NCBI GenBank assembly: GCA_900319625.1 | Contig: ONPD01000002.1 | Span: 1 to 64,000 of the forward strand | Origin: an uncultured Treponema sp. | GTDB taxonomy: Bacteria; Spirochaetota; Spirochaetia; Treponematales; Treponemataceae | Reading direction: 5' to 3' | DNA length: 64,000 nt | Shown here: in pieces, positions 1 through 64,000 of the stretch | How positions within the stretch are numbered: the stretch's first letter is position 1 | Layout: every line of letters begins with the position of its first letter | Notes under the pieces: generated by a model | What the model was told of the DNA's origin: nothing | Seen by the model: the letters and a program-made list of their open reading frames with translations, nothing else | Database searches by the model: none | Made by a program: the position numbers and the translations under genes

Positions 1-200
1 AAACCAAGAGAACCCGCTGTTATTAAATCATCTTCAATTTCTTGATTGTACCCCGGAAAAGATCTTGCACACTTGATGATAAAAGGAATGTTTGCGACGA
101 TAAGTTTATTGCGGGCAGCAAGATTTCCTGCTGCGGCAAGCTTAAGATACTCAAGTTCTTCTTGAGCTGAAAGAATTTTGGTAGCTGGGAATTTAAACAT
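1..200 (-). CDS. Sigma-70 family factor, N-terminal part (runs off window)
   Basis: The ATG lies at 200 reading leftward and the gene leaves the window after about 66 residues. The visible protein begins MFKFPATKIL and is almost identical to the complete sigma factor at 4114-4755, at a constant offset of 4555 bp, with only scattered substitutions. The visible part is the start of sigma region 2 (core-RNA-polymerase binding). The ribosome site GGAGG at about 207-211 (read on the minus strand) and the upstream DNA to about 312 are also duplicated. It is transcribed away from the SLOG gene at 453-953, whose terminator at 410-444 lies upstream of it. By analogy with the second copy it may head another cassette beyond the window edge; this is inference. 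Confidence 0.85.
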   Translation of the reverse strand, partial: MFKFPATKILSAQEELEYLKLAAAGNLAARNKLIVANIPFIIKCARSFPGYNQEIEDDLITAGSLG

Positions 201-312
201 ATTGGCCTCCTTGAAAAATAAAAAAAAACGACAATTTTTAAACTTTTTTAAATTTTGAGTACGAACTTAGTTGTTTCCTTCCCTGGTTATGTCAAAGAAC
301 AGTTTAGTTAGG
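1..312. repeat. Long direct repeat, copy 1 (sigma gene start plus upstream region)
   Basis: Bases 1-312 match about 4556-4862 with few substitutions and small indels in A/T runs. The repeat covers the first third of the sigma gene, its ribosome binding site and about 110 bp upstream. On the minus strand the upstream part contains TCTTTGACA (TTGACA at 295-290), a good -35 candidate, followed by a GGGAAGG stretch. The match fades after 312, just beyond the TTGACA box, so gene and promoter appear to have been duplicated as one unit. Confidence 0.8.
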
Positions 313-409
313 TGTTTTTAATTGATTTTTTTTATATATATTTAATAGATAAAGTCCCTCGGAAATGTTAAAAAAGTAAGGCATTTTTGGGGTAGATAAC
401 AAAAAATGA

Positions 410-444
410 AACAGGCTCCGCCTTTTTTGGCAGAGCCTGTTTTT
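410..444 (-). terminator. Intrinsic terminator after the SLOG gene
   Basis: ACAGGCTC (411-418) and GAGCCTGT (433-440) form a stem, extended by imperfect pairs around a T-rich loop. It sits 10 bp beyond the stop of the gene at 453-953. A/T runs on both sides could make it work in both directions. Confidence 0.75.
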
Positions 445-452
445 GTAGAAAT

Positions 453-953
453 TTATTTTATATCCCGCCATTGAATAGTAACGACAATTTTGTCCTTACG
501 CATGGCGTAATCCAGGGTGTGCCAGGTGCCGCCGGTGTGAGGGTCAGCCTGGTCGAAAATGGCTACGACAAAGTCGCTTTTGTCGACCATATACTTGTTG
601 CGGTCGAGGTAGGCGTCGTTGCGGCGTTCCTTGGTAGAAACGGGATGTACGAAGTCGGCTTTTTCGAGGATGGGTTTGATTTCCTTGCGTCGGGCATTGT
701 GGCCTTCGTAGGGCTGGGCAATTTCCAGAATGAGGCCTGGGTTTGTTTTCTTTTTTTCGAGGACGATTTCACTTGCCCAGGTGTCGATACCAAGAGCATT
801 GCCGGCGATGAAATGATTGCAGCCTTTTGCAATTAAATCGTCGATGGCATCTTCAAGGCGGCGGAAAAGTACCTGGCATCTCGGGTCGTTTTTATCAGTT
901 CCCCAGGGAAAAGCTTCTGGTCTGTGACCGGTAAAACAAGTGATATAATTCAT
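453..953 (-). CDS. SLOG-fold nucleotide-binding protein (DUF1273/YpsA-like)
   Basis: The 166-residue protein opens with CFTGHRP, the hallmark of the DUF1273/YpsA branch of the SLOG (Rossmann-like) superfamily. Later segments fit the same fold: FIAGNALGIDTWASEIVL (glycine-rich nucleotide-binding loop) and DKSDFVVAIFD followed by GGTWHTLDYA near the C-terminus. SLOG proteins bind nucleotides or derived signals and often occur in conflict or stress systems. It is the last gene of a minus-strand run (sigma, MoxR ATPase, small protein, VWA protein, this gene), 8 bp after the VWA gene and before a terminator, so co-transcription is likely. The ligand cannot be read from sequence. A truncated SLOG-like remnant of another type lies at 12347-12546. 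Confidence 0.8.
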   Translation of the reverse strand: MNYITCFTGHRPEAFPWGTDKNDPRCQVLFRRLEDAIDDLIAKGCNHFIAGNALGIDTWASEIVLEKKKTNPGLILEIAQPYEGHNARRKEIKPILEKADFVHPVSTKERRNDAYLDRNKYMVDKSDFVVAIFDQADPHTGGTWHTLDYAMRKDKIVVTIQWRDIK

Positions 954-961
954 AAACCCTC

Positions 962-2374
962 CTACAACTCCACGAACAAGGTTTCCACTTCACGGCAAAA
1001 TTTGTTAAAAGCTTCATCATCCAGACAGGTCACTTTTTTCCTATTATTTGTCCAGCAGATTCCGTAGCAGGAACAGCGGAGCTTTCTTATTTCAGCCAGC
1101 CAGTTTTCAAGAAAGTCATAATAGTCACTAATGATAAAAATCTTATCATTTTCGCTGCAAAAGCGGCTGGCGGTGTATCTGATTGCGGGGGCAATTTCGG
1201 TGCCGCAGCCGCATGGGATTTCACTTATGCCCTGACTAAGAGAATCGATTTTCTGCAGATCTGAATCCCAGAAAATCACTTTACTTTGCTGACCAACAAG
1301 GTTTTTAATTTCAGAAAATAGATCCAGAAGCTGGGCAAGGCGTTCTCTTCTTACAGAACCGCTTGTGTCAACTATGATGTAAACGTTTCCCTGAGTGTAA
1401 TCATTATGCTCGATTGATTTCCCCCGCAGAATATTGTCTGTTTTACCCCTGTTTGCAAGATAGAGATAATCAGTTCTGCTATCCTCAAATTTATCAATTG
1501 CGCGTTCTGTAATAAAAGTGCGGACATCAGGACCAAGCTTACGAATTGTAAAGCATCTTGTTTTTCCATAGCCTTCTTTCGAACTCTTTCCGTCACCAGA
1601 GCTCAAAGCCTCGGCAATGAACATATCCTGATTTTCAGCCGCTTTTTTTATTACCTCTGCCGGAATCTTGCTTGTTTTTTCTATAAATTTACCTTCTTCA
1701 TTACGCAGCTTTTCACAGATTTTAGGCATAACCAGATCCGGAGCTAAAATGATTAAATCTATATACTGCTGCCAGGAAAGTCCGCGGGAAAATCCATAAT
1801 TTTCTGCAAAAACAGGAGTTACAATTGTCACCTTTGGATTGTCCCGCTTTGCGTAAGCATATCGGCAAAGTCTTCTATATGCATCCGCATGTCCTGCAAG
1901 ACGATTTTCTGAAATGTATGAAAGCCTTTTGTATTCCGCCTGATTCATATCTTCAATAAGGAACTCCTCTTCATCCTTATCGAAAACCTTGCTGTTTAAC
2001 TCCATATCCATAGCGTAATTTTTCAAAAGAACGATTAAACTAAACATTGTCCTGTCTTCGTCCTTTTGCGTAAAGGAAATATATTTTGAAAAGCTCTTCC
2101 AGGCTCCCATCAGTTTGTCGTAAATCTGTTCGTTATTAATATCTTCAAAAGAAAGATGGTGTAAAAGAATATGGCCGATTTCATGCATAAAAAAGGAATG
2201 ACCGCTGCAAAACTCAGAGGTGTAAATTTTGTAACAGGCGCCTGCGTTTTCATCCCGCTTTACGTATGCAAGCGCCTCGTTTGATAAATCATCCTTTGAA
2301 ATCTTGTTATGAGTACAAACCACAAGGCGCATTTTCTTTTTCAGCTCTTCAAAATGTCTGTATTCGTGTTTCAT
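962..2374 (-). CDS. Metallopeptidase-like plus VWA-domain protein (DUF2201-type)
   Basis: The 470-residue protein has two parts. The N-terminal half carries HEIGHILLHH around residues 64-73, matching the HExxH zinc motif of putative metallopeptidase domains. The C-terminal part has DTSGS around residue 334, the MIDAS metal-binding motif of von Willebrand factor A domains, and continues VIFWDSDLQ and CGCGTEIAPAI. This order is typical of DUF2201-type proteins, which pair with MoxR-family AAA+ ATPases in chaperone-like or conflict systems. The partner ATPase is upstream at 2691-4028, with one small gene between. No signal peptide is seen, so it is probably cytoplasmic. Whether the HExxH domain still cleaves protein is unknown. 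Confidence 0.8.
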   Translation of the reverse strand: MKHEYRHFEELKKKMRLVVCTHNKISKDDLSNEALAYVKRDENAGACYKIYTSEFCSGHSFFMHEIGHILLHHLSFEDINNEQIYDKLMGAWKSFSKYISFTQKDEDRTMFSLIVLLKNYAMDMELNSKVFDKDEEEFLIEDMNQAEYKRLSYISENRLAGHADAYRRLCRYAYAKRDNPKVTIVTPVFAENYGFSRGLSWQQYIDLIILAPDLVMPKICEKLRNEEGKFIEKTSKIPAEVIKKAAENQDMFIAEALSSGDGKSSKEGYGKTRCFTIRKLGPDVRTFITERAIDKFEDSRTDYLYLANRGKTDNILRGKSIEHNDYTQGNVYIIVDTSGSVRRERLAQLLDLFSEIKNLVGQQSKVIFWDSDLQKIDSLSQGISEIPCGCGTEIAPAIRYTASRFCSENDKIFIISDYYDFLENWLAEIRKLRCSCYGICWTNNRKKVTCLDDEAFNKFCREVETLFVEL

Positions 2375-2382
2375 AAGTCTTT

Positions 2383-2691
2383 TTACCCCCTATTTAAACT
2401 TCTTTTATCTGAACTCAGATAAGCAGAATAGATTTTGAAAAATGCATCTGCCGGTACATTTTTTACGTCCCCGTTTTCAAGGCAATAAATCCCGGAAACA
2501 TCTGAATAAGGGACAGTTTTCAGAGAATCAAGAGAGCGGGAATTTTCCTCTTCGAGAAGAAATAAAAAATTCCCCCTGATTCCAAGCTTGTAATAATCCT
2601 TGAATTTGCCTGAGTTTTTTTCTCTTTTGGCAAATCTTGAAGTATCTTTGATTTTTGCAAGAACGATTTCTTCCATATCGTTTTTAATCAT
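2383..2691 (-). CDS. Small protein of unknown function in MoxR/VWA operon
   Basis: I chose the ATG at 2691 because it overlaps the stop of the upstream ATPase gene as TAATG, a classic translational-coupling arrangement; an upstream start at 2715 is possible but less attractive. The protein (102 residues) begins MIKNDMEEIVLAKIKDTSRF and contains a charged middle and the segment YSDVSGIYCLENGDVKNVPA. I recognise no family. It is 8 bp from the VWA gene. Its place between a MoxR ATPase and its VWA partner suggests an adaptor or substrate role, which is inference only. Confidence 0.65.
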   Translation of the reverse strand: MIKNDMEEIVLAKIKDTSRFAKREKNSGKFKDYYKLGIRGNFLFLLEEENSRSLDSLKTVPYSDVSGIYCLENGDVKNVPADAFFKIYSAYLSSDKRSLNRG

Positions 2692-4028
2692 TATGCTGCC
2701 TCCGTTTGAATACAAGTGTTCATGTAAAATTTGTAAGTAGTTATGATTTCATTCAGCTTTGATAAAGTTGAGTTCTTTTTTGAAGCCGAAAGAGCCTCTG
2801 ATGCAATTAAATAAAAGATTTCTATTGCGTCATAATCCTTGCGAAGCTTTATAAGCTCTGCTTTAGATTTTTTATTGATAAAAAGAAGCTTTGATATGCT
2901 GTCGGTATCTGTTTTGAATTCTTCCTCAATTTCAGAAACGATTTGCATGCAGGCTTCTTCAGCCTCTTCTGATTCAAGCTTATCCTGAAGGGTAATAAGG
3001 GCGTCTATATTTTCTGCAAGGCTGAGCTTGAAATTGTAAGAGAAAGTTTTCTGCTTCTTTTTCTTGCCCCAAAGCTCATTCAAGGCGTCTTTTGTAAGCT
3101 CCCGGATAAACTTTCTGTAAGCATTGAGCTCCTGGATATCAGAAAAAGAATTAAAGCCAAGCCCAATCAGTCCATCAATAAATTTTCCGATATATTCTGC
3201 ATTACTTAATCCGATTGAGTACATAGCGCAGAAAATGTCCCGGAAATATCCGATGGTTCTGCCCGAAATAAAATTATAAACCTCACCGTTTTTGGAATAT
3301 TCACCGGTAAAAACATTGTTCAGCCGTTTATTTGCAAAATTTAACTGACTTTTTGAGCTGTCTTTTGCGTAGTAGGTTGAATTAAGCTTTTCAAAAATCC
3401 CGCGGACTGCAAGAGAGGCTTTTTCTTTGATTTCTTCTGAAAGCTCGCGATGATCGAAATCCGGTAAAAACTTTTCTATAGCATCAGCTTTCTGAAGGAA
3501 TTCTGTATAAAGGCCTTCAAAGGACTGAGGACCGAAGTTTATAAGGCAAAAGCGGTTAAGATTCGGTGCTGTAATATCGCACATTGAAGGAAGATTATCC
3601 TTGTAGTTGCTGGCACTTGCGATAATTGTTGATTCAGGCAGTTTCTGACCATTGCCGATTGTACGTTCAAAAATAAGGCGGTAGAGGCTGGCCTGAACAT
3701 CCTTAGGGGCACCCGCAATTTCATCAATAAAAAGAACAGAGGGGATGCCGTTTTTTTCAAACTCGGTGATTGTATGAAACCATTCCGGTGCCTTTGTACG
3801 AAGATAATCAGTACCTGCTCCATCATTTACCATATAACCAAGAATCTCGCTGCGGTCGAAGGCACTGCCAATAAGGCTTTCTACGTGATAGCCATTACGC
3901 TTTGCCCACAAATTAACGATTGTGGTCTTACCCATACCAGGGTTTCCAAGATAAAGCATTGGTACACCCGAAATTCTGCTTAATTCAAAGCCTGTAAGCA
4001 TCAGGTCACGCATGTAATTTTTGTTCAT
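2691..4028 (-). CDS. MoxR-family AAA+ ATPase
   Basis: The 445-residue protein has a Walker A motif GNPGMGKT near residues 28-35, Walker B VLFIDEIAG about 70 residues later, a sensor-like ASNYKDNLPSM segment and an NRFCLINF segment consistent with a MoxR core. The C-terminal 200 residues are helical with Lys/Glu-rich stretches and may form the lid and partner-binding part. MoxR ATPases work as chaperone motors together with VWA-domain proteins, and the VWA partner is two genes downstream (962-2374). The upstream neighbour is the sigma gene, 85 bp away with hairpins in between, so transcription may be partly uncoupled from it. Substrate unknown. Confidence 0.85.
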   Translation of the reverse strand: MNKNYMRDLMLTGFELSRISGVPMLYLGNPGMGKTTIVNLWAKRNGYHVESLIGSAFDRSEILGYMVNDGAGTDYLRTKAPEWFHTITEFEKNGIPSVLFIDEIAGAPKDVQASLYRLIFERTIGNGQKLPESTIIASASNYKDNLPSMCDITAPNLNRFCLINFGPQSFEGLYTEFLQKADAIEKFLPDFDHRELSEEIKEKASLAVRGIFEKLNSTYYAKDSSKSQLNFANKRLNNVFTGEYSKNGEVYNFISGRTIGYFRDIFCAMYSIGLSNAEYIGKFIDGLIGLGFNSFSDIQELNAYRKFIRELTKDALNELWGKKKKQKTFSYNFKLSLAENIDALITLQDKLESEEAEEACMQIVSEIEEEFKTDTDSISKLLFINKKSKAELIKLRKDYDAIEIFYLIASEALSASKKNSTLSKLNEIITTYKFYMNTCIQTEAA

Positions 4029-4045
4029 TTTTACCTCATGTGTAA

Positions 4046-4103
4046 GCCCGCCGGTCAGAGCGGGCGGTGTTCTATAGATACAGCAGGCCGTATTTGGCCT
4101 GCT
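4046..4103. other. Two short hairpins between sigma and MoxR genes
   Basis: GCCCGC/GCGGGC (4046-4065) and AGCAGGCC/GGCCTGCT (4082-4103) are inverted repeats in the 85-bp gap. The second has a T-run only in the plus direction, so neither is a clear terminator for the minus-strand genes here. They may lower read-through or protect an mRNA end. Confidence 0.45.
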
Positions 4104-4113
4104 TTTTAATTAA

Positions 4114-4755
4114 TTAGCTGGCAAGCTGTTGAAGATTTTGATTTTGACGAAGATGTTTTAGAGCATTTTGTTCGATTTGCTGCATACGAGAACGGGTTCT
4201 GCCTTTAATTGCCCCGATTTCTTCAAAGGTATGAGCTTTCTGGTTATTTAAGCCGTAATGTAAAATTAAGACTTCCTGTTCATTTGGCTTTAATGTATTA
4301 ATAGCAGCCATAAGTTTTTCTTTTTTAATGTTATTTTCACACTCTTCATCAAGTGAAAGATTAGATGTATCTGCAAGATTTGCTACGAAAGAGTCCTGGT
4401 CACCATCTGAATTATAGGTGGCATCTAGTGAGAGTAAAGAGAGTTTTTTTCTGCGGCTCCCTACTGATTTTTGCATGAAGGAGTTGATGTAGAATTTACC
4501 GATGGTAAGAAGTCTGGTGCCCATTGTAAAATCATATTTCTCTATGGCTCTCATTAAGCCAAGAGAACCTGCTGTTATTAAATCACCTTCAATTTCTTGA
4601 TTGTACCCCGGAAAAGATCTTGCACAGTTGATGATAAAAGGAATGTTTGCGACAATAAGTTTATTGCGGGCAGCAAGATCGCCTGCTGCGGCAAGCTTAA
4701 GATACTCAAGTTCTTCTTGAGCTGAAAGAATTTTGGTAGCTGGGAATTTAAACAT
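4114..4755 (-). CDS. RNA polymerase sigma-70 family factor (short, regions 2 and 4)
   Basis: At 213 residues this is shorter than a housekeeping sigma. Residues 15-90 match region 2: an NKLIVANIPFIINCA helix, then DLITAGSLGLMRAIEKYDF. The 130-200 segment matches region 4, with LKPNEQEVLILHYGL and a helix-turn-helix ending RSRMQQIEQNALKHLRQ. Region 3 is reduced to a short linker. It should direct polymerase to a specific set of promoters. RBS GGAGG lies about 6 bp before the ATG. It heads the MoxR/VWA/SLOG cassette and has a nearly identical paralogue starting at 200, so it may control its own cassette; that is inference. Its upstream region carries the TCTTTGACA box also found before the sigma gene at 12650. 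Confidence 0.9.
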   Translation of the reverse strand: MFKFPATKILSAQEELEYLKLAAAGDLAARNKLIVANIPFIINCARSFPGYNQEIEGDLITAGSLGLMRAIEKYDFTMGTRLLTIGKFYINSFMQKSVGSRRKKLSLLSLDATYNSDGDQDSFVANLADTSNLSLDEECENNIKKEKLMAAINTLKPNEQEVLILHYGLNNQKAHTFEEIGAIKGRTRSRMQQIEQNALKHLRQNQNLQQLAS

Positions 4756-4862
4756 ATTGGCCTCCTTGAAAATAAAAAAACGACAATTTAAACTTTTTTA
4801 AATTTTGAGTAAGAACTTAGTTGTTACCTTCCCTGGGAATGTCAAAGATCTGTTTAGGTATG
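4556..4862. repeat. Long direct repeat, copy 2 (sigma gene start plus upstream region)
   Basis: This is the partner of 1-312. The TTGACA box on the minus strand is at 4845-4840. Small differences are concentrated in A/T runs and at about ten positions in the coding part. Confidence 0.8.
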
Positions 4863-4875
4863 TAAATATAATAAA

Positions 4876-4904
4876 GAGCCAGTCCCACGTTAAGGAACCA
4901 GCTC
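4876..4904 (-). terminator. Probable terminator after the WYL regulator gene
   Basis: As minus-strand RNA the segment forms an 11-bp stem (GAGCUGGUUCC with GGGACUGGCUC, three G-U pairs) around a 7-base loop, followed by UUUAUUAU. On the plus strand the same arms pair poorly. It lies 57 bp beyond the stop of the gene at 4961-5983. Confidence 0.5.
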
Positions 4905-4960
4905 ATTTTTTTAAGAGAATATTTGTAATGTTGATGCTTTACGAATGTTCTTTTATAGAA

Positions 4961-5983
4961 TTATAATTCGATTTTTTTTACTTTTTCCCGTCTTTCCAGC
5001 CAGTCATCGACAAGTTCTTTTGGTGCAATCGGAAATGCTTCGTCAGCCCATTGCCAGGTCCAGCGGCGGATGGAAAATAGCTGGTTACTGCGGAAGCTTA
5101 GAATGATGCCGTCTCCGTCGGGGCCGGGATTTTTTTCATCAGGGGTTATAGTCTGGTTTTCGCCCCAGATGCGGTTTTTAGCGTAGCGGGCGGCGTAACC
5201 GTGAAGGTGGATTTTGAAGTCCAGAAAATAGTCGTGGCACATACAGCCGAAGGAACCGCGGGTCATTTTTCTAAAATCGTAGTCTTTCGGGAGCGTGAAA
5301 CTCTCGTCTGTGAGCTGAATATTTTTCATTTCGCTAAGGGTATAGCGGCGCTTTCCTTTTTTTAAAATGTCGAACGCATGAAGATTCCAGTTACCGTTAT
5401 CATAAATCAGCTGCCAGGGCTGAACTCTGCGGTTCGAAGGCTTTGTGTCGGTAAGCGACTGATAGTCAAATGTAATTACGCGGTTTTCCTGCAGGCCTTT
5501 GTCGATTAAGCGCCAGGTTTCAGCAGGGATGTCCTTGTTTGGAGCTCCAACAAAAATAATTCTGTCGTTGTCAGGTTTTTTGTTGATTCTGATGTTTTCA
5601 ATTGATAAATCTTGAGTTTCTGTAGAAAGTGATTGAAAAACTTCCTGAGCTTCCTTGTAAAGAGGGTTGTCTTTTACCATATCCATAAGCGTTTTTATGA
5701 GTTTTGCAGCTTTTGCGGCATTTTCATCTGTGTAAAAGCGTGGCAGACGGTAGTCTGGATCGGTGTAAAAATATCCTCTTGTTTTAAAATCAGTATCTAT
5801 TGGTGCCTGATATTTTACTTCCATTTCTTCTATATCGCGGAAAAAGGAGCTTTTGCTTGATTTGATATTATATTTTTCGCCAAGCTCGGAAACTATCTGA
5901 CTCCATTTTAATCTTCGTCCCGAAGCAATAATTTCATCCATTGCCTGATAGCGTTTTGATTTTTCAGTAAAGTCTACTGCCAT
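4961..5983 (-). CDS. WYL-domain transcriptional regulator
   Basis: The 340-residue protein starts with a winged-helix region (about residues 10-75, with SQIVSELGEKYNIKSSKSSF then FRDIEEME), the layout of DeoR-like HTH domains fused to WYL domains. The WYL part begins near residue 165 (ITFDYQSL) and includes RRVQPWQLIYDNGNWNLHAFD, where the signature W-Y-L triplet reads W-N-L. WYL proteins bind ligands, often nucleic acid or nucleotides, and control defence and DNA-damage genes. It is divergent from the operon of small proteins and the double AAA+ ATPase (6103-9597), sharing a 119-bp promoter region, so it is the likely regulator of that operon. Confidence 0.85.
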   Translation of the reverse strand: MAVDFTEKSKRYQAMDEIIASGRRLKWSQIVSELGEKYNIKSSKSSFFRDIEEMEVKYQAPIDTDFKTRGYFYTDPDYRLPRFYTDENAAKAAKLIKTLMDMVKDNPLYKEAQEVFQSLSTETQDLSIENIRINKKPDNDRIIFVGAPNKDIPAETWRLIDKGLQENRVITFDYQSLTDTKPSNRRVQPWQLIYDNGNWNLHAFDILKKGKRRYTLSEMKNIQLTDESFTLPKDYDFRKMTRGSFGCMCHDYFLDFKIHLHGYAARYAKNRIWGENQTITPDEKNPGPDGDGIILSFRSNQLFSIRRWTWQWADEAFPIAPKELVDDWLERREKVKKIEL

Positions 5984-6000
5984 AAAAAAATCTCCTTAAA

Positions 6001-6059
6001 TTCCCTTAACTTGGGAACAGTACAGTATTACATTTTATATCATCAGAATAAATTGTCAA
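6001..6059 (-). promoter_or_regulatory. Promoter and candidate operator of the WYL gene
   Basis: On the minus strand TTGACA (6059-6054) and TAAAAT (6037-6032) are separated by 16 bp. Just downstream lies the inverted repeat TTCCC-N7-GGGAA (6001-6017), well placed for autorepression and within the intergenic region shared with the divergent operon. Binding by the WYL protein is inference. Confidence 0.5.
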
Positions 6060-6102
6060 CTTTCAGAAAGAAATTGCTACCATATTTCAGGAGGTATGCC
6101 TT

Positions 6103-6276
6103 ATGACAGATTTTTTAACACTGGCGGTGCTTATTGTTTTAATAGGCTCATTTATTTTTAAGTCTGGGGAACTTTTCATTGCTATTTTTAAACTAATAGC
6201 GTATTTTGCCTTACCCCTGACTATTGCGGGAGTTATTTTCTTTGCATCGAAACTAATCAACTGGTTTCTTCACTAA
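6103..6276 (+). CDS. Small membrane protein (57 aa)
   Basis: The ATG at 6103 follows an excellent ribosome site (AGGAGG at 6089-6094, 8-bp spacing). The 57-residue product is almost entirely hydrophobic, with two predicted membrane segments (about residues 4-19 and 29-50) split by a short KSGE turn. I recognise no family. It opens the operon read away from the WYL regulator and ends 16 bp before the next gene. In conflict systems tiny two-helix proteins of this kind can be membrane effectors or anchors, but nothing here proves that. Confidence 0.7.
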   Translation: MTDFLTLAVLIVLIGSFIFKSGELFIAIFKLIAYFALPLTIAGVIFFASKLINWFLH

Positions 6277-6292
6277 AACGACAGGAGGAAAT

Positions 6293-6799
6293 ATGAATTA
6301 TACAGATGGAAAAAAATGCTTAAAGGAAATCCTTGCGGCAGTTACAAGGGAAGATGAAAAAAATTATCTTCTGGAAGTTGAGTATGTAAAGCATTACAAG
6401 GGGGTAGTGCTGGGGCCGATTTATAAAGACGGTTATGGAAACTATGTGACTGTCCATAAAACAAAAAGCGTCACTATCAAGCTCGATGAAGATGACACTG
6501 ATGAAAGCTACACCTGGAATAGTTTTAAGGAGGCCAGGATAAAACTTGAAAAGTGTGAAAATTCTGGCAGCAGGGCCTTTCATGTAAAGAAGGGGCTTAA
6601 AGTTGCTTTTAAGCACGCTATGTTTCTTGATGATGTTTTTCTCGATGGAATAAAACCTCTCTGGTTCAACTTGTACACTGAATGGTTACATTCCAGATAC
6701 GAATACATTCAGGCTCATAAAAGTGAGTGGCAAAAACAAGTAGATAGAATGAGTCCGATAGGTGTTCCTGATGCATCTGCACTATTTAGAGGTAAGTAA
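6293..6799 (+). CDS. Hypothetical protein, WYL/AAA+ operon
   Basis: The 168-residue soluble protein begins MNYTDGKKCLKEILAAV after an AGGAGG ribosome site. It is rich in charged residues with aromatic-rich stretches (KPLWFNLYTEWLHSRYEYIQ). No signal peptide, membrane segment or known motif is visible. Its stop overlaps the start of the next small gene (TAATG), so translation is probably coupled. Function unknown. Confidence 0.75.
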   Translation: MNYTDGKKCLKEILAAVTREDEKNYLLEVEYVKHYKGVVLGPIYKDGYGNYVTVHKTKSVTIKLDEDDTDESYTWNSFKEARIKLEKCENSGSRAFHVKKGLKVAFKHAMFLDDVFLDGIKPLWFNLYTEWLHSRYEYIQAHKSEWQKQVDRMSPIGVPDASALFRGK

Positions 6800-6927
6800 T
6801 GTCAAATTTTATGAAATGGCTTGGAATGGGCCTTCAAACGGAGGGCTCAATAGTTTGGATTGGGTTTAAGGGGCTTGTTTTTCTTGGTCTTGTCTGGCTT
6901 ATCTGGACAATACTGGAAAATTTTTAA
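6799..6927 (+). CDS. Tiny membrane protein (42 aa)
   Basis: The ATG at 6799 overlaps the stop of the preceding gene as TAATG. The 42-residue product has one hydrophobic helix (about residues 18-40, rich in Trp, Leu and Val) after a short amphipathic start MSNFMKWLGMGLQ. It is too short for ordinary gene callers but its coupling to the upstream gene argues that it is real. Family not recognised. Confidence 0.6.
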   Translation: MSNFMKWLGMGLQTEGSIVWIGFKGLVFLGLVWLIWTILENF

Positions 6928-6966
6928 CTGGTAGCTATATTAAATTGATTTTTGGAGGAAATGCTT

Positions 6967-7191
6967 ATGTCATATTTTGATGTAAATTTGGATGGTATAA
7001 TTCAGAACTTTAGTCACAATTCTTACATTGTAAAATTGAATGAAAATACCAGTCTTTCTAAACTGGAATGGCAAATTAACCTGATTGTAGGAGATATGGA
7101 CAAGGCCGGTTTTTTTCCGGTTGATACTTCAATTTCTTATATTGAAGCTGAAGAAACTTATCTGGCAAAAATGATTTTTGGAAAAAAATAA
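6967..7191 (+). CDS. Small hypothetical protein (74 aa)
   Basis: I chose the ATG at 6967 because GGAGGA (6954-6959) stands 7 bp upstream; alternative starts at 6952 (TTG) and 6961 fall on or too close to that site. The product begins MSYFDVNLDGIIQNF and is soluble and acidic. No family recognised. It is the fourth small gene before the double AAA+ ATPase and is probably part of the same transcription unit. Confidence 0.65.
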   Translation: MSYFDVNLDGIIQNFSHNSYIVKLNENTSLSKLEWQINLIVGDMDKAGFFPVDTSISYIEAEETYLAKMIFGKK

Positions 7192-7214
7192 CTTTAAAAA
7201 AAATTATCTCATAA

Positions 7215-7243
7215 AGGGCTATACATCTACCATGGCTAGCCCT
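7215..7243 (+). promoter_or_regulatory. Hairpin before the AAA+ gene
   Basis: AGGGCTA (7215-7221) pairs with TAGCCCT (7237-7243) over a 15-base loop. There is no T-run, so it looks more like an mRNA processing or stability element between the small genes and the ATPase than a terminator. Confidence 0.4.
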
Positions 7244-7281
7244 ATGTTTACCAGTAAAAATTTTAAGTAGGGAGAAAAAAT

Positions 7282-9597
7282 ATGATAACAAGAAGAAGTC
7301 GAAGAGCTGGAAAATTGGATAGCAGACTGTATGGCATGAATGTTGAAGATATTTCAAAAGAAGAGATTTTAAGCTCGGTCGCATATCTTTTTCTTCTTAC
7401 TCAAAATGCAAATTCCGGATCACTGGATGTAATTTATCCATTTATTGAAAAACTTGTCCTCAGACTGGGCTTATGGGAGCGCATGAATGAGGTTCTGCAA
7501 ACATACGTTGATTTTCTGGAAAAGAAGCAAATCCTTCGCCTTTGTAATCCAAACAGCCCGGAAGGTAAGCCAAGGTCTCTTAGAAGCTGTATTGAGGATG
7601 ATGAAGCTTCTGAAGCTCCTAAGTATGAAGTAGATAAGCAAATAGAAATATACCAGGGTAACCTTGTAGGTGAAGAAAGAAATTTCTATCGCATTATGCT
7701 CTCTAAAGGCACTGGTATGCTCTCACAGATTCTTTATCATATCTTTTTCAATAAAAGAGAAATGAATTTTGAAAGATTCCAGAGTGTATTGCCAGTTCGC
7801 ATTGCATACATTATGTCAAATACCTCAAAAGTTGATTTTTTAAAAGATGAATTGAATCTTTCAGACGAAGAGGCAAGGTATCTTCTTTTCAGATACCGTA
7901 AATTGACAATCGATGGCTTTGCCGAAGTTCTGGATTCTTTTGGCTATAATTCAATGTACTTATACAAAACAGTACTTGGTATAAACCAAAGCCAGTTTAA
8001 GCAGATCACAAGAAGTGACTCAAAGCTTCATCAGTTCGGTTTTATTGAATATGACAGAAGCTTGAATCCTTTAGTTGTTGATATTATTGATAATCAGGAT
8101 TTAGGCATTTATTTTGCAGATTTTATAAAAAGTCAGGAGCTTGAAGACACTTATCCTCTTAACAGTTTTCCTGTTCCTGAGAAAAATTCTTCTATATATA
8201 AGGGCTTGTTGCAGTCTGATACTCCAGTTTCTGTTCTTTTGTACGGCGCCCCTGGTTCAGGAAAAACAGAGTATGCAAAGGCTCTTGTCAAAAGTTCCGG
8301 CAAAAAGGCTCTGGTCTTTAAAAATGAATCAGAAGTTATGGGAAGAAATGATGTTCTCAGCAGATTAAACTGTCTTCTTTCTTTGAATCGTAAGGATACA
8401 GTTCTTATTGTTGATGAAGCAGATTCCCTTCTTTCAACCTCAAGAATGTCTCTCTTTGGCCCTTTTGAATCACCAAAAACAAAGGGAGTCGTTAATAAGA
8501 TGCTGGAGCTGTCTCAGAATAAGGTAATCTGGGTAGTAAACTATATTTCTCAAATTGACGAAAGTACCTTAAGACGTTTTACGGTTTCTCATAAATTTGA
8601 GCCGATGTCAGTTTCAATGCTGGAAAAAATTGCGGAAAAGAAGCTGGAAAAACTTGAAATTGAAAAGTCTTCTAAAAAAGAAATTGTAAGACTCCTTTCA
8701 AAATACAAGGTTACCGGTTCATCTGTTGAAAATCTTATTACGACGGTAAACAGCATGAAAGACAAGACAGATGAAAAAGTCCTTGAAAACCTGGAAATTG
8801 TTTTGAAGGATAATTCATCACTTTTACACGGAAATTCCAAAATGCGAACCCACGTGAAAGACTCTTATGATATGTCCGTTTTGAATACAAGTCTTTCCGC
8901 AAAGAAAATTATGAACATGCTCTATAATGCAAAAAAGTTTGCAGAAAAAAATCCCGAGTCAGGGGCTGTAAGAATGCTTTTTTACGGTCTTTCGGGAACC
9001 GGTAAAACGGAATTCGCCCGCTATATCAGTGAATCTTTGGGAAAAGACCTGCTTTTAAAACGCGCCTCTGATATTTTTGACAAATATGTCGGCGGAACGG
9101 AGCAGAATATCGCAGCCGCCTTTGAAGAAGCCGCTAAAAATGACCAGATTCTCCTCTTTGACGAAGCAGACAGCTTTTTCAGCGACAGAAAAAATGCAGA
9201 AAGAAATTTTGAAAGAACTCAGGTAAATGAATTCCTTACCCAGCTTGAAGAATTCCCGGGCATTGTCATCTGTACTACCAACCTCAGAAATATTATGGAC
9301 CCCGCAATGCTGCGCAGGTTTCATATAACGGTTGATTTCAAGGCTTTGAAAGAGGAGGGTGTTAAAAAGCTTCTGGAAAAATTTTTCAGTAATTATGCTT
9401 TTGATGAAAAACTTATCGAAAGACTCTGTGCTTACGGTAGTGTAACCCCGGGTGATTTTGGAAAGCTTTCCGACACAATCAAATTTATGGACCCTGACGA
9501 AATTACCGCAGAATACATAATTGCCCAGTTGTGTGAGATTCAGGAGGAAAAAGACGTAGAGGGCAGGGCTTCCAGAAAAATCGGATTTTGCGCATAG
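7282..9597 (+). CDS. Tandem AAA+ ATPase (two ATPase domains, 771 aa)
   Basis: The N-terminal 300 residues are helical and unassigned. The first AAA+ domain has Walker A GAPGSGKT (about residues 322-329) and Walker B LIVDEAD (about 375). The second has Walker A GLSGTGKT (about 569-576), Walker B LLFDEADS (about 624) and arginine-finger-like LRRF (about 675), and is typical of the FtsH/SpoVK/Cdc48-like class. The first domain also has a divergent LRRF segment. Such proteins remodel or extract proteins as hexamers. It is the main enzyme of the operon that faces the WYL regulator, with four small proteins encoded upstream as possible partners. RBS GGGAGA lies before the ATG. Confidence 0.85.
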   Translation: MITRRSRRAGKLDSRLYGMNVEDISKEEILSSVAYLFLLTQNANSGSLDVIYPFIEKLVLRLGLWERMNEVLQTYVDFLEKKQILRLCNPNSPEGKPRSLRSCIEDDEASEAPKYEVDKQIEIYQGNLVGEERNFYRIMLSKGTGMLSQILYHIFFNKREMNFERFQSVLPVRIAYIMSNTSKVDFLKDELNLSDEEARYLLFRYRKLTIDGFAEVLDSFGYNSMYLYKTVLGINQSQFKQITRSDSKLHQFGFIEYDRSLNPLVVDIIDNQDLGIYFADFIKSQELEDTYPLNSFPVPEKNSSIYKGLLQSDTPVSVLLYGAPGSGKTEYAKALVKSSGKKALVFKNESEVMGRNDVLSRLNCLLSLNRKDTVLIVDEADSLLSTSRMSLFGPFESPKTKGVVNKMLELSQNKVIWVVNYISQIDESTLRRFTVSHKFEPMSVSMLEKIAEKKLEKLEIEKSSKKEIVRLLSKYKVTGSSVENLITTVNSMKDKTDEKVLENLEIVLKDNSSLLHGNSKMRTHVKDSYDMSVLNTSLSAKKIMNMLYNAKKFAEKNPESGAVRMLFYGLSGTGKTEFARYISESLGKDLLLKRASDIFDKYVGGTEQNIAAAFEEAAKNDQILLFDEADSFFSDRKNAERNFERTQVNEFLTQLEEFPGIVICTTNLRNIMDPAMLRRFHITVDFKALKEEGVKKLLEKFFSNYAFDEKLIERLCAYGSVTPGDFGKLSDTIKFMDPDEITAEYIIAQLCEIQEEKDVEGRASRKIGFCA

Positions 9598-9645
9598 GGA
9601 AAAACGCAGAATGAAAAAGCTATGGTATAATATTTGGAGTAAAAA

Positions 9646-10440
9646 ATGCAGAAAATGATTGAATTTTTATCTCAGTACAAAAGAAAGAAAATGCCGGGTT
9701 GGTTGAAAAACCTGAATCCGGATGACGACAGGAAACCAGATATTCAGTACATTTTGAACGGACGGGTGGTTTTTTACCCTGCCTGTTATTCTGACGGTTT
9801 TATGGTCGAGGTATTTAATACTTCTCACAGTGCCTTTGTTTATCTCTATGCGGACTATGCAATGACAGAAGAAAAATGGACTGAAATCTTACATACACGG
9901 GAATTAAACGAAAGAAAAACTGATGGTCACATTACCTGCCAGACTTCTGATGGGAATTTCAGAGGCTATGATGAGATAGCCCATTATGATTATTCTTTTG
10001 ATGAAATTGCCGGCCCGCAGGACTGGGAACCTCATTATGAATATAATCACGGTCCTCGGCATGGAAAACGCTTTTGCAGACTTTCTATTTTTGAACGCCA
10101 GGAAATATACAATGAAAACTACGGAGCAAAGCGCTTTGCACTTTTATATATCAACGATGATGGAATAATGATTTATGATGCCCTCTGGGGAAGCAAAAAA
10201 TATAAAGCACCTTTTGCCTGCCTTATGGAAGACTATGGACTTGGCGGAACTTACAACACCTTGGGAAAAGGCGGCCGTATGGAAGCCCTTGCAAAAGAAA
10301 GTGGCGTATATCCCAAGTTTATGATTTTTGGAGAAACGGCGACACCATGGGATAATACAACCAAAGTTCCGGAAGTTTATGCAGAAAAAGGTGGCTGCTG
10401 GGGGCATCTGCGAACTTTATATATGAAAGAAGAAAAATAA
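9646..10440 (+). CDS. Hypothetical protein (264 aa)
   Basis: The gene has its own likely promoter element TATAAT (9626-9631) and a GGAG ribosome site. The protein is soluble, rich in Tyr, His and Trp, with the stretches DEIAHYDYSFDEIAGPQDW and HYEYNHGPRHGKRFCR. No signal peptide or catalytic signature was recognised. Codon use resembles the surrounding island. It stands 48 bp after the double AAA+ gene and may be read with it as well as from its own promoter. Function unknown. Confidence 0.7.
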   Translation: MQKMIEFLSQYKRKKMPGWLKNLNPDDDRKPDIQYILNGRVVFYPACYSDGFMVEVFNTSHSAFVYLYADYAMTEEKWTEILHTRELNERKTDGHITCQTSDGNFRGYDEIAHYDYSFDEIAGPQDWEPHYEYNHGPRHGKRFCRLSIFERQEIYNENYGAKRFALLYINDDGIMIYDALWGSKKYKAPFACLMEDYGLGGTYNTLGKGGRMEALAKESGVYPKFMIFGETATPWDNTTKVPEVYAEKGGCWGHLRTLYMKEEK

Positions 10441-10460
10441 AATATAAAAAGAGGAAAAAA

Positions 10461-10882
10461 ATGAGAATTGCACTCCGCTTTCGCTGGTGGAGTATAGAAG
10501 GACTCAGATTACGAACGGATTTATTGAAGAAGCCACAGGCTTTGATTGGAACGGTAGACAGCGTTGCTAATGTAATGGAAAAACATATAATCAAAGAGAT
10601 CTCTGTTTAGAAGTAATAAAGGATTATGTAAATCAAAATCGATCTATGACAATAGATCAACTTAAGCAAACCTGGAATTTCAAAGGCATGAGGCGTGCTA
10701 TTTTGGATGCGAAGGAACTAAAACAAAATCAAAGAACTCGTAAGGATTATTTTCTTGATAATAATGATTTATTAAAAGTAAGTGATGGAATAGCAGTTGT
10801 ATCTACACAATGGACAGGTGATCTTGTTGATGAATTTATAAAAATTGCAAAAAAAGAAGGATTTACAATTCAAAAAAATTAA
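10461..10882 (+). pseudogene. Decayed gene, C-terminal domain fragment
   Basis: Starting with an ATG behind GAGG at 10451-10454, the sequence codes sensibly in two frames with lesions. A shift near 10478-10484 joins MRIALRF to a frame encoding VEYRRTQITNGFIEEATGF, a TAA at 10568 interrupts it, and the same frame then continues NGKTYNQRDLCLEVIKDYV to the stop at 10880-10882. The last 78 residues (ATG at 10646) form an intact small reading frame with SDGIAVVSTQWTG. The whole looks like the C-terminal region of a larger gene with a frameshift and a nonsense codon; the N-terminal part is missing. I recall similar tails on uncharacterised bacterial proteins but cannot name the family. Confidence 0.55.
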
Positions 10883-10962
10883 TTATATCGAATTGTAAAT
10901 ACAAAATAGAAATTTATGATAAAATAAAAGGATAAAAATCAGCAGAAAAAGGTATCCTATAA

Positions 10963-12288
10963 ATGGCAAACGAGAATGATATTCTAATAATAAACAATGG
11001 TGTTGTTACAGGTTATAAAGAGGGCGCTGTTAATGTGGAAATCCCTGCAGGGGTGACGGAAATTGGCAGGCTTGCATTTTGTGAGTGCAAATCACTTTTA
11101 TCAGTAGTAATTCCCGATGGCGTGACGGAAATTGGCTGGCGTGCGTTTGATTTCTGTGAATCGCTTAAGTCAGTGGTAATTCCAAATAGCGTTACGATTA
11201 TCGATGGTTATGCGTTCAGAAGCTGCAAATCTCTTGAGGCAGTTACAATTCCTGAAGGTGTGAAAGAAATCCTCATTCGTACGTTTCGTACATGCAAATC
11301 GCTTAAGTCAGTGATAATTCCTTCGAGCGTAACGTATATTGGGGACGAGGCTTTTCGTGGCTGTACAGCGCTTGAATCAATTGTAATTTCTGCGGGCGTG
11401 ACGAAAATTGAATATAGTGCGTTCTGTGGTTGTAAAGCGCTTAAGTCAGTTGAGTTTACCGGTACGATGGAGCAATGGGAATCCTTTGCGGGTAAGGAAA
11501 TTCTGATTGAGTATATTCCTTCAAAGACTGTAAAATGTTCTGACGGCATTTGGAAGCAGCCTGCTTTTGAGGTGGTGAACAATGTTTTTATAAACAAAGA
11601 CATGAAAGCAACAAACGTTGTAATACCTGAGGGCGTGACTTTAATTGGTAGAGATACGTTCTCTGGTTGCAAAACGCTAAAGTCAGTTGTAATGCCTGCG
11701 GGTGTAAAATCAATCGGTGAGAATGCATTTGCTGACTGCAAATCACTTAATACGGTAGTAATCTCAGAGGGCATGGAACTAATTAGTGATGCTGCGTTCA
11801 GAGGCTGTAAATCTCTTAAGTCGGTAGTAATCCCGGCGGGTGTTATGACTATCGGTAAGAATGCATTTGCTGACTGCAAATCACTTACGTCAATAGAAAT
11901 TCCAAAGGGCGTTACGACTATTCAAGAGTCTTTATTCGATGGTTGCGAATCGCTCGAGTCAGTGATAATTCCTGATACCGTTACATCAATCTGCAGGACT
12001 GCATTCCGTGATTGTAGTTCGCTTAAGTCTTTAGTAATTCCAGATGGCGTGACTTCAATCGCTGACTATGCATTTGTGGGTTGTAAATCACTTAAATCGA
12101 TTGAAATCCCAGCAAGCGTAACATCTATCGGAAAGTTTGTGTTTGTAGACTGTAATGAACTTGTGTCGATGAAGTTCGGCGGTACGATGGAACAATGGAA
12201 AGTCTTTGGAGGTGATATACATATGCTTGATCGTATTCCTGCAAAGTTCGTTAAATGTTCCAACGGAAAGGTGATTTATAAAAGATAA
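10963..12288 (+). CDS. BspA-like leucine-rich repeat protein (TpLRR)
   Basis: The 441-residue protein consists mostly of about 16 copies of a 23-residue unit with the pattern IP.GVT.IG..AF..CKSLKSV, the LRR_5/BspA type first described in Treponema and Bacteroidales. The array is broken twice by a non-repeat insert (FTGTMEQWESF near residue 166 and FGGTMEQWKVF near 405). Related proteins bind host or bacterial surfaces, but this one starts MANENDILIINNGVV with no signal peptide and no membrane anchor, so export is unclear. The 69-bp DNA unit offers a substrate for repeat gain or loss. It is followed by a hairpin terminator at 12308-12330. Confidence 0.9.
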   Translation: MANENDILIINNGVVTGYKEGAVNVEIPAGVTEIGRLAFCECKSLLSVVIPDGVTEIGWRAFDFCESLKSVVIPNSVTIIDGYAFRSCKSLEAVTIPEGVKEILIRTFRTCKSLKSVIIPSSVTYIGDEAFRGCTALESIVISAGVTKIEYSAFCGCKALKSVEFTGTMEQWESFAGKEILIEYIPSKTVKCSDGIWKQPAFEVVNNVFINKDMKATNVVIPEGVTLIGRDTFSGCKTLKSVVMPAGVKSIGENAFADCKSLNTVVISEGMELISDAAFRGCKSLKSVVIPAGVMTIGKNAFADCKSLTSIEIPKGVTTIQESLFDGCESLESVIIPDTVTSICRTAFRDCSSLKSLVIPDGVTSIADYAFVGCKSLKSIEIPASVTSIGKFVFVDCNELVSMKFGGTMEQWKVFGGDIHMLDRIPAKFVKCSNGKVIYKR

Positions 12289-12307
12289 ACATTTAACGAC
12301 TGCTAAA

Positions 12308-12330
12308 ACCACCGGCTTATAGCCGATGGT
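12308..12330. terminator. Hairpin between LRR gene and SLOG remnant
   Basis: ACCACCGGCT/AGCCGATGGT around a TAT loop, with AAATTTTAC after it on the plus strand. It pairs completely (with one G-U) when read on the minus strand, so it may serve both convergent units. Confidence 0.55.
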
Positions 12331-12346
12331 AAATTTTACTACATTT

Positions 12347-12546
12347 TTATTTTATGATAAGTTTGTAGTTTTTGTAATTCTTTCTACACAGATCGATATC
12401 ATTTTTTGTACCAGTAGAAATACCATCCCATAGAATAAGAACAAAATTCGCAGTCTCAACCATTTCGGCATTACGTCTATGACCGGCACCACGGCCATAG
12501 CGTGCCCAGTCTGCCTTATGAGTTTCAACAGGTACAATGTTTTCAC
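12347..12546 (-). pseudogene. Truncated SLOG-family gene (DUF2493/YspA-like remnant)
   Basis: In the frame ending with TAA at 12349-12347 the minus strand encodes ENIVPVETHKADWARYGRGA, then GHRRNAEMVETANFVLILWD, GISTGTKNDIDLCRK and a natural end. The ADW..YG.GAG..RN..M...A...L..WDG.S.GT pattern is the C-terminal half of DUF2493-type SLOG proteins. The N-terminal half is gone: homology stops at about 12546 and the 82-bp promoter-like repeat begins at 12548. So the gene was probably cut by arrival of the sigma cassette. No start codon or ribosome site remains. Confidence 0.65.
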
Positions 12547-12547
12547 A

Positions 12548-12629
12548 AAGTGAGGACCAATTTGTCTATATTATTATGCAGGAAGGAGGGTTCCTTCCAT
12601 GTTCTTTGACAATTTAAGGTAGATAATTT
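12548..12629 (+). repeat. Promoter-region direct repeat, copy A
   Basis: 82 bp identical to 13647-13728 except at three positions. It contains a TGRGGACCAATTTGTC block, TATATTATTATG, the inverted repeat GGAAGGAGGGTTCCTTCC (12581-12598) and TTCTTTGACA (TTGACA 12606-12611). It ends about 20 bp before the sigma gene at 12650. Probably a mobile or duplicated regulatory segment. Confidence 0.75.
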
Positions 12630-12649
12630 TATTTTTTTTAGGAGGCAAA

Positions 12650-13480
12650 ATGACAGAATATTTTAATAATATTGGGAATATCCCTTTATTAACACAGGAA
12701 GAAGAAATCGAGCTTGCTCAGAAAATTGAACAAGGTGGTATTCAGGGCAAACTTGCATTCGATAAACTTGTCTCTGCTAATCTGCGCCTTGTTGTTTCAA
12801 TTGCAAAAAACTATATAAAGAAAGGAGTTTCACTCTCTGATCTTATTCAGGAAGGCAATATCGGTTTGATGCGTGCTGCACAGAAATTTGAATGGAACAA
12901 AGGTTTTAAATTTTCCACCTATGCCACCTGGTGGATAAAACAGGCAATTACAAGATATCTGGCAGAAAAGGAAGATACCATTCGAATTCCAGTTCATAGA
13001 CAACAGCAGATTAAAAACTATAAAAATGAAGTTAGTTACCTCGGTCAGAAATTAGGAAGAAAACCAACAGATAATGAAATTATACAAGCTCTGGGGGTCA
13101 CCAAAGAACAATTAAAGGTAATCAAAAATTTAAACTTCAATACAATTCATATAGAAGATTCTTGTGGAAGTGGTGATCAGGAATGTACTGTTGGAGATTT
13201 TTTAGCAGATGATAAATATGAAAGTGCAGAAAACAAGGCCTGTAATAAACTCATTAATTATCAACTCCAAAAAGATATGAATTCCTACCTCACAAAAAAA
13301 GAACGGGAGGTAATAAGAATGCGTTTTGGGTTTGAGGATGGTTCTGTACAGACTCTTGAAGAAATTGGACAGCATTTGGGTGTAACTCGTGAACGTATTC
13401 GCCAAATTGAAAGTACTGCAATTCTAAAACTTAAAAGGGTTTATAAAACCAGAGGAATTGAACTTTCAGATTGTAATTAA
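12650..13480 (+). CDS. RNA polymerase sigma-70 family factor (group 2/3-like)
   Basis: 276 residues with all core sigma regions except 1.1. Region 1.2 is [19 protein letters not shown]. Region 2 has [21 protein letters not shown] and, further on, [17 protein letters not shown]. Region 3 carries [14 protein letters not shown] and [10 protein letters not shown]. Region 4 ends [19 protein letters not shown]. Compared with RpoD it lacks the long N-terminus, so it resembles RpoS-like alternative factors. RBS AGGAGG precedes the ATG. It lies directly after repeat copy A in an accessory island, like the two other sigma genes here, and so may serve island promoters rather than the core genome. Confidence 0.92.
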
Positions 13481-13548
13481 GGAAGGCTCTTTCCAGGTTA
13501 TCGATATACAAGCTACAAATAAAATTTATAGACAGCTGGAGTAAAGGC

Positions 13549-13585
13549 GCAGATGACATCTCGAACAAATAATGATGTCATCTGC
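13549..13585 (+). terminator. Perfect 12-bp inverted repeat after the sigma gene
   Basis: GCAGATGACATC (13549-13560) and GATGTCATCTGC (13574-13585), 13-base loop, followed by TGGAATTTTCC. It may be a weak terminator for the sigma gene; the poor T-run leaves room for another role. Confidence 0.5.
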
Positions 13586-13646
13586 TGGAATTTTCCTATA
13601 AATACTACAAGATTATCTTGACATTTTACTTTCGAAAATTTTTAAG

Positions 13647-13728
13647 AAGTGGGGACCAATTTGTCTATATTATTATGCAGGAAGGAGGGGTCCTTCCATG
13701 TTCTTTGACAATTTAAGGTAGTTAATTT
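13647..13728 (+). repeat. Promoter-region direct repeat, copy B
   Basis: Partner of 12548-12629. Includes the inverted repeat at 13680-13697 and TTGACA at 13705-13710. It lies 30 bp before the gene at 13758, so the same regulatory segment precedes two different genes. Confidence 0.75.
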
Positions 13729-13757
13729 CAGTATTTTATAATAAGGAGACAAGAATT

Positions 13758-14078
13758 ATGATTAAGAAAGAAGAAAATCTCGGTGTTATTTGCCCTGGAA
13801 GAAATCGTATGACAGAATCGCGAGATCCAGAGTTTGAAAAAATGCTTAAAGAGTTCGCAGCATTTAAAGAATCAAAAACAGGTAATTCAGAAATTACTAT
13901 GCAAGAAGGACTTGAGCTTCGAGAATATTATGAGGAATCAAAAAATCCAGCTTTTCAAGAAGCACTTAAAGATTTTTCTGCATTCAAGGAAGAAAGAACA
14001 GGTAATTCCGAAGTTACTCTGGCTGAAAAAATTGCAATTTATAATCGATTATTACATAAAAATATATTAAACATATAA
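13758..14078 (+). CDS. Small two-repeat protein of unknown function
   Basis: 106 residues, with a clear internal duplication of about 40 residues: PEFEKMLKEFAAFKESKTGN (about residue 23) and PAFQEALKDFSAFKEERTGN (about residue 64), each followed by SE(I/V)T and a helix. All repeats look helical and charged. No signal or membrane segment. AAGGAG ribosome site 10 bp before the ATG. It shares its 82-bp upstream region with the sigma gene at 12650, so both may be switched together. I do not recognise the family. Confidence 0.7.
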   Translation: MIKKEENLGVICPGRNRMTESRDPEFEKMLKEFAAFKESKTGNSEITMQEGLELREYYEESKNPAFQEALKDFSAFKEERTGNSEVTLAEKIAIYNRLLHKNILNI

Positions 14079-14122
14079 GAACTGCCAGTTTTCATTGGTT
14101 GATATGGCTTTTCTCTAATCTA

Positions 14123-14148
14123 ATAACTTTCCCGTTCGGGAAAGTTAT
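14123..14148. promoter_or_regulatory. Perfect palindrome upstream of the 77-aa gene
   Basis: ATAACTTTCCCG and CGGGAAAGTTAT around TT, with no T-run after it. It lies just before the third copy of the GTGGAGACC/TATATTATTATG block (14158-14187). It may terminate the previous gene or act as an operator. Confidence 0.45.
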
Positions 14149-14157
14149 AATTGCACA

Positions 14158-14187
14158 AAGTGGAGACCTTTTTGTATATTATTATGA
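14158..14187 (+). repeat. Third, partial copy of the promoter-region repeat
   Basis: AAGTGGAGACC, T-rich spacer, TATATTATTATGAAG; matches the first 30 bp of copies A and B with several changes. It precedes the gene at 14210, and TATTAT would be a usable -10 box. Confidence 0.5.
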
Positions 14188-14209
14188 AGAAACGAATAAG
14201 GAGTTTGCA

Positions 14210-14443
14210 ATGGAAAGAACTTGGAGTGAAGAACTTATTAACACAACCCGCGAAATTGCAGGGACTGGCTGTATGCTTCAGAGTATAGACGGGAAGAGCG
14301 GCATTTATGTTTCGGCCGGAAACGGAAGCATAGAAATCCATGGAATAGACGGCTCAGGATGGATGCCTCTTCCAACAGAAGAAGTTATTGCAACCTTCAG
14401 CAACCTTGAAGCAATGATTGAAGCCGGCTGGGTTGTGGATTAG
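14210..14443 (+). CDS. Small hypothetical protein (77 aa)
   Basis: I chose the ATG at 14210 because AAGGAG stands just upstream; longer frames start inside the promoter-like repeat. The protein begins MERTWSEELINTTREIAGTG and ends with EAMIEAGWVVD. It is acidic and soluble with no recognised motif. A degraded copy of its start lies at 16092-16150, directly before the DUF2779 gene, showing that this small gene and its promoter were duplicated. Confidence 0.6.
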   Translation: MERTWSEELINTTREIAGTGCMLQSIDGKSGIYVSAGNGSIEIHGIDGSGWMPLPTEEVIATFSNLEAMIEAGWVVD

Positions 14444-14497
14444 AAATTTTTTTTATAAACATAAACTTGTGATATAATAAATAAAAGGAGAAAAATA

Positions 14498-15997
14498 ATG
14501 AAAAATCTTAAAAAATCAGAAGCAATTAATCTTTGTATAATGGACGGTATTCCTGTTAACAAAAATAACTGCACCTATGCAAGTAGAAATTCAACCCCTA
14601 AAGCTCCAGTTTATTGGGCTAATCCGGAAATTGTTTGCCTAAAACAGGATTGGTGGCTTATATTAAATGATTGGAATTTACAAGAAATAAATGTTTTTTG
14701 TATTCCAGCAAATACATTTACAGATACACAGTTGTCTACACGAAGTGATGATCCATCACGTCTTCAATTACATATATTATGTGATGATGTTAATTTTACA
14801 AATAACAGAGGTTCAAAAGAATCATTTTCGCGCTACCTGATAAAAACTTTGCCATATCCTAATGCCGGCAAAAATAATAAAAAGGCTGTGAAAAAAAGCG
14901 CTTCAACTTCAAAAAATAATTTTGACCTTCTTATTGATGAGTTTGGTGTATGGCTTCTTGAAGAAAAAATTGTTGGTTCAAAAGGCTCTGCCTCAAGTTA
15001 CAAGTCCTATATTAAAGCGCTTGCGCGAGAAATAAATAAAGTTTTTGGCAAAAACTGGTTCCAGAATTTCCCGTTATTTTATATCGATGATAACTTCGCA
15101 AAAGAATCAAATCTTTATAACCTAACAAGTATTTTCCTTAACGAACAGAAAAAGAAGGCAAAAGGCACAGATAAAAAAGACTGGAACAACCGACAGAGCG
15201 GTTTTAACCAGTTCATAGATTTTCTTGAATCAAAGTATGGAGAACTTGATGAAGATGAACTTATTGAAGAACAGAATCTGATTCCAGAGCCTCAATCAGA
15301 ACCTTCAAAAACGATGCCAGTTGCAGTAGCAGAAATTCCAGATAGTACGGTTATTTCTGAACTTAATCATAAAGAACTGATGAGTAAATTCAAGTTCCGA
15401 ATGAATACACAAAACAGATGGTATCCAAATTTTGGCGGACAAAATGGTCTTTTATATCTAACAAGACTTCCTAATAAATTATTTTCAGCAGCTAAAGATA
15501 AACGCTGGAATTCTCTTCTGGAAGATGATTTAAACGAAATGCGTATTATTGTGGGACCAAATGAAAATGATGTACGTCTCTTTAAAGATGTTCAGAAAAT
15601 GCAATATCTCAAGGATGGAACTTTTCTTGTAGTATTTAACGACGGTATTTTCCCGCTTTACACAAGAACATCAAAAAATAAAATCATTCTTGAAAAAACA
15701 AGTATTGCATGGAAAGGTATTTCAATTGACCATATGATTCCACTTGAAAATGATTTACGCGCAAAAATTAATTCGCTTCCTACGTTGATTAAAATTTCAG
15801 ATTTGGTAATTAATTCTCTGGATGAACTGGGAATGGTTAATTTGCGTTCAGAAGAGAAGTGGTACAATTCTGTTTATGATTATCTTTCAAACGTACTGAA
15901 TCCATTACGAGATTCTCTTTATAATGAACTTTTGAAACTGGACAGAAGATATGAATTGATGGATAGAAATGAAAATTCTCGAAGAGGCAATAGGTAA
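14498..15997 (+). CDS. Hypothetical protein (499 aa) with HNH-like DHMIPL segment
   Basis: The gene has TATAAT near 14472, AAGGAG and an ATG. The N-terminal 130 residues are unassigned (aromatic-rich, LKQDWWLILNDWNLQEINVF). A linker of Lys and Ser is followed by a helical segment (FDLLIDEFGVWLLEEKIVGS) and an acidic stretch around residue 260. The C-terminal 210 residues contain RNRWYPNFGG-like and WKGISIDHMIPLEND segments; the latter resembles the D-H-x-x-P core of some HNH nucleases, but the other metal ligands are not obvious. No signal peptide. Neighbours are mobile-type genes. A nuclease role is a guess to be tested by fold search. Confidence 0.65.
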   Translation: MKNLKKSEAINLCIMDGIPVNKNNCTYASRNSTPKAPVYWANPEIVCLKQDWWLILNDWNLQEINVFCIPANTFTDTQLSTRSDDPSRLQLHILCDDVNFTNNRGSKESFSRYLIKTLPYPNAGKNNKKAVKKSASTSKNNFDLLIDEFGVWLLEEKIVGSKGSASSYKSYIKALAREINKVFGKNWFQNFPLFYIDDNFAKESNLYNLTSIFLNEQKKKAKGTDKKDWNNRQSGFNQFIDFLESKYGELDEDELIEEQNLIPEPQSEPSKTMPVAVAEIPDSTVISELNHKELMSKFKFRMNTQNRWYPNFGGQNGLLYLTRLPNKLFSAAKDKRWNSLLEDDLNEMRIIVGPNENDVRLFKDVQKMQYLKDGTFLVVFNDGIFPLYTRTSKNKIILEKTSIAWKGISIDHMIPLENDLRAKINSLPTLIKISDLVINSLDELGMVNLRSEEKWYNSVYDYLSNVLNPLRDSLYNELLKLDRRYELMDRNENSRRGNR

Positions 15998-16056
15998 AAA
16001 ACTGACAATAACATTCGATTCTAATTCTCATCTTCCAAATAAGATTTTATGAATAA

Positions 16057-16091
16057 ACGAAGGTATTCCCGTAAAATGGGAATACCTTCGT
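16057..16091. promoter_or_regulatory. Perfect 14-bp inverted repeat before the DUF2779 gene
   Basis: ACGAAGGTATTCCC (16057-16070) and GGGAATACCTTCGT (16078-16091), 7-base loop. No T-run follows; instead TATATT sequences resembling the island promoters follow. It may end transcription of the 499-aa gene or act as an operator. Confidence 0.5.
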
Positions 16092-16150
16092 AGTATATTC
16101 TATATTATTGGGAGTTAATAATTGAAAGAATTTGGAGTGAAAAAGTTATT
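16092..16150 (+). pseudogene. Degenerate copy of the 14167-14230 promoter and gene start
   Basis: The segment GTATATTCTATATTATTGGG, then TTGAAAGAATTTGGAGTGAA and AAAGTTATT, lines up with the promoter and first codons (ATGGAAAGAACTTGGAGTGA) of the gene at 14210. The ATG has become TTG and the frame closes soon after. It is a duplication relic that now sits in the DUF2779 gene's upstream region. Confidence 0.5.
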
Positions 16151-16177
16151 GTTATTTTCTATCCTGGAGAAACAAAA

Positions 16178-18313
16178 ATGAATACCAAATTATTCACAAA
16201 ATCAGCTTTTAAGACAGCAATGCACTGTCCAATGCAGGCATATTACATGAGAAACAAAGAATATGAAAATCAAAGTGCGGACGATGATTTTTTGAAGTCT
16301 CTTGCGGAAGGTGGTTTCCAGGTAGGGGCAATCGCAAAAATCTATGGAGAAGTTCCTGCAGAAAATGATTTGGAAGGACTTTCCGGCTATGATGAACCGC
16401 TTGAGAGAACAAAAGAACTCTTCAAGCAGGAAAAGGTGAATATCGCAGAAGCTGCATTCAAATACAAAAACTGCTTTGTGCGTGCTGACATCGTGCAGAA
16501 AGACGGAAACAAAATCACACTCATTGAAGTAAAGGCAAAAGCATGGGCAGAAGATAAATCATTCTATGCAAAAAAGAAGATAGATGGTTTGAATGTTATA
16601 GATGGAAGCATTCGTGATTATGTGTACGATGTTGCCTTTCAGAAATGGGTTATCACAAATGCTCTCAAAGAACTTTATCCAAACCAGAATTATACAGTTC
16701 ATGCGGGACTTATGCTTGCAGATAAAACAAAAGTAAACGATATTCCCCGGCTGAACAGCCTGTTCAGAATCAAGAGTGATAAAAATGGACGATCTTACGC
16801 TGAAATTATTCCAGATGCATATGAAGTTTTGAAAAGTAATCATACTCATGTCATTCGACCGTTTGATGTAGATGAAGAATGTGACCTTATTATTGCGGGA
16901 AGAACCGGCGAGCAGATGGATGTATTTGGAAAGCCGTTCGCTGATTTTGTAGAAGAGCAGTCTAATCGATATGTAAACAATGAAAAAGTTTATTGTGCAC
17001 TAGGCTCAAAATGTTTCAAATGCCCGTTCACATTGAGCGATGAAGGAAAGGCATCCGGAAAAAAGAGCGGCTATGAAGAATGCTGGCGAAAAATGGCGAA
17101 TTTTGAAGATGAAGATTTTGAAAAACCGTCGATAAAAGAACTGAATGGAAGTGGCTTGTCCGGTAAGAACTCGAAAAACAAATGGATAGAAGAAGGACGT
17201 TATTTTATAAGCGACATCACCGAAGAAATATATCCCCGCAAAGAAAGCGAGGGCAATGCACTGTCTACCAATGAACGCAAATGGATTCAGATTGACAGCG
17301 TAAATCAGAACCGTACTGAACCGTATATTTTGAAAGACGCACTGAGAGAAGAAATGCAGTCGTGGATTTATCCGCTCCACATGATTGACTTTGAGACGAC
17401 AAGTTCCGCACTTCCATACCATGCAAACATGAGACCGTATGAAAATGTTGCATTCCAGTTTTCTCATCATGTCATTTATGAAGATGGACGTATTGAACAT
17501 GCGGGACAGTTTTTGAACATAGAGCCGGGCGAATTCCCAAATTTTGCCTTTGTCCGCGAACTGAAAAAACAGCTTGAAAAAGACAACGGCTCAGTATTCC
17601 GCTATTCGAATCACGAAAATACGATTTTAAACGGCATTCATGACCGGCTGGAATATTCCAGAGAAGCGGACAAGGAAGAGTTGATGGCGTTTATCGAGAC
17701 AATCACTCATTATGGAAAGGAGGGAAATCCAGGTTTCCGCAAAGGTGAACGCGACATGATTGACTTGTGCGATGTCGTCAAAAAATACTACTGGCATCCA
17801 AGTATGAAAGGTTCAAATTCAATCAAGCAGGTTCTTCCGGCAGTCCTCAAAAGCAGCTCGTATTTACAGAAAAAATACGGTAATCCAATATACGGTTCGG
17901 AAATCAAAAGTTTGAACTACACGAGCGAAAACGCAATCGCTCTGCTTGTTAAAGACGAGAATGGTGGTGTAAAAAATCCGTACAAAGTACTTCCACATCT
18001 GAAAGACCTTGAAGAACCGATTATTCGTGAAATCGCAGAAGAAGGCCACCTGACCGAAGCTCAGCTACGCAAACAGCTTTCCGCAGATGAGGATGAGGAT
18101 GCAGGATTTGACCCGGACACACAAATCAACAATGGTGGACTTCCGCTTGTCATCTACCGCTACCTTCAGACCTTTGGTGAAAGGACTCTTTCAAGCGATG
18201 TACACAAAAAGACCATCGAACAGGCATTGCTCCGTTATTGCGAGCTTGATACGATGGCGATGGTTCTGGTGTGGGAGTATTTCGCACAGGTGTGTGGTTC
18301 CCGTTATAGATGA
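16178..18313 (+). CDS. DUF2779 protein: Cas4-like nuclease plus DEDD-type exonuclease domains
   Basis: 711 residues. The N-terminal part resembles a PD-(D/E)XK nuclease of the Cas4/RecB type: Cys17, D104 in VRADIVQ, then LIEVKAKAW with the E-x-K pair near 117-119, and a cysteine group YCALGSKCFKCPF with a further Cys in EECW about 25 residues later, as in iron-sulphur-bound nucleases. The C-terminal half carries MIDFETT near residue 402, the first motif of an RNase H-like (DnaQ) exonuclease, then NHEN and LRYCELDTMAMV motifs typical of DUF2779. Such proteins are common in accessory and defence-linked DNA. It stands alone between relics; its promoter region seems newly assembled from repeated island sequence. 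Confidence 0.8.
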   Translation: MNTKLFTKSAFKTAMHCPMQAYYMRNKEYENQSADDDFLKSLAEGGFQVGAIAKIYGEVPAENDLEGLSGYDEPLERTKELFKQEKVNIAEAAFKYKNCFVRADIVQKDGNKITLIEVKAKAWAEDKSFYAKKKIDGLNVIDGSIRDYVYDVAFQKWVITNALKELYPNQNYTVHAGLMLADKTKVNDIPRLNSLFRIKSDKNGRSYAEIIPDAYEVLKSNHTHVIRPFDVDEECDLIIAGRTGEQMDVFGKPFADFVEEQSNRYVNNEKVYCALGSKCFKCPFTLSDEGKASGKKSGYEECWRKMANFEDEDFEKPSIKELNGSGLSGKNSKNKWIEEGRYFISDITEEIYPRKESEGNALSTNERKWIQIDSVNQNRTEPYILKDALREEMQSWIYPLHMIDFETTSSALPYHANMRPYENVAFQFSHHVIYEDGRIEHAGQFLNIEPGEFPNFAFVRELKKQLEKDNGSVFRYSNHENTILNGIHDRLEYSREADKEELMAFIETITHYGKEGNPGFRKGERDMIDLCDVVKKYYWHPSMKGSNSIKQVLPAVLKSSSYLQKKYGNPIYGSEIKSLNYTSENAIALLVKDENGGVKNPYKVLPHLKDLEEPIIREIAEEGHLTEAQLRKQLSADEDEDAGFDPDTQINNGGLPLVIYRYLQTFGERTLSSDVHKKTIEQALLRYCELDTMAMVLVWEYFAQVCGSRYR

Positions 18314-18399
18314 ACCTGTTCCTAGGATGAAGAATAAAATCCAAAAAAAATTTGACATTTAAGCTGTAGCCCCTAATGTTATGTGTGTGAAACGGATGA

Positions 18400-18768
18400 G
18401 TTTTGCTGACTCCGATAAATCCTGCTGAAGTTGCACAAGGACTTCCTGTCAAATATAAAATCAACCCAGATTGCGTTCGCCTTTAAAACGAAGTGCTTTC
18501 GGCTTATAACTCAACCAAAAAACTTGGCGACTGGGGAATTGATACAAGCTTCTGGCGTGAACTGACAAAAGCTGAGGTGAGAACGCTGATTGACAGCGAC
18601 ACAATCAGAACAATCCACGGTGAGGGCGCCATTGCTTTACAAAACGTTTTTTCTCACTATATTGATTATGACATCAAAAGTGATTTTAAAACTGCAAATT
18701 TTGTCTTTAAAAACATAACTGTAAGCAAAATGGACGGCGATTTTAAAATCATCATAAAATCAAACTGA
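18400..18768 (+). pseudogene. Nonsense-interrupted gene fragment
   Basis: One frame encodes NPAEVAQGLPVKYKINPDCV then a TAA at 18484-18486, then NEVLSAYNSTKKLGDWGID through to a natural stop at 18766-18768. Coding character is continuous across the TAA, so this looks like a single point lesion, and the 5' end is missing too (in-frame stop at 18397). The piece after GTG 18493 (91 residues) could still be translated. Product unknown. It lies among other decayed genes, next to the tRNA-bounded end of the island. Confidence 0.55.
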
Positions 18769-18829
18769 TTTTTATACACAAACGGCTCTGCGTTACATAA
18801 TATAAACAGAAATTTTTGGAGGGGTTACT

Positions 18830-19638
18830 ATGACACTGACAGAAAAAGAAAAAGCAGTATTTGAAGATTATTGTAAGGAAATAGCGGAGCTTGAAAAACG
18901 GATAAGGATCGCTATGAACTGCTGCGAAAAGCGATTAAGAATACAATTGGTAAGATAGGTGTATTCGATTTTGTTTTTATAAAGGCTTTTAACCTTGATA
19001 ATAAGGCACCTTGCGATGACGATGATGATCTTCGTTTTGAATTAACACGCGCAATAATCCGTCAAACTGAGGCAAGGGCATTACGAAGGCTTAGACATCC
19101 CCGTCGTGCTTCCAATTTAAGGGATTACATAGAAAACGATCATCTTTATGTCATTGTAGAAGATACTGTTTCGGAAAATCAAAAGGCGACTCTCCAAAAT
19201 GCCTGCGAATCTTTTCCAAAGCGGATAAATCTTCAAGATGTACATCTCATTTTTCTGAACTCTCCTTCCGAGCTTGAGTTTCCATACCCAGATGATTACG
19301 GGCTTCCGGGCGGTTTTTTTAACAAAAATGTTCTTTTAATTTCCAAAAGCGAGCCATGCCTTTCCTGGTCTGAGCGCACCTGCATTATAGCTCTTCGCGA
19401 AGACGGGAAGCCTGTTCCCCGCTATATTTCAGTTCAGCCAAAGAGTTTGTTTCCGGACGAAGCGCACTGGACTCCAGATTACCATAACACGGTCTTTGCC
19501 TATCCTTCTTTCAGTAAAATAGCAAAGTTCAAGGGGGTGATAATTCTAGCTGACGATGAATATGTACCAAGGCCGGTAGATTTTGACCTTCTCGCTGGGC
19601 ATTTTGAAAAAAAATCAGGAACAACTGAGGAAAGATAA
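18830..19638 (+). pseudogene. Frameshifted hypothetical gene (about 269 codons)
   Basis: The ATG at 18830 follows GGAGG (TTTTTGGAGGGG). The first 22 codons (MTLTEKEKAVFEDYCKEIAE) run in one frame, and from about 18898 a second frame carries DRYELLRKAIKNTIGKIGVF to the stop at 19638. One A missing from the AAAAA run at 18894-18898 restores a single frame, so slippage or a one-base deletion is the likely lesion. The C-terminal part (SELEFPYPDDYGLPGGFFNK, LFPDEAHWTPDYHNTVFAYP) is intact but unrecognised. Its N-terminus is repeated at 19648. It may be a pseudogene or a phase-variable homopolymer switch. Confidence 0.6.
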
Positions 19639-19647
19639 GGAGTTACT

Positions 19648-19730
19648 ATGGCAATTACAGAAGAAGATAAAGCAGTGCTTAACGGATATTGTTTGTCTAA
19701 AGATAAAGCTGAGAGTTATTTGAGATTGCA
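19648..19730 (+). pseudogene. Truncated start of a paralogue of the 18830 gene
   Basis: AAGGAG plus ATG begins MAITEEDKAVLNGYCLSKDK, clearly similar to the start of the gene at 18830 (MTLTEKEKAVFEDYC). After about 27 codons the sequence changes to helicase-like coding in another frame, so a recombination joined two unrelated genes. Confidence 0.5.
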
Positions 19731-20403
19731 AAACGCTGGCAGGAAGAATACATCAAGTACAAGAAAGAACAGCACATCATTGACTATACCGATATGGAAG
19801 AATATCTTCTGGAGCTTATTACAAATTCAAAGTATGAGTGCGTTCAGGAAGATATACAGGCATCTTATAAATATCTCTTTGTCGATGAATTTCAGGATTG
19901 TTCTCCAACACAAATTAAAATCTTTGACCGCTTGAGCGATCTTGTTGAACAGTCTATCTGGGTAGGAGACTACAAGCAGGCAATTTATGGATTCCGCTAT
20001 TGGTGATAATGAATTTAAGGTTAGTCGAGAAATCAATCTTCTAAACTCACTTCTAAGTTTTGTTGTAAATCCTGCAGATACAATGGCCCGCGTAACTATC
20101 GCTTTCCTTACAAAAGAAGGTTATGGAGCGGCGGAAATCCTGGATAGACGTTTTGAAGATTTGTCAAATGGTAAGAAGGATTCGGATTATCTTGAAGATG
20201 TTCCGCTTGTTAAAGAGCTCATGGCGAAACGCGATGGATACAAATCTTTAAGTGTAAGCGCTCTTGTGGAAAATATTATCATTGAGCTTGATTTATACAA
20301 CATTGTAAAAAGCTGGCCGGATAGCGATAACAGCGTTAACACTTTCCATACGCTGATTAGTATTGCGAAAGTCTATGAAGACCACTGTATTCAGATGAGC
20401 CTT
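19731..20403 (+). pseudogene. Remnant of a UvrD/Rep-type superfamily 1 helicase
   Basis: Frame one encodes YLFVDEFQDCSPTQIKIFD, the Walker B (motif II) region of UvrD/Rep helicases, and WVGDYKQAIYGFR (motif III), then stops at 20004-20006. A second frame from about 20006 carries LLSFVVNPADTMARVTIAFL and ILDRRFEDLSNG, which fit a later helicase region, to about 20403. Walker A and the C-terminal motifs are missing and about 200 residues between the pieces are deleted. So this is a dead, rearranged gene. Its last bases adjoin the duplicated tRNA end. Confidence 0.75.
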
Positions 20404-20407
20404 TTTT

Positions 20408-20428
20408 CTTTGAGACTGACACGATTCG
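20408..20428. repeat. Duplicated tRNA-Arg 3' end (putative attachment site)
   Basis: TCTTTGAGACTGACACGATTCG-like sequence repeats the 3' end of the tRNA-Arg gene at about 20602-20623, in the same orientation. A copy of a tRNA 3' end at the border of a decayed island is the usual scar of tRNA-targeted integration. Confidence 0.65.
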
Positions 20429-20543
20429 CCGCGACAGTCGCAAACGTCGTGTTTGCTCCCTCTGCGGCGCCTCCGTTCGCTGACGCGTGCATCCCTGCAC
20501 GCTTTTCGCCTGTCGGCGCGCTCACTGCGTTTCGAATCGTGTA
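20429..20543. other. GC-rich, hairpin-filled insert
   Basis: Strikingly GC-rich within AT-rich surroundings. It contains nested inverted repeats: GCGAC-A-GTCGC (20431-20441), GCAAAC/GTTTGC (20440-20456) and GCGTGCA/TGCACGC (20485-20502). It starts with ACACGATTCG and ends with CGAATCGTGT, inverted copies of the tRNA T-arm. No convincing coding sequence. It resembles a structured intergenic repeat inserted at the tRNA boundary. Confidence 0.6.
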
Positions 20544-20570
20544 TTTACTTAAAGCTAATTTTTGTTAAAT

Positions 20571-20599
20571 AAAAAAAGCTCGTCACAACGACGAGCTTT
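20571..20599 (-). terminator. Terminator of the tRNA cluster
   Basis: On the minus strand AAAGCTCGTC and GACGAGCTTT pair perfectly (10 bp, 5-base loop) followed by a run of T. It lies right after the tRNA-Arg 3' end. Confidence 0.85.
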
Positions 20600-20604
20600 A
20601 TCTT

Positions 20605-20679
20605 TGAGACTGACACGATTCGAACGTGCGACCCCCACCTCCGCAGGGTGGTGCTCTAATCCAGCTGAGCTACAATCTC
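20605..20679 (-). tRNA. tRNA-Arg (anticodon GCG)
   Basis: Cloverleaf read on the minus strand: acceptor GAGATTG/CAGTCTC, D-arm GCTC..GAGC, anticodon stem CCACC/GGTGG with loop CTGCGGA (anticodon GCG), T-arm with TTCGAAT. No CCA is encoded. It is the last of three tandem tRNAs and its 3' end faces the island and is duplicated there. Confidence 0.95.
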
Positions 20680-20710
20680 ATACAAATCTTGTGCAGTAGA
20701 ACTGCTTTCT

Positions 20711-20795
20711 CGGAAGCGACAGGAGTTGAACCTGCCCACCCCTTACGGAAGTGACGGATTAGCAATCCGTTGTATTACCGCTCTACCACGCTTCC
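20711..20795 (-). tRNA. tRNA-Ser (anticodon GCT)
   Basis: Long-variable-arm tRNA on the minus strand: acceptor GGAAGCG, anticodon stem ACGGA/TCCGT with loop TTGCTAA (anticodon GCT), variable arm CACTTCCGTAAGGGGTG, T-arm with TTCAACT. Middle gene of the Ser-Ser-Arg tandem. Confidence 0.93.
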
Positions 20796-20826
20796 AGTTG
20801 TAAACCGGAATGTTATCCAGTTTTAT

Positions 20827-20912
20827 CGGAGCGAGAGGGATTCGAACCCCCGGTAACTTGCGCTACAACGGTTTTCAAGACCGCCCCAGTACGACCGCTT
20901 TGGTATCGCTCC
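20827..20912 (-). tRNA. tRNA-Ser (anticodon TGA)
   Basis: Acceptor GGAGCGA/TCGCTCC, anticodon loop CTTGAAA (anticodon TGA), long variable arm, T-loop TTCGAAT. First gene of the three-tRNA transcript on the minus strand. Confidence 0.93.
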
Positions 20913-21015
20913 AATAGGTGAGTAATAATTTATATTTAAATCCAAATTATGTCAATAGATAAAAGCAGAGAATTTATTTTTTTTAATAAAATTTTTATAA
21001 ACAAAGGAATTTCGT

Positions 21016-21044
21016 TTGACTATAATATAGAATGATTTTAAACT
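21016..21044 (+). promoter_or_regulatory. Promoter of the DUF308 gene
   Basis: TTGACT (21016-21021), 17-bp spacer, TAAACT (21039-21044). The start ATG at 21070 has AGGGGG in front. Confidence 0.6.
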
Positions 21045-21069
21045 AGAAGAAAACGTTAGGGGGCTTATT

Positions 21070-21678
21070 ATGAAAAATTTTAACTGGGTATTTTTTGCCG
21101 GCATGGCGCTGCTGGGACTGCTGGTCCTTGTTTTTCCAAAATTTTGGATTAATCTTGTTGTTTTTGTAATCGGGCTTGGTTCTATTGCATACGGAATCTA
21201 TAACCTTGTTTATACCCGCCGTATTTTTCAGGATTCTATGTATGAAACAACGATTCTTGTAAAATCAATTTTCAGTATTGTAGTTGGTATTATTTCTGTT
21301 TTCCTTCCATTATTTGTTGCTGATATTATGATCAGAAGTATGATTTATGTTCTGATTGTTTACCTTCTGCTTGCGGCAATCATCGGATTTTATTCAGTTA
21401 CTCTTCTTAAAAATACGGAAATTGACAGAAAACAGTATATTCTTGAGAATCTCTGCCTTGTTTTTGTTGCTGTGCTTCTCATCCTTGTGTCACCTGAAAA
21501 GCTTGGAATCTTTATTGTCCGCGTAATCGGCTTTGCGGCTCTTGTTTTCGGGCTTTTTATGTTGTCTGTTCAGTTTCTCTTCAATAAAAATGTTATTGAT
21601 GCAGAGGTTGTTGCTGTAGAAGAATCAGAGGCTTCTGATACTGCTGATTCATCAGAGCCAACCGGCGACGGTGAATAA
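21070..21678 (+). CDS. DUF308/HdeD-like membrane protein
   Basis: 202 residues with about six predicted membrane helices (WVFFAGMALLGLLVLVF at the start, two in the middle, and FIVRVIGFAALVFGLFML near residue 160) and a short acidic, Ser/Asp-rich tail (EESEASDTADSSEPTGD) facing the cytoplasm or periplasm. The paired-helix spacing and GLGSIAYGIYNL segment fit DUF308/HdeD, linked in enterics to acid resistance but of unknown role in spirochaetes. It stands alone: promoter upstream at 21016 and terminator at 21730. Confidence 0.8.
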   Translation: MKNFNWVFFAGMALLGLLVLVFPKFWINLVVFVIGLGSIAYGIYNLVYTRRIFQDSMYETTILVKSIFSIVVGIISVFLPLFVADIMIRSMIYVLIVYLLLAAIIGFYSVTLLKNTEIDRKQYILENLCLVFVAVLLILVSPEKLGIFIVRVIGFAALVFGLFMLSVQFLFNKNVIDAEVVAVEESEASDTADSSEPTGDGE

Positions 21679-21729
21679 AGGACCAACAGGCTTTTGTAGC
21701 GACATTTTTTTAGCTTTATGCTATTATCT

Positions 21730-21765
21730 AAAGGCATCGTTTTGGCGGTGCCTTTTATTTTTTTC
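21730..21765 (+). terminator. Terminator after the DUF308 gene
   Basis: AAAGGCATCG/CGGTGCCTTT stem (21730-21755, one mismatch) followed by a T-rich run. Confidence 0.75.
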
Positions 21766-21791
21766 TTTTGATTTTTTAAGTGAGGTTTTAC

Positions 21792-22628
21792 ATGGCACAT
21801 TGCGTTGTTCCAGAGGCTGAGGCAATTCTGGATAAAGAATATCCTGTTTTAGATAAAGGTTTTGTTCGCCTTGTTGATTATTTTGGCGGAGATCAGAGAA
21901 TTGTTCAGTCTGCCCGCGTTTCTTATGGTGAGGGAACAAAAACTGTAAGTCAGGACGGCGCCTTAATCGACTATCTTTTGCGCCATCAGCACACCTCTCC
22001 TTTTGAACAGGTTGTAATGACTTTCCACCTGAAAATGCCGATTTTCGTTGCCCGCCAGTGGGTTCGTCACCGCATGGGACGTATGAACGAGGTTTCAGGC
22101 CGTTACTCAATCATGAAGGATGAATTCTATCTTCCTGCCGAAGACAAGGTTCAGCCTCAGAGTACAAATAACAAGCAGGGCCGCGCTGACGAAGCTTTTG
22201 AAAAGGACAAGGCTGATAAAATTATTGCAGCCCTCGAAGCTGGTCAGAAGGCTGCTTACGAAAATTATTCTGAACTCCTGGACGAAGGTCTTGCCCGCGA
22301 GGTTGCCCGAATCAACCTTCCATTGTCACTCTACACAGAATTCTATTGGGAAATGGACCTTCACAATCTTTTCCACTTCCTTAAACTCCGCCTGGACAGT
22401 CATGCTCAGTACGAAATCCGAGTTTACGCAGAAGTAATTCTTGAAATGTGCAAAAAAGTCTGCCCTATGGCAACTTCATCTTTCATCAATCATATGAACG
22501 AAGGTGTAAATTTCAGCGGTGAAGAAATGGAAGCCTTGCGCGCTGTCCTTGATGGAAAGCCAAATCCTCTTGAAGGCAAAAAGCTTGACCGCTTCAACGA
22601 AAAAATCCGCACAGGAGTTCAGCTCTAA
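21792..22628 (+). CDS. thyX: FAD-dependent thymidylate synthase ThyX
   Basis: 278 residues from the ATG at 21792; a GTG at 21780 would add four residues but overlaps the likely ribosome site GTGAGG. The protein carries the ThyX signature RHRMGRMNEVS (RHR, seven residues, S) and the active-site serine region GRYS, plus folate/FAD-binding segments such as HQHTSPFEQVVMTFHLKMP. ThyX makes dTMP from dUMP with FAD and methylene-tetrahydrofolate, replacing ThyA. Followed 3 bp later by a lipoprotein gene, so likely co-transcribed. Full length. Confidence 0.95.
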   Translation: MAHCVVPEAEAILDKEYPVLDKGFVRLVDYFGGDQRIVQSARVSYGEGTKTVSQDGALIDYLLRHQHTSPFEQVVMTFHLKMPIFVARQWVRHRMGRMNEVSGRYSIMKDEFYLPAEDKVQPQSTNNKQGRADEAFEKDKADKIIAALEAGQKAAYENYSELLDEGLAREVARINLPLSLYTEFYWEMDLHNLFHFLKLRLDSHAQYEIRVYAEVILEMCKKVCPMATSSFINHMNEGVNFSGEEMEALRAVLDGKPNPLEGKKLDRFNEKIRTGVQL

Positions 22629-22631
22629 AAA

Positions 22632-23957
22632 ATGAAACGTTTTTTACCATTAATTAGTCTGATTTTTATTCTGATTTTCTCTGCAATCACCACTTCCTGT
22701 AAAGATAAAATTATGGGCTGGTCGGTAGTTCTCTGGAATATGCCGGAGGATTCCCTGCAGAGTGGTGATATTGTTCCGGTTTACATTAAATCAAATATTT
22801 CACACGTTTATGTAATCGGGCTGGAAAATGGTAAAAAAATTGAAGTTCCTTTGTGGCAGCTTACAGAGCCTCTTTCAAAAAAGAAAAATCTTGCCCAGAA
22901 GGCCCGCTATGAAGCAAATGCCCACACCTATGCTTCGGTAAAGCTTGATGGACTTCCCTGCCGCGCCGAGCCTGTAAATACTGCAAAACAGGTTTACCGC
23001 CTCCGCAAGGGTGAAGTTATCAAAATCCTTTATAAGGGAAAAGGACAGGCTGTTATGGCCGGAAAAAATGCCCTTGAAGGTGACTGGTACAGAATTCTTA
23101 CAAAAGACGGAACTCAGGGCTGGTGTTTTTCTTACAATCTTAATCTTTATGAAGTTGATGCCGCCGGAAATCAGATTGGCGGAGAAGTGATTGCTGAAGA
23201 AGAAGGCGAGGATGAGCTTTTCACTGCTATTGCATCACGAGTATGGTATCCTGATTATTTTGACACGATGATTAAGTCAAATAACATTGATTTGACCCGT
23301 ATTCATCCGTCTTTCAATTTTAATATCGACCTTGAAAACAAAAAGGTTTCCCTCAATACAAAGGATATTCACGAAATCTGGGAATACAAGGGTTATGAGA
23401 AAAAGGATGACAGGGAATTTGACCTTACGGATATTCCTGTGGTTATTATTTCCCGCCGTTCTGATTTCATTGTCCTCCGTTATACTGATGAAAGCGGAAA
23501 GCCTCAGGAACTGGATTTTATTACAATTGATGTTGATTTGAATGAGATTCTGGAAAATGAAAGAAACCGCAGAAGCTCGGCTTATCTTCAGATTTGGTCG
23601 CGTGGTCCTGTTTACACAAGTACTAACTACGGAAAGCTTGTTTTCGATGAGGACGGCTCTTTCCAGTGGACTAATTACCGCCTGCTTGTGCCTTCTGTAA
23701 TCAAAGCCACTGCAAAAAATGCGGGAACAGCCCAGGTAAAATACACAATTTCTAAGGCTCTGGCTCAGTCTTATGATGGAGTTGTTACTTTCAAATTTAA
23801 CGGAATGAGCGAAGAGGTTAACTTCCTCTACCGTCTGGAAGATGATGGTCTCCGCCTTGAAGATGCAAGCGGCGCAAGAATGGATGGAAATCAGCTTAAA
23901 GAGAGAAGTTCTAGTCCGATTATTGTTTACTTTAAGCGCCATTCTTCTGCGAACTAG
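22632..23957 (+). CDS. SH3-domain lipoprotein
   Basis: 441 residues. The N-terminus MKRFLPLISLIFILIFSAIT followed by TSC is a lipoprotein signal with the lipid cysteine at residue 23. A bacterial SH3-like segment lies about residues 95-175 (ASVKLDGLPCRAEPVNTAKQ, VYRLRKGEVIKILYKGKG, WYRILTKDGTQGWCFSY). The C-terminal 250 residues are unassigned beta-rich sequence. Bacterial SH3 domains bind peptidoglycan or other ligands, so a periplasmic or outer-membrane cell-wall role is likely. It is 3 bp after thyX and 21 bp before an ABC-F gene. Confidence 0.85.
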   Translation: MKRFLPLISLIFILIFSAITTSCKDKIMGWSVVLWNMPEDSLQSGDIVPVYIKSNISHVYVIGLENGKKIEVPLWQLTEPLSKKKNLAQKARYEANAHTYASVKLDGLPCRAEPVNTAKQVYRLRKGEVIKILYKGKGQAVMAGKNALEGDWYRILTKDGTQGWCFSYNLNLYEVDAAGNQIGGEVIAEEEGEDELFTAIASRVWYPDYFDTMIKSNNIDLTRIHPSFNFNIDLENKKVSLNTKDIHEIWEYKGYEKKDDREFDLTDIPVVIISRRSDFIVLRYTDESGKPQELDFITIDVDLNEILENERNRRSSAYLQIWSRGPVYTSTNYGKLVFDEDGSFQWTNYRLLVPSVIKATAKNAGTAQVKYTISKALAQSYDGVVTFKFNGMSEEVNFLYRLEDDGLRLEDASGARMDGNQLKERSSSPIIVYFKRHSSAN

Positions 23958-23978
23958 GCAAAATTTTTAGGAATATCT

Positions 23979-25949
23979 ATGGCATTTGTTCAGTTTTCTA
24001 AGGTCAGTCTTGCTTTTGGCGACCGCGATATTTTAAAAGACGTTACAATCAATCTTCAGACCGGAAGCAAGGTTGCCCTCACTGGTGCAAACGGCGCCGG
24101 AAAATCTACACTCATAAAGGTTCTTGCAGGACTTGTTCAGCCGGACAGCGGTACCCGAGCGGTTCAGAAGGATTCCAGAATCGCTTATCTTCCTCAGAGC
24201 GGACTTACCCACCACGGCTGTACCCTGCGCGAAGAAGCAGACAAGGCCTTTGAATTCGGCTACGAAATGCAGCGTCAGATTGACCAGCTTGGCGAACAGA
24301 TGGCAGCTAACCCTGACAACGCAAATGCCCTTGCCCTTCGCCAGGCAGACCTTATTCAGGCACTGGAAGAAAGCGGATGGCACCGCCGCGCGGCAGCTGC
24401 AGAAAGCGTTCTTTTAGGTCTTGGATTTTCCCGCGAAGATTTTAACCGCAATACAGAAGAATTTTCGGGTGGATGGCAGATGCGTATTGCCCTTGCCAAA
24501 GCCCTTATGCAGAATCCTGACATTCTCCTCCTGGACGAGCCTACCAACTACCTGGATATCGAAGCGCGAAACTGGCTGGAAGGTTTTTTGAAGGACTTCC
24601 GCGGCGGATTTTTGCTTGTCAGTCACGACCGCTATTTCCTGGACGTTACAATCAACGAGGTTTACGAGCTTTTTGGCGGCGACCTCAAGCGCTACCCGGG
24701 AAACTTTACCCATTACGAAAAAGTCCGCGAGGTTGAGCTTAAAACTCTGATTGCTGAATACGAACAGCAGCAGCAGGAAATCAATAAACTTGAAGAATTC
24801 ATAAACCGCTTTGGTGCTAAGGCGACTAAGGCGGCGCAGGCACAGGAATATCAGAAGCGCCTTGAAAAAATGGTTCGCATTGAAATCCCTGAGTCGCTTA
24901 AAAAAATACATTTCAGCTTTCCACCAGCTCCTCACGCAGGAAAACTTGTTTATCGCATGAACTCAATCTGCAAAAGCTACGACGGCAGCCACAATGTCCT
25001 CAATAATCTTGAGCTTCAGCTTGAAAACGGCGACCGCCTTGTTGTTGCCGGACGAAACGGTGCGGGAAAGTCGACCCTTCTTCGCATTATTGCAGAGCAG
25101 GATAAAGACTTTACCGGCGAGGTGATTCCTGGAGCCGGCGTAAAAATCGGTTACTTCAGCCAGGATAACGCCGAAACCATCAAAGGAAAGCAGACTATTC
25201 TTGAATATCTTGAAAGCGAGGCGCCCCTTGAGCTTATTCCAAAGCTGCGTGATATGCTGGGTGCCTTCCTCTTCCGCGGCGACGACGTTTACAAGAGCCT
25301 GGATGTGCTTTCCGGCGGTGAAAAGGCCCGAATCGCCCTCTTGCAGCTCCTTCTTAGCCCGGTAAACCTCCTTGTACTTGATGAACCGACCAACCATCTG
25401 GACATTCACAGTAAGGATGTGCTTTTGGACGCCCTCAAGGGTTTTGGTGGTACCGTTGTTTTCGTCAGCCACGACCGCGGCTTTATCGAGCAGCTTGCAA
25501 CCCGCGTCCTTGAACTGACTCCCGGCCATTTCCGCACCTTCCCGGGCGACTACCAGTTTTATATGGAGCAGTTGGCTAAGGAAGCAGATGGAGACAATGT
25601 ACAATCGCAAGCTTTTGCGAAGCAAAAGGTTGGTGCTTCCGTTAACGGCACTAACGGTGGTGGCAAAATTACGACGGAAGCCGCTCCTTCCGCCGGCGCC
25701 CTTTCCTACGAAGAAAAAAAGCGCCAGGAAGCTGAGCGCCGCAAGGCAGAAAAGCTCGTTGCCAAAATTGAAGCAGAAATCGAAGCTTTGGAAGACAAAA
25801 AATCCGAGCTTGAAGCAAAAATGGCAGACCCGGCCGTATATTCCAACGGTGAAAAAGCAAAAGCCGTTCAGCGTGAACTTGATGAGGTTGCCTCTCAGAT
25901 AGAAGTCAAAACTTCTGAGTGGGAAGCAGCCAGCGAAGCGCTGATGTAA
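23979..25949 (+). CDS. ABC-F family ATPase (Uup/EttA-like)
   Basis: 656 residues with two ABC ATPase domains. Domain 1: Walker A GANGAGKST (about residue 37), signature FSGGWQMR, Walker B LLLDEPTNYLD. Domain 2: Walker A GRNGAGKST (about 357), signature LSGGEKAR, Walker B LVLDEPTNHLD. Between them lies the charged linker typical of ABC-F proteins (NRFGAKATKAAQAQEYQKR). The tail is a coiled coil (RKAEKLVAKIEAEIEALEDK) as in Uup. No membrane segments: ABC-F proteins act on ribosomes or nucleic acids, not in transport. A short inverted repeat (CTTTTGC-GAA-GCAAAAG, 25612-25628) sits inside the coding region just before the C-terminal part. Confidence 0.93.
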   Translation: MAFVQFSKVSLAFGDRDILKDVTINLQTGSKVALTGANGAGKSTLIKVLAGLVQPDSGTRAVQKDSRIAYLPQSGLTHHGCTLREEADKAFEFGYEMQRQIDQLGEQMAANPDNANALALRQADLIQALEESGWHRRAAAAESVLLGLGFSREDFNRNTEEFSGGWQMRIALAKALMQNPDILLLDEPTNYLDIEARNWLEGFLKDFRGGFLLVSHDRYFLDVTINEVYELFGGDLKRYPGNFTHYEKVREVELKTLIAEYEQQQQEINKLEEFINRFGAKATKAAQAQEYQKRLEKMVRIEIPESLKKIHFSFPPAPHAGKLVYRMNSICKSYDGSHNVLNNLELQLENGDRLVVAGRNGAGKSTLLRIIAEQDKDFTGEVIPGAGVKIGYFSQDNAETIKGKQTILEYLESEAPLELIPKLRDMLGAFLFRGDDVYKSLDVLSGGEKARIALLQLLLSPVNLLVLDEPTNHLDIHSKDVLLDALKGFGGTVVFVSHDRGFIEQLATRVLELTPGHFRTFPGDYQFYMEQLAKEADGDNVQSQAFAKQKVGASVNGTNGGGKITTEAAPSAGALSYEEKKRQEAERRKAEKLVAKIEAEIEALEDKKSELEAKMADPAVYSNGEKAKAVQRELDEVASQIEVKTSEWEAASEALM

Positions 25950-25960
25950 GGAGGCAGCTG

Positions 25961-26722
25961 ATGGAAAACGAAGAAAAGGCTTATAATCACGAATTTCCAC
26001 TCCCAGACTTGCAGAAAGCCCTTTACCTTATTCCCGTAACTCTCGGTGATACCCCAATTATGCAGGTTTTGCCGGGCTACAATCACGATGTAATCGTTGG
26101 AATCAAACACTTTATTGTAGAAAATATCCGTTCGGCACGTCGCTTTCTTAAAAAAGTGGATAAGTCAATCGATATAGACCAGCTTACTTTTTATGAGCTC
26201 AATCGTCATACCGACCGAAAATTCATCGGCGAATACTTAAAGCCGCTTGAAAATGGTCAGCCTGTCGGAATTATAAGTGAAGCTGGTTGTCCTGCAATCG
26301 CAGACCCTGGCGCAGACGTAGTTGCCATCGCCCAGAAAAAAGGTCTGCGGGTAATTCCTCTTGTCGGCCCATCATCAATCATAATGTCTGTAATGGGAAG
26401 CGGTTTTAATGGCCAGTCCTTTGCCTTCAACGGTTATCTTCCTGTGGAAACTCCCCAGAGGGTAAAGGCCCTCAAAAAACTGGAAACAAAAATCTACAAC
26501 GAAGATCAGACACAGAGCTTTATCGAAACTCCTTACCGCAATGCAAAAATGATAGATACCATACTGGGCGCGCTTAAGCCTCAGACAAAACTCTGCATTG
26601 CGGCTGGAATTACAACGCCTGATGAGTTTATAAAAACAAAAAGTATCGAGCAGTGGAAAAAAGAAAAAGCAAAAATCCCGGATTTAAATAAAATCCCGGC
26701 AATCTTTGTGCTGTATAAGTAA
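25961..26722 (+). CDS. SAM-dependent methyltransferase (RsmI-like, tetrapyrrole-methylase fold)
   Basis: 253 residues. The tetrapyrrole methylase fold is indicated by ALYLIPVTLGDTP at the start, ISEAGCPAIADPGADVV (about residue 105) and VGPSSIIMSVMGSGF. This is the RsmI/YraL-type group, whose best-known member 2'-O-methylates C1402 of 16S rRNA; the spirochaete branch is diverged and its target is inferred. The gene starts at 25961 with AAGGAGG directly upstream, 11 bp after the ABC-F gene, and is likely in the same operon. A terminal lysine-rich segment ends in VLYK. Confidence 0.85.
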   Translation: MENEEKAYNHEFPLPDLQKALYLIPVTLGDTPIMQVLPGYNHDVIVGIKHFIVENIRSARRFLKKVDKSIDIDQLTFYELNRHTDRKFIGEYLKPLENGQPVGIISEAGCPAIADPGADVVAIAQKKGLRVIPLVGPSSIIMSVMGSGFNGQSFAFNGYLPVETPQRVKALKKLETKIYNEDQTQSFIETPYRNAKMIDTILGALKPQTKLCIAAGITTPDEFIKTKSIEQWKKEKAKIPDLNKIPAIFVLYK

Positions 26723-26748
26723 GTTTCAAGGCTGGAAGGAGGCGTAAA

Positions 26749-27579
26749 ATGGCAATTATTCAGAATCCTGATGTTCAGACTATAAAAGCTTTGCCCTGTC
26801 ACGTGCTTTTTGAGAAAAATATTCTTGTCGGCGAGGATAATTCGCTGCCACGAATTTATGAGCTTTATGCCTTTGTTGATCCGGTGCCCGAAAAGCCTGC
26901 TGATCATCATTTGCCGGATATGGAGCCTGACTTCTTTTTTGAAAAAGATTTTGATATCGCTGTACTTGGATTAAAAATCAGTCCGAATGAAGGGCTTTTG
27001 AGGGAGCTTAACCTTCATTTTATAAGCCTGCGCGAGTATTTTTCCTATCATAACGAAGATGAAGTTTTTAAGGCTGCCCGGGCCCGCGCTCTTTTTGAAT
27101 GGAAATCAAAAAATCATTACTGTAGCAACTGCGGAAAACGCCTTTTTCTTTTGAAAGATCTGACCGCGCTGGAATGCAGCCGCTGTAATCTGCAATACTT
27201 CCCGCGAATTGAGCCCTGCGTAATCGTTCTGGTGCGCCGTGGAGAAGAAATGCTTCTTGCCCGCCACGCCCAGCGGAATCAGGATATTTATGCCTGCATT
27301 GCGGGCTTTATTGAAGCGGGAGAAACTGCCGAGCAGGCCGTTCATCGTGAAGTTTTTGAAGAGACAGGCATAAAAATAAAAAATCTTACCTACAAGGGAA
27401 GTCAGGGCTGGCCTTTTCCTGATCAGCTGATGCTTGCCTTTACTGCTGAATATGACAGCGGCGAAATCCGTCTGCAGGAATCTGAAATCGCCGAAGCAGG
27501 CTGGTTTACAAAAGACAAGCTTCCGCAAAGCCCGGCTCCAGGCTCTGTTGCATACCGCCTGATTCACGATTTGTTTTAA
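26749..27579 (+). CDS. nudC: NADH pyrophosphatase NudC
   Basis: 276 residues. A zinc ribbon CSNCGKRLFLLKDLTALECSRC-like pair of CxxC motifs lies near residues 124-147, followed by the Nudix box GFIEAGETAEQAVHREVFEE-TGI (about 185-207), which has the required G, E, R-E, E-E pattern. Zinc ribbon plus Nudix is the NudC layout. Reaction: NAD(H) to NMN(H) plus AMP, and removal of NAD caps from RNA. RBS GGAGGC. Full length. The next gene starts 27 bp on, and its promoter overlaps the nudC stop. Confidence 0.92.
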   Translation: MAIIQNPDVQTIKALPCHVLFEKNILVGEDNSLPRIYELYAFVDPVPEKPADHHLPDMEPDFFFEKDFDIAVLGLKISPNEGLLRELNLHFISLREYFSYHNEDEVFKAARARALFEWKSKNHYCSNCGKRLFLLKDLTALECSRCNLQYFPRIEPCVIVLVRRGEEMLLARHAQRNQDIYACIAGFIEAGETAEQAVHREVFEETGIKIKNLTYKGSQGWPFPDQLMLAFTAEYDSGEIRLQESEIAEAGWFTKDKLPQSPAPGSVAYRLIHDLF

Positions 27580-27599
27580 TTGAATTCTTAGGTTATACT
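27571..27599 (+). promoter_or_regulatory. Promoter of the M15 peptidase gene (leaderless start)
   Basis: TTGTTT (27571-27576), 17-bp spacer, TATACT (27594-27599). The next ATG is 7 bp downstream at 27607, so transcription would begin at the start codon, and no ribosome site is seen. Confidence 0.5.
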
Positions 27600-27606
27600 T
27601 TTTCTG

Positions 27607-28665
27607 ATGGTGCAGAAAGTATTTTCTTCTTTATTTATCCTCCTTGTTACAGCATTGTTCTTTCGTGAATGCAAGCCTGCTTCTTCATCAGATAATTCCG
27701 GGATACAGTCAGAGCAAAGTGAAAACTTAGAAAATTATATAGAAGAAAAAGAACCTGAAGAGCTTTTGAAAATCCGGGAATTCATGACTTATTATCCGGA
27801 TCTGGAATATAAGGCTGAGTTTGATGAAAATCTCCAGGACTGGAAAATCGAAATTACACGCAAAACCTTTTTGAATCGCGAGGATATTTCGGAGGCTCAT
27901 AAGGCTCTGAGAAAATCTGCCCTTTTTTACTGGGCGGGTGGAAGGCTTCTTCCTGAAGCTGAACTTTTTGAAAAAGAAAATTACTGGCTCTTGCAGTATC
28001 CTTATGAAAACAAGCTTCGTGATCCCAAAACCTTTACCGCTGAGGAAATTGAGCGTATTAAGGAGTTTGGCTCTTCGTCAGCACGAAAAAGTGATAACGG
28101 AACTCCTATGTTCTTTTTTGATTTTTTGTATTCTGCTCAGTCCCGTCCCATTATTGAAGAGCATATAATTAAGACAAAATTCCTTGGAAAGACGACTAAG
28201 GTTCACGAAAGGATTTTTCCTGCCTTGAAGCGGGTAGAGGCTAAGGTCTGCCAGCTGGCAGGAATTTCTTCGGACGAGCTTGTTTCTTCTGAAAAAATCT
28301 CCCGGATTGATGTAAGTTCTGAGTCGCTGTCTGATGAAGAAAAGGAAATCAGGCTCTTTATAAAATCACTTAAATCTTCTGATGCCTACTACTGGCGCGA
28401 GATTGCCGGTACAAACAGAAAATCCTTCCACTGTTACGGAATTGCAATTGATTTGCTGCCCCGACGACTCAACGGACGGTCGATTTACTGGGGCTGGGAA
28501 AAGGAGCGCAGCGGCGACAAGTGGATGATGGTGCCGCCGGAAGCCCGCTGGGCGCCGCCCTTAGCGGTAATTAAGGCTTTTGAGGAAGAAGGCTTTATCT
28601 GGGGCGGCTACTGGATAATATTTGACAATATGCATTTTGAATACCATCCTGAATTAATCCAATAG
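27607..28665 (+). CDS. Lipoprotein-like M15-family peptidase (D-Ala-D-Ala carboxypeptidase fold)
   Basis: 352 residues. The N-terminus (MVQKVFSSLFILLVTALFFREC) looks like a signal sequence with a possible but poor lipobox ending at a Cys; spirochaete lipoboxes are lax. The C-terminal domain carries FHCYGIAIDLLPRR (about residue 277) and FDNMHFEYHPELI at the very end, giving the H-x6-D and C-terminal H of M15 zinc peptidases that cut peptidoglycan stem peptides. The middle is unassigned. No Shine-Dalgarno site: it seems to be leaderless. Its 3' end overlaps the convergent acyl-CoA synthetase gene by 12 bp. Confidence 0.75.
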   Translation: MVQKVFSSLFILLVTALFFRECKPASSSDNSGIQSEQSENLENYIEEKEPEELLKIREFMTYYPDLEYKAEFDENLQDWKIEITRKTFLNREDISEAHKALRKSALFYWAGGRLLPEAELFEKENYWLLQYPYENKLRDPKTFTAEEIERIKEFGSSSARKSDNGTPMFFFDFLYSAQSRPIIEEHIIKTKFLGKTTKVHERIFPALKRVEAKVCQLAGISSDELVSSEKISRIDVSSESLSDEEKEIRLFIKSLKSSDAYYWREIAGTNRKSFHCYGIAIDLLPRRLNGRSIYWGWEKERSGDKWMMVPPEARWAPPLAVIKAFEEEGFIWGGYWIIFDNMHFEYHPELIQ

Positions 28666-30639
28666 GTTCTGGATGATGTCGCTCAGGCGCTGGCGCTTCT
28701 TTTCTTCTTTGTTGAACATTTTGTTGATAAGGTGGCGGTAGTTCTGATTTACCTTGAAGCGGATAAGGCTGCCTTTTGCTGTCAGTTCTTCTTCCGGGTG
28801 TTCAAGCTTTTCAAGGAATTCAAACTGATTTACGCGTTCAAAGTTCTTAAAACCGTTTTTAGCGCATATCAGGCGTTCAAATTCACGCATAATCAACTCG
28901 CGGGCGAATTTTGAAGCCAGCAGCTTCTGGGTATTTTCAACTTTAATTTCTTCTTCCGGGTGATTTCCCTGCTTTGCCGCATTTCTGATAGCTTCTACCG
29001 CAGGAATAATCAGGGCACCAAGACTGTTTTGGTCCTGACCGACAACGATGGCTGTCTGAACGTATGGCGATTCTGAAAGTTTTGCCTCAATAGGGAAGGG
29101 TTCAACGTTTTCGCCGCTTTTAAGGACGATTGTATCTTTCTGGCGGCCCTTAATCATAAGCTCGCCATTCCAGGTCTGCATTGCAAGGTCACCTGTATTA
29201 AACCAGCCTTCGCTGTCCATAACCTGGGCGGTTAAATCAGGCTGCTTGTAATAGCCCTTCATTACGTTCTGGCCTTTTACGTAAAGGATTCCTTTCTGGC
29301 CCGGCTGAAGGAGGTGACCCTCAGAGTCGCGGATCTGCACCTGATTATAAGGCAGTGCCTTTCCGATTGTTCCCATTACAGGGGCAAAACGTAGTCGGGA
29401 AGCAACTACAGGAGCTGTTTCTGTAAGGCCGTAAGCTTCAACTACGCGGATTCCGATTGAATTGTAAAAGCGGTCCAGGAAGGGAGGAAGTCCGCCGCCA
29501 CCTGAAATTCCGCAGGCAAACTGACCGCCGGTAACTTCACGGATATTTTTGAAGTAAAGTTTATCGCCCAGGGCTCTCAAGGGAAGTAAAAGCACGTAAG
29601 GTGCATAAAGCAGCTTGGAAAGACCAATCTGCAGGTAATTCTGAGCCTTGTAAACCGGGTGACGTCCCTTAATCTTTCCTTCCAGCGTAAGTGCATTTGC
29701 CGAAGCGTTGGAAAGAATCTTAAAAATAAGCCAGGCTGTTTTCGACTGCTTTTTAATCTTCTTGGAAATTGCCTGATAGATTCCTTCCCATACTCGTGGA
29801 ACGCAAGGCATAAGCTGAGGACGAACCTTTGCAAAATCCTGAATCAGCATGGAAGTAACAGGTTTTGAATAGCAGAGGGTTCCCGCAAAATACATAACAT
29901 AGAATTCAAAAGCCCTCTGGTAAACGTGCCAGATTGGAAGAATACACATGCTGCGGTCTGCACGGTGAAAATCAAAAATCTCAGAAAGGGCAGGAAGCTG
30001 GCACAAAAAATTGTTGTGAGTCAGCTGAACTCCCTTTGGAACGCCGGTTGTTCCTGAAGTGAATATAATAGAAGCAACTTCGTCTTTGTCGATATCTTCA
30101 CGGATCTGCTGGTCAAGAATGCCCGGATGGTCATTTCGCCAGAGCTGACCCATTTTTAAAATCTGGTCGTAGCGGTAAAGCTTAATTTCGCCAAGCTCGT
30201 ATTTATCAAGGGCCTGGTTCTGGGTGTCGATTATGATTACATTTTTGAGGGTAGGGATGTCCTTAAGGCATTCGCAGAGTTTTCCCAGTACAAAAGGATT
30301 TTCAACGCTGACTGTCTGACATTCGGTAAAGCTGAGAATGTAGGAAAGTTCCTTTACGGTAACATCGGTTCCCCGCGGAATATCGCAGGCTCCTGTTGCC
30401 ATAATTCCAAGGCTCACAACCTGCCATTCCTGACGGTTATCTGCAATGTGGCCTACGCGGTCTCCTCTTTTTGTTCCAAGTGAAGTAAGACCACCTGCAA
30501 AGTTCAGCATCTGTTCGGAAAGTTCCCTGTAAGAAACAGGCTGAAAAACGCCTTTCAAATCTTTTGAAAGCTGTGCAGAAGTTTCCGGGTAACGCAGTCC
30601 CTGGTGATAAAGAAGATGTGGCAGGTTTTTAATAATCAT
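28654..30639 (-). CDS. Long-chain acyl-CoA synthetase (AMP-forming)
   Basis: 661 residues. Adenylation-enzyme motifs: ASIIFTSGTTGVPKGVQLTH (ATP loop, about residue 190), YGLTETAPV (A5, about 405), then WFNTGDLAMQ, and KDTIVLKSGENVEPFPIE (A7-A8/A10 region). The large size and N-terminal layout fit long-chain fatty-acid CoA ligases (FadD/Faa type). It makes acyl-CoA with ATP, feeding lipid metabolism. Divergently placed from no close gene; upstream 160 bp is AT-rich. Stop overlaps the convergent peptidase gene. A second, ACSM-like synthetase is at 35441-37144. Confidence 0.88.
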   Translation of the reverse strand: MIIKNLPHLLYHQGLRYPETSAQLSKDLKGVFQPVSYRELSEQMLNFAGGLTSLGTKRGDRVGHIADNRQEWQVVSLGIMATGACDIPRGTDVTVKELSYILSFTECQTVSVENPFVLGKLCECLKDIPTLKNVIIIDTQNQALDKYELGEIKLYRYDQILKMGQLWRNDHPGILDQQIREDIDKDEVASIIFTSGTTGVPKGVQLTHNNFLCQLPALSEIFDFHRADRSMCILPIWHVYQRAFEFYVMYFAGTLCYSKPVTSMLIQDFAKVRPQLMPCVPRVWEGIYQAISKKIKKQSKTAWLIFKILSNASANALTLEGKIKGRHPVYKAQNYLQIGLSKLLYAPYVLLLPLRALGDKLYFKNIREVTGGQFACGISGGGGLPPFLDRFYNSIGIRVVEAYGLTETAPVVASRLRFAPVMGTIGKALPYNQVQIRDSEGHLLQPGQKGILYVKGQNVMKGYYKQPDLTAQVMDSEGWFNTGDLAMQTWNGELMIKGRQKDTIVLKSGENVEPFPIEAKLSESPYVQTAIVVGQDQNSLGALIIPAVEAIRNAAKQGNHPEEEIKVENTQKLLASKFARELIMREFERLICAKNGFKNFERVNQFEFLEKLEHPEEELTAKGSLIRFKVNQNYRHLINKMFNKEEKKRQRLSDIIQNLLD

Positions 30640-30701
30640 AATAAAAAATATTATGACAGAAAATGTGATTTTGTCAACTTAAAAAGGGGTGTTAAAAGGG
30701 C

Positions 30702-30739
30702 GGCGGCCGGAAGGGAAACTATAAAACCTTCCAGCCGCC
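30702..30739 (-). terminator. Terminator after the DUF2147 gene
   Basis: GGCGGC..CGGAAGG with CCTTCC..GCCGCC around an AT loop; on the minus strand followed by CCCTTTTAAC. Confidence 0.6.
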
Positions 30740-30803
30740 AAAAAATATATCTAAAAAAAAGGAGCAATTATTACTAACCGAACGAGCGGGAAGTTGTCAA
30801 AGT

Positions 30804-31301
30804 CTAGCGGATAGCGCGGGCTTCTTCTTCGGTTGCTTTTTTCCAGTACTGGCTGCGTCCGATTGGTCCTACTGAACCGCGCATTTCCAGTGTATCGACA
30901 TCATATTTTTTGCCGTCTGCTGCGTGGAACTTGATTTTACATCCATATTTTGTTCCGTCACCCGGGTCAACGATGTTGCCTTTTCCCCAGTTTCCTTCAG
31001 AAATCTGTTCCAGGTTGTAAATCCAGTCTGTTCCAACCATTACCATTTCGCACAAAGGTCCCTGTTTTGGGAAATCTTTTGGAGCATCTTTTTTAGCACC
31101 GTAAGCAACCTGATCCTGTGGTTCACCGTGAACGGCAGTCATTGTTCCAAAGAGTTTTCCGTCTTTCTGATAGATGTACCAGCCGGCTGTAGCCTCGTTG
31201 GTCTTTTCATCATAAGAAATCCAGTAGCCTTCTGCAGGGTCAGCAAAACAGAAAACTGAGCCGATAAATAAAGCAGCAAGAATTGCAGTAATTTTTTTCA
31301 T
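30804..31301 (-). CDS. Secreted DUF2147 protein
   Basis: 165 residues with a signal peptide (MKKITAILAALFIGSVFCFA, cleavage near ADP). The mature part fits DUF2147: EGYWISYDEKTNEATAGWYI near the start, then GTMTAVHG, GKGNIVDPGDGTKYGCKI and RGSVGPIGRSQYW. DUF2147 proteins are small beta-barrel-like periplasmic proteins of unknown role. The gene faces trxB across a 150-bp region that carries an inverted repeat GATAGT-N3-ACTATC. A terminator follows at 30702-30739. Confidence 0.8.
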   Translation of the reverse strand: MKKITAILAALFIGSVFCFADPAEGYWISYDEKTNEATAGWYIYQKDGKLFGTMTAVHGEPQDQVAYGAKKDAPKDFPKQGPLCEMVMVGTDWIYNLEQISEGNWGKGNIVDPGDGTKYGCKIKFHAADGKKYDVDTLEMRGSVGPIGRSQYWKKATEEEARAIR

Positions 31302-31339
31302 TTTTAAACTTAGCCTCCTAAAGTATGTTTAATCTTATT

Positions 31340-31374
31340 GATAGTCTTACTATCATAAGTATAGAGTAACTATC
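31340..31374. promoter_or_regulatory. Operator-like repeats between DUF2147 gene and trxB
   Basis: GATAGT (31340-31345) and ACTATC (31349-31354) form an inverted repeat with 3-bp spacing, and a further ACTATC lies at 31369-31374. A regulator binding here could affect both divergent genes. trxB itself has TATAAT at 31439-31444 only 7 bp before its ATG. Confidence 0.4.
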
Positions 31375-31451
31375 ACAGAAATGCAAGAAAAAATTGATTT
31401 TTTTGAACTTTTTTTAAGATTAAGCGGAAAAAATCCTATATAATTAATGGT

Positions 31452-32366
31452 ATGGAAACAAAATCGTTCGATTACATAATCATCGGAGCTGGACCTGCAG
31501 GACTTGCCTCTGCTCAGTATGCTGCAAGAGGTGGACTTATGTGCCTGGTAATTGACGCTTCTATGTCCGGAGGCCAGGTCGGTCAGATTTCTGAACTTGA
31601 AAATTATCCGGGACTTTTTCCTTCTCAGAATGGCTCAGATTTTATGAAGACAATGAAAGAGCAGGCTGAGTCTTTTGGAGCAGAAATTGTTGAAGGTTTT
31701 GTTTCATCCATAGATAAAAAAGATGATACTTTCATCGTAACGACGAGAAAAGTTATTTATTATGCAAAGGCTCTTTGTATTGCAACTGGTGCCGTTCATA
31801 CAGAGCTTGGGATTCCCGGGGAAGAAAAATTTCAGGGTCGGGGCGTTTCCTACTGCGCGGTTTGTGACGGGCCTTTTTTTGCAGGAAAGAAAATCTTTGT
31901 TGTGGGTGGCGGTGATTCAGCCTGCAGCGAGGCAACCTTCCTTACAAATATTTCTGATGACGTAACAATCATTCACAGACGTGATACCTTCCGTGCCCAG
32001 AAGGCTGTTGTAGAAAAAATGCTGTATGCCGGTGTTAAGCCTCTTTATGATACTGTCGTGCGTGAAGTTCTTGGTGAAAACAAGGTCGAGTGGCTTATGC
32101 TGGAAAATCTTTCAAGCGGTAAGGTGACAGAAGTTCCTGCTGATGCTCTTTTTATTTTTACCGGGATGGTTCCAAAGACTTCTCTGGTTGATATGCTTCC
32201 AAAGGATGATAACGGATATATCCTGACTGACGAAAATATGATGACGGCTATGCCGGGACTTTTTGTGGCAGGTGATGTCCGTTCAAAGCCTTTCCGTCAG
32301 ATTGTAACTGCCGTGAGTGACGGAGCAATTGCGGCTCACGCGGCACAGAAATTTTTAGAAAAATAA
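31452..32366 (+). CDS. trxB: Thioredoxin reductase
   Basis: 304 residues. FAD-binding motif IIGAGPAGLASAQYAARGG (about residue 11), redox-active CAVC (about residue 135, in SYCAVCDGPFF), NAD(P)H-binding VVGGGDSACSEAT, and the C-terminal FVAGDVRSKPFRQIVTA FAD motif. It reduces thioredoxin with NADPH in the cytosol. TATAAT is 7 bp before the ATG with no ribosome site, so the message may be leaderless. The following small gene begins 16 bp after its stop and is likely co-transcribed. Confidence 0.95.
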   Translation: METKSFDYIIIGAGPAGLASAQYAARGGLMCLVIDASMSGGQVGQISELENYPGLFPSQNGSDFMKTMKEQAESFGAEIVEGFVSSIDKKDDTFIVTTRKVIYYAKALCIATGAVHTELGIPGEEKFQGRGVSYCAVCDGPFFAGKKIFVVGGGDSACSEATFLTNISDDVTIIHRRDTFRAQKAVVEKMLYAGVKPLYDTVVREVLGENKVEWLMLENLSSGKVTEVPADALFIFTGMVPKTSLVDMLPKDDNGYILTDENMMTAMPGLFVAGDVRSKPFRQIVTAVSDGAIAAHAAQKFLEK

Positions 32367-32381
32367 TTCAGGAAGATATTG

Positions 32382-32951
32382 ATGAAAAATATTACAGATG
32401 TAATCAGCAGTTTTTCTAAAAAACTTTCCCGTTTTGAAGAGGCGGAAGAAAAAGTCTTTGTAAAAACAGAAAGAAAGGATGCCGCCCTTCAGAAAAAAAT
32501 CAATCTGAGCGAAGAAGAAAAACTTAAAAGAATTAAAGCCCAATACGAAAAATATATAAATCCTGTTTCTAAGGAAATTGAAGAGGATGAGGAAGCTGTT
32601 TTATCGGCCCTGCGAATCTTCAAGGCTGCTAAAAATGCAGAGTCTGCAGAGTCAGGCGGAAAAAAGGGCAGTGACATGCCAGTGTCAATCCATCAGATTG
32701 ATTTTAAGTCACCCTTGTGTCAGAAAGATGAATATATATATGGAAAAAATCTGATTTATCTGACTTACTGGCTGCAGACAGTGCACGGCGAAAAAGAATG
32801 GATTCCTTCTATATATAAGTTTATTTCCGGCGAACGTTTTCTGGAGTTTATCCCTGCCGAAACTAAACACTACGACTATGAGGAAACTGCAATCCTCAAT
32901 GTATTAAAATCTTTGAATCAAACAGGCGGAAAAATAGATGAAAAAATGTAG
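32382..32951 (+). CDS. Hypothetical protein between trxB and GH3 gene
   Basis: 189 residues from the ATG at 32382 (the TTG before it is less likely). Strongly charged, with a helical N-terminal half (KKLSRFEEAEEKVFVKTERK) and segments QIDFKSPLCQKDEYIY and YLTYWLQTVHGEKEWIPSIY in the C-terminal half. No signal peptide or motif recognised. Its 3' end overlaps the next gene (ATG at 32938) by 14 bp, so translation is likely coupled. Function unknown. Confidence 0.7.
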   Translation: MKNITDVISSFSKKLSRFEEAEEKVFVKTERKDAALQKKINLSEEEKLKRIKAQYEKYINPVSKEIEEDEEAVLSALRIFKAAKNAESAESGGKKGSDMPVSIHQIDFKSPLCQKDEYIYGKNLIYLTYWLQTVHGEKEWIPSIYKFISGERFLEFIPAETKHYDYEETAILNVLKSLNQTGGKIDEKM

Positions 32952-34671
32952 CTTCTTAGTTAAATGCTTAATTCTGGCGTCGCTTCTGATTGGAGCGGGC
33001 GGGGCTTTTTTTGCCCAGAGCATAAATCTTCTGGAAAATAAAAGTGCCTCCTACGACCCGGGTAAGGTCACCTTCTGGTCAGACATTCCTTCCGACGAAC
33101 TTTCCCGCCTGATTACAGACCAGATGACAAATTCAGAGCTCCTCAGCCAGACCTTTATGTTCGGCTGGGCGGGTGCTGAACCTCCTCTTCTACTGCACTG
33201 GTGGGTTGAACGTGGTCTTGGCAGTATCAAGGTTTTCGGCTGGAACACTGATGACATTCACACGGTTGCTAAATCAGTTGCGACCATGCAGCATAAATCT
33301 GCGGAGGGCCGTTTTCAGATTCCTCTTTTTGTTGCAACTGACCAGGAAGGCGGCTGGGTTCGCCACGTAAAAGGTGACACTACAATTGCGCCTGGCAATA
33401 TGGCAATCGGCGCTTCGGGCTATCCTATAGATTCCTGGAAAAGCGCCTACTACATCTGCCGCGAAATCAAGGTTCTTGGAATCAACATGAACTTTGCTCC
33501 GACAGTTGACCTTTTTACAAACCACGATTCAACGATTATCGGAACCAGAGCCTTTGGTGATGACCCGGACAAGGCCGGCATTCTTGGAAGCGCCTTCCTC
33601 AGCGGAAGTGAGGCCGCCGGTGTAATTCCTACTGTTAAACACTTTCCGGGGCACGGTGACACAAGCCTGGACTCTCACGGAAAACTACCTGTCATCAACG
33701 TGGATTTTGAAACCCTGAAAAAACGCGAGCTGGTACCTTATCTTTATCTTTTTAAGGAAGGCTGCCCGGCTTTGATGTCAGGTCATTTGAGTTTTCCTCT
33801 TATTGAAACAAGCGGCGCTCCTGCCAGCCTTTCAAAATACTTCCTTACAGAAATCCTTCGCAATCAGATGGGCTACGAAGGACTTATCATCACTGATGAT
33901 ATGGCTATGGTCGGCGCTACAAGCTATGCGGGCTCCCTTTCCGCTGCCTTCCGAATGGCGCTTGAAGCCGGTAACGACATAATTCTTTCTTCTTCGACTC
34001 CTCTTTTGAACGAGCAGCTCTGGGTTAAAAACCTTGATTTAATGGATAATGATTCTGCCTTCCGTGCGCGGGTAAAGGACGCTGCCCGCCGTGTCATCAA
34101 GGCAAAGCTTGATTATTTTAAGAGCGAAAATCCGGCCCCTCTTTATCCAAATCCTGATACGATTGATGAATACGTGCCTGACCGCGAAGGCATGAAGTTC
34201 TTTTTAGAGCAGGCCTGCCGTTCCATTACGATTGAAAAGAAGGGCACAATGCCCCTTACCCAGGCAAATGCCGGCCGCATCCTTCTTGCGGGAAGCCTTC
34301 CTACTTTCTTCGAGGAAGCCAAAAAACGCTGGCCGGATGCAGGCTTTTTCCGCTTTGACTACGATTTAGGTCCAAACGGAACTCAGTGGGTAATCGATAA
34401 TATGCCAGGCATTGCCACCGGTTACGACACCCTTATAATCTGCGTTTCCTGCGAAAATCACGCCAAAGTTGCCGAATATTTCAAACGCAGCGGAAAGCGC
34501 ATAATCATTTTGAATACAATGTCTCCAAAGCTTGGTGAACGCCTCAACTGGGCAGATACAGTTCTTCTGGGTTACAGCTGGCGATGTGATTATTCTTTAA
34601 GTGCTATGGTTGCCGTTCTGGCGGGAGAGTTTGAAGCAATAGGAGAAAAACCTTATAGCGCCGGTAACTGA
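32938..34671 (+). CDS. Glycoside hydrolase family 3 (beta-N-acetylhexosaminidase-like)
   Basis: 577 residues. Signal sequence CLILASLLIGAGGAFFAQS at the start. The GH3 catalytic region includes KHFPGHGDTSLDSHG (about residues 234-248, typical of the NagZ subgroup) and LIITDDMAMVGA with the nucleophile Asp. The C-terminal 200 residues form the second GH3 domain. NagZ-type enzymes release GlcNAc from peptidoglycan fragments; with a signal peptide this copy would act in the periplasm or outside. It overlaps the previous gene by 14 bp. Confidence 0.88.
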   Translation: MKKCSFLVKCLILASLLIGAGGAFFAQSINLLENKSASYDPGKVTFWSDIPSDELSRLITDQMTNSELLSQTFMFGWAGAEPPLLLHWWVERGLGSIKVFGWNTDDIHTVAKSVATMQHKSAEGRFQIPLFVATDQEGGWVRHVKGDTTIAPGNMAIGASGYPIDSWKSAYYICREIKVLGINMNFAPTVDLFTNHDSTIIGTRAFGDDPDKAGILGSAFLSGSEAAGVIPTVKHFPGHGDTSLDSHGKLPVINVDFETLKKRELVPYLYLFKEGCPALMSGHLSFPLIETSGAPASLSKYFLTEILRNQMGYEGLIITDDMAMVGATSYAGSLSAAFRMALEAGNDIILSSSTPLLNEQLWVKNLDLMDNDSAFRARVKDAARRVIKAKLDYFKSENPAPLYPNPDTIDEYVPDREGMKFFLEQACRSITIEKKGTMPLTQANAGRILLAGSLPTFFEEAKKRWPDAGFFRFDYDLGPNGTQWVIDNMPGIATGYDTLIICVSCENHAKVAEYFKRSGKRIIILNTMSPKLGERLNWADTVLLGYSWRCDYSLSAMVAVLAGEFEAIGEKPYSAGN

Positions 34672-34706
34672 GTTTTCTAACTTCCGGAAATAGTCAGGCG
34701 CTATAA

Positions 34707-34734
34707 TCAGCAATTTGCTTCGCAAAATTGCTGA
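34707..34734. terminator. Hairpin between convergent GH3 and DTW genes
   Basis: TCAGCAATTTGC-TTC-GCAAAATTGCTGA, one-base bulge. It lies between two converging genes, then CGGTTGGATTTTTC. Its GC-TTC-GC core also occurs at 56272 and inside the ABC-F gene. Confidence 0.5.
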
Positions 34735-34757
34735 CGGTTGGATTTTTCTCTGTAATT

Positions 34758-35438
34758 TTAAAAGTCAGGAATTTCTCTTAATTTGTTATACTTATCATCA
34801 TAATTATGGGTGCTTGGGCGCAGGCCCATTATGCGCTCGTTTTCTGCTGTCAGCTGGAATTTAATCATTTCCTTGAAAACGTCCATAAGAGGCTCGGGAT
34901 TTACATCCGCATTTGCAAGTCCGCAGGTCTGTAATTCCTTTATCATGTAGTAGCAGCTTTCGATTGTGCTGATGTATTCAGGTTTTGGTTCGTGCTTAAA
35001 AGTAAAAATTGAACGGTAATCGCCGAAAAAGCTGAGTCGGGGATAATCCAGTAAAAAGGGATTGTGATCAATCATTTTTTTTGCACAGAACCAGGTGGCG
35101 TCAAGAATGATGATTAGCGGAATGCGGTCAACAACGGCTTCCTTAAAACCTTCTTTTTTTGCATTCCAGGCCTGGTCGCCGGGATACATCATCATCGGAA
35201 AATATTTGGGGTCCCGCAGCAGCGCCTGAAGTCTTTCGTTCCGGGAAAAATCCAGTCCCTGTATGATTTCTGAGTCTTTTAGGCTGATGTGGGCAAGCTG
35301 GCCTGTTCCGGTGCGGTTTCGTTTTGCTTCCTTTGGATGCATTAAGAAAACGAATTTCACCCCTGGATCCAGCTCGCGGGTAAAGCGGCAAAGACAGTTT
35401 GAGGCCGGTTTAAAGCATTTGTAGCAGCGTTCGCTCAC
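34758..35438 (-). CDS. DTW-domain protein, predicted tRNA-uridine aminocarboxypropyltransferase
   Basis: 226 residues. N-terminal zinc-type cysteines CYKCFKPASNCLCRF, then VFLMHPKEAKRNRTGTGQLA and the domain's core LIIILDATWFCAKKMI, where the family's DTW reads DATW. Enzymes of this family move the 3-amino-3-carboxypropyl group of SAM onto uridine in tRNA (acp3U, as in TapT). Starts 2 bp after the stop of the acyl-CoA synthetase gene and so is co-transcribed. The substrate position is inferred. Confidence 0.85.
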   Translation of the reverse strand: MSERCYKCFKPASNCLCRFTRELDPGVKFVFLMHPKEAKRNRTGTGQLAHISLKDSEIIQGLDFSRNERLQALLRDPKYFPMMMYPGDQAWNAKKEGFKEAVVDRIPLIIILDATWFCAKKMIDHNPFLLDYPRLSFFGDYRSIFTFKHEPKPEYISTIESCYYMIKELQTCGLANADVNPEPLMDVFKEMIKFQLTAENERIMGLRPSTHNYDDKYNKLREIPDF

Positions 35439-35440
35439 GA

Positions 35441-37144
35441 CTAGAAATCCTGCTTGATATTCTGGGTGTCTTTTCCCTTGTCTTTTTCGCGGATTTCTAC
35501 ACGGCGGATTTTTCCCGAAATTGTCTTTGGAAGTTCTTTTACAAACTCAAAGATGCGGGGACACTTGTACATGGCTGTGTTTTCCTTGGCAAAGGTAGAA
35601 AGCTCGCGTTCCATATCGGCAGGGTCTTTTGAATCATAGCCAGGTGAAAGTACGATTGTAGCCTTTACTGCCATTCCGCGTTTAGGGTCTTCTACGCCTG
35701 TAACTGCACATTCCATAACGGCAGGGTGCTTCTGCAGAATTGATTCAACTTCAAAAGGACTTACACGGTAGCCGGCAGTTTTGATGATATCATCCTTGCG
35801 GCCAACAAACATAACATAGCCGTCTTCGTCCATGTAAACATTGTCGCCTGTGTGGTACCAGCCGCCGTCAAAAGCGTCTGCGGTAAGTACAACATCGCGG
35901 TAATAACCAACCAGAAGTCCAAAAGGATGTCCATGTTCAACGTTGATACAAAGTTCGCCTACGTCTCCGGCAGTAACCGGCTTATTGTTTTCATTGAGGA
36001 TTGCAACCTCGTAAAGAGGATTTGGTTTTCCCATTGAGCCCGGCTTAATAGGAGAATATTCCATGAAGTTTCCGCAGATGATTGTTGATTCAGTCTGTCC
36101 GTAGCCCTCAAAAATCTTCTTTCCGGTTTTTTCAAGCCACTTGTTGAAAACTTCGTCGTTTAAAGCCTCGCCCGCAGTACTGAAGCGCAGGCATTTACTC
36201 AAATCGTATTTATCCAGATCCTGACGAACCAGGAAGCGGTAAACTGTTGGAGGGGCACAGAAGGTTGTAAGGCCGTATTTAGAAATCATTTCAAGCATTT
36301 TTGCAGGCTTGAACATATTCATATCGTAAACAAACTGGGCAGTTCCGCAGATCCACTGGCCGTAAAGTTTACCCCAGGTTGCCTTTGCCCAGCCGGTTTC
36401 TGCAATTGAAAGGTGGAGTCCGTCATCAATTACACCGTGCCAGTATTTTGCAGTGATGATGTGTCCGATAGGGTAGTCAAAGTTCTGCAAAACCATTTTA
36501 GGATAGCCGGATGTTCCCGAAGTGAAGTAGAGAAGCATAGGGTCATCGTTGTGGGTTGCAAGTTCTCCTACCGGGCGGGGGAATTCAGCCGGCAGGCGTT
36601 CATATTCTTCATGGAAGCTTATCCAGTCGCCGTGAGCTTCTCCTACAGTTACCAGGTATTTTACGCTTGGTGACTTTGGCATTGATTTTTCAATTTCACC
36701 CATGATGTTAGGATTGTTGTAGGTAATAATCATCTTAACATCGGCGGCGTTTGTGCGGTATTCAATATCTGTCTGCAAAAGCTGGTCTGTTGCGGGAATT
36801 ACAATTGCACCGATTCTGTGAAGGGCTGGCATTAAAATCCACCATTCGTAGCGGCGGCGCAGAATCAGCATTACAGTGTCGCCTTTTTTGATTCCCTTGG
36901 AAGTGAGCCAGTAAGCAGCTCTTTTTGATTCGCGTGAAATATCATCAAAAGTAAAGATTTCTTCGTCGTTATTGTCGTCAATCCAGACTAAAGCGCGTTT
37001 GCCCGGACAATCCTTTGCATAGCGGTCAACAATATCGTAGGCAAAGTTGAAGTCAGGAATTGTCTTTAAGCGGCAGTGAGCCTTAAAATCATCATAATCT
37101 TTGAATTCTCTGTCTTCAACCAAAAATTCGTGTGAAAGTTCCAT
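35441..37144 (-). CDS. AMP-forming acyl-CoA synthetase (ACSM-like)
   Basis: 567 residues. ATP loop MLLYFTSGTSGYPKMVLQNF (about residue 210), EGYGQTESTIICGNF (A5), GGWYHTGDNVYMDEDGYVMF (A7) and a C-terminal PKTISGKIRRVEIRE motif with the catalytic Lys in TISGKIRR. Sequence style matches medium-chain acyl-CoA synthetases rather than acetyl-CoA synthetase, but chain length is not certain. Cytoplasmic. First gene of a two-gene minus-strand unit with the DTW gene. Upstream 150 bp separates it from the divergent lptC. Confidence 0.88.
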   Translation of the reverse strand: MELSHEFLVEDREFKDYDDFKAHCRLKTIPDFNFAYDIVDRYAKDCPGKRALVWIDDNNDEEIFTFDDISRESKRAAYWLTSKGIKKGDTVMLILRRRYEWWILMPALHRIGAIVIPATDQLLQTDIEYRTNAADVKMIITYNNPNIMGEIEKSMPKSPSVKYLVTVGEAHGDWISFHEEYERLPAEFPRPVGELATHNDDPMLLYFTSGTSGYPKMVLQNFDYPIGHIITAKYWHGVIDDGLHLSIAETGWAKATWGKLYGQWICGTAQFVYDMNMFKPAKMLEMISKYGLTTFCAPPTVYRFLVRQDLDKYDLSKCLRFSTAGEALNDEVFNKWLEKTGKKIFEGYGQTESTIICGNFMEYSPIKPGSMGKPNPLYEVAILNENNKPVTAGDVGELCINVEHGHPFGLLVGYYRDVVLTADAFDGGWYHTGDNVYMDEDGYVMFVGRKDDIIKTAGYRVSPFEVESILQKHPAVMECAVTGVEDPKRGMAVKATIVLSPGYDSKDPADMERELSTFAKENTAMYKCPRIFEFVKELPKTISGKIRRVEIREKDKGKDTQNIKQDF

Positions 37145-37293
37145 AATTTGACCTCTTATAGCAGGTAAAGTGCTTGCCGAATATTTTAACCGACATAGAG
37201 CCTTTTGTGCAAGTTAGCGGACAGAATAAGTTTGCGGAATAAGCTGGCGGAAAAAATTGATTTTTTTCTATATAATAATGTAAAATATTAGGG

Positions 37294-37881
37294 ATGAAAA
37301 AAATCGGGCTTTTGAGTTTACCGGCTCTTTTATTATTATCCTGTTCTCTAAAATATTCTGACACTGCTGACGTTGATGATATTGTGCCGGAGCTCAGCTT
37401 TACCAACACTACAATTACCCGATATGAGGATGACCGCGTTACTGTGGAGATGAGTGCGGACTCTCTTGAACAGTACAAGGATTCTTCTGAAAGTTATGCA
37501 AAAAATCTTTCTTTTACCGCCTACGACAGCGATAATGAAATTTCTACAAAGGGCTCCTGCGGCTATCTTTTTGCCGACACTTCAAAGGAGCTTTACGAGC
37601 TTTTCAGCGGAATTGAGCTTTATAATTATTCTGACAAGACGAATTTTTTTGCTGATATTCTGCGCTGGAATAAAAAAACAGAGCAGCTTACAAGTGCCGT
37701 TAATTCTACTGTGCGCGTAGAAAAAGATGATACCGTTATGGAAGGTAAAGGCTTTGCTGCCAGCGGAATCAGTAAGACCTTTTCTTTTTCGGGTGGAGTT
37801 ACCGGCGACATTGATACTTCTGATAATAAATCTGAAAATGCTGATGAAGAATCTGATGATGCTGAGGGCAGGGCAGAATGA
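37294..37881 (+). CDS. lptC: LptC-like lipoprotein
   Basis: 195 residues. Signal peptide MKKIGLLSLPALLLLSCS with the lipid Cys near residue 17. The mature part has the beta-strand pattern of LptC/LptA jelly-roll proteins (LSFTNTTITRYEDDRVTVEM and SGYLFADTSKELYELFSGIE-like strands) and an acidic tail. Homologues sit in the inner membrane and pass lipopolysaccharide to LptA. It is followed with a 4-bp overlap by lptA. TATAAT at 37271-37276 and ATG at 37294 give a very short leader. Assignment rests mainly on the lptC-lptA-lptB order. Confidence 0.75.
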   Translation: MKKIGLLSLPALLLLSCSLKYSDTADVDDIVPELSFTNTTITRYEDDRVTVEMSADSLEQYKDSSESYAKNLSFTAYDSDNEISTKGSCGYLFADTSKELYELFSGIELYNYSDKTNFFADILRWNKKTEQLTSAVNSTVRVEKDDTVMEGKGFAASGISKTFSFSGGVTGDIDTSDNKSENADEESDDAEGRAE

Positions 37882-38648
37882 AGCGCTTTATTTTAATCTT
37901 CCTAGTTCTCTTCTGTGCGGCCTCTGCTTTTGCAGAGAAAATTAAGTTTTCGGCAGATTCTATGTCCGGCCAGGCAGGTAATTCCAATACCACAACGACA
38001 ATGAGTGGAAATGCGGCTGTTTCAACCGAGTCAATTGAAATTAAGGCTGACCTCCTGCAGCTTTCCGGCGAGGATTATAAAAACATCAGTGCCCAGGGAA
38101 ATGTTGCCGGCAAAAACCTTGATACGAACATGGAATTCAGCTGCGACAGCCTTTCTTATGACCGCATTACAAAACAGATTGTACTGAAGGGCAATGTAAA
38201 GCTTCTGGATGTTGAAAATAATGTTAATTGCGGCGCCCAGATTATTGAATATGATCAGGATAAAGACATTGCCATTATGCAGATTCAAATCAGTCTGACA
38301 CAAAAGGACAATGTCTGTTCGGGTTCTTATGCCGTTTATTATAAAGAGCAGCAGCTTCTGGAAATCTCGGGAAACGCTCAGGTTAAGCAGAAGCAGGATA
38401 CCTTCCGGGCCCAGTTCATTACCCTGGATCTGGAGACTCAGGATATTACTCTGGGTGGAAACGTTAAGGGAACTGTAACGGATTCTAAAGAGCCTGAAGG
38501 ACAGCCGGAGGGGGCCGCTTCCGAAGCGGCTGAGACTGCTGGTGAAAAAGGCGAGGCTGCCGCAGAAGGGCAGACTGGTGAAAAGGAAGGTAATGCCGCT
38601 GAGGAAGTATCATCTTCTGAGGGAGAGGGAAAAAAGGGAGCTGACTGA
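37878..38648 (+). CDS. lptA: LptA/OstA-like periplasmic protein
   Basis: 256 residues. Signal peptide [19 protein letters not shown]. The body is beta-strand repeats of OstA type ([40 protein letters not shown], [19 protein letters not shown]), which build a groove for a lipid. The C-terminal 60 residues are low-complexity Glu/Gly/Ala. OstA/LptA bridges inner and outer membranes. It overlaps both neighbours by a few bases, indicating one tight operon with lptC and lptB. Confidence 0.85.
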
Positions 38649-39379
38649 TGGAAGAACACACTTTACGAGTTTCAAGCTTATATAAATCTTTCGGCCGCAA
38701 GGAAGTTGTGCGCGGCGTTGAGTTTTCCATGCAGGTCGGCGAGGTTCTGGGACTGCTGGGACCTAACGGGGCCGGAAAAACCACGACTTTTTATATGGTG
38801 GTTGGATTTTACAAGCCGACGGCGGGTGAGGTTTTTCTTGATGATATGTGCATTACAAGGCTTCCTATGTATAAGCGGGCCCGGCTGGGAATTGCCTACC
38901 TGCCCCAGGAGCCTTCGGTTTTCAGAAAGTTTACGGTTGAGGAAAATATCTGGTCGATTCTGGAAACCCGAAAGGATTTGACGACCGGCGAAAAGAGGGA
39001 CAGGCTTGAGCGCCTGATAGACGAGTTTTCGATTGGAAGAATCCGCAAGCAGAAGGCCTTTACTCTTTCCGGTGGTGAGCGCCGCCGAACAGAAATTGCC
39101 CGCTCCCTTGCCCTGGAGCCTAAATTTCTCCTTCTGGATGAGCCGTTTGCCGGAATTGACCCGATTGCGGTTGCCGATATTAAGGGGATGATTCATCTTC
39201 TTGCTGAGAGGGGAATTGGCATTCTGATTACTGACCATAACGTGCGCGATACCCTTGAAATTACGGACCGGGCTATCATTATAAACCAGGGAACAATTAT
39301 GATTCAGGGAAGCCGGGAAGATATTTTAAATTCCGAACTCGCCCGCGAAATTTATCTTGGTAAGGATTTCTCAATGTGA
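38648..39379 (+). CDS. lptB: LptB, ABC transporter ATPase
   Basis: 243 residues. Walker [11 protein letters not shown] (about residue 38), Q-loop YLPQEPSVF, signature [17 protein letters not shown], Walker [15 protein letters not shown] and H-loop ITDHNV, and the LptB-type order and spacing. It powers extraction of lipopolysaccharide (or, here, another outer-membrane glycolipid) with LptF/LptG, not present in this window. TGATG overlap with lptA. Full length. Confidence 0.93.
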
Positions 39380-39413
39380 GGGCAAAAGCTATGTAGCTGT
39401 GCGTTAAAAAAAA

Positions 39414-39442
39414 TTGTTTTATTGTCTGCTTGAGTCTATAAT
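39414..39442 (+). promoter_or_regulatory. Promoter of the GGDEF/EAL gene
   Basis: TTGTTT (39414-39419), 17-bp spacer, TATAAT (39437-39442). Confidence 0.55.
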
Positions 39443-39464
39443 TTAATCATAGTGGTTTATTATT

Positions 39465-41414
39465 ATGGACAGAATTTTAAGCTTTCTTAGAAAAATAAAA
39501 CGCAGGCTTCCGGGTTTTAATTACAGCTCCTACGTAAAGGATTATCTTTTTCGTGCAAATGTAACTTCTTGCATTTATTTGAGTATTGTCGTCGCAGTTC
39601 TTGAAATCTGGATGCTTATTAATATAATTTCGGGGGCAGTTTTTAAGGACGGACACAGAAGCTTTGTCTGGATAATGCAGCATACCTCCTCTTATATTAT
39701 TCTTCTGGGAACTGCAGTCATCATGCTGATTTATTCAATCGGCTATCTGAAGGGGAAAATCCACAATCAGAAGCTGGGTTATGGAATCCGCATCTTTTTT
39801 ATGCTGATTTCCCTTACCTTTGGTATTTACATTTCCTATATCAGCTATGACAGAAGCGGTCAGGTTTTTGCTTTTGTTACAATGGAAGCCTTCTGTCTTT
39901 GTCTTCTGGTCTGGCATCCTGTAAATCACTTTATAATCCTTACCCTTTCCTTTGCAATTTATCTTTATCTGCAGAATAAGCTTGCCCCGCTTTCACTCAG
40001 CGTTAAGATTAATTCCTTTACCCTCTGGATTGTCTTTTTGATGTGCGGAATTAATACCCATCATCAGAGAAGGCTTGAAGCAGAAAAGGATGAAAATCTT
40101 GAAAAAATGACGGCTTATCTCAAAGACAAATCGCTTATTGATGAGCTGACAAAGCTTCCTAACCTTGAATGCTTTCAGCACAATGTGATGGAAATCATGT
40201 CTAATGGAAAAACTGATATTTCCAGAATGCGCTTTGTTTTTATGGATATTGAAAACTTTAAAAACTACAATGAAAAATATGGTTTCAGAAGCGGAAATCA
40301 TTTTTTAAGGACAATAGGGCAGATTATTCACGCTACTTTTGAAAATGATGTGGTTGCGCGTTTTTCTGACGACCATTTTATTGCCTTTGCAGAAGCCGAA
40401 GGACTGATAGAAAAGCTTGTTTTCATTAAAAAACAGATTCTGGAGCTGGAAAATTCAATCAGTCTGGGACTTAAAAGCGGAATCTATAAGGCTACAGACC
40501 CTTATATTGCTCCCAGCGTTGCCCTGGATCATGCCCGCTATGCCTGTGCTTCCATTAAAAAGCATTACAGCCGGGATTTTGCCGAGTACAGCACGGATAT
40601 GGATTCGGAGTTCAAGCGCAAGCAGCACATAATCAATACAATCGATACGGCAATAAAAAACGGCTATATCCTTGTTTATTACCAGCCGGTTGTGCTTGCA
40701 AAAAACGGAAAGCTTTGCGGGGCAGAGGCTCTTGCCCGCTGGAATGACCCGGAATACGGATTTTTGTCTCCTGCGGAATTTATTCCGGTTCTCGAAGAAT
40801 ATCATCAGATTCACAAGCTGGATATGTATGTTATGGAAAGTGTCTGCCGGGACATAAAAGAATCTTATGACTCAAATTATCCGCGCATTCCGGTTTCGAT
40901 TAATTTTTCCCGCCTTGATTTTGAGCTTGCCGACCCGGTAAAGGAAGTTTCTGCCTGCATAGAAAAATACGGAATTTCCAAAAAGGACATTCATATTGAA
41001 ATTACGGAAAGTGCAATTTCTGAAACAGACCAGGTGCTTCAGCAGGCCATAGGAGGCTTCAGGGAAAAAGGTTATTCCCTCTGGCTGGATGATTTTGGTT
41101 CGGGCTATTCCGGTCTTAATGTCCTTAAAGATTACACCTTTGATATGATGAAAATTGACATGAAATTCCTTTCAAGATTTTCTGACAATCAGAAAACTCA
41201 GCCTATTCTCTCGACAATTGTAGAGCTGGCCGGAAAAATCGGAATGCAGACTCTTACGGAAGGTGTTGAAACTCCCGAAGCCTACGAATTCCTGCGCTCA
41301 ATCGGCTGTCAGAGGCTGCAGGGCTACCTTTTTGGAAAGCCTATGCCCAGGGAAGAATTCATAAAAAAAATGCTGGCAGGCGAATACCAGGTGTCTGATG
41401 AGCTGTTAAGTTGA
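39465..41414 (+). CDS. Membrane GGDEF-EAL protein, probable c-di-GMP phosphodiesterase
   Basis: 649 residues. Six or so membrane helices fill the first 190 residues. A GGDEF-type domain follows, but the signature reads SDDHF (about residues 300-304), so cyclase activity is unlikely. The EAL domain is intact: EALARWNDPEYGFLSPAEFI (about 430), DDFGSGYSGLNVL with the conserved Asp pair, KIDMKFL and EGVETPEAYEFL. The prediction is that it degrades c-di-GMP, with the degenerate GGDEF as a possible GTP sensor. Own promoter at 39414. A stand-alone gene between lptB and ackA. Confidence 0.9.
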   Translation: MDRILSFLRKIKRRLPGFNYSSYVKDYLFRANVTSCIYLSIVVAVLEIWMLINIISGAVFKDGHRSFVWIMQHTSSYIILLGTAVIMLIYSIGYLKGKIHNQKLGYGIRIFFMLISLTFGIYISYISYDRSGQVFAFVTMEAFCLCLLVWHPVNHFIILTLSFAIYLYLQNKLAPLSLSVKINSFTLWIVFLMCGINTHHQRRLEAEKDENLEKMTAYLKDKSLIDELTKLPNLECFQHNVMEIMSNGKTDISRMRFVFMDIENFKNYNEKYGFRSGNHFLRTIGQIIHATFENDVVARFSDDHFIAFAEAEGLIEKLVFIKKQILELENSISLGLKSGIYKATDPYIAPSVALDHARYACASIKKHYSRDFAEYSTDMDSEFKRKQHIINTIDTAIKNGYILVYYQPVVLAKNGKLCGAEALARWNDPEYGFLSPAEFIPVLEEYHQIHKLDMYVMESVCRDIKESYDSNYPRIPVSINFSRLDFELADPVKEVSACIEKYGISKKDIHIEITESAISETDQVLQQAIGGFREKGYSLWLDDFGSGYSGLNVLKDYTFDMMKIDMKFLSRFSDNQKTQPILSTIVELAGKIGMQTLTEGVETPEAYEFLRSIGCQRLQGYLFGKPMPREEFIKKMLAGEYQVSDELLS

Positions 41415-41490
41415 TAAAGGCAAAGAATAACAATATACTATTTAAATCTTTTTTTCATTCTACTAAGCAAATTATTTTTAGAGGTTTATA

Positions 41491-42834
41491 ATGGTAATTT
41501 TAACATTGAACTGCGGATCATCATCTGCAAAGTATCAGGTTTATGACTGGGACAACAAGGAAGTAATGGCTAACGGTGTTGTAGAACGCATCGGAATTGA
41601 AGGAAGCTGCATTACTCACAAGGCAAAGGGAAAGAAAACAGAAATCGAAAGCCCTTGCCCGACTCACAAAGAAGCAATCGAACTTATCATTAAAGAAATC
41701 ACTGATCCTGAGGTTGGTGTTATCAAATCTATGGACGAAATTGGAGCTGTAGGTCACCGCGTACTTCATGGTGGCGAAAAGTTCACAAAGTCTGTACTTA
41801 TCACTCCAGAAGTTTTGGACGGATTCCGCGAGGTAGTAGACCTCGGACCTCTCCACATGCCTGCTAACATCATGGGTATTGAGGCTGCTCAGAAGGTTAT
41901 GCCAAACGTTCCTCACTCAGCAATCATGGATACAGCATGGCACCAGACAATGCCTGAAGAAACTTTCCAGTACGCAATTCCACGCGAATGGTACGAGAAG
42001 TATGCTGCACGCCGCTACGGTTTCCACGGAACATCATTCCTTTATACAGCAAAGCGCGCTGCAGTTCTTCTTGGAAAAGATCCAAAAGACTGCAACCTTA
42101 TCATCTGCCACATTGGAAACGGTTCTTCTATGTGTGCTGTAAAGAACGGCGTTTGCTACGATACAACAATGGGTATTACACCTCTCGAAGGTCTTGTAAT
42201 GGGTACACGTTCCGGAGACCTGGATCCGGCTCTTCCATTCTACATCATGAGAAAAACTGGTATGAGCGCTGACGAAATGGACAAGGCACTCAACAAAAAG
42301 TGTGGTTGTCTTGGTATTACAGGAAAATATTCAGACCGCCGCGATATCGAAATCGACGCTGCAAAGGGCGACAAGCTCTGCCAGCTTTCTATCGAAATGG
42401 AAGCTCTCCGCATTAAGAAGTACATTGGTGCCTTTATGGCAGAACTCGGACACGTAGATGCTATCGTTTGGACAGCAGGTGTAGGCGAGCGCGGACCAAT
42501 CACTCGTATGAAGGCTTGTTCTGGTCTTGAAAACTACGGCATTAAGATTGATGCACAGCGCAACGAATGGTCTTTCACAGGTAACGCAGAAACCTACATC
42601 CACGCTGATGATTCAAAAACAAAGATTTTCGTAATCCCAACAGACGAAGAGCTGGTAATGACAGAAGATGCATACGCTCTCATGAAGGGAACTTACGACG
42701 TTCATACAAACTTCAAGTATTCTTTCCAGAGCCCGGATTATGTAAACAAGGCCCGCGAAGAAGGCTTGAAGGGTGACCTGGTAAAACGTCCTAACATTGC
42801 AAAAATCCTTGCAAGAGATATTATCGGAAAGTAA
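41491..42834 (+). CDS. ackA: Acetate kinase
   Basis: 447 residues, full length for the family. Starts [16 protein letters not shown] (phosphate-binding loop), with [41 protein letters not shown] and [14 protein letters not shown] motifs. Reaction: acetyl phosphate plus ADP gives acetate plus ATP. Codon use is strongly biased to preferred codons, in line with high expression. RBS AGAGG 7 bp upstream. No pta gene in the window. The gene is followed by a GC-rich hairpin repeat. Confidence 0.97.
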
Positions 42835-42852
42835 GGTTTCAGGTGCTAGGTT

Positions 42853-42950
42853 ATAGGGGAGGGGAAAGCCTTCCCCTCGCTTCAGCCCGCAAGCGGTCTT
42901 CCGCTACCCCTTCTCCTAAGGGGGCTGCCCCCCTTAAAATCCCCCAAGAA
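42853..42950. repeat. GC-rich intergenic repeat with terminator-like hairpins
   Basis: Contains GGGGAAAGCCTTCCCC and AAGGGGG-CTG-CCCCCCTT hairpins. Its reverse complement shares AGGGGTAGCG..CGCTT..GCGAGGG with the element at 45433-45530. Probably ends ackA transcription and belongs to a dispersed repeat family. Confidence 0.55.
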
Positions 42951-42969
42951 TAATTATGTTATTTTTTGC

Positions 42970-43836
42970 TTATTTAAGTTTATTTATTTCGTCTACCGTA
43001 AGCCCTGTCAGTTTTGCAATCTGCTCTGCTGGTAGGCCTGCTTTTATTGCATTTTGAGCAACTTGTTTAATTCCTTCAGCGATTCCCTTTCGTTTTGCCT
43101 CATTTAGCATTGTTTTTTCATCAGAAACATGCATCCAGTATCGGGTTTCATGATACCAGTTAATTTCATCCTGGCTTATGTTTTTTAAGACTGTCACTGC
43201 CATTTTTATCCCCCTGTTCCTTTCTGCAAGTTTTTCAACAAACTCCCTTTTTGCAGGATTTGAAGCGTACAAGAAGAATTTACCCCACATCTGAACTGGT
43301 GTCAACAAAGATATATCATCAGATACTGGTTCAATTTTGGGTAGTTCCATAAATATGACGTTTAACATTCCTGCTATGATTCGACCATTTTGATTTTTCA
43401 TAAGATAATGACTAATACAGTCTTCTTCAGAATCATCAAAAATAAAATTGAGTACTGAAATCTGAAAAGCCTGAGGTGCAAGGGTCCAGTCCAGACCTTT
43501 TGTTACATAATGGTTAAAAAGATGAGAAACATGATATTCTGCCCTTTTGCCAAAGTGATTGTCTTTGTTTAACCCCTGCATCTCTATATTCACAATTTTG
43601 CCATCGATTTTACAGTTGATATCAAACTCGGACTGCTTATCTGTAACTGCTTCACCAGAAAGTTCATTAGGTTGTAGTACTACATTTGAAACCTTCTTAC
43701 CGATAATGTCAGTGAGAAAACTTGTCAGGGCAATGTTAGATTCTTTAGACTCGTCTGTAAAAAGAATTTTGAAGATTGGGTCAGCGCATGGATTTAAAAG
43801 TGCTGTAGGAGATGGGCGTAAAGATGGCATTTCCAT
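42970..43836 (-). CDS. Rpn-family PD-(D/E)XK nuclease (transposase-like)
   Basis: 288 residues beginning MEMPSLRPSPTALLNPCADP. IFKILFTDESKESNIALTSF near the start and FDINCKIDGKIVNIEMQGLN (with the E-x-Q variant of the nuclease core) identify the Rpn/PDDEXK_2 family, whose members promote RecA-independent recombination and are often called transposases. The tail has a helical QVAQNAIKAGLPAEQIAKLT repeat element typical of the family. No terminal repeats of an IS are seen. These genes are commonly multicopy and self-mobile-like in treponemes. Confidence 0.85.
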   Translation of the reverse strand: MEMPSLRPSPTALLNPCADPIFKILFTDESKESNIALTSFLTDIIGKKVSNVVLQPNELSGEAVTDKQSEFDINCKIDGKIVNIEMQGLNKDNHFGKRAEYHVSHLFNHYVTKGLDWTLAPQAFQISVLNFIFDDSEEDCISHYLMKNQNGRIIAGMLNVIFMELPKIEPVSDDISLLTPVQMWGKFFLYASNPAKREFVEKLAERNRGIKMAVTVLKNISQDEINWYHETRYWMHVSDEKTMLNEAKRKGIAEGIKQVAQNAIKAGLPAEQIAKLTGLTVDEINKLK

Positions 43837-44038
43837 AAAATACCTCTGAAATAATTAGGATAAAGACACTCCTGTGTCTTAGTCCAACTGCCAATTTTCA
43901 GAAGACTTGTGGTAAATACCGTGCAGCACAATAAAAAACGATATATAACAATAAATTGGACCGATAGTAGTAACTGCAACCTTTACGATAGAAAAATAAT
44001 AAAGTTTTTTAGAAAGGTCAAGAAAAAGTCGGCAACGA

Positions 44039-44350
44039 CTATAAATTATTTACAATCCGTTCGATAAAATTAAAATCAGCATCAGAAAGCCGCTCAATTT
44101 TCTTGATGGTTGGAAGTCTTTTTGTATTTTCAGTTGAAGTTTCAGATTCAGATTTTCCAAGTACAAGATATTCTACAGATACATTTAATGCCTTTGCAAT
44201 CTTTACTGCAAGTTCTGCCTGTGGCTGGCTTCCGTTTGTTGTAAGATAATGGTCAATTGTATGCTTGCTGATTCCTGTTTTGTTGGCAAGTTCCTTTACT
44301 GTCATATCTTGATAAGTCAGTTCATCTTTTAAATTTTCTCTGAAACTCAT
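44039..44350 (-). CDS. XRE-family HTH regulator
   Basis: 103 residues. A classic helix-turn-helix at about residues 15-40 (MTVKELANKTGISKHTIDHY) followed by AELAVKIAKALNVSVEYLVL places it in the XRE/Cro-C1 family. The short C-terminal tail ends LSDADFNFIERIVNN, typical of small regulators beside cell-surface or toxin-like genes. A GAATATTC site lies upstream (44358-44365) and a longer palindrome lies before the divergent lipoprotein gene, suggesting auto-regulation plus control of that operon. Confidence 0.88.
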   Translation of the reverse strand: MSFRENLKDELTYQDMTVKELANKTGISKHTIDHYLTTNGSQPQAELAVKIAKALNVSVEYLVLGKSESETSTENTKRLPTIKKIERLSDADFNFIERIVNNL

Positions 44351-44356
44351 ACAGAT

Positions 44357-44453
44357 AGAATATTCAAATTTGCCTAAGATAATTTATTGACAACTCAAAA
44401 CTCAATACTTATAATTTAAAATATATTAAGATTTGAATATGTGTATATTCAAA
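44357..44453. promoter_or_regulatory. Operator-like palindromes between XRE gene and lipoprotein operon
   Basis: GAATATTCAAA at 44358-44368 next to the XRE gene, and the perfect palindrome TTTGAATAT-GTGT-ATATTCAAA at 44432-44453 before the gene at 44477. Both share ATATTCAAA, as expected for sites of one regulator. TATAAT-like AATTTAAAATATA and TTATAATT lie between. Confidence 0.6.
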
Positions 44454-44476
44454 AATCATTATAAAAGAGGGTGAAA

Positions 44477-44905
44477 ATGAATAATATTAAAAAAATTCTG
44501 AGTGTATTTGCACTTAGTATGTTGGTTTTGTTGTCTTCTGGGTGTAAGCAGAATTCAGATGATAACAGTGATGATTATAGTGCTCCTGTTGTAAGAACAT
44601 TTTCAACAAATAATACTATCAATGGAGATGTCTATGTTGAAAAAATAACTGTTCTTTTCTATAAAAATATTTACAGCTTTGAAAAACGTACAGGTGTTTC
44701 ATACAATAAAAACTATGAAATAGATGTGACTGCATCTGTAAATGCGTATTATTCAGAGCTTGCAACTGCTATGAAAGACGGCGGATATGTTTTGGCTGAG
44801 GTTAATAGTACTGGAACAAAAAATGGATCTTCAAATTCGACGACTAATTGTTACAGAAGAGATGGGAATAAATATTATTTGAATTCATCAATCAGATATC
44901 GATAA
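44477..44905 (+). CDS. Small lipoprotein
   Basis: 142 residues from the ATG at 44477 (GAGGG spaced 5-6 bp; a GTG at 44471 is too close to that site). Signal peptide MNNIKKILSVFALSMLVLLS then SGC gives a lipobox with the lipid Cys at about residue 23. The rest (SDDNSDDYSAPVVRTFSTNN, NAYYSELATAMKDGGYVLAE) is an unrecognised mature domain with a Ser/Thr-rich end. Probably regulated by the adjacent XRE protein. The secreted protein downstream starts 12 bp later. Confidence 0.75.
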   Translation: MNNIKKILSVFALSMLVLLSSGCKQNSDDNSDDYSAPVVRTFSTNNTINGDVYVEKITVLFYKNIYSFEKRTGVSYNKNYEIDVTASVNAYYSELATAMKDGGYVLAEVNSTGTKNGSSNSTTNCYRRDGNKYYLNSSIRYR

Positions 44906-44917
44906 GGAGGATTTATT

Positions 44918-45427
44918 ATGAAAAAGTTAATTTCAATCTTTATATCATTGTGTCTTTTTACATGTTTTTATGCAGAATCAAATGCACATGATACTCAAGC
45001 AGTAATTGTAAATAGTCTCTTGATTCAGCAAATGATGAATAATATGAATCAGCAGAATCAAAACCAGAATCAGAATTCAAATCAAGATAACGGAGAAAAG
45101 TCCAAAAAGAAAAGAATTGAAGATGAAGATGATTTAATGGATTTGGGATATAAACGTTTTCGCCTTGGCGAGGCAGAAGATAATTTTGTATTTAAAAATT
45201 CAAAAAATAGAGAGTTTGAAATAGATCTTTGGGCTGTAGGTAAGCGAGGAAACTTGTCATATTATGGAAGTATTCTTGTTTCAGGGAAAAAAGGATACAA
45301 AGGCAATCCTCTTGATGACGATTTGGATGAATATCGCTGTGTATGGATGAAAATACTTAATGATGATAATGCAATAATAAAGGCTCTTGGTGAAAAACAT
45401 GATGATCAGTATTTTGAGATTCAATAG
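44918..45427 (+). CDS. Secreted protein with Asn/Gln-rich linker
   Basis: 169 residues. Signal peptide MKKLISIFISLCLFTCFYA, then MMNNMNQQNQNQNQNQNSNQ-like low-complexity sequence (about residues 39-56), a Lys/Glu/Asp stretch, and a folded C-terminal half (FRLGEAEDNFVFKNSKNREF, VWMKILNDDNAIIKALGEKH). No family recognised. AAGGAGG precedes the ATG. It is the second gene of the XRE-linked lipoprotein operon. Confidence 0.72.
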   Translation: MKKLISIFISLCLFTCFYAESNAHDTQAVIVNSLLIQQMMNNMNQQNQNQNQNSNQDNGEKSKKKRIEDEDDLMDLGYKRFRLGEAEDNFVFKNSKNREFEIDLWAVGKRGNLSYYGSILVSGKKGYKGNPLDDDLDEYRCVWMKILNDDNAIIKALGEKHDDQYFEIQ

Positions 45428-45432
45428 TAAAG

Positions 45433-45530
45433 CGGGGCGTTGCGGGGTGTCCCCGCAGGAAGGGGTAGCGTAAAATCAACGCTTTGGAGCGAGGGATATT
45501 TAATTCGGTCTTAAATCCCTCCTTTTTTAT
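45433..45530 (+). repeat. GC-rich intergenic repeat plus terminator
   Basis: GCGGGG-TGT-CCCCGC hairpin (45442-45456), then AGGGGTAGCG, then GAGGGATATTTAA/TTAAATCCCTC stem (45491-45521) with a T-run: a strong terminator. GGGGCGTTGCGGGG at the start also occurs at 59510, and other parts occur inverted at 42853-42950. Confidence 0.65.
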
Positions 45531-45574
45531 TTTGTAATATTACGCACTGAACCGTAAAAAAACGCAAAGTTTGC

Positions 45575-45604
45575 TTGACTGTATCAATCTTTTCTTAATA
45601 TAAT
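45575..45604 (+). promoter_or_regulatory. Promoter of the OmpA-family operon
   Basis: TTGACT (45575-45580), 18-bp spacer, TATAAT (45599-45604). The start codon is at 45638. Confidence 0.7.
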
Positions 45605-45637
45605 GACTGTCCCGTCGGAGAATTAAGGATATGATTG

Positions 45638-47179
45638 ATGAGCAGACTTTGTGGGAAAGTTCTACTTCCTTTTCTTTTTTTAATTACTAACATTTTTAAT
45701 CTTTACGCTGAATATGATTCGGGAAAATTCTTCCCTTCTGCGGCTGATTTTGACATTTCAAACCTTTATCTGGAAGCCTATGGCGGCCTTGCCTTTCCGC
45801 TTTCTTTTACCAGCCAGGATTTTGTTCCTATGACAGATAATGGCTGGGATATTGCAGCTGGATTTGGCTTTAACTGGGGCGGCTGGCTTTTTGGCTTTGA
45901 TTACAACCGTTCTATGTACGGGCAGGGAACCGCTTCCGGGGCCCTGATGGAAAATTTTGTAAACAATCTTTTTGAATTCCGTCTTCGCCGTGTAATTTCT
46001 AAGGCTTCTTTTTCTAAACTGCCTTCCTGGCTGGAAATAGTTCCGGGACTTGCGCTGGGTGTGGATTTTATCACAACAGATTATTATACCTCAAAAAGAG
46101 CAAAGGCTGACGGCCGCCTTACATCCGTAGGTTTTGGTCAGGACGGTGCCCGCTGCTTTTTTGGAAAAGTCACCTTTGAAAACGCCTTCTACCTGGGAAC
46201 AGACTATTTTATTCCTTTTATTGAAGGTGATTTTAACCTTTTTTACGACAACAGTATTGGCGGCGGACTTGCAATGTTCTTTACCGCAAATATCGGAATC
46301 AGAACTTATCCGGGAGCTGCCTTCCACAAAAACAGGCCTCAGAAAACCAGAAAAGAAAAAGCCAGACCAGAGCCGGCAGAAAAATCGCTTCCTCCGGCTT
46401 TTGTTTCGCCTGACAGCCCTGCGCCGGTTGAACTTTCAATTCAGTCAAACATTCATTCGAACTTCACACCGGACGGCGACGGCCTGAATGACCTTGCAAT
46501 CCTTACTCCGGAGCTTACAAATATCTGTGAGCCTCCTCAGAGCTGGAAGCTTGAGATTCTGGATCCAAAGGGTGCAGTTTTCCGTGAGTATTCCGGCAGC
46601 GGTATGCCTCCTCACACTCTCAGCTGGGACGGAAAAGGAAACGGGGGAGAAGACGTATTCTCTATGAACTCTTACGGAATCCGTCTTACTCTTGTGCCTT
46701 CTGCCACAGATATTGCTCGAACAGGCCAGACTGTAGTTATAGCCCAGGATTCTGTAAAAACCGGTATTCCAATGCTGGTAATCATCCCTGATAAAAAATG
46801 GAAGATTGTGGTTAATACAATCCACTTTGACCCTGACAAGGCAACCTTTAATCAGATTTCGGAAGAACAGAGGAAGGAAAACATAGAAACACTGGACAGC
46901 ATCGCCCTGCAGATTAAGGAACATCCGAACTGTCTGATTACAATTGAAGGTTATGCAAACAACGTTACAAATACAGAGCGGGAAAATATAAGGGAATTGG
47001 TTCCTCTTTCACAGCTTCGTGCAAATGCAATTATGGAGCTGCTTTCGGAAAGAGGAATTACAAAGGATATTCTTACTGCTAAAGGAAAAGGTGGTGCAAA
47101 TCCTCTTGCGGCATGGGAAGACAGAAGTAACTGGTGGAAAAACCGACGCGTAGAATTTGTTGTGGAAAAAGAGGAGTAA
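45638..47179 (+). CDS. OmpA-family outer membrane protein with C-terminal peptidoglycan-binding domain
   Basis: 513 residues from the ATG at 45638. Signal peptide (GKVLLPFLFLITNIFNLYA), then a beta-barrel-like N-terminal half with many aromatic strand ends (WDIAAGFGFNWGGWLFGFDY), a Pro-rich hinge (about residues 235-265), a FlgD-like beta domain with DGDGLNDLAILTPE, and a C-terminal OmpA domain (NTIHFDPDKATFNQISEEQR and LVPLSQLRANAIMELLSERG). It should link the outer membrane to peptidoglycan. Its stop is 9 bp before a 1604-residue lipoprotein, so both are made together. Confidence 0.85.
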   Translation: MSRLCGKVLLPFLFLITNIFNLYAEYDSGKFFPSAADFDISNLYLEAYGGLAFPLSFTSQDFVPMTDNGWDIAAGFGFNWGGWLFGFDYNRSMYGQGTASGALMENFVNNLFEFRLRRVISKASFSKLPSWLEIVPGLALGVDFITTDYYTSKRAKADGRLTSVGFGQDGARCFFGKVTFENAFYLGTDYFIPFIEGDFNLFYDNSIGGGLAMFFTANIGIRTYPGAAFHKNRPQKTRKEKARPEPAEKSLPPAFVSPDSPAPVELSIQSNIHSNFTPDGDGLNDLAILTPELTNICEPPQSWKLEILDPKGAVFREYSGSGMPPHTLSWDGKGNGGEDVFSMNSYGIRLTLVPSATDIARTGQTVVIAQDSVKTGIPMLVIIPDKKWKIVVNTIHFDPDKATFNQISEEQRKENIETLDSIALQIKEHPNCLITIEGYANNVTNTERENIRELVPLSQLRANAIMELLSERGITKDILTAKGKGGANPLAAWEDRSNWWKNRRVEFVVEKEE

Positions 47180-47188
47180 AAGGCTGTT

Positions 47189-50100
47189 ATGAAAAAAGTT
47201 TTTAAAAAGAGTGGATTAATAGTTAAAGTTTTGATTGGACTTGCTCTTCTGGGGGGTACTTCCTGTTCAAATCTCTTTGATGATTTTTTGAATGAAGACG
47301 GTTCAATTAAGAGCGGTGATACAAGATTGACTGCCATTGATCCGGGCCAATCTCAGCTGAATCCTGATGAGAATTCTGCTTCTGCTGGTGATGATAATAA
47401 GTATGAAATAACAGAACCGGCACCGGCTCCCAAGCCTCAGATTACGCCTAACGCAAAACCTGAAGAATATTTTTCTTCTGATGAAGATTTTGAAATTAAA
47501 AATACAGTAATCGATTCTGGAATTGTAGTCTTAAAATCAGGCCGCGAAAATTACAATCAGATTATTTATGATGCGGCCCAGCATGAATATGAAATCGGTT
47601 ATGATAAGAATGAAGCCTGCAGTGATGGGGTGAAAGAGGCAAGAAAGCATTCTTCCCCGGTTTTTCTTACTGCTTACGATGATCCTGTAACCGTAAAAGC
47701 CTTTAAAAATGATTCAAAGGCAAAAATTACTTATTCGGCTTTTCAGACCCGCACAACAAATGTTAGTGACGGAAGCTGGACTTCTTCTTATATTGCAGAA
47801 GGCAGTGAAGTTTTTGTTGATTTGCAGGAAGCTGCTCAAATGAAGGTTGATTTTACCCAGACTGGTGGAGAAGGAGAGCCTATTGTTTTTGAAAATCTTC
47901 CTTACGGAACTACCTGCGTAAAAATTACGATTACTGCCGATGATGCCTGGTATTCAGATTCTTATACAGTCTGCCTTAATAAAAAGCATATACTGACTTC
48001 CCTTGTGACTCAGGAAGATGGAAATGCTGCAAAAACTGATTTAACAACCGGTCTTGTAGTTTTAAAGGAAAGCGATGGTTTTAATAAAAATCAGATTTCT
48101 TATGTGCCTTCCGTAAAAGATTATGAAACTTCAATTTTGACAAGCAAGGATAATACTATTTACCTTAAGGCTGTTCCTTCAGATAAAAAAGCCACTGTCA
48201 GCTGGTCTGCAGCTTACACTGCTAAACCTGTTTACAAGTACGAATACTATCAGACTGTTACAAAAACTGTGGTAAAGGTTGATGCCAACGGTAAGCTGAT
48301 TGAAGGACCTAAAACTACAAAGGAAACAAAAAAAGTTGCTTCGGACTCTGAAAATTCAAGTAATATAACTGAAGTTCCTGCTTCTGACGGAAGCATAACT
48401 ACAACAACTACAAGCACTGTTACAAGAAAGACAATTGTCGGACTTGATAAAATGGAAGAAATTGAAGCTGAAGATATTTCTTCAATCCTTCTGCCTGTAG
48501 AAAATCAGAATTCTGACCGTGTTCGCCTTACAAACCTTCCTTACGGTGTAACAAAGGTGACTGTAAGAGTCTCTTCTTATGATAAAACAAATCCTCTTGA
48601 GGACATTTATACAATTACCCTACCAAGAGTTCAGTTTTATTCTTCTGAAGAAAGCCCGGAAAACACTTCTTCTTCCGGCTCAGAACAAAGTCCTGCCTGC
48701 GAAGATGATACTTCTAAGCTTGAAGATCTTTCTGTTACAAATCTTGAAACAATTGATGATGACGGAAACAAAACGAAGGTAGAAACTCAGGCAGCAGTAA
48801 ACTTTACTTTTGATAAGGAAGAAACAATTTATTCAGTCGTGGTTGACGAAGATACGGATGTAATGATTATCAATCCGACCCTTTCTGAAAATGAAAGTAT
48901 GTCAAATCCTGTTTCAAAGACCAAGTATTCTGAGTTGAAATCAAATGATTACAGCGTAAATCTTCTTGGCGGTCTTCAGGTAATTACTTTTACCGTTACA
49001 GAAGAAGGCTGCGAACCTCGTACTTATACAATTTATGCCTACAAACAGAGCGGAAACACAATTCTGGAATCAATTAATTATTCTTCTTATGACTGCGTAA
49101 GTGAAAAATGGACAGAGCAGTCTATGGCTTCTGCAAATTATGAGGCTGGTCTTACATCTATGAGTCCTTCTGCTGTAAGCCTTGTTAACGGCGCATCAGC
49201 GGCAAAAAATGCAAATACTTATAAGCTTAATGTCCGTGCCGACAATGCCTGCGACGTTTCAAAAATGAAGTTTTCTGTAAAAGCATATGATTCCCATACT
49301 CATATTTATTATTATGTGGGAAATGAATGCCCTGCTGCTGACAGTTCTTTGTGGGGAAACGGCTATCTTGCAGGTCAGTCATCGAATGAAAAACTTTTTG
49401 AGCTTAACAATGACGGAAGTACTGCCCTTACAAGCCTCTGGCTCAGAACTGTAAGCCGTCCTTATTATCATACTTCTGATTTTGAAAATGAGAGCTCAGC
49501 TTCCGTAAGTCCCCGCAGTGATGTGACTTATCATAAAATTGAGATTTCAAAGCCGGGAAAGGCAAATGCAGCTTTTAAGGAACTTCTTATCAAAACTGAA
49601 AGCGAAACAAATGTTGTGAAAACTCTTTATTCTGACCTTGATTCAAATGATGGTGCAGGCGTAATTCATACAGCGGGAGATATTGAAAAGCATGTTGGAA
49701 CAGATATTGATGTTGCAAAGATTTATTTCCGCTTTGCTGATGATGATGTAAAAGACAATAAGACCGTTACCTATTCTGTTGTGAATAAAAGAGCAAGTGA
49801 TACAAACCTGACCCCTAATACAGACTTTTATAAGTCTCCAGCTCCTGGCAGCCTTAAAGGTTCAACAGAAATAAAAGATGGAAAAAAATATTATGTAATC
49901 ACTCTTGGCCAGATTGACGTCGAATATAAGGATGCGGATGATCTTTCAAAAGAAAGAACAACATATGATTTGCCAATGGGTGACACAATTGTAAAGATTT
50001 CTGTAAACGATAGTGAGTCTGCAACAGTAACTCTTAAAAAGCCGGATCTTAATTCTTATAGCCTTACAGCAAGACCAGCCCTTGGTTCAGGTTATAGCGG

Positions 50101-52003
50101 ATATTATACAACAAGTTTCTACGATACTGTTTATTATCTGAATAAGGGTGTTGAGGAAGTTGATCTTACAATGAATACAAGTCAGAAGAATGAGATTATT
50201 TATGTAGACTCTTATAAAAAGATTGCAAAAGAGAATGGTTCTGAAGAATCTGATGATTATAGTGATAAAGGATATGTTTCTATAGTTCAGTCTAAAGATA
50301 AGCCTTATACAAAATGGACCAGCAAAGTAACAAAGATTCCTAAAGGAACTTCTCAGGTTGTTTATGGAGTAAAAAGTGCCTATGGTGATTTTTCACAACT
50401 TTGCACAGTTACCTTTGTTCGTGCAGAAGACACAGAAACCCGTTTACGATCTTTTGATGTAGCGGGACCAAAAAATCATATTACTGATTTCAAATGGAGT
50501 GATGAGGGAACTTCAGAAAATGGTATTGTTGTGAATAATTACAAACTTGGTGATGCTACTGGAAATTATACAATTACAGCTCTTCCTATGAATTCTAACG
50601 AGGAAGTTACAGTTTTTGTATATAAAAGTGATACAAAAAATATTGATAAAAATAATTTAGAAGCTCTTAATAAAAAAGATTATCAGACTAACACAAATGG
50701 CAGCTATACTTTTGAAGCAGAATCTGATGATAAATTTGTTTTAGTTCGTGTAGAAGTTAAAAATGGTACTTCTAATGTACGATATTATGACGCTCTTATT
50801 ACAGTAGATCCAGAAGTTACAACAAAGATTACAGCTACAGGAAAGCAGTATTATAATAGTACATCAACAGAGTATGATGCCTTTAATTTCTATAAAGCTG
50901 ATAATACAATTGCTGCTGCCTCAACTAATGTAAACAGCAATGGTGATATCAGAATTGAAGTTTCTAAATCTGCAAAGGCAAAGTGGAATGACGGTTATCC
51001 TAAAGTAACTCTTGATACTGTTGATGGAGAAAATATTGCCAGTCACTTGGATATTGATTCTGATATGAACATCACAATTAAATATGATGTTTACAAAAAT
51101 TATCTTGGAAAAGCTTTGAATGTAATTTATAAGGCAACCGCAGAAATCGGAACAGTTGAAGAGGAGTTTGTTTTCCCGATAGAGCTTTCTACATTGAAAA
51201 CAGTAACCTCGTATAACAAACGGATTTCTTCTAAGTCTTACAGCTATGTTCTTCCGGCCTCAAATGACCAAAAGCAGCTGGCCTTCAGATTCGGCTCGCA
51301 GATAAATGACGAAAATACAAACTGGATTTATAAGGCTACAGACAGCGGAAGCAAAACCGGAGGCCTTGATATTGTCGGAAGCCTGAACGGCGGTTTAAGC
51401 TGGGGTGCAACTTCATATAATTTCAGCGGACTTCATTACTTGGTTCAGAAGGGAAGCAGTATTTATCTTGCAAAGCTTGAAGCAGATTCTTTTGATAATA
51501 AAAAGGCAAGTGCAAATACTTTCTATCTGCTTAATGTTTCAACGGAAACTCTGGAAGAAAAATCTGCTTCTACACTTGGAATCTCGCTTTCTGTAAATGC
51601 AGAAGTCTGCTATGACAGTGATACACCTTACCTTGTGGTCAAGGCTGATGTAAGTGGTGCAGATAAACTTGGAGTAATTATGGATACTCTGGTTGCTCCG
51701 GAAAAACAAGCAACTTATTCAAAGGCTGACAGCGTAACAATTAAGGAAACAAACAACGGCTTTAAAATGGAAGGAAGCGATTATAAATTCAGCGTCTTCT
51801 TAAAGAATGCCCTGGGTGTAGATGATGTAACAAGGTTCTGGTATGGTCCTTATACAGGCGTTTCAGGTCTCAACTATCTGTCGACCGTATTCTCAAACAG
51901 CGGATCAAATCTTCCTGCTAATACTGATTCCGCAATTTCCTTCAGCTGGGATTTGCCTTATACAGGACAGACTTCAAAAAGCTTCCGTGTAACAATTGAA
52001 TAG
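47189..52003 (+). CDS. Giant lipoprotein (1604 aa) with repeated beta domains
   Basis: Lipoprotein signal MKKVFKKSGLIVKVLIGLAL then LGGTSC places the lipid Cys at about residue 27. Acid, Thr/Ser-rich mature protein of mostly beta-type sequence. Related units recur in the N-terminal part: FDSGIVVLKSGRENYNQIIYD-like near residue 115 and LTTGLVVLKESDGFNKNQIS near residue 290, each followed by DYE..I and NLPYG(T/V)T(C/K)V segments; these resemble cadherin-like or beta-sandwich repeats in treponemal surface proteins. I recognise no catalytic motif. It is coupled to the OmpA gene and probably stays at the outer membrane. Could be an adhesin; unproved. Confidence 0.8.
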   Translation: MKKVFKKSGLIVKVLIGLALLGGTSCSNLFDDFLNEDGSIKSGDTRLTAIDPGQSQLNPDENSASAGDDNKYEITEPAPAPKPQITPNAKPEEYFSSDEDFEIKNTVIDSGIVVLKSGRENYNQIIYDAAQHEYEIGYDKNEACSDGVKEARKHSSPVFLTAYDDPVTVKAFKNDSKAKITYSAFQTRTTNVSDGSWTSSYIAEGSEVFVDLQEAAQMKVDFTQTGGEGEPIVFENLPYGTTCVKITITADDAWYSDSYTVCLNKKHILTSLVTQEDGNAAKTDLTTGLVVLKESDGFNKNQISYVPSVKDYETSILTSKDNTIYLKAVPSDKKATVSWSAAYTAKPVYKYEYYQTVTKTVVKVDANGKLIEGPKTTKETKKVASDSENSSNITEVPASDGSITTTTTSTVTRKTIVGLDKMEEIEAEDISSILLPVENQNSDRVRLTNLPYGVTKVTVRVSSYDKTNPLEDIYTITLPRVQFYSSEESPENTSSSGSEQSPACEDDTSKLEDLSVTNLETIDDDGNKTKVETQAAVNFTFDKEETIYSVVVDEDTDVMIINPTLSENESMSNPVSKTKYSELKSNDYSVNLLGGLQVITFTVTEEGCEPRTYTIYAYKQSGNTILESINYSSYDCVSEKWTEQSMASANYEAGLTSMSPSAVSLVNGASAAKNANTYKLNVRADNACDVSKMKFSVKAYDSHTHIYYYVGNECPAADSSLWGNGYLAGQSSNEKLFELNNDGSTALTSLWLRTVSRPYYHTSDFENESSASVSPRSDVTYHKIEISKPGKANAAFKELLIKTESETNVVKTLYSDLDSNDGAGVIHTAGDIEKHVGTDIDVAKIYFRFADDDVKDNKTVTYSVVNKRASDTNLTPNTDFYKSPAPGSLKGSTEIKDGKKYYVITLGQIDVEYKDADDLSKERTTYDLPMGDTIVKISVNDSESATVTLKKPDLNSYSLTARPALGSGYSGYYTTSFYDTVYYLNKGVEEVDLTMNTSQKNEIIYVDSYKKIAKENGSEESDDYSDKGYVSIVQSKDKPYTKWTSKVTKIPKGTSQVVYGVKSAYGDFSQLCTVTFVRAEDTETRLRSFDVAGPKNHITDFKWSDEGTSENGIVVNNYKLGDATGNYTITALPMNSNEEVTVFVYKSDTKNIDKNNLEALNKKDYQTNTNGSYTFEAESDDKFVLVRVEVKNGTSNVRYYDALITVDPEVTTKITATGKQYYNSTSTEYDAFNFYKADNTIAAASTNVNSNGDIRIEVSKSAKAKWNDGYPKVTLDTVDGENIASHLDIDSDMNITIKYDVYKNYLGKALNVIYKATAEIGTVEEEFVFPIELSTLKTVTSYNKRISSKSYSYVLPASNDQKQLAFRFGSQINDENTNWIYKATDSGSKTGGLDIVGSLNGGLSWGATSYNFSGLHYLVQKGSSIYLAKLEADSFDNKKASANTFYLLNVSTETLEEKSASTLGISLSVNAEVCYDSDTPYLVVKADVSGADKLGVIMDTLVAPEKQATYSKADSVTIKETNNGFKMEGSDYKFSVFLKNALGVDDVTRFWYGPYTGVSGLNYLSTVFSNSGSNLPANTDSAISFSWDLPYTGQTSKSFRVTIE

Positions 52004-52006
52004 AGG

Positions 52007-52035
52007 TTGCATTTTTATTCAATAAACGGCATAAT
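52007..52035 (+). promoter_or_regulatory. Promoter of argD
   Basis: TTGCAT (52007-52012), 17-bp spacer, CATAAT (52030-52035). ATG at 52071. Confidence 0.55.
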
Positions 52036-52070
52036 TTTTGCATATTTATACAATTTTGGAGATTTGAAAT

Positions 52071-53240
52071 ATGGAAAAGAAAATTGTAAACAACTACGGA
52101 AGTTTTGACATTGTAATGGCAAAGGGTAAGGGCTCGACTCTTTGGGATGTAAACGGGAAAAAATACATCGATTTTATTGCTGGAATCGGAGTAAACTGCC
52201 TGGGACACAATTATAAGCCGCTGGTAAAGGCTGTGGCAGGTCAGGCAAAGCGGGAAATCCATATTTCAAACTACTATTTTTCTGACATAGGACTTGATTT
52301 TGCAGAAAACCTTCTGATGGTAACCGGTTTTGAGCGGGGCTATTTTGGAAATTCTGGTGCCGAAGCTAACGAAGCTGCGATTAAGCTTGCCCGCAAGTAC
52401 GGTCAGCTGAATGGCGGCAGTAAGAGAAAGACTGTTGTAACTCTGGAATCTTCTTTCCACGGACGAACTCTTGCAACTTTGACGGCAACCGGCCAGGATA
52501 AATTCCACCCGGACAGTTTTGCTCCATACCCGGAAGGATTTAAGACAATTAAGGCAAATGATTTTGACGCTCTTAAGGGCGCTTTTGACGATACAACAGC
52601 GGCTCTCTTTATTGAATGCATTCAGGGAGAGGGCGGTGTAAACCTGATTTCTCCTGAGTGGGCACAGGCGGCTGCTAAGGCTGCACGTGAGGCCGGGGCT
52701 ATTGTTATGGCTGATGAAGTTCAGACTGGAATCGGCCGTACGGGAACCTTCCTTGCGAGTGACGCTCTCGGCTTTGAGCCGGAAGTTGTAACTCTTGCCA
52801 AGGGAATTGCGGGCGGAGTTCCAATGGGAGCCTGCCTCTTCCGCGGTAAGGCTGCCGACGTTTTTGTTGCGGGCGACCATCAGTCAACTTTTGCAGGAAA
52901 CCCTCTTGCCTGTGCGGCAGGTCTTGTTGTTCTTGATACTGTAAGCGACAAAGCCTTCCTTGATCGCGTAAATTATGCCGGAGACTATATCCGTGGTGCT
53001 ATTTCCAGCTGGAATCTTCCTATCGTAAAGGATGTGCGCGGAAAGGGCCTTATGATTGGAACTCAGATTGTGCCGGAAATCAAGCCTTTTGACATCGAAG
53101 TAAAGTGTCTGGAAGAGGGCCTTTGTACAACAACTGCCGGTTCTGATGTAGTACGCTTTTTACCGCCGCTCAACATTTCTGACAGGGAAATTGCAGAGGG
53201 GCTGGAAATTTATAAGAAGGTTTTAAAATCATTCTGTTAA
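52071..53240 (+). CDS. argD: Acetylornithine/ornithine-type aminotransferase (class III)
   Basis: 389 residues. Class III PLP aminotransferase motifs: GNSGAEANEAAIKLARKYG (about residue 93), SFHGRTLATLTATG, ADEVQTGIGRTG (about 219) and VTLAKGIAGGVPMG, where the Lys binds PLP (about residue 246). Layout and size match acetylornithine aminotransferase in arginine biosynthesis; a broader substrate range (for example LysJ- or succinyl-type) cannot be excluded. GGAG ribosome site before the ATG. Own promoter. Downstream is the leuA leader region, so transcription probably stops between them. Confidence 0.88.
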   Translation: MEKKIVNNYGSFDIVMAKGKGSTLWDVNGKKYIDFIAGIGVNCLGHNYKPLVKAVAGQAKREIHISNYYFSDIGLDFAENLLMVTGFERGYFGNSGAEANEAAIKLARKYGQLNGGSKRKTVVTLESSFHGRTLATLTATGQDKFHPDSFAPYPEGFKTIKANDFDALKGAFDDTTAALFIECIQGEGGVNLISPEWAQAAAKAAREAGAIVMADEVQTGIGRTGTFLASDALGFEPEVVTLAKGIAGGVPMGACLFRGKAADVFVAGDHQSTFAGNPLACAAGLVVLDTVSDKAFLDRVNYAGDYIRGAISSWNLPIVKDVRGKGLMIGTQIVPEIKPFDIEVKCLEEGLCTTTAGSDVVRFLPPLNISDREIAEGLEIYKKVLKSFC

Positions 53241-53243
53241 TTC

Positions 53244-53270
53244 TTGACTTATAAGGACAAATTTTATAAT
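53244..53270 (+). promoter_or_regulatory. Promoter of the leuA leader
   Basis: TTGACT (53244-53249), 15-bp spacer (16 if read as CTTGAC), TATAAT (53265-53270). Predicted start of transcription about 53276-53279, right at the leader peptide start. Confidence 0.6.
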
Positions 53271-53278
53271 CTATGACT

Positions 53279-53335
53279 ATGAATTTCACATTGCTACTAC
53301 TATCTCTATCTTCTCATTTTTGCTGCAAGCGATAG
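53279..53335 (+). CDS. leuL: Leucine leader peptide (attenuator of leuA)
   Basis: The 18-codon frame from the ATG at 53279 reads MNFTLLLLSLSSHFCCKR, with four consecutive Leu codons (TTG CTA CTA CTA) and a fifth Leu just after; the stop is TAG at 53333-53335. An in-frame ATG at 53273 would add two residues but lies upstream of the predicted transcript start. No ribosome site is present, so translation would be leaderless. Leu-rich leader peptides stall the ribosome when charged tRNA-Leu is short and control a downstream terminator; here a terminator lies at 53380-53411 and leuA follows. Confidence 0.75.
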   Translation: MNFTLLLLSLSSHFCCKR

Positions 53336-53379
53336 GTAGTGTGATTTATTCATAAACAGAAGTAAATTGCAAAATAACA

Positions 53380-53411
53380 AAGACCTGTCCTTGCGGCGGG
53401 TCTTTTTTTTT
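53380..53411 (+). terminator. Attenuator terminator before leuA
   Basis: AAGACCTGTC and GGCGGGTCTT pair over 10 bp (two G-U) around CTTGC, followed by nine T. It ends 14 bp before the leuA ATG, with AGGAG directly after. The leader codons CTACTATC can pair with GATAGGTAGT (53331-53340), offering an upstream alternative structure. Confidence 0.8.
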
Positions 53412-53425
53412 AGGAGAAATATACT

Positions 53426-55099
53426 ATGAAAAACGTTGAAAAGTACAAGCCATTCCAGCCGATTCCAATCAAAAACCGAACCTGGCCTACAAAGACAATC
53501 ACAAAGGCACCGACCTGGGTGTCTGTAGATTTGCGTGACGGAAATCAGGCCCTTATTAACCCGATGGGTGTAGAACAGAAGCTTGAATTTTTCGACCTTC
53601 TTGTAAAACTCGGCTTTAAGGAAATCGAAGTTGGTTTCCCTTCAGCTTCTGATACAGAATTTAATTTTATGCGCCGCCTTATCGAAGAAAATCATGTGCC
53701 GGAAGATGTTACCCTTCAGGTTCTCTGCCAGGCCCGCGAGCATCTGGTAATCCGCACTTTTGAAGCCCTCAAGGGTGTAAAAAAGGCAATTTTCCATATT
53801 TATAATTCAACTTCACCGGCTCAGCGCAAGTACACCTTCAATAAATCAAAGGAAGAAATCAAGCAGATTGCAATTGACGGCGTAAAATGCGTTAAAAACT
53901 GTCTGAAAGATGCCGGCGATACAGACATCCGCCTGGAATATTCGCCGGAAAGCTTTTCAAACACAGAAATCGACTACGCTGTAGAAGTCTGTGAAGCCGT
54001 AATGAAGGAATGGGGCGCAACTCCTGAAAAGAAAATTATCCTCAACCTGCCGACAACTGTTGAATGTGCCCTGCCTAACCAGTTTGCAGACCAGATTGAA
54101 TACTTCTGCCAGAACATTTCCGATCGCGAAAGCTGCATTATTTCCCTGCACAACCACAATGACCGCGGCGAGGGTGTTGCTCAGTGTGAACTTGGACTTC
54201 TTGCCGGCGCCGACCGCGTGGAAGGCTGCCTTTTTGGAAATGGTGAACGTACCGGAAACCTGGATATCGTTACTGTAGCCCTGAATATGTACACTCAGGG
54301 AGTTGATCCTCAGCTGGACTTCAGCAATATCGAACACATTGCAAATGACTATATGCGCCTGACAGGTATGTCAATTCACCCTCGTACTCCTTATGCCGGT
54401 GAGCTTGTTTTCACAGCTTTCTCTGGTTCTCATCAGGATGCAATCCGCAAGGGTATGGCTGCCCGCACAAAAATGGAAGACAATGCCGTATGGGATGTTC
54501 CATATCTTCCGATCGACCCTCACGACATCGGCCGCCAGTACGAAGGAATTATCCGTATTAACAGCCAGAGCGGAAAGGGCGGTGCCGCTTACATTCTGGA
54601 ACAGGATTTTGGTATTGTGGCTCCAAAGGCTATGCACCCTGCAATCGGCGAAGTTATCAAGGCTGCTGCAGACAAGGCTCAGCGCGAGCTTAAGGCTGAT
54701 GAACTTTACGCAGAGTTTGCTGCCCGCTGGCTCAATACAAAATCGCCGCTCAATGTTATTGAAATCAGCGAGCGTCATATTGAAGGCGAGCGCGGTGATA
54801 ATGAGCATGAACAGGTAGCATGTATGGCAACCGTTTCCTGGGAAGGAAAAAATTATGCAATCGCTGCTAACGGAAACGGACCTCTGGATGCCTTTGTAAA
54901 TGCAATGAAGCAGACTCCTGCTCCACGCTTTAACATCACAAGCTTCCACGAGCATTCTATCGGAAAAGGTTCTGACACAAAAGCTATTGCTTACGTTCAG
55001 ATTACCAAGGAAGACGGAAATCAGGTTTGGGGTGTTGGAAAGAGCTCAAACGTAGGCCGTGCCGGTATTGCCGCTCTTGTAAGTGCATTAAATTTTTAG
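53426..55099 (+). CDS. leuA: 2-Isopropylmalate synthase
   Basis: 557 residues, the long form of LeuA with a C-terminal regulatory domain. The catalytic TIM barrel begins near residue 30: DLRDGNQALINPMGVEQKLE, GFKEIEVGFPSASDTEF, LEYSPESFSNTEIDYAVEVC and LHNHNDRGEGVAQCELGLLA with the metal-binding H-x-H. The C-terminal leucine-binding regulatory domain spans about residues 430-557. Reaction: acetyl-CoA plus 2-oxoisovalerate gives 2-isopropylmalate. It is the first step of leucine synthesis and is controlled by the leader attenuator upstream. Confidence 0.96.
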   Translation: MKNVEKYKPFQPIPIKNRTWPTKTITKAPTWVSVDLRDGNQALINPMGVEQKLEFFDLLVKLGFKEIEVGFPSASDTEFNFMRRLIEENHVPEDVTLQVLCQAREHLVIRTFEALKGVKKAIFHIYNSTSPAQRKYTFNKSKEEIKQIAIDGVKCVKNCLKDAGDTDIRLEYSPESFSNTEIDYAVEVCEAVMKEWGATPEKKIILNLPTTVECALPNQFADQIEYFCQNISDRESCIISLHNHNDRGEGVAQCELGLLAGADRVEGCLFGNGERTGNLDIVTVALNMYTQGVDPQLDFSNIEHIANDYMRLTGMSIHPRTPYAGELVFTAFSGSHQDAIRKGMAARTKMEDNAVWDVPYLPIDPHDIGRQYEGIIRINSQSGKGGAAYILEQDFGIVAPKAMHPAIGEVIKAAADKAQRELKADELYAEFAARWLNTKSPLNVIEISERHIEGERGDNEHEQVACMATVSWEGKNYAIAANGNGPLDAFVNAMKQTPAPRFNITSFHEHSIGKGSDTKAIAYVQITKEDGNQVWGVGKSSNVGRAGIAALVSALNF

Positions 55100-55133
55100 T
55101 GAAAAATTTAAAAAGCGTGGTAAAATTAATCTG

Positions 55134-56264
55134 ATGATAACAACACCAGATTATAACAATTGCATAGTAAACTTTTCGAATTCCATACTAAAATATTATG
55201 GAGTAAAAGAATTTCATCCGACTCTTGATGCCATCGACCGCGTTATCAATAAAAATTACCGTAACGTGGTCGTAATTATTCTCGACGGTCTTGGAATGGA
55301 CGCCCTGAATCATCACCTCAAGCCGGATGATTTTCTCAGGAAAAATCTTCGAACCGGAATCTCTTCTGTTTTTCCATCCTCAACAACACCGGGACTTCTC
55401 TCCTTTGAAACATCCCAGATGCCGATTGAACACGGCTGGCTTGGAGAATCTGTATTTTTCAGACAGGAATATAAAATCGTAAACTGCCTTGATAATACCC
55501 TTAAAGATTCTTCTGAACCGGCAGGATTTTTTTATCTTGCGGATTACTATCTGCCTACGGAAAAAATAGATGAAAAGCTTTCAAAAATCGGAAGGGTTCA
55601 GGTAAACCGCATATCACCAATCGGAAGTAATGCCTTCTCCAAAATAGACAGCATAATATCACGAGTAAAACGAGTATGCAGTTCAAAATGGAAGACTTTT
55701 ACCTTTGCTTATTGTGATGAACCTTTTGTGACAATGCGCGAAAAAGGCGTTTATCATCCTGATAATACCCAGCTTATTAAGATTTTGAATGACAAACTTG
55801 AAGTTATGTGTAACAGCCTGACAGATACACTTGTCTGTATTACGGCAACGCATGGAATTACGGATGTTGATAATATCATTCTTTCTCATGATAAAGAAAT
55901 TGCTGATATGCTGCAGTTCCCGATTTCGCTTGAAAGCCGTGCGGTAAGCCTTTATGTAAAGGATGAATTTAAATCGGTTTTCCGCGAAAAATTTGAAAAA
56001 AAATATGGCGATGATTTTGACCTTCTTTCTAAAGAGGAAGTTGAAAAGAAAACAATTTTTGGTCCGGGAAAACCTAATCAGAATCTTACCGGTATCGGAG
56101 ATTTCATTGCCATTGCAACCGGTTCAAAAGCCTTTTTGTGGGATGACAATTCACCTGCTAAAATCTGTACAAGCGGCGGTCTGAGTGATAAGGAAATAAG
56201 CCTTCCTCTGATTATTCTTGAAAAAACAGGGAAGGAAACTCTTTCATTCGAGCGCAGAAAATAG
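55134..56264 (+). CDS. Type I phosphodiesterase/nucleotide pyrophosphatase-like protein
   Basis: 376 residues. VVVIILDGLGMDAL (about residue 40) and SVFPSSTTPGLLS (about residue 80) match the metal site and the Thr/Ser nucleophile of alkaline-phosphatase-superfamily phosphodiesterases; CITATHGITDVDNIILSHDK fits the distal His-Asp metal ligands. No signal peptide, so cytoplasmic. TAAAAT 7 bp before the ATG and no ribosome site suggest a leaderless message. Substrate unknown. Convergent with murD, 26 bp apart. Confidence 0.82.
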   Translation: MITTPDYNNCIVNFSNSILKYYGVKEFHPTLDAIDRVINKNYRNVVVIILDGLGMDALNHHLKPDDFLRKNLRTGISSVFPSSTTPGLLSFETSQMPIEHGWLGESVFFRQEYKIVNCLDNTLKDSSEPAGFFYLADYYLPTEKIDEKLSKIGRVQVNRISPIGSNAFSKIDSIISRVKRVCSSKWKTFTFAYCDEPFVTMREKGVYHPDNTQLIKILNDKLEVMCNSLTDTLVCITATHGITDVDNIILSHDKEIADMLQFPISLESRAVSLYVKDEFKSVFREKFEKKYGDDFDLLSKEEVEKKTIFGPGKPNQNLTGIGDFIAIATGSKAFLWDDNSPAKICTSGGLSDKEISLPLIILEKTGKETLSFERRK

Positions 56265-56290
56265 CATCTGCTTCGCAGAAGTTGTGGCAA

Positions 56291-57871
56291 TCAGAATAAT
56301 GCTTTTACCTTACTCATAAATTGTTCGCCGCGGTCAAATTCATTGTTGAACATTCCGAAGGATGTTGCACCTGGAGAGAAAACGATTACTTCCGATGTGG
56401 CATCTGCCGGGCGGTCGTCGGCTTTTTTCTCTGCCTTCGCAGCCTCTTTTTCAAGGTTTGTTTTAAGGCAGGTTAAAAGCTCATCAAGTGAGCCGAAATC
56501 GCCGTAGTAGGTCTTACCCGCATCGTCAAGTTTTGGAAGAATTTTGTCAGTTGCACTTCCACTTAAAAAGTACAGGGCCTTTACAGTTTTTTCATCTCTG
56601 TTTGGGGATGTCAGAACTCTTTCAAGCGGGTCAAGCTCCAGCCCCTTGTCCGTGCCCCCTGTAATCAGGATGACGCTCTTTCCAAAAGCCTGAGTTGCCG
56701 CTGCTGCTGCCTCTGGTACGGTCGCGCAGGAGTCGTTGTAGAATTTATATTCTTTGCTGTCGCATTTCCATGAGTGGAAATACTGGAGGCGGTGGGTAAT
56801 TCCCTGCCAGCTGCCAAGAATCGAAATGATTTTTCCTGCCGGAACGTTCATCAGGTACATAACCAGGGCTGCGTTCAGAACGTTGGTTTTCATGTGGTCA
56901 CCCGGAACAGAAAGTTCGCGCAAAATTGTTTCAGGTTCTGTCATCTGAGGAAGTATGACTTTACCGACAAATCTTCCATCAGAATCCTTTTCCTGCCAGA
57001 CTCCGTAAAATGCGCTTTTTCCAGTGCTGACATCTTCCGGGGCCCTGTCGTAGTAACGAAGAACTGTCGCCTTGCTCTCGCCCGCAAAAAGATTTCCCCA
57101 GCTGCCGCCTGCCGCAGGACCAGTCCCCGGTTCATCGTCACCAAAATCAAAAATCGAATAATCGCCCCGGCCCTGGTCAGCATAAATCAGCCGCTTGTCC
57201 GCAAGGTAATCTTCCATGTTTCCGTACCAGTTCTGATGATCCGGCACAATTTTTGTAATCACAGAAATATGAGGTTTCAGGACTCCTCGGCCCCGCAAAT
57301 CCGCAAGCTGCCAGGAAGAAAATTCAATCACAACAGGGGTGTCGGTGTTTACTTCATCAAAAAAAGTGAGTGGGCTTACAGTAATGTTTCCGCCCAGAAA
57401 ACTTTTATAGCCGGCCTGAGTCAGTCCGTAGTGAATTGCGCTTACAGTCGAGGATTTTCCCTTGCTTCCGGTCACCGCAATAATCGGGCAGTCTGTAAAG
57501 CGCAGGAAAATGCTCAGGTCACTTTCGATGGCGCGGGCCGCTGCAAGGTATTTGTTTCCCTGGTATTTTACGCCCGGATTTTTGATTACACAGTCGGCCT
57601 TTTCAAAATCTTCGATGCGGTGCTCGCCAAGACGAAGAGTCAGATTTTCAAGAGGCAGTGAAGTGTCCGACATCAGCGCGTCCACCGTCGGCTTGAGCTG
57701 GGCCTCAGTTTTCATATCGGTTGCAATAACGTGAGCTCCCTTTTTCAGGAAAAAGCGCACCGCCGCAAGCCCGCCCCCGTTCAGGCCAAGTCCCATAATG
57801 GTTACGTTTTTGTCTTTTATATCTTCGATAGATGAAAATGCGCATTTACTGCTGTAAGAATGAAAATCCAT
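56291..57871 (-). CDS. murD: UDP-N-acetylmuramoylalanine--D-glutamate ligase
   Basis: 526 residues from the ATG at 57871, which has GGAGA 7 bp upstream. A longer open frame to 58006 reads through the tRNA-Leu gene and is not used. Mur ligase motifs: VTIMGLGLNGGGLAAVRFFL (N-terminal Rossmann), VTGSKGKSSTVSAI (ATP P-loop), EFSSWQLADLRG and LITGGTDKGLELDP near the C-terminus. Step: adds D-glutamate to UDP-MurNAc-L-Ala in the cytoplasm. Slightly long for MurD owing to an insertion about residues 225-290. Confidence 0.93.
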   Translation of the reverse strand: MDFHSYSSKCAFSSIEDIKDKNVTIMGLGLNGGGLAAVRFFLKKGAHVIATDMKTEAQLKPTVDALMSDTSLPLENLTLRLGEHRIEDFEKADCVIKNPGVKYQGNKYLAAARAIESDLSIFLRFTDCPIIAVTGSKGKSSTVSAIHYGLTQAGYKSFLGGNITVSPLTFFDEVNTDTPVVIEFSSWQLADLRGRGVLKPHISVITKIVPDHQNWYGNMEDYLADKRLIYADQGRGDYSIFDFGDDEPGTGPAAGGSWGNLFAGESKATVLRYYDRAPEDVSTGKSAFYGVWQEKDSDGRFVGKVILPQMTEPETILRELSVPGDHMKTNVLNAALVMYLMNVPAGKIISILGSWQGITHRLQYFHSWKCDSKEYKFYNDSCATVPEAAAAATQAFGKSVILITGGTDKGLELDPLERVLTSPNRDEKTVKALYFLSGSATDKILPKLDDAGKTYYGDFGSLDELLTCLKTNLEKEAAKAEKKADDRPADATSEVIVFSPGATSFGMFNNEFDRGEQFMSKVKALF

Positions 57872-57889
57872 AGAAGGTCTCCAAAATAA

Positions 57890-57920
57890 AAGAGGTCTCT
57901 CCTTAGCGGAAAGACCTCTT
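57890..57920 (-). terminator. Terminator of tRNA-Leu
   Basis: AAGAGGTCT and AGACCTCTT pair perfectly on the minus strand, followed by TTTATTTT. It separates tRNA-Leu from murD, although murD may also use read-through. Confidence 0.8.
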
Positions 57921-57926
57921 AAATCC

Positions 57927-58012
57927 TGCCGGGAACCGGGGTCGAACCGGCACGCCGATTGCTCGGCACAGGATTTTAAGTCCTGGGCGTCTACCAGTTC
58001 CGCCATCCCGGC
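57927..58012 (-). tRNA. tRNA-Leu (anticodon TAA)
   Basis: Long-variable-arm tRNA on the minus strand: acceptor GCCGGGA/TCCCGGC, anticodon stem CAGGA/TCCTG with loop CTTAAAA (anticodon TAA), variable arm TGCCGAGCAATCGGCGT, T-loop TTCGACC. It decodes UUA/UUG. Confidence 0.95.
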
Positions 58013-58054
58013 AAGTGATAATATAATAGTAAAAAACTTGATTTATATCAACAA

Positions 58055-58084
58055 TTGGCAAAAAAAATTAAAAAATTATATAAT
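58055..58084 (+). promoter_or_regulatory. Promoter of the COG2426 gene
   Basis: TTGGCA (58055-58060), 18-bp spacer, TATAAT (58079-58084). The ATG at 58091 follows 6 bp later, so the message is probably leaderless. Confidence 0.6.
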
Positions 58085-58090
58085 GCCCTT

Positions 58091-58558
58091 ATGTTAAAAC
58101 AATTTGTCTGGATTTTCTTCATCTCTATGATTCCATTGATTGAACTGCGCGGAGCAATTCCTGTTTCTCAAGGTTTGCAGCTGCCGGTCATTCAGTCCTA
58201 TCTTATCTGTATTGTTGGAAATATGCTTCCCGTTCCATTTATATATCTTTTTGCAAGACGTTTTCTGGAATGGGGACAGGATAAGCGTTTTATTGGAAAA
58301 ATCTGTACTTTCTTTCTTGAAAAAGGGGGAAGGGCAGGCCAGAAGCTTCAGTCAAAAGGTGGCTGCGGACTTTTTATAGCCCTTTTTCTGTTTGTGGGAA
58401 TTCCTCTTCCCGGAACAGGAGCTTGGACAGGAACTCTTGCGGCAAGCCTTCTTGATATGAGTTTTAAGAAAACGGTTTTAGCTGTAATTCTGGGAGTTTT
58501 ACTGGCCGGCACAATTATGATGGCCGGTTCTTTAGGCTTATTTACTTTTGTGAGGTAA
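58091..58558 (+). CDS. Small multidrug-export-type membrane protein (COG2426)
   Basis: 155 residues from the ATG at 58091. FISMIPLIELRGAIPVSQGL at the start, PVPFIYLFARRFLEW, and GLFIALFLFVGIPLPGTGAW with the paired Gly-Pro stretch match the COG2426 family of small membrane proteins. Four predicted membrane segments. A TTG at 58055 would add 12 residues but lies in the promoter. Ends 4 bp before the next transporter and so is co-transcribed with it. Confidence 0.8.
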   Translation: MLKQFVWIFFISMIPLIELRGAIPVSQGLQLPVIQSYLICIVGNMLPVPFIYLFARRFLEWGQDKRFIGKICTFFLEKGGRAGQKLQSKGGCGLFIALFLFVGIPLPGTGAWTGTLAASLLDMSFKKTVLAVILGVLLAGTIMMAGSLGLFTFVR

Positions 58559-58562
58559 TTTT

Positions 58563-59501
58563 ATGTATCAGTTAGTTTTGAATCAGCTTATTGTGATGGC
58601 ACTGATTGCACTGGCAGGCTTTGTTTTTGCCAGAATCGTAAAAGTAAGTGATAAAGAGCAGAAATTTTTGAGTAAGCTTCTTTTGTACTTTGTAAATGTC
58701 TGCCTTATTATTGATTCCTTCAATATGGAATACGACGCTCAGAAGTTCCGACGCTTTCTTTTTGCAGGACTGATTGCCTTAATCATCCACCTTTCGATGA
58801 TTTTTGTTTCCTTCCTTTTGACTCACTCAAAAAATACTGAAAACCGCTCCTACAATCACATTGACCGCCTGGCTATGGTGCTTACAAACTGCGGTTTTAT
58901 CGGCATTCCCCTGATTAAGGGAACCCTGGGTAATGAAGGTGTTTTCTACCTTATGGGCTACCTTTCAGTTTTCAACATTCTGGCCTGGACCTGGGGACTT
59001 TATCAGATGAGCGGAACTATCAGCCTTAAAAAGATTATTGTAAATCCGGTAATTTTGAGCGCTGTTTTCGGTATCTTACTCTTCCTGGCTCCTTTTACCC
59101 TTCCAAATCCTGTAATCCGCCCGATAAAAATGATAGGCGACTGTAACACCGCCCTTGCTATGGTTTTAGTTGGAATTCTTTTTGCAGATTTCCATTTTTC
59201 TTCTAAATATACTGTTCGTCTTATTAAGACTGTTCTCGGCAGACTTGTTTTGTGTCCGTTTATTGCGCTTTTAATTATTTTTGCCTTCTGGAAGATGAAC
59301 CTGAACGTAAGCGATGCAAGAACAATTCTTTTTGTTATCCTGATTTGCGCTTCCTGCCCGACAGCTACTACTGTTCCAGGACTTGCAGCACTTTTTGATA
59401 AGGATGCCGCTTATGCAAGTTTGACGGTATCGGTTTCCAGCCTGCTCTGCATTTTCAGCGTACCGGCCTTTGTGGCTTTGGCGGAAAATTTATTAAAATA
59501 A
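58563..59501 (+). CDS. AEC-family transporter
   Basis: 312 residues with about ten predicted membrane helices in two halves of five. LVLNQLIVMALIALAGFVFA at the start, MVLTNCGFIGIPLIKGTLGN (about residue 100) and CASCPTATTVPGLAALFDKD (about residue 260) are typical for the auxin-efflux-carrier-like permease family in bacteria, which export organic acids and similar compounds. Ribosome site AGG at 58554-58556. It shares a message with the upstream small transporter and ends before a terminator-like repeat. Confidence 0.88.
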   Translation: MYQLVLNQLIVMALIALAGFVFARIVKVSDKEQKFLSKLLLYFVNVCLIIDSFNMEYDAQKFRRFLFAGLIALIIHLSMIFVSFLLTHSKNTENRSYNHIDRLAMVLTNCGFIGIPLIKGTLGNEGVFYLMGYLSVFNILAWTWGLYQMSGTISLKKIIVNPVILSAVFGILLFLAPFTLPNPVIRPIKMIGDCNTALAMVLVGILFADFHFSSKYTVRLIKTVLGRLVLCPFIALLIIFAFWKMNLNVSDARTILFVILICASCPTATTVPGLAALFDKDAAYASLTVSVSSLLCIFSVPAFVALAENLLK

Positions 59502-59508
59502 ACAGACT

Positions 59509-59535
59509 GGGGGCGTTGCGGGGCTCCGCCCTTTT
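59509..59535 (+). terminator. GC-rich terminator/repeat after the AEC gene
   Basis: GGGCG-TTGCGGGGCT-CCGCCC followed by TTTTC. Shares GGGCGTTGCGGGG with 45433. Confidence 0.6.
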
Positions 59536-59671
59536 CTATCTGTCAAGCAAAAAGAATTATGCAGTTATAGTTTTTCTCAAATTTTTTATAGCAAAGTTGT
59601 AGATAAACTATAGTTATTCTGCAAATGGGATTAAAGTTTTTTGGGGGTGCTTGCCGATAACTCAAAATGTT

Positions 59672-60931
59672 ATGAAAAACAATGCCATCAAAAAACATAA
59701 AGAAATTCTGCCCATGTATGTAAAGGGCTTGTATCAGCGAAAATATACACTGAAACAAGCATCTGAATCAACCGGATATTCGATCGACCATTTGTGCCGG
59801 CTCCGTAAAAAATATGCGTCTTTTGGAAACAAGATTTTTGAGCACGGAAACAGCGGCCGAATTCCTAAAAACAAGGTGTCTCAAAGCCTGCGTGAAAGAA
59901 TAGCCCTGCTTTATTCAGGTCAGTACAGCGATGTCAATTTTTCATATTTCTGCAAGTGCCTTGAAGAATTTGAGGATATAAAAGTTTCGATTGCAACCTT
60001 AAGAAACATTATGAAGGAATACGGGCTTACTTCTCCAGAAGCTCATAAAATCAAGAAAAAAAAGCAGGTACACCGTCCACGTCTGCGCCGTGACTGCGAA
60101 GGTGATTTACTGCAGGTTGACGGTACGCCTTTTGCCTGGTTTTACAAATTCGGTAATGACAAGCGTTATTGCCTTACGGGCGGAATTGACGATGCAACCG
60201 GAAAAATTACCGGACTTTACTTTACTGAAAATGAATGTCTTTACGGTTATCTGGAAGTATTGCGTCAGACGTGCGCTACTTATGGTGTACCGCGCGAGGT
60301 TTACTCAGATCGTGCCGCTATTTTCTGCTACACTCCGCGCGAAAAAAATCTTTCACAGTGGGAAAAGCTGGAAGTAATGCACGAAAAAAGAACGCAATGG
60401 CAGCGCATTTGTGAAGAACTGCATATCCATCAGATCCTTGCATGGTCACCTCAGGCAAAAGGAAGGGTTGAACGAATGTGGAAAACAATTCAGGGTCAGC
60501 TCCCAATATGGCTTTACAAAAATAACGTACGTACCGTAGAAGAAGCAAACTCAGTGATTGCAAATTATGTAAAAAGCTTCAACAAAAACTATGCAGTAAA
60601 ACCATCTGACGACGAAAACTTTTATATTGATGCACCTAAAAATCTTGATGATATTCTGTGCGCTCAGTTTGTCCGCCGGGCTGACGGCCGTGGCTGCATA
60701 ACATTTCAGGGCACGACTTTCTATGCTCCCAATGCTCCAGATTTTTCGCACTGCGATGTTCTTTTGTGCATAAACGAACACGGACTGTTTGCAAAATATC
60801 AAGACTGTTACTATCCGCTTATACCTACGGAAAATTTTGTCCGTCAGGTTTACGGTGAGAATATGCCTCAGGTAGTAGTAAACATAATTTACCGCTACCT
60901 GTACGCTTTCGCAAAGGAAGTCAGTGCCTGA
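59672..60931 (+). CDS. DDE transposase (ISNCY/IS1202-like integrase core)
   Basis: 419 residues from the ATG at 59672; a TTG at 59651 is possible. N-terminal helix-turn-helix (KYTLKQASESTGYSIDHLCR), then an integrase-type DDE core: LLQVDGTPFAWF (first Asp), VPREVYSDRAAIF (second Asp) and SPQAKGRVERMWKTI (Glu). The IDDATGKITGLYF segment is typical of ISNCY-type enzymes. A Mu-like role is not excluded. It could move the element or serve the neighbouring prophage. Convergent, with an 11-bp overlap, with the next gene. Terminal repeats not found. Confidence 0.8.
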   Translation: MKNNAIKKHKEILPMYVKGLYQRKYTLKQASESTGYSIDHLCRLRKKYASFGNKIFEHGNSGRIPKNKVSQSLRERIALLYSGQYSDVNFSYFCKCLEEFEDIKVSIATLRNIMKEYGLTSPEAHKIKKKKQVHRPRLRRDCEGDLLQVDGTPFAWFYKFGNDKRYCLTGGIDDATGKITGLYFTENECLYGYLEVLRQTCATYGVPREVYSDRAAIFCYTPREKNLSQWEKLEVMHEKRTQWQRICEELHIHQILAWSPQAKGRVERMWKTIQGQLPIWLYKNNVRTVEEANSVIANYVKSFNKNYAVKPSDDENFYIDAPKNLDDILCAQFVRRADGRGCITFQGTTFYAPNAPDFSHCDVLLCINEHGLFAKYQDCYYPLIPTENFVRQVYGENMPQVVVNIIYRYLYAFAKEVSA

Positions 60932-61175
60932 CAGTTGCCATTTCAAAATCATGTATTTTTTCGCAAACTTCGCGCTTCCACTGTGAAATTCTTGATGGTG
61001 TCTTGTGGAATTTTTCAGAAAGTTCCGTAATCGTAAAGCCTTCAATAACATCACTGATAAAAGCAAATTCATGAACTGTAAGAGGGCTGTCTTCCAGTTC
61101 AGCATACAATTTAGATTTTTTTGTTGTGCTGATTTTCTTGTAAAAGAAATTAACTGCCGGTGATTTCTTGCTCAT
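60921..61175 (-). CDS. Small HTH protein next to transposase
   Basis: 84 residues. FAFISDVIEGFTITELSEKF then HKTPSRISQWKREVCEKI is a helix-turn-helix of the kind seen in small phage and IS regulators. N-terminal part Lys-rich. Ends inside the transposase gene end (11-bp overlap). A TGTGATTAATCACA palindrome lies upstream. Target unknown. Confidence 0.65.
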   Translation of the reverse strand: MSKKSPAVNFFYKKISTTKKSKLYAELEDSPLTVHEFAFISDVIEGFTITELSEKFHKTPSRISQWKREVCEKIHDFEMATVRH

Positions 61176-61225
61176 TTTTTTTAACTCCTACTAAAATTAT
61201 AGGAATAAAAATGAACAAACTGTTG

Positions 61226-61239
61226 TGTGATTAATCACA
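61226..61239. promoter_or_regulatory. CRP/FNR-like palindrome
   Basis: TGTGATTAATCACA, perfect palindrome with TGTGA half-sites and 4-bp spacing. It lies between the HTH gene and a membrane LuxR-type gene. CRP/FNR-type sites look similar, though the spacing is shorter than the usual 6. Confidence 0.45.
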
Positions 61240-61240
61240 T

Positions 61241-61300
61241 AAGCCCTGCGATTATCATTGCGATTCAATCTTTTGCTTTTGCGATTCAATCGCAGGGCTT
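61241..61300 (-). terminator. Inverted repeat spanning the end of the LuxR-type gene
   Basis: AAGCCCTGCGATT (61241-61253) and AATCGCAGGGCTT (61288-61300) are a perfect 13-bp pair with a 34-bp loop that contains two copies of TTGCGATTCAATC (21 bp apart). The right arm codes the C-terminal residues of the protein. It may be a terminator or DNA-level element. Confidence 0.45.
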
Positions 61301-61926
61301 TCCTTGATGTATTTATGGAGTAATTCCGTTTTTGTGCAGCATTTGTTTCGTTCCATAGCGTTCTTAAGGTGCTTTGTTACGGTATTCGGAGAAAAGTTTT
61401 TTATCTCCTTCTGTAATTTCCCTTTTGAAAGCTCACTAAGTATAAGACGTTCTTCGCCTGTTAGGGTCAATGTTTGTGATGTTTTTTTTAAAACTACAAA
61501 TTCAATAAAAGAGCATATCCAAATACAGTTCAGGACGTGTATTCCTATTGTTGGAAGTTCATTCTGTCTATATACAAGCGCCGGTATTATATTAGCGCCG
61601 TAAATAATAAGCGCTGGTACTGTAAGACATGGAGTTGCAATTATTGCAAAAATTACAAATACAATGCTGGTGTAATTGTAAAAGTTGTTGAAATATAAAA
61701 GCGTGTATGCGTAAATCAGAATTGAAGCGGAAAATCCTTTGCGTCTAAATAAAAAAGTTGAAATAGCAATAACAAAACAAAAAGCCGAACGTACAAAACA
61801 TTGCCAATGGTCTGTTTTAAAACTATAAACTAAATGAAAAAAAGCAAGTAGCAGGTGAATTATAAAGATAATTAAAAATCCCCTGTCTGCTTTTAATTCC
61901 TTATATTTTTTTGAGATGGCTAACAT
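61255..61926 (-). CDS. Membrane-bound LuxR-type HTH protein
   Basis: 223 residues from the ATG at 61926. A first half with five or six membrane helices (FLIIFIIHLLLAFFHLVYSF, FCFVIAISTFLF, ILIYAYTLLYFNNFYNY) is followed by a LuxR-type helix-turn-helix: LTLTGEERLILSELSKGKLQ then SPNTVTKHLKNAMERN. The promoter read on the minus strand (TTGTAT, 18 bp, TATAAT) ends 6 bp before the ATG, so the message is probably leaderless. Such proteins may sense membrane state or a ligand. It could be a host gene beside the phage or a phage regulator. Confidence 0.72.
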   Translation of the reverse strand: MLAISKKYKELKADRGFLIIFIIHLLLAFFHLVYSFKTDHWQCFVRSAFCFVIAISTFLFRRKGFSASILIYAYTLLYFNNFYNYTSIVFVIFAIIATPCLTVPALIIYGANIIPALVYRQNELPTIGIHVLNCIWICSFIEFVVLKKTSQTLTLTGEERLILSELSKGKLQKEIKNFSPNTVTKHLKNAMERNKCCTKTELLHKYIKESPAIESQKQKIESQ

Positions 61927-61932
61927 TTTATT

Positions 61933-61962
61933 ATTATATACTAAGATACTAGGTTGATACAA
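61933..61962 (-). promoter_or_regulatory. Promoter of the LuxR-type gene
   Basis: Minus strand TTGTAT (61962-61957), 18-bp spacer, TATAAT (61938-61933), ATG at 61926. Confidence 0.6.
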
Positions 61963-61970
61963 TAGAAAAT

Positions 61971-62009
61971 CCCCCGTGTTCGGGTGGGAGGGGAAAAAGA
62001 ACACGGGGG
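61971..62009 (-). terminator. Terminator of the prophage lysis genes
   Basis: CCCCCGTGTTC and GAACACGGGGG pair perfectly (11 bp). On the minus strand ATTTTC follows. It closes the minus-strand block 62030-63674 and separates it from the LuxR-type gene. Confidence 0.85.
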
Positions 62010-62029
62010 AAAGTATTTTTTATAATTGT

Positions 62030-62353
62030 TTATTCTTCATCTGGCGGATGTGTTGCTTCGTGTAAAGCAGTTACCGCAAGTTCTGTTCTGTACATATATT
62101 CCAAAACGCTTTTACAGTAGCCGTATGGAAGTATAAGATATTCAATTGGTTTTTCAGGTTCCGTTACTTCCTGTTTGTTTTTATCCAGCGGTGTTATCTT
62201 GATTTGTTCCGGGCTGGGTACGGCCGGAAAGTAAATTTTTTTAACAACCGTTGTTTCCGGCGTCAGTACGATTATTTCTCTTTCTGCCTTTTTCGGACTG
62301 CTTGCGCAAGAGTTCAAGACCAGCATTAAAAGAACTAAAAGTATTGCTTTCAT
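62030..62353 (-). CDS. Rz1-like outer-membrane spanin lipoprotein
   Basis: 107 residues from the ATG at 62353. MKAILLVLLMLVLNSC is a lipoprotein signal ending in Cys at residue 16, followed by ASSPKKAEREIIVLTPETTV and Pro-rich sequence, and a short C-terminal domain. The frame lies partly inside the upstream gene in another frame (overlap 62241-62353), the usual Rz/Rz1 layout. Rz1-type lipoproteins sit in the outer membrane and meet the inner-membrane spanin to fuse the membranes at lysis. A longer start at 62425 would spoil the signal peptide. Confidence 0.65.
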   Translation of the reverse strand: MKAILLVLLMLVLNSCASSPKKAEREIIVLTPETTVVKKIYFPAVPSPEQIKITPLDKNKQEVTEPEKPIEYLILPYGYCKSVLEYMYRTELAVTALHEATHPPDEE

Positions 62354-62588
62354 TAATCTTCTGCCGTAATTCTTCACTCTCTTTTTCTCCTTCCGCCATG
62401 CTTTCGGCGATTTTTTCATTAACATTATTCACCGCTTCTGCTGCGGCTGCCTTTTCTTCCGCCTGTTTCTTTTCTGCTTCAAGATGGGCGATTTTTTTTT
62501 CGTCCTTAGCCTGCTTATAAAGCACATAAAACAAGGCGCTGAAAAAAGCTCCAAGCGCACTAAGAATTGTCAGAAGTTTCTTTATCAT
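62241..62588 (-). CDS. Rz-like inner-membrane spanin
   Basis: 115 residues. One N-terminal membrane helix (KKLLTILSALGAFFSALFYV) then a long charged coiled coil (KKIAHLEAEKKQAEEKAAAA, ending EELRQKINESN) and a short tail: the form of an i-spanin Rz. It starts 28 bp before the end of the holin-like gene and contains the start of the Rz1-like gene in another frame. Position between holin-like and lipoprotein genes supports the call. Confidence 0.65.
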   Translation of the reverse strand: MIKKLLTILSALGAFFSALFYVLYKQAKDEKKIAHLEAEKKQAEEKAAAAEAVNNVNEKIAESMAEGEKESEELRQKINESNTFSSFNAGLELLRKQSEKGRKRNNRTDAGNNGC

Positions 62589-62916
62589 CTTTTACACCCA
62601 TCTTTTTTAAAAAAGCTTCATACAAAAATGTACTGGCTCCCAGGATTACCAGCGTATAGTAAAATACTTCTTTCCAGCTGATAAAATTAGCAAATACAAG
62701 AGTAATCGAGATAACAACACTCCAAAAAAGACTAAGCCATATTTTTTTATGGTCAAAGATTTTGATTTGTTTTTTTGTGGCTGTTTCGACAATATCCTCA
62801 ATAAGACTTGCAATAAACAAGCTCCCGTAAGTAAGCATAATTACTGCAAAAACTGCAATGATAACACAACCTGGGATAAACTCCTTTATAGTATTAATAA
62901 GACTACCAAAATCCAC
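62560..62916 (-). CDS. Holin-like membrane protein
   Basis: 118 residues with about three membrane helices (IIAVFAVIMLTYGSLFIASL, LSLFWSVVISITLVFANF, VFYYTLVILGASTFLYEAFL) and a charged tail, of the size of phage holins. It follows the M15 endolysin gene and overlaps the spanin gene by 29 bp. Holin identity is inferred from size, helices and neighbours, not from a signature. Confidence 0.6.
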   Translation of the reverse strand: MDFGSLINTIKEFIPGCVIIAVFAVIMLTYGSLFIASLIEDIVETATKKQIKIFDHKKIWLSLFWSVVISITLVFANFISWKEVFYYTLVILGASTFLYEAFLKKMGVKDDKETSDNS

Positions 62917-62935
62917 TTTTTCACCTCTCTATTTT

Positions 62936-63379
62936 TTATACTTCAAAATGCGGACTGTCCTTGAAGTCCTTCCAGCGTCCGCCCCATTTCAGGCCGTTTG
63001 CCTCTCCAATTTCTCCCATGCGCTCCCAAACTCCTGCAGGTGCATTCCACCAGATTTTACCGTCCTTGCACGGCACAAAATCACAAGCCTTGCCGCTCAT
63101 GTGATTGCTCTGCAAAGTCTGAGTTTTGATAGTTGCCGCTTCGTCGCGCCCGATATCGTAAAGACCGGCTGCCGCATACATCCGTCTTACGTCTTCATAG
63201 CGCATACGACCGCAGGCGTAATAAGCCATCTGAACACTAAGGTCACGCAGGCTTTCATTTACGCATACCTTTTCAACCTTGCATTCTTTCAGCATTGAAT
63301 CATTATTCATTGCTTCAAGTGCCGTCTGGAATTTCTTCTGTACAGAATAATCCAGGTCGCTGATTTTTTTATGCAGCAT
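62936..63379 (-). CDS. M15-family endolysin (peptidoglycan peptidase)
   Basis: 147 residues. NHMSGKACDFVPCKDG (about residues 92-107) supplies the zinc His and Asp, and SPHFEV at the C-terminus the third ligand, the pattern of M15 peptidases used as phage endolysins. KWGGRWKDFKDSPHF is a common endolysin ending. No signal peptide, so release relies on a holin; the holin-like gene follows 19 bp later. Ribosome site GGGGG before the start. Confidence 0.85.
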   Translation of the reverse strand: MLHKKISDLDYSVQKKFQTALEAMNNDSMLKECKVEKVCVNESLRDLSVQMAYYACGRMRYEDVRRMYAAAGLYDIGRDEAATIKTQTLQSNHMSGKACDFVPCKDGKIWWNAPAGVWERMGEIGEANGLKWGGRWKDFKDSPHFEV

Positions 63380-63389
63380 TTTTACCCCC

Positions 63390-63674
63390 TTATTTTTCAG
63401 CTACAAACTTTATTTTTCCCTGTAAAAGCAGGTCCATTTTTGCATTGAGTTCCGCAAGGTTTTTATTAATTTCCCGCGTGTCTCTGTCATTCACAATCTG
63501 CCTTGCCCTGATTTCCTGAATTTCGCGCGAATTGTTTTCAATTTTGTTCTGACATACTCCGAATGTTATACCGCAGCTTAAAATAGAAATTCCCAGTGAT
63601 ACTATAAGCCCGTAATTAATCTTCTTTTCTTCGCCCATGATTAAATTGTAAATCTTTGTAAAATCAAAAATCAT
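63390..63674 (-). CDS. Phage small membrane/coiled-coil protein
   Basis: 94 residues from the ATG at 63674, which has AGGTG upstream; an ATG at 63638 (MGEEKKINYGL) is an alternative. One membrane helix (YGLIVSLGISILSCGITFGV) then a coiled coil (NNSREIQEIRARQIVNDRDT) ending KFVAEK. Family unknown. First gene of the lysis block after the terminator at 63691-63714. Confidence 0.6.
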   Translation of the reverse strand: MIFDFTKIYNLIMGEEKKINYGLIVSLGISILSCGITFGVCQNKIENNSREIQEIRARQIVNDRDTREINKNLAELNAKMDLLLQGKIKFVAEK

Positions 63675-63690
63675 AAACACCTATAAAAAA

Positions 63691-63714
63691 GGGGAAAGTT
63701 TTTACACTTTCCCC
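63691..63714 (-). terminator. Terminator within the prophage block
   Basis: GGGGAAAGT and ACTTTCCCC (9 bp) with TTTTAC loop; read on the minus strand it is followed by TTTTTT. It ends the unit containing the last gene in the window. Confidence 0.85.
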
Positions 63715-63732
63715 AAAAATGAGAGTTTGAGC

Positions 63733-64000
63733 TTACATCATTCTTCTACGCAGGCTTTCTTCCCAAGAGTTAATCCAGTCATTATACAGCTCGCTGTAGA
63801 CGTCGGCCGTCGCAATGCTCGTGCCGTTCATGCTTGCTTCCTGTTCTGCTCTTGTCATAACGCTTTCAATGGCTCTCTTGCATTCCGCCATTTGTGCAAG
63901 GCGGGATTTTGCACGCGCGTACATTGCACTGGCGATTGAAGTTTCGCCCTCTGCTGCAATCTTTTCAGCATAATCTACCAGCATATCCGCGTCTTTAAGA
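63733..64000 (-). CDS. Phage small protein, probably cut by the window edge
   Basis: The frame is open to the window end (LKDADMLVDYAEKIAAEGET at the left end of the protein). An internal ATG at 63984 would give 83 residues. The product is helical and charged (SIASAMYARAKSRLAQMAEC) and ends DWINSWEESLRRRMM. Alternating helical segments fit a small virion or head-joining protein, but I cannot name a family. Gene order suggests a late or structural gene upstream of the lysis block. Confidence 0.55.
   Translation of the reverse strand, partial: LKDADMLVDYAEKIAAEGETSIASAMYARAKSRLAQMAECKRAIESVMTRAEQEASMNGTSIATADVYSELYNDWINSWEESLRRRMM

Follow-up and report, generated by a model that had tools for sequence, protein, structure and literature searches.

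A candidate WYL-switched, boxA-led accessory operon in Treponema with a predicted MoxR-driven metalloprotease

The window analysed here, the first 64,000 nucleotides of contig ONPD01000002.1 from an uncultured Treponema sp., carries a minus-strand operon that we read as a WYL-switched, boxA-led accessory conflict operon. It would make a MoxR-driven metalloprotease with ADP-ribose-type partners and may serve in defence against phages or rivals; we put the probability of this reading at roughly 40%. Matches in PADLOC-DB 2.0.0 were generic (the MzaA sigma region, IetA and others in the AAA domains, and WYL), with no system-specific match, and the case for defence is therefore argued from the types of parts present and their patchy distribution. 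In the portions of the literature surveyed, three features were not found together: MoxR paired with a metallopeptidase/VWA protein, a WYL regulon whose operator can be read, and an rRNA-type leader heading a sigma-led accessory operon.

Gene content of the operon

The original prediction had described five close-packed minus-strand genes, running from a sigma-70 factor (sigma A) through a MoxR ATPase, a 102-aa protein and an HExxH-plus-MIDAS protein to a SLOG protein, and each open reading frame was found where it had been placed (Table 1). An 85-bp spacer separates sigma A from MoxR, the MoxR and small genes overlap by 1 nt (TAATG), and the two remaining gaps are 8 bp each. The hairpins in the spacer are strong, with 0 of 200 shuffles equally good. 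By eye, the MoxR-like ATPase has a Walker A motif, GNPGMGKT, and a Walker B motif, FIDEI. The 102-aa ORF found no family in profile searches (queried as 2383-2715 or 2383-2688), and the SLOG protein matched the YpsA profile (PF06908, 2.7e-21, 76.7 bits against a cut-off of 27.7) and a YpsA structure (PDB 2nx2, 3e-6).

Table 1. Features of the window, with positions, strand and supporting details.
Feature	Position	Strand	Details
Second sigma gene (sigma B), 5' part, residues 1-66	1-200	-	Runs off contig
boxA-like leader element of sigma B	277-298	-	Exact pattern match
Terminator-like hairpin downstream of SLOG	409-442	-	14 pairs, T-rich tail
YpsA-type SLOG protein	453-953	-	166 aa; predicted nucleotide sensor or nucleotide-processing enzyme
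HExxH zincin-motif + VWA (MIDAS) protein, DUF2201-like	962-2374	-	470 aa; predicted protease subunit
102-aa protein, no family assigned	2383-2691	-	Translated ORF; optional partner
MoxR-like AAA+ ATPase	2691-4028	-	445 aa; AAA PF00004 1.2e-8, PF07728 1.2e-5
Sigma-MoxR spacer, two GC-rich hairpins	4029-4113	-	-31.9 kcal/mol, z -4.9
Sigma-70 family factor (sigma A)	4114-4755	-	213 aa; Sigma70_r4 1.5e-10 (Pfam)
boxA-like leader element TCTTTGACATTCCCAGGGAAGG	4827-4848	-	Starts 93 nt 5' of sigma A start codon
Sigma A promoter-like site TTAACG-17-TATATT	4865-4893	-	
WYL-domain transcription regulator	4961-5983	-	PF13280 3.4e-12, 46.6 bits vs cut-off 21.8; PADLOC WYL 4.1e-25
WYL-type operator TTCCCTTAACTTGGGAA	6001-6017	.	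+ strand: 11 nt, then TACATT toward ATPase operon
WYL gene promoter-like site TTGACA-16-TAAAAT (11/12)	6032-6059	-	Operator just downstream
57-aa ORF	6103-6276	+	First in divergent operon
168-aa protein, no family assigned	6293-6799	+	Divergent operon
Small divergent-operon ORF	6967-7191	+	In-frame ATG within 79-aa ORF 6952-7191
Double-AAA+ ATPase (AAA2)	7282-9597	+	PF00004 1.9e-37, 2 stretches
264-aa protein (c9), no family assigned	9646-10440	+	Relatives at far cassette end in L061, L062
WYL-type operator TTCCCGTAAAATGGGAA	16066-16082	+	11 nt before TATATT, ahead of DUF2779 gene
DUF2779 protein	16178-18313	+	PF11074 1.5e-25; candidate further WYL regulon member

Across 18 aligned relatives, DxSxS (MIDAS) and MDMExN are present in 18/18, and HExxH in 16/18, the two sequences that miss it starting beyond that region. 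The window protein scored 21.4 bits against Pfam DUF2201 (cut-off 26.4), a family listed for 8 of 26 relatives. Judged from sequence, peptidase activity is predicted for the HExxH/VWA protein, and the operon product is likely an ATP-driven metalloprotease made of a MoxR-like ring and the HExxH/VWA protein.

The MoxR-vWA NTP-dependent conflict systems outlined in the available text of PMC7159879 have variable parts that include SLOG and macro domains. The Treponema operon has their MoxR and vWA core in common: the MoxR AAA+ of these ternary systems is present (PF00004/PF07728), as is a MIDAS vWA partner. Unlike the systems as outlined there, it has no recognised VMAP/iSTAND/beta-propeller third component, for which nine window proteins and ten others gave no Pfam match, a diverged form being possible. 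MoxR scored 13.7 bits against the bpMoxR profile and the small protein of locus L064 17.4 bits against SNaCT14 (cut-off 27 for each). The text of PMC7159879 on MoxR-vWA systems does not mention sigma factors.

Gene order and distribution among relatives

The core order sigma-MoxR-HExxH/VWA is repeated across close loci. Of 8 close loci with sequence on the upstream side, 7 (L058-L064, with L058 and L059 forming one lineage with a broken sigma A) have the sigma gene immediately 5' of MoxR; the eighth, L067, has MoxR, a small gene and VWA without sigma, and L065, L066 and L068 are cut. Because the gene order is found again in other genomes, the arrangement exceeds chance. SLOG also keeps its place in the window lineage, L060 and L062, is shortened in L061 (residues 24-96 absent) and is absent from L064 and L067. 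L060, L061 and L062 yielded no 102-aa gene, and the window lineage alone showed the full five-gene order (the window and L058; L059 ends inside SLOG). The expected conservation of order thus held for the sigma-MoxR-VWA core and extended to SLOG in L060, L062 and the window lineage. The 102-aa and SLOG genes are optional. Nor is a SLOG at the tail constant, as had been proposed: in T. ruminis (L063) the SLOG gene is of another family and lies 5' of sigma, and L058 and L065 carry a WYL-type site directly ahead of the SLOG gene. Distant MoxR-VWA pairs (L095-L098) and the VWA gene of L094, some of them cut by contig ends, had no adjacent sigma match.

The VWA family is accessory and patchy, occurring in 15/200 same-genus genomes (E <= 1e-20), in 2/85 same-genus genomes with at least 90% completeness and in 3/392 genomes across the phylum. 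AAA2, encoded in the divergent operon, has relatives in 38/118 genomes. Genes with an ADP-ribose theme recur nearby: PARG adjoins AAA2 in L142 and stands behind SLOG in L060, a sigma-AAA2 run in L144 contains macro-domain and VWA-like genes, and an ADP-ribosylglycohydrolase gene is close to sigma in L147 and L047. BspA-type LRR genes lie within or next to several loci. Thoeris and other SLOG/NAD-signal defence systems pair a SLOG domain with ADP-ribose-type chemistry, and the Treponema loci resemble Thoeris in having such chemistry near a SLOG domain. Unlike Thoeris, the SLOG proteins are of the YpsA/YAcAr family, no TIR gene was recognised and the effector would be a protease.

Candidate regulatory elements

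The WYL protein, which had no HTH profile match in the Pfam search, is accompanied by a palindrome, TTCCC-N7-GGGAA. This palindrome stands at the ATPase operon and PARG in the window genome and relatives, and at SLOG and sigma in relatives. Exact copies number 5 in the 2.56-Mb genome against 1 in the control; two lie inside coding genes, and three are promoter-proximal in the island or its continuation on contig C12. Among 10 loci scanned with at most one mismatch, sites were found in the window, L010, L058, L061 and L065. The WYL gene is present in the window, L058 and L061; L010 is the continuation of the window and L065 a fragment of the L058 lineage. Neither operator (<=1 mismatch) nor WYL gene was found in the 12-19-kb stretches of L060, L062, L063, L064 and L067, where MoxR-VWA is nevertheless present.

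Of 37 oriented sites across the loci covered, 15 have a -10-like TANNNT at offset 11 (next best offset 6), and because the site sets include homologous loci these counts overstate independence. After collapsing by hand, offset 11 held for 9/17 sites, against 0/20000 base shuffles, the sites and orientations having been hand-picked (one orientation for gene-facing sites, both for coding sites). L142, whose WYL protein is 71% identical, has operators at PARG and a YAcAr SLOG gene; L143 has one ahead of a YAcAr SLOG gene and one ahead of a DUF2779-like gene. Together, these sites suggest regulation by WYL via TTCCC-N7-GGGAA palindromes. Against this, exact palindromes also occur with no WYL gene in view in L041, L143, L101, L126 and L149 (inside an ORF), L101 and L126 having TANNNT at 13, not 11. 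Ahead of sigma, L061 alone showed an exact site, and in the window the sigma A operator is decayed: the palindrome TTCC-TTAACGT-GGGAC overlaps the sigma A promoter-like site, 11 nt before TATATT (by eye). The WYL-facing side in L142 likewise has TANNNT at 11, which argues against simple autorepression. Two SLOG families stand behind the same operator type, which suggests that SLOG contributes to the function of the island and is no passenger.

As far as the available accounts describe BrxR, CapW and PafBC, WYL regulators of defence islands and DNA damage, they resemble the Treponema case in their accessory operon setting and their palindromic sites, and the fixed TAnnnT spacing has a counterpart in the motif tTGTCRgtg-8 nt-TannnT (PMC5656591). 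The Treponema site differs from these in its sequence and its spacing of 11, and its activator role is presumed. Written as TTCCC-N7-GGGAA-N11-TAnnnT, the operator predicts regulon members, could be used for regulon listing in any treponeme and would offer a direct handle on regulation of the island.

A boxA-like block, TCTTTGACAT...GGGAAGG, is present in 9/10 sigma leaders (five of them from one lineage) and was not found in the stretches of T. ruminis examined. With at most one mismatch, the pattern occurred at 39 sites in 31/196 genomes, against 2 control sites. In rRNA operons boxA is located ahead of the 23S and 16S genes, and in 4 of 20 leader-pattern loci tested (four other genomes, all with 1 mismatch) the copy stands about 50-155 nt ahead of a 23S or 16S rRNA gene. 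No adjacent rRNA was seen in the stretch covered at the other 16, and in three cases the reason is a contig end no more than about 220 nt away. The leader fold is unremarkable (z 0.8 to 1.7). The conserved block and its copies ahead of rRNA genes suggest an rRNA-type boxA leader on the sigma operon, which may add a second regulatory layer. The same GTTCTTTGACA leader could instead be no more than the -35 hexamer of the sigma promoter, as it includes TTGACA and is conserved at the DNA level. We consider this unlikely, because by eye no conserved -10 follows TTGACA at 16-18 nt, and the conserved block reaches GGGAAGG and has its one-mismatch copies ahead of rRNA genes. In available text on boxA/Nus leaders outside rRNA, an rRNA-type boxA likewise stands in the 5' regions of suhB and a ParE-like toxin gene, both protein-coding (PMC5725501); unlike those, the Treponema element heads a sigma-led spirochaete operon and has the extra conserved GGGAAGG.

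Alternative readings and a possible mechanism

The original prediction made the sigma factor a dedicated switch that amplifies its own cassette once SLOG has read a nucleotide. Its position directly 5' of MoxR in most close loci favours this, as does a possible sigma-specific promoter: L060 and L062, neither of which yielded a WYL gene, have CACA-N17-TCTATATTAT in the sigma promoter region, and this site also precedes the divergent ATPase operon of G002/L062 and a second sigma gene at position 12544 of the window. Of six one-mismatch matches to it, two (G062, G015) have an AAA2 gene on the same contig within 6 kb. Against this reading, all 5 exact matches were sites used to build the pattern, and the 6 further ones with one mismatch compare with 4 control matches. 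Sigma A is broken in L058/L059 while MoxR through SLOG remain open (L058 retains an intact sigma B), and L067 has no sigma gene at all. L061 has a WYL-type site in place of such a sigma promoter. Sigma-centred wiring is therefore not supported, and a self-amplifying switch seems a poor bet. The broader proposal of an inducible system is compatible with the promoter anatomy, which points to the WYL regulator outside the interval first noted rather than to a sigma self-boost.

A reading without defence would make the pair a RavA-ViaA-like chaperone with an added peptidase domain that matures a surface or metabolic complex in stressed cells; sigma and WYL would then be stress regulators of the usual sort. 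Characterised MoxR-VWA pairs are chaperone-like in the available text of PMC3893208 and PMC10585395, and the BspA-type LRR genes inside or flanking several loci also favour it. We regard this as a minority possibility: patchiness, swapped SLOG and tail genes and the association with PARG, macro and WYL fit conflict systems better, and no fixed client gene was seen in the loci examined. A phage or mobile-element remnant is disfavoured and highly improbable, although group 2.2 jumbo phages, as presented in the available part of PMC7824862, also have MoxR AAA+ adjoining a VWA protein with a fused N-terminal metallopeptidase domain, a pair for virion assembly in this reading. Unlike that pair, the Treponema operon is chromosomal, with sigma, WYL and SLOG/PARG; a scan of IMG/VR viral contigs found no relative, and the identified neighbours are PARG, WYL, AAA2, LRR and housekeeping-like genes, with no structural phage gene recognised.

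For the WYL-switched conflict operon, we envisage that a ligand-bound WYL protein would activate its target promoters in a PafBC-like way and restrain its own gene. Nus factors binding the leader could help polymerase past the hairpins that follow sigma or, alternatively, repress until released, as at suhB. MoxR would draw on ATP and the VWA MIDAS in loading targets onto the zincin domain. SLOG may read or make an NAD/ADP-ribose-type signal, to be reset by the PARG, macro or ADP-ribosylglycohydrolase proteins of sister loci, with sigma acting as a local amplifier rather than master switch. A more speculative version, which we doubt strongly, is an immune island riding on rRNA machinery: WYL-activated promoters and the boxA leader would load polymerase with Nus factors, and the hairpins would be read through only upon diversion of Nus factors from ribosome synthesis or a rise in an ADP-ribose-type signal; if true, infection-caused collapse of rRNA synthesis would itself be the trigger.

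Residues 66-213 of sigma B are assigned to the end of contig C12, followed there by a PARG-like gene, and L058 and L065 each have sigma and PARG together on one contig. This second sigma copy at the contig edge and the hairpins in the sigma-MoxR gap had both escaped the original prediction.

Gene content of the cassette and its relatives

All five minus-strand genes of the original prediction are present as described: a sigma factor (sigma A), a MoxR ATPase, a 102-aa gene, an HExxH protein with a VWA domain and a YpsA-type SLOG gene. The window starts at base 1 of contig C10 in a 2.56-Mb genome (19 contigs, 84% complete), and its edge cuts a second sigma copy, sigma B. In the related locus L058, one contig carries the run sigma A (broken)-MoxR-102-aa gene-VWA-SLOG-373 aa-sigma B-PARG, and the right half, VWA-SLOG-tail-sigma B-PARG, is also unbroken on one contig of L065. 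The tail gene is missing in the window between SLOG and the downstream hairpin. In two genomes the assembly stops within the duplicated sigma gene, at window base 1 and the end of C12 here and at the ends of C430 and C406 in G111, so MAGs can easily show too few sigma copies.

Among 5.8 billion proteins, and at the sensitivity of the search tool, the VWA protein has 26 matches, a figure that counts its own cluster. A VWA profile (A1) hit 15 of 200 same-genus genomes, and 2 of the 85 at least 90% complete, at E <= 1e-20; phylum-wide it hit 3 of 392 at E <= 1e-15, two of them (our genome and G082) same-genus. We recovered 11 related loci from Treponema or Spirochaetaceae, several of ruminant origin. 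The side upstream of MoxR is included in eight (L058-L064, L067), with sigma immediately upstream of MoxR in seven, a count that takes in L058 and L059, a single lineage in which this sigma copy is broken; L067 has MoxR-102-aa gene-VWA alone. Between MoxR and VWA, L058, L059, L063 and L064 have the 102-aa gene; L067 gives a weaker match there (28%), L066 carries a partial copy, and the gene was not found in L060, L061 or L062. A YpsA-type SLOG follows VWA in L058, L059 (cut), L060, L061 (without residues 24-96), L062 and L065; in T. ruminis (L063) the SLOG is of the YAcAr family (PF10686, 8.2e-17) and immediately precedes sigma, and no SLOG was found in L064 or L067. The predicted gene order recurs for sigma-MoxR-VWA; the 102-aa gene and SLOG vary. 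We therefore take the core to be (sigma-)MoxR-VWA, the remainder being exchangeable. In distant relatives (L094 to L098), VWA is mostly beside a MoxR-like gene (identity 33-39%); some of these loci are cut by contig ends, and none showed a sigma match near VWA.

Features of the cassette, its palindromes and its surroundings
Feature	Location	Position	Context
Sigma B, 5' part	window	1-200	remainder terminates C12, TIGR02452/PARG-like gene next there
TTCCC-N7-GGGAA			WYL/ATPase divergent promoter
TTCCC-N7-GGGAA	C12		5' of PARG
TTCCC-N7-GGGAA	window	16066	5' of DUF2779 gene
TTCCC-N7-GGGAA (two copies)			within unrelated coding genes
Different sigma gene, 276 aa	window	12650-13480	
Duplicated leaders	window	12544-12640, 13652-13760	precede 276-aa sigma gene and next ORF (13758)
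Insertion in leader element	L061	6880-6910	
Tail protein P0027	L058	11056-12177	HNH nuclease-like by eye
Tail protein	window	14498-15997	HNH nuclease-like by eye
Three tRNAs and thyX-like gene (by eye)	window	20605-20912, 21780-22628	right of island
Relatives of 264-aa protein	L062	2377-2934, 12372-13178	both cassette ends

A boxA-like element ahead of sigma genes

TCTTTGACAT is followed by GGGAAGG in 9 of 10 sigma leaders; the window, L058 and L065, all one lineage, account for five of the nine. The element is shifted by one base in L064, broken in L061 by a palindromic insert of ~27 nt (CCTGGGA...TCCCAGG), and was not found in T. ruminis. With up to one mismatch allowed, 31 of 196 genomes contain TCTTTGACATN4AGGGAAGG, 39 copies in all, against 2 for the control. 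Among 20 loci examined with Rfam, rRNA adjoins the element in four (23S in L102, L120 and L124; 16S in L115), each with one mismatch to the pattern; a contig end lies within about 220 nt in L112, L117 and L118, and no rRNA was found beside it in the remaining 13. In rRNA operons, boxA occupies this same position. Upstream of protein genes, boxA is known at suhB and a ParE-like toxin gene, where it acts in repression (PMC5725501).

A boxA-like leader also precedes PARG and the double-AAA+ ATPase gene in G062. In G030 (L144) such a leader is followed by sigma, the double-AAA+ ATPase, a pair of unknown genes and genes for a macro-domain and a VWA-like protein (VWA 23.0 bits, cut-off 23.8), which makes this run a distinct combination of the part types found in the cassette. 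Near-identical duplicated leaders bearing TCTATATTATTA and GTTCTTTGACAATTTAAGG head both the window's second, different sigma gene (276 aa) and the ORF after it.

Palindromes and the WYL gene

A WYL gene separates sigma from a divergently oriented operon made up of genes for a 57-aa and a 168-aa protein, a small ORF, a double-AAA+ ATPase gene and a gene for a 264-aa protein. The palindrome TTCCC-N7-GGGAA has five copies genome-wide versus one control match. Scanning ten loci with up to one mismatch, we found sites where the WYL gene is present or the locus is part of such a cassette, and none in the five scanned loci that showed no WYL gene. In G062 (L142), a WYL gene 71% identical to ours faces PARG and the ATPase, and both PARG and a YAcAr SLOG have predicted operators there. 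Predicted operators also lie 5' of a YAcAr SLOG and of a DUF2779-gene relative in L143 (G015), whose 16 kb showed no WYL gene; L041, L101, L126 and L149 likewise have palindromes with no WYL gene in view.

A -10-like hexamer, TAnnnT, lies 11 nt past the palindrome in 15 of 37 oriented sites across all loci examined (at most 6 sites at any one other offset), and in 9 of 17 sites of a hand-collapsed set, a count matched by 0 of 20000 shuffles. The WYL-facing side in L142 also has TAnnnT at 11; for the palindromes of L101 and L126 the distance is 13. PafBC-controlled promoters, with the motif tTGTCRgtg-8 nt-TannnT (PMC5656591), are alike in setting a motif at a fixed distance from TAnnnT. At target promoters the palindrome occupies the place of a -35, and in the promoter-like stretch of the WYL gene itself (TTGACA-16-TAAAAT) it lies downstream of the -10. 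We infer that the WYL protein, as at PafBC-controlled promoters, activates its target promoters and, less surely, that it may repress its own gene.

Proposed working and surroundings

Alongside the gene order, motifs, sites and spacings observed here, we propose a scheme in which WYL would switch the island on, sigma would amplify locally and Nus factors would tune the operon. The HExxH/VWA protein would act as a protease powered by MoxR, SLOG would sense or make a nucleotide signal, and the PARG, macro and ADP-ribosylglycohydrolase proteins of sister loci would act on ADP-ribose. Its patchy distribution and part types suggest that the system may serve in defence against phages or rivals. MoxR occurs together with metallopeptidase-VWA in jumbo phages (PMC7824862), and the components of MoxR-vWA conflict systems include SLOG and macro domains (PMC7159879); PMC12839542 restates the ternary scheme. 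The whole combination was not found described in the titles and abstract openings surveyed, which is not proof of novelty.

ADP-ribosylglycohydrolase genes (PF03747) lie ~1-5 kb from sigma genes in L047 and L147, in the latter also ~3.4 kb from the double-AAA+ ATPase gene. The tail protein P0027 has 120 matches, a single one of them labelled Fibrobacter, and no Pfam domain was assigned to it with confidence; the window's 499-aa protein has a 99% identical counterpart in L143. A thyX-like gene similar to that of the window adjoins the L062 cassette, suggesting a shared insertion site. Relatives of the 264-aa protein flank the L062 cassette.
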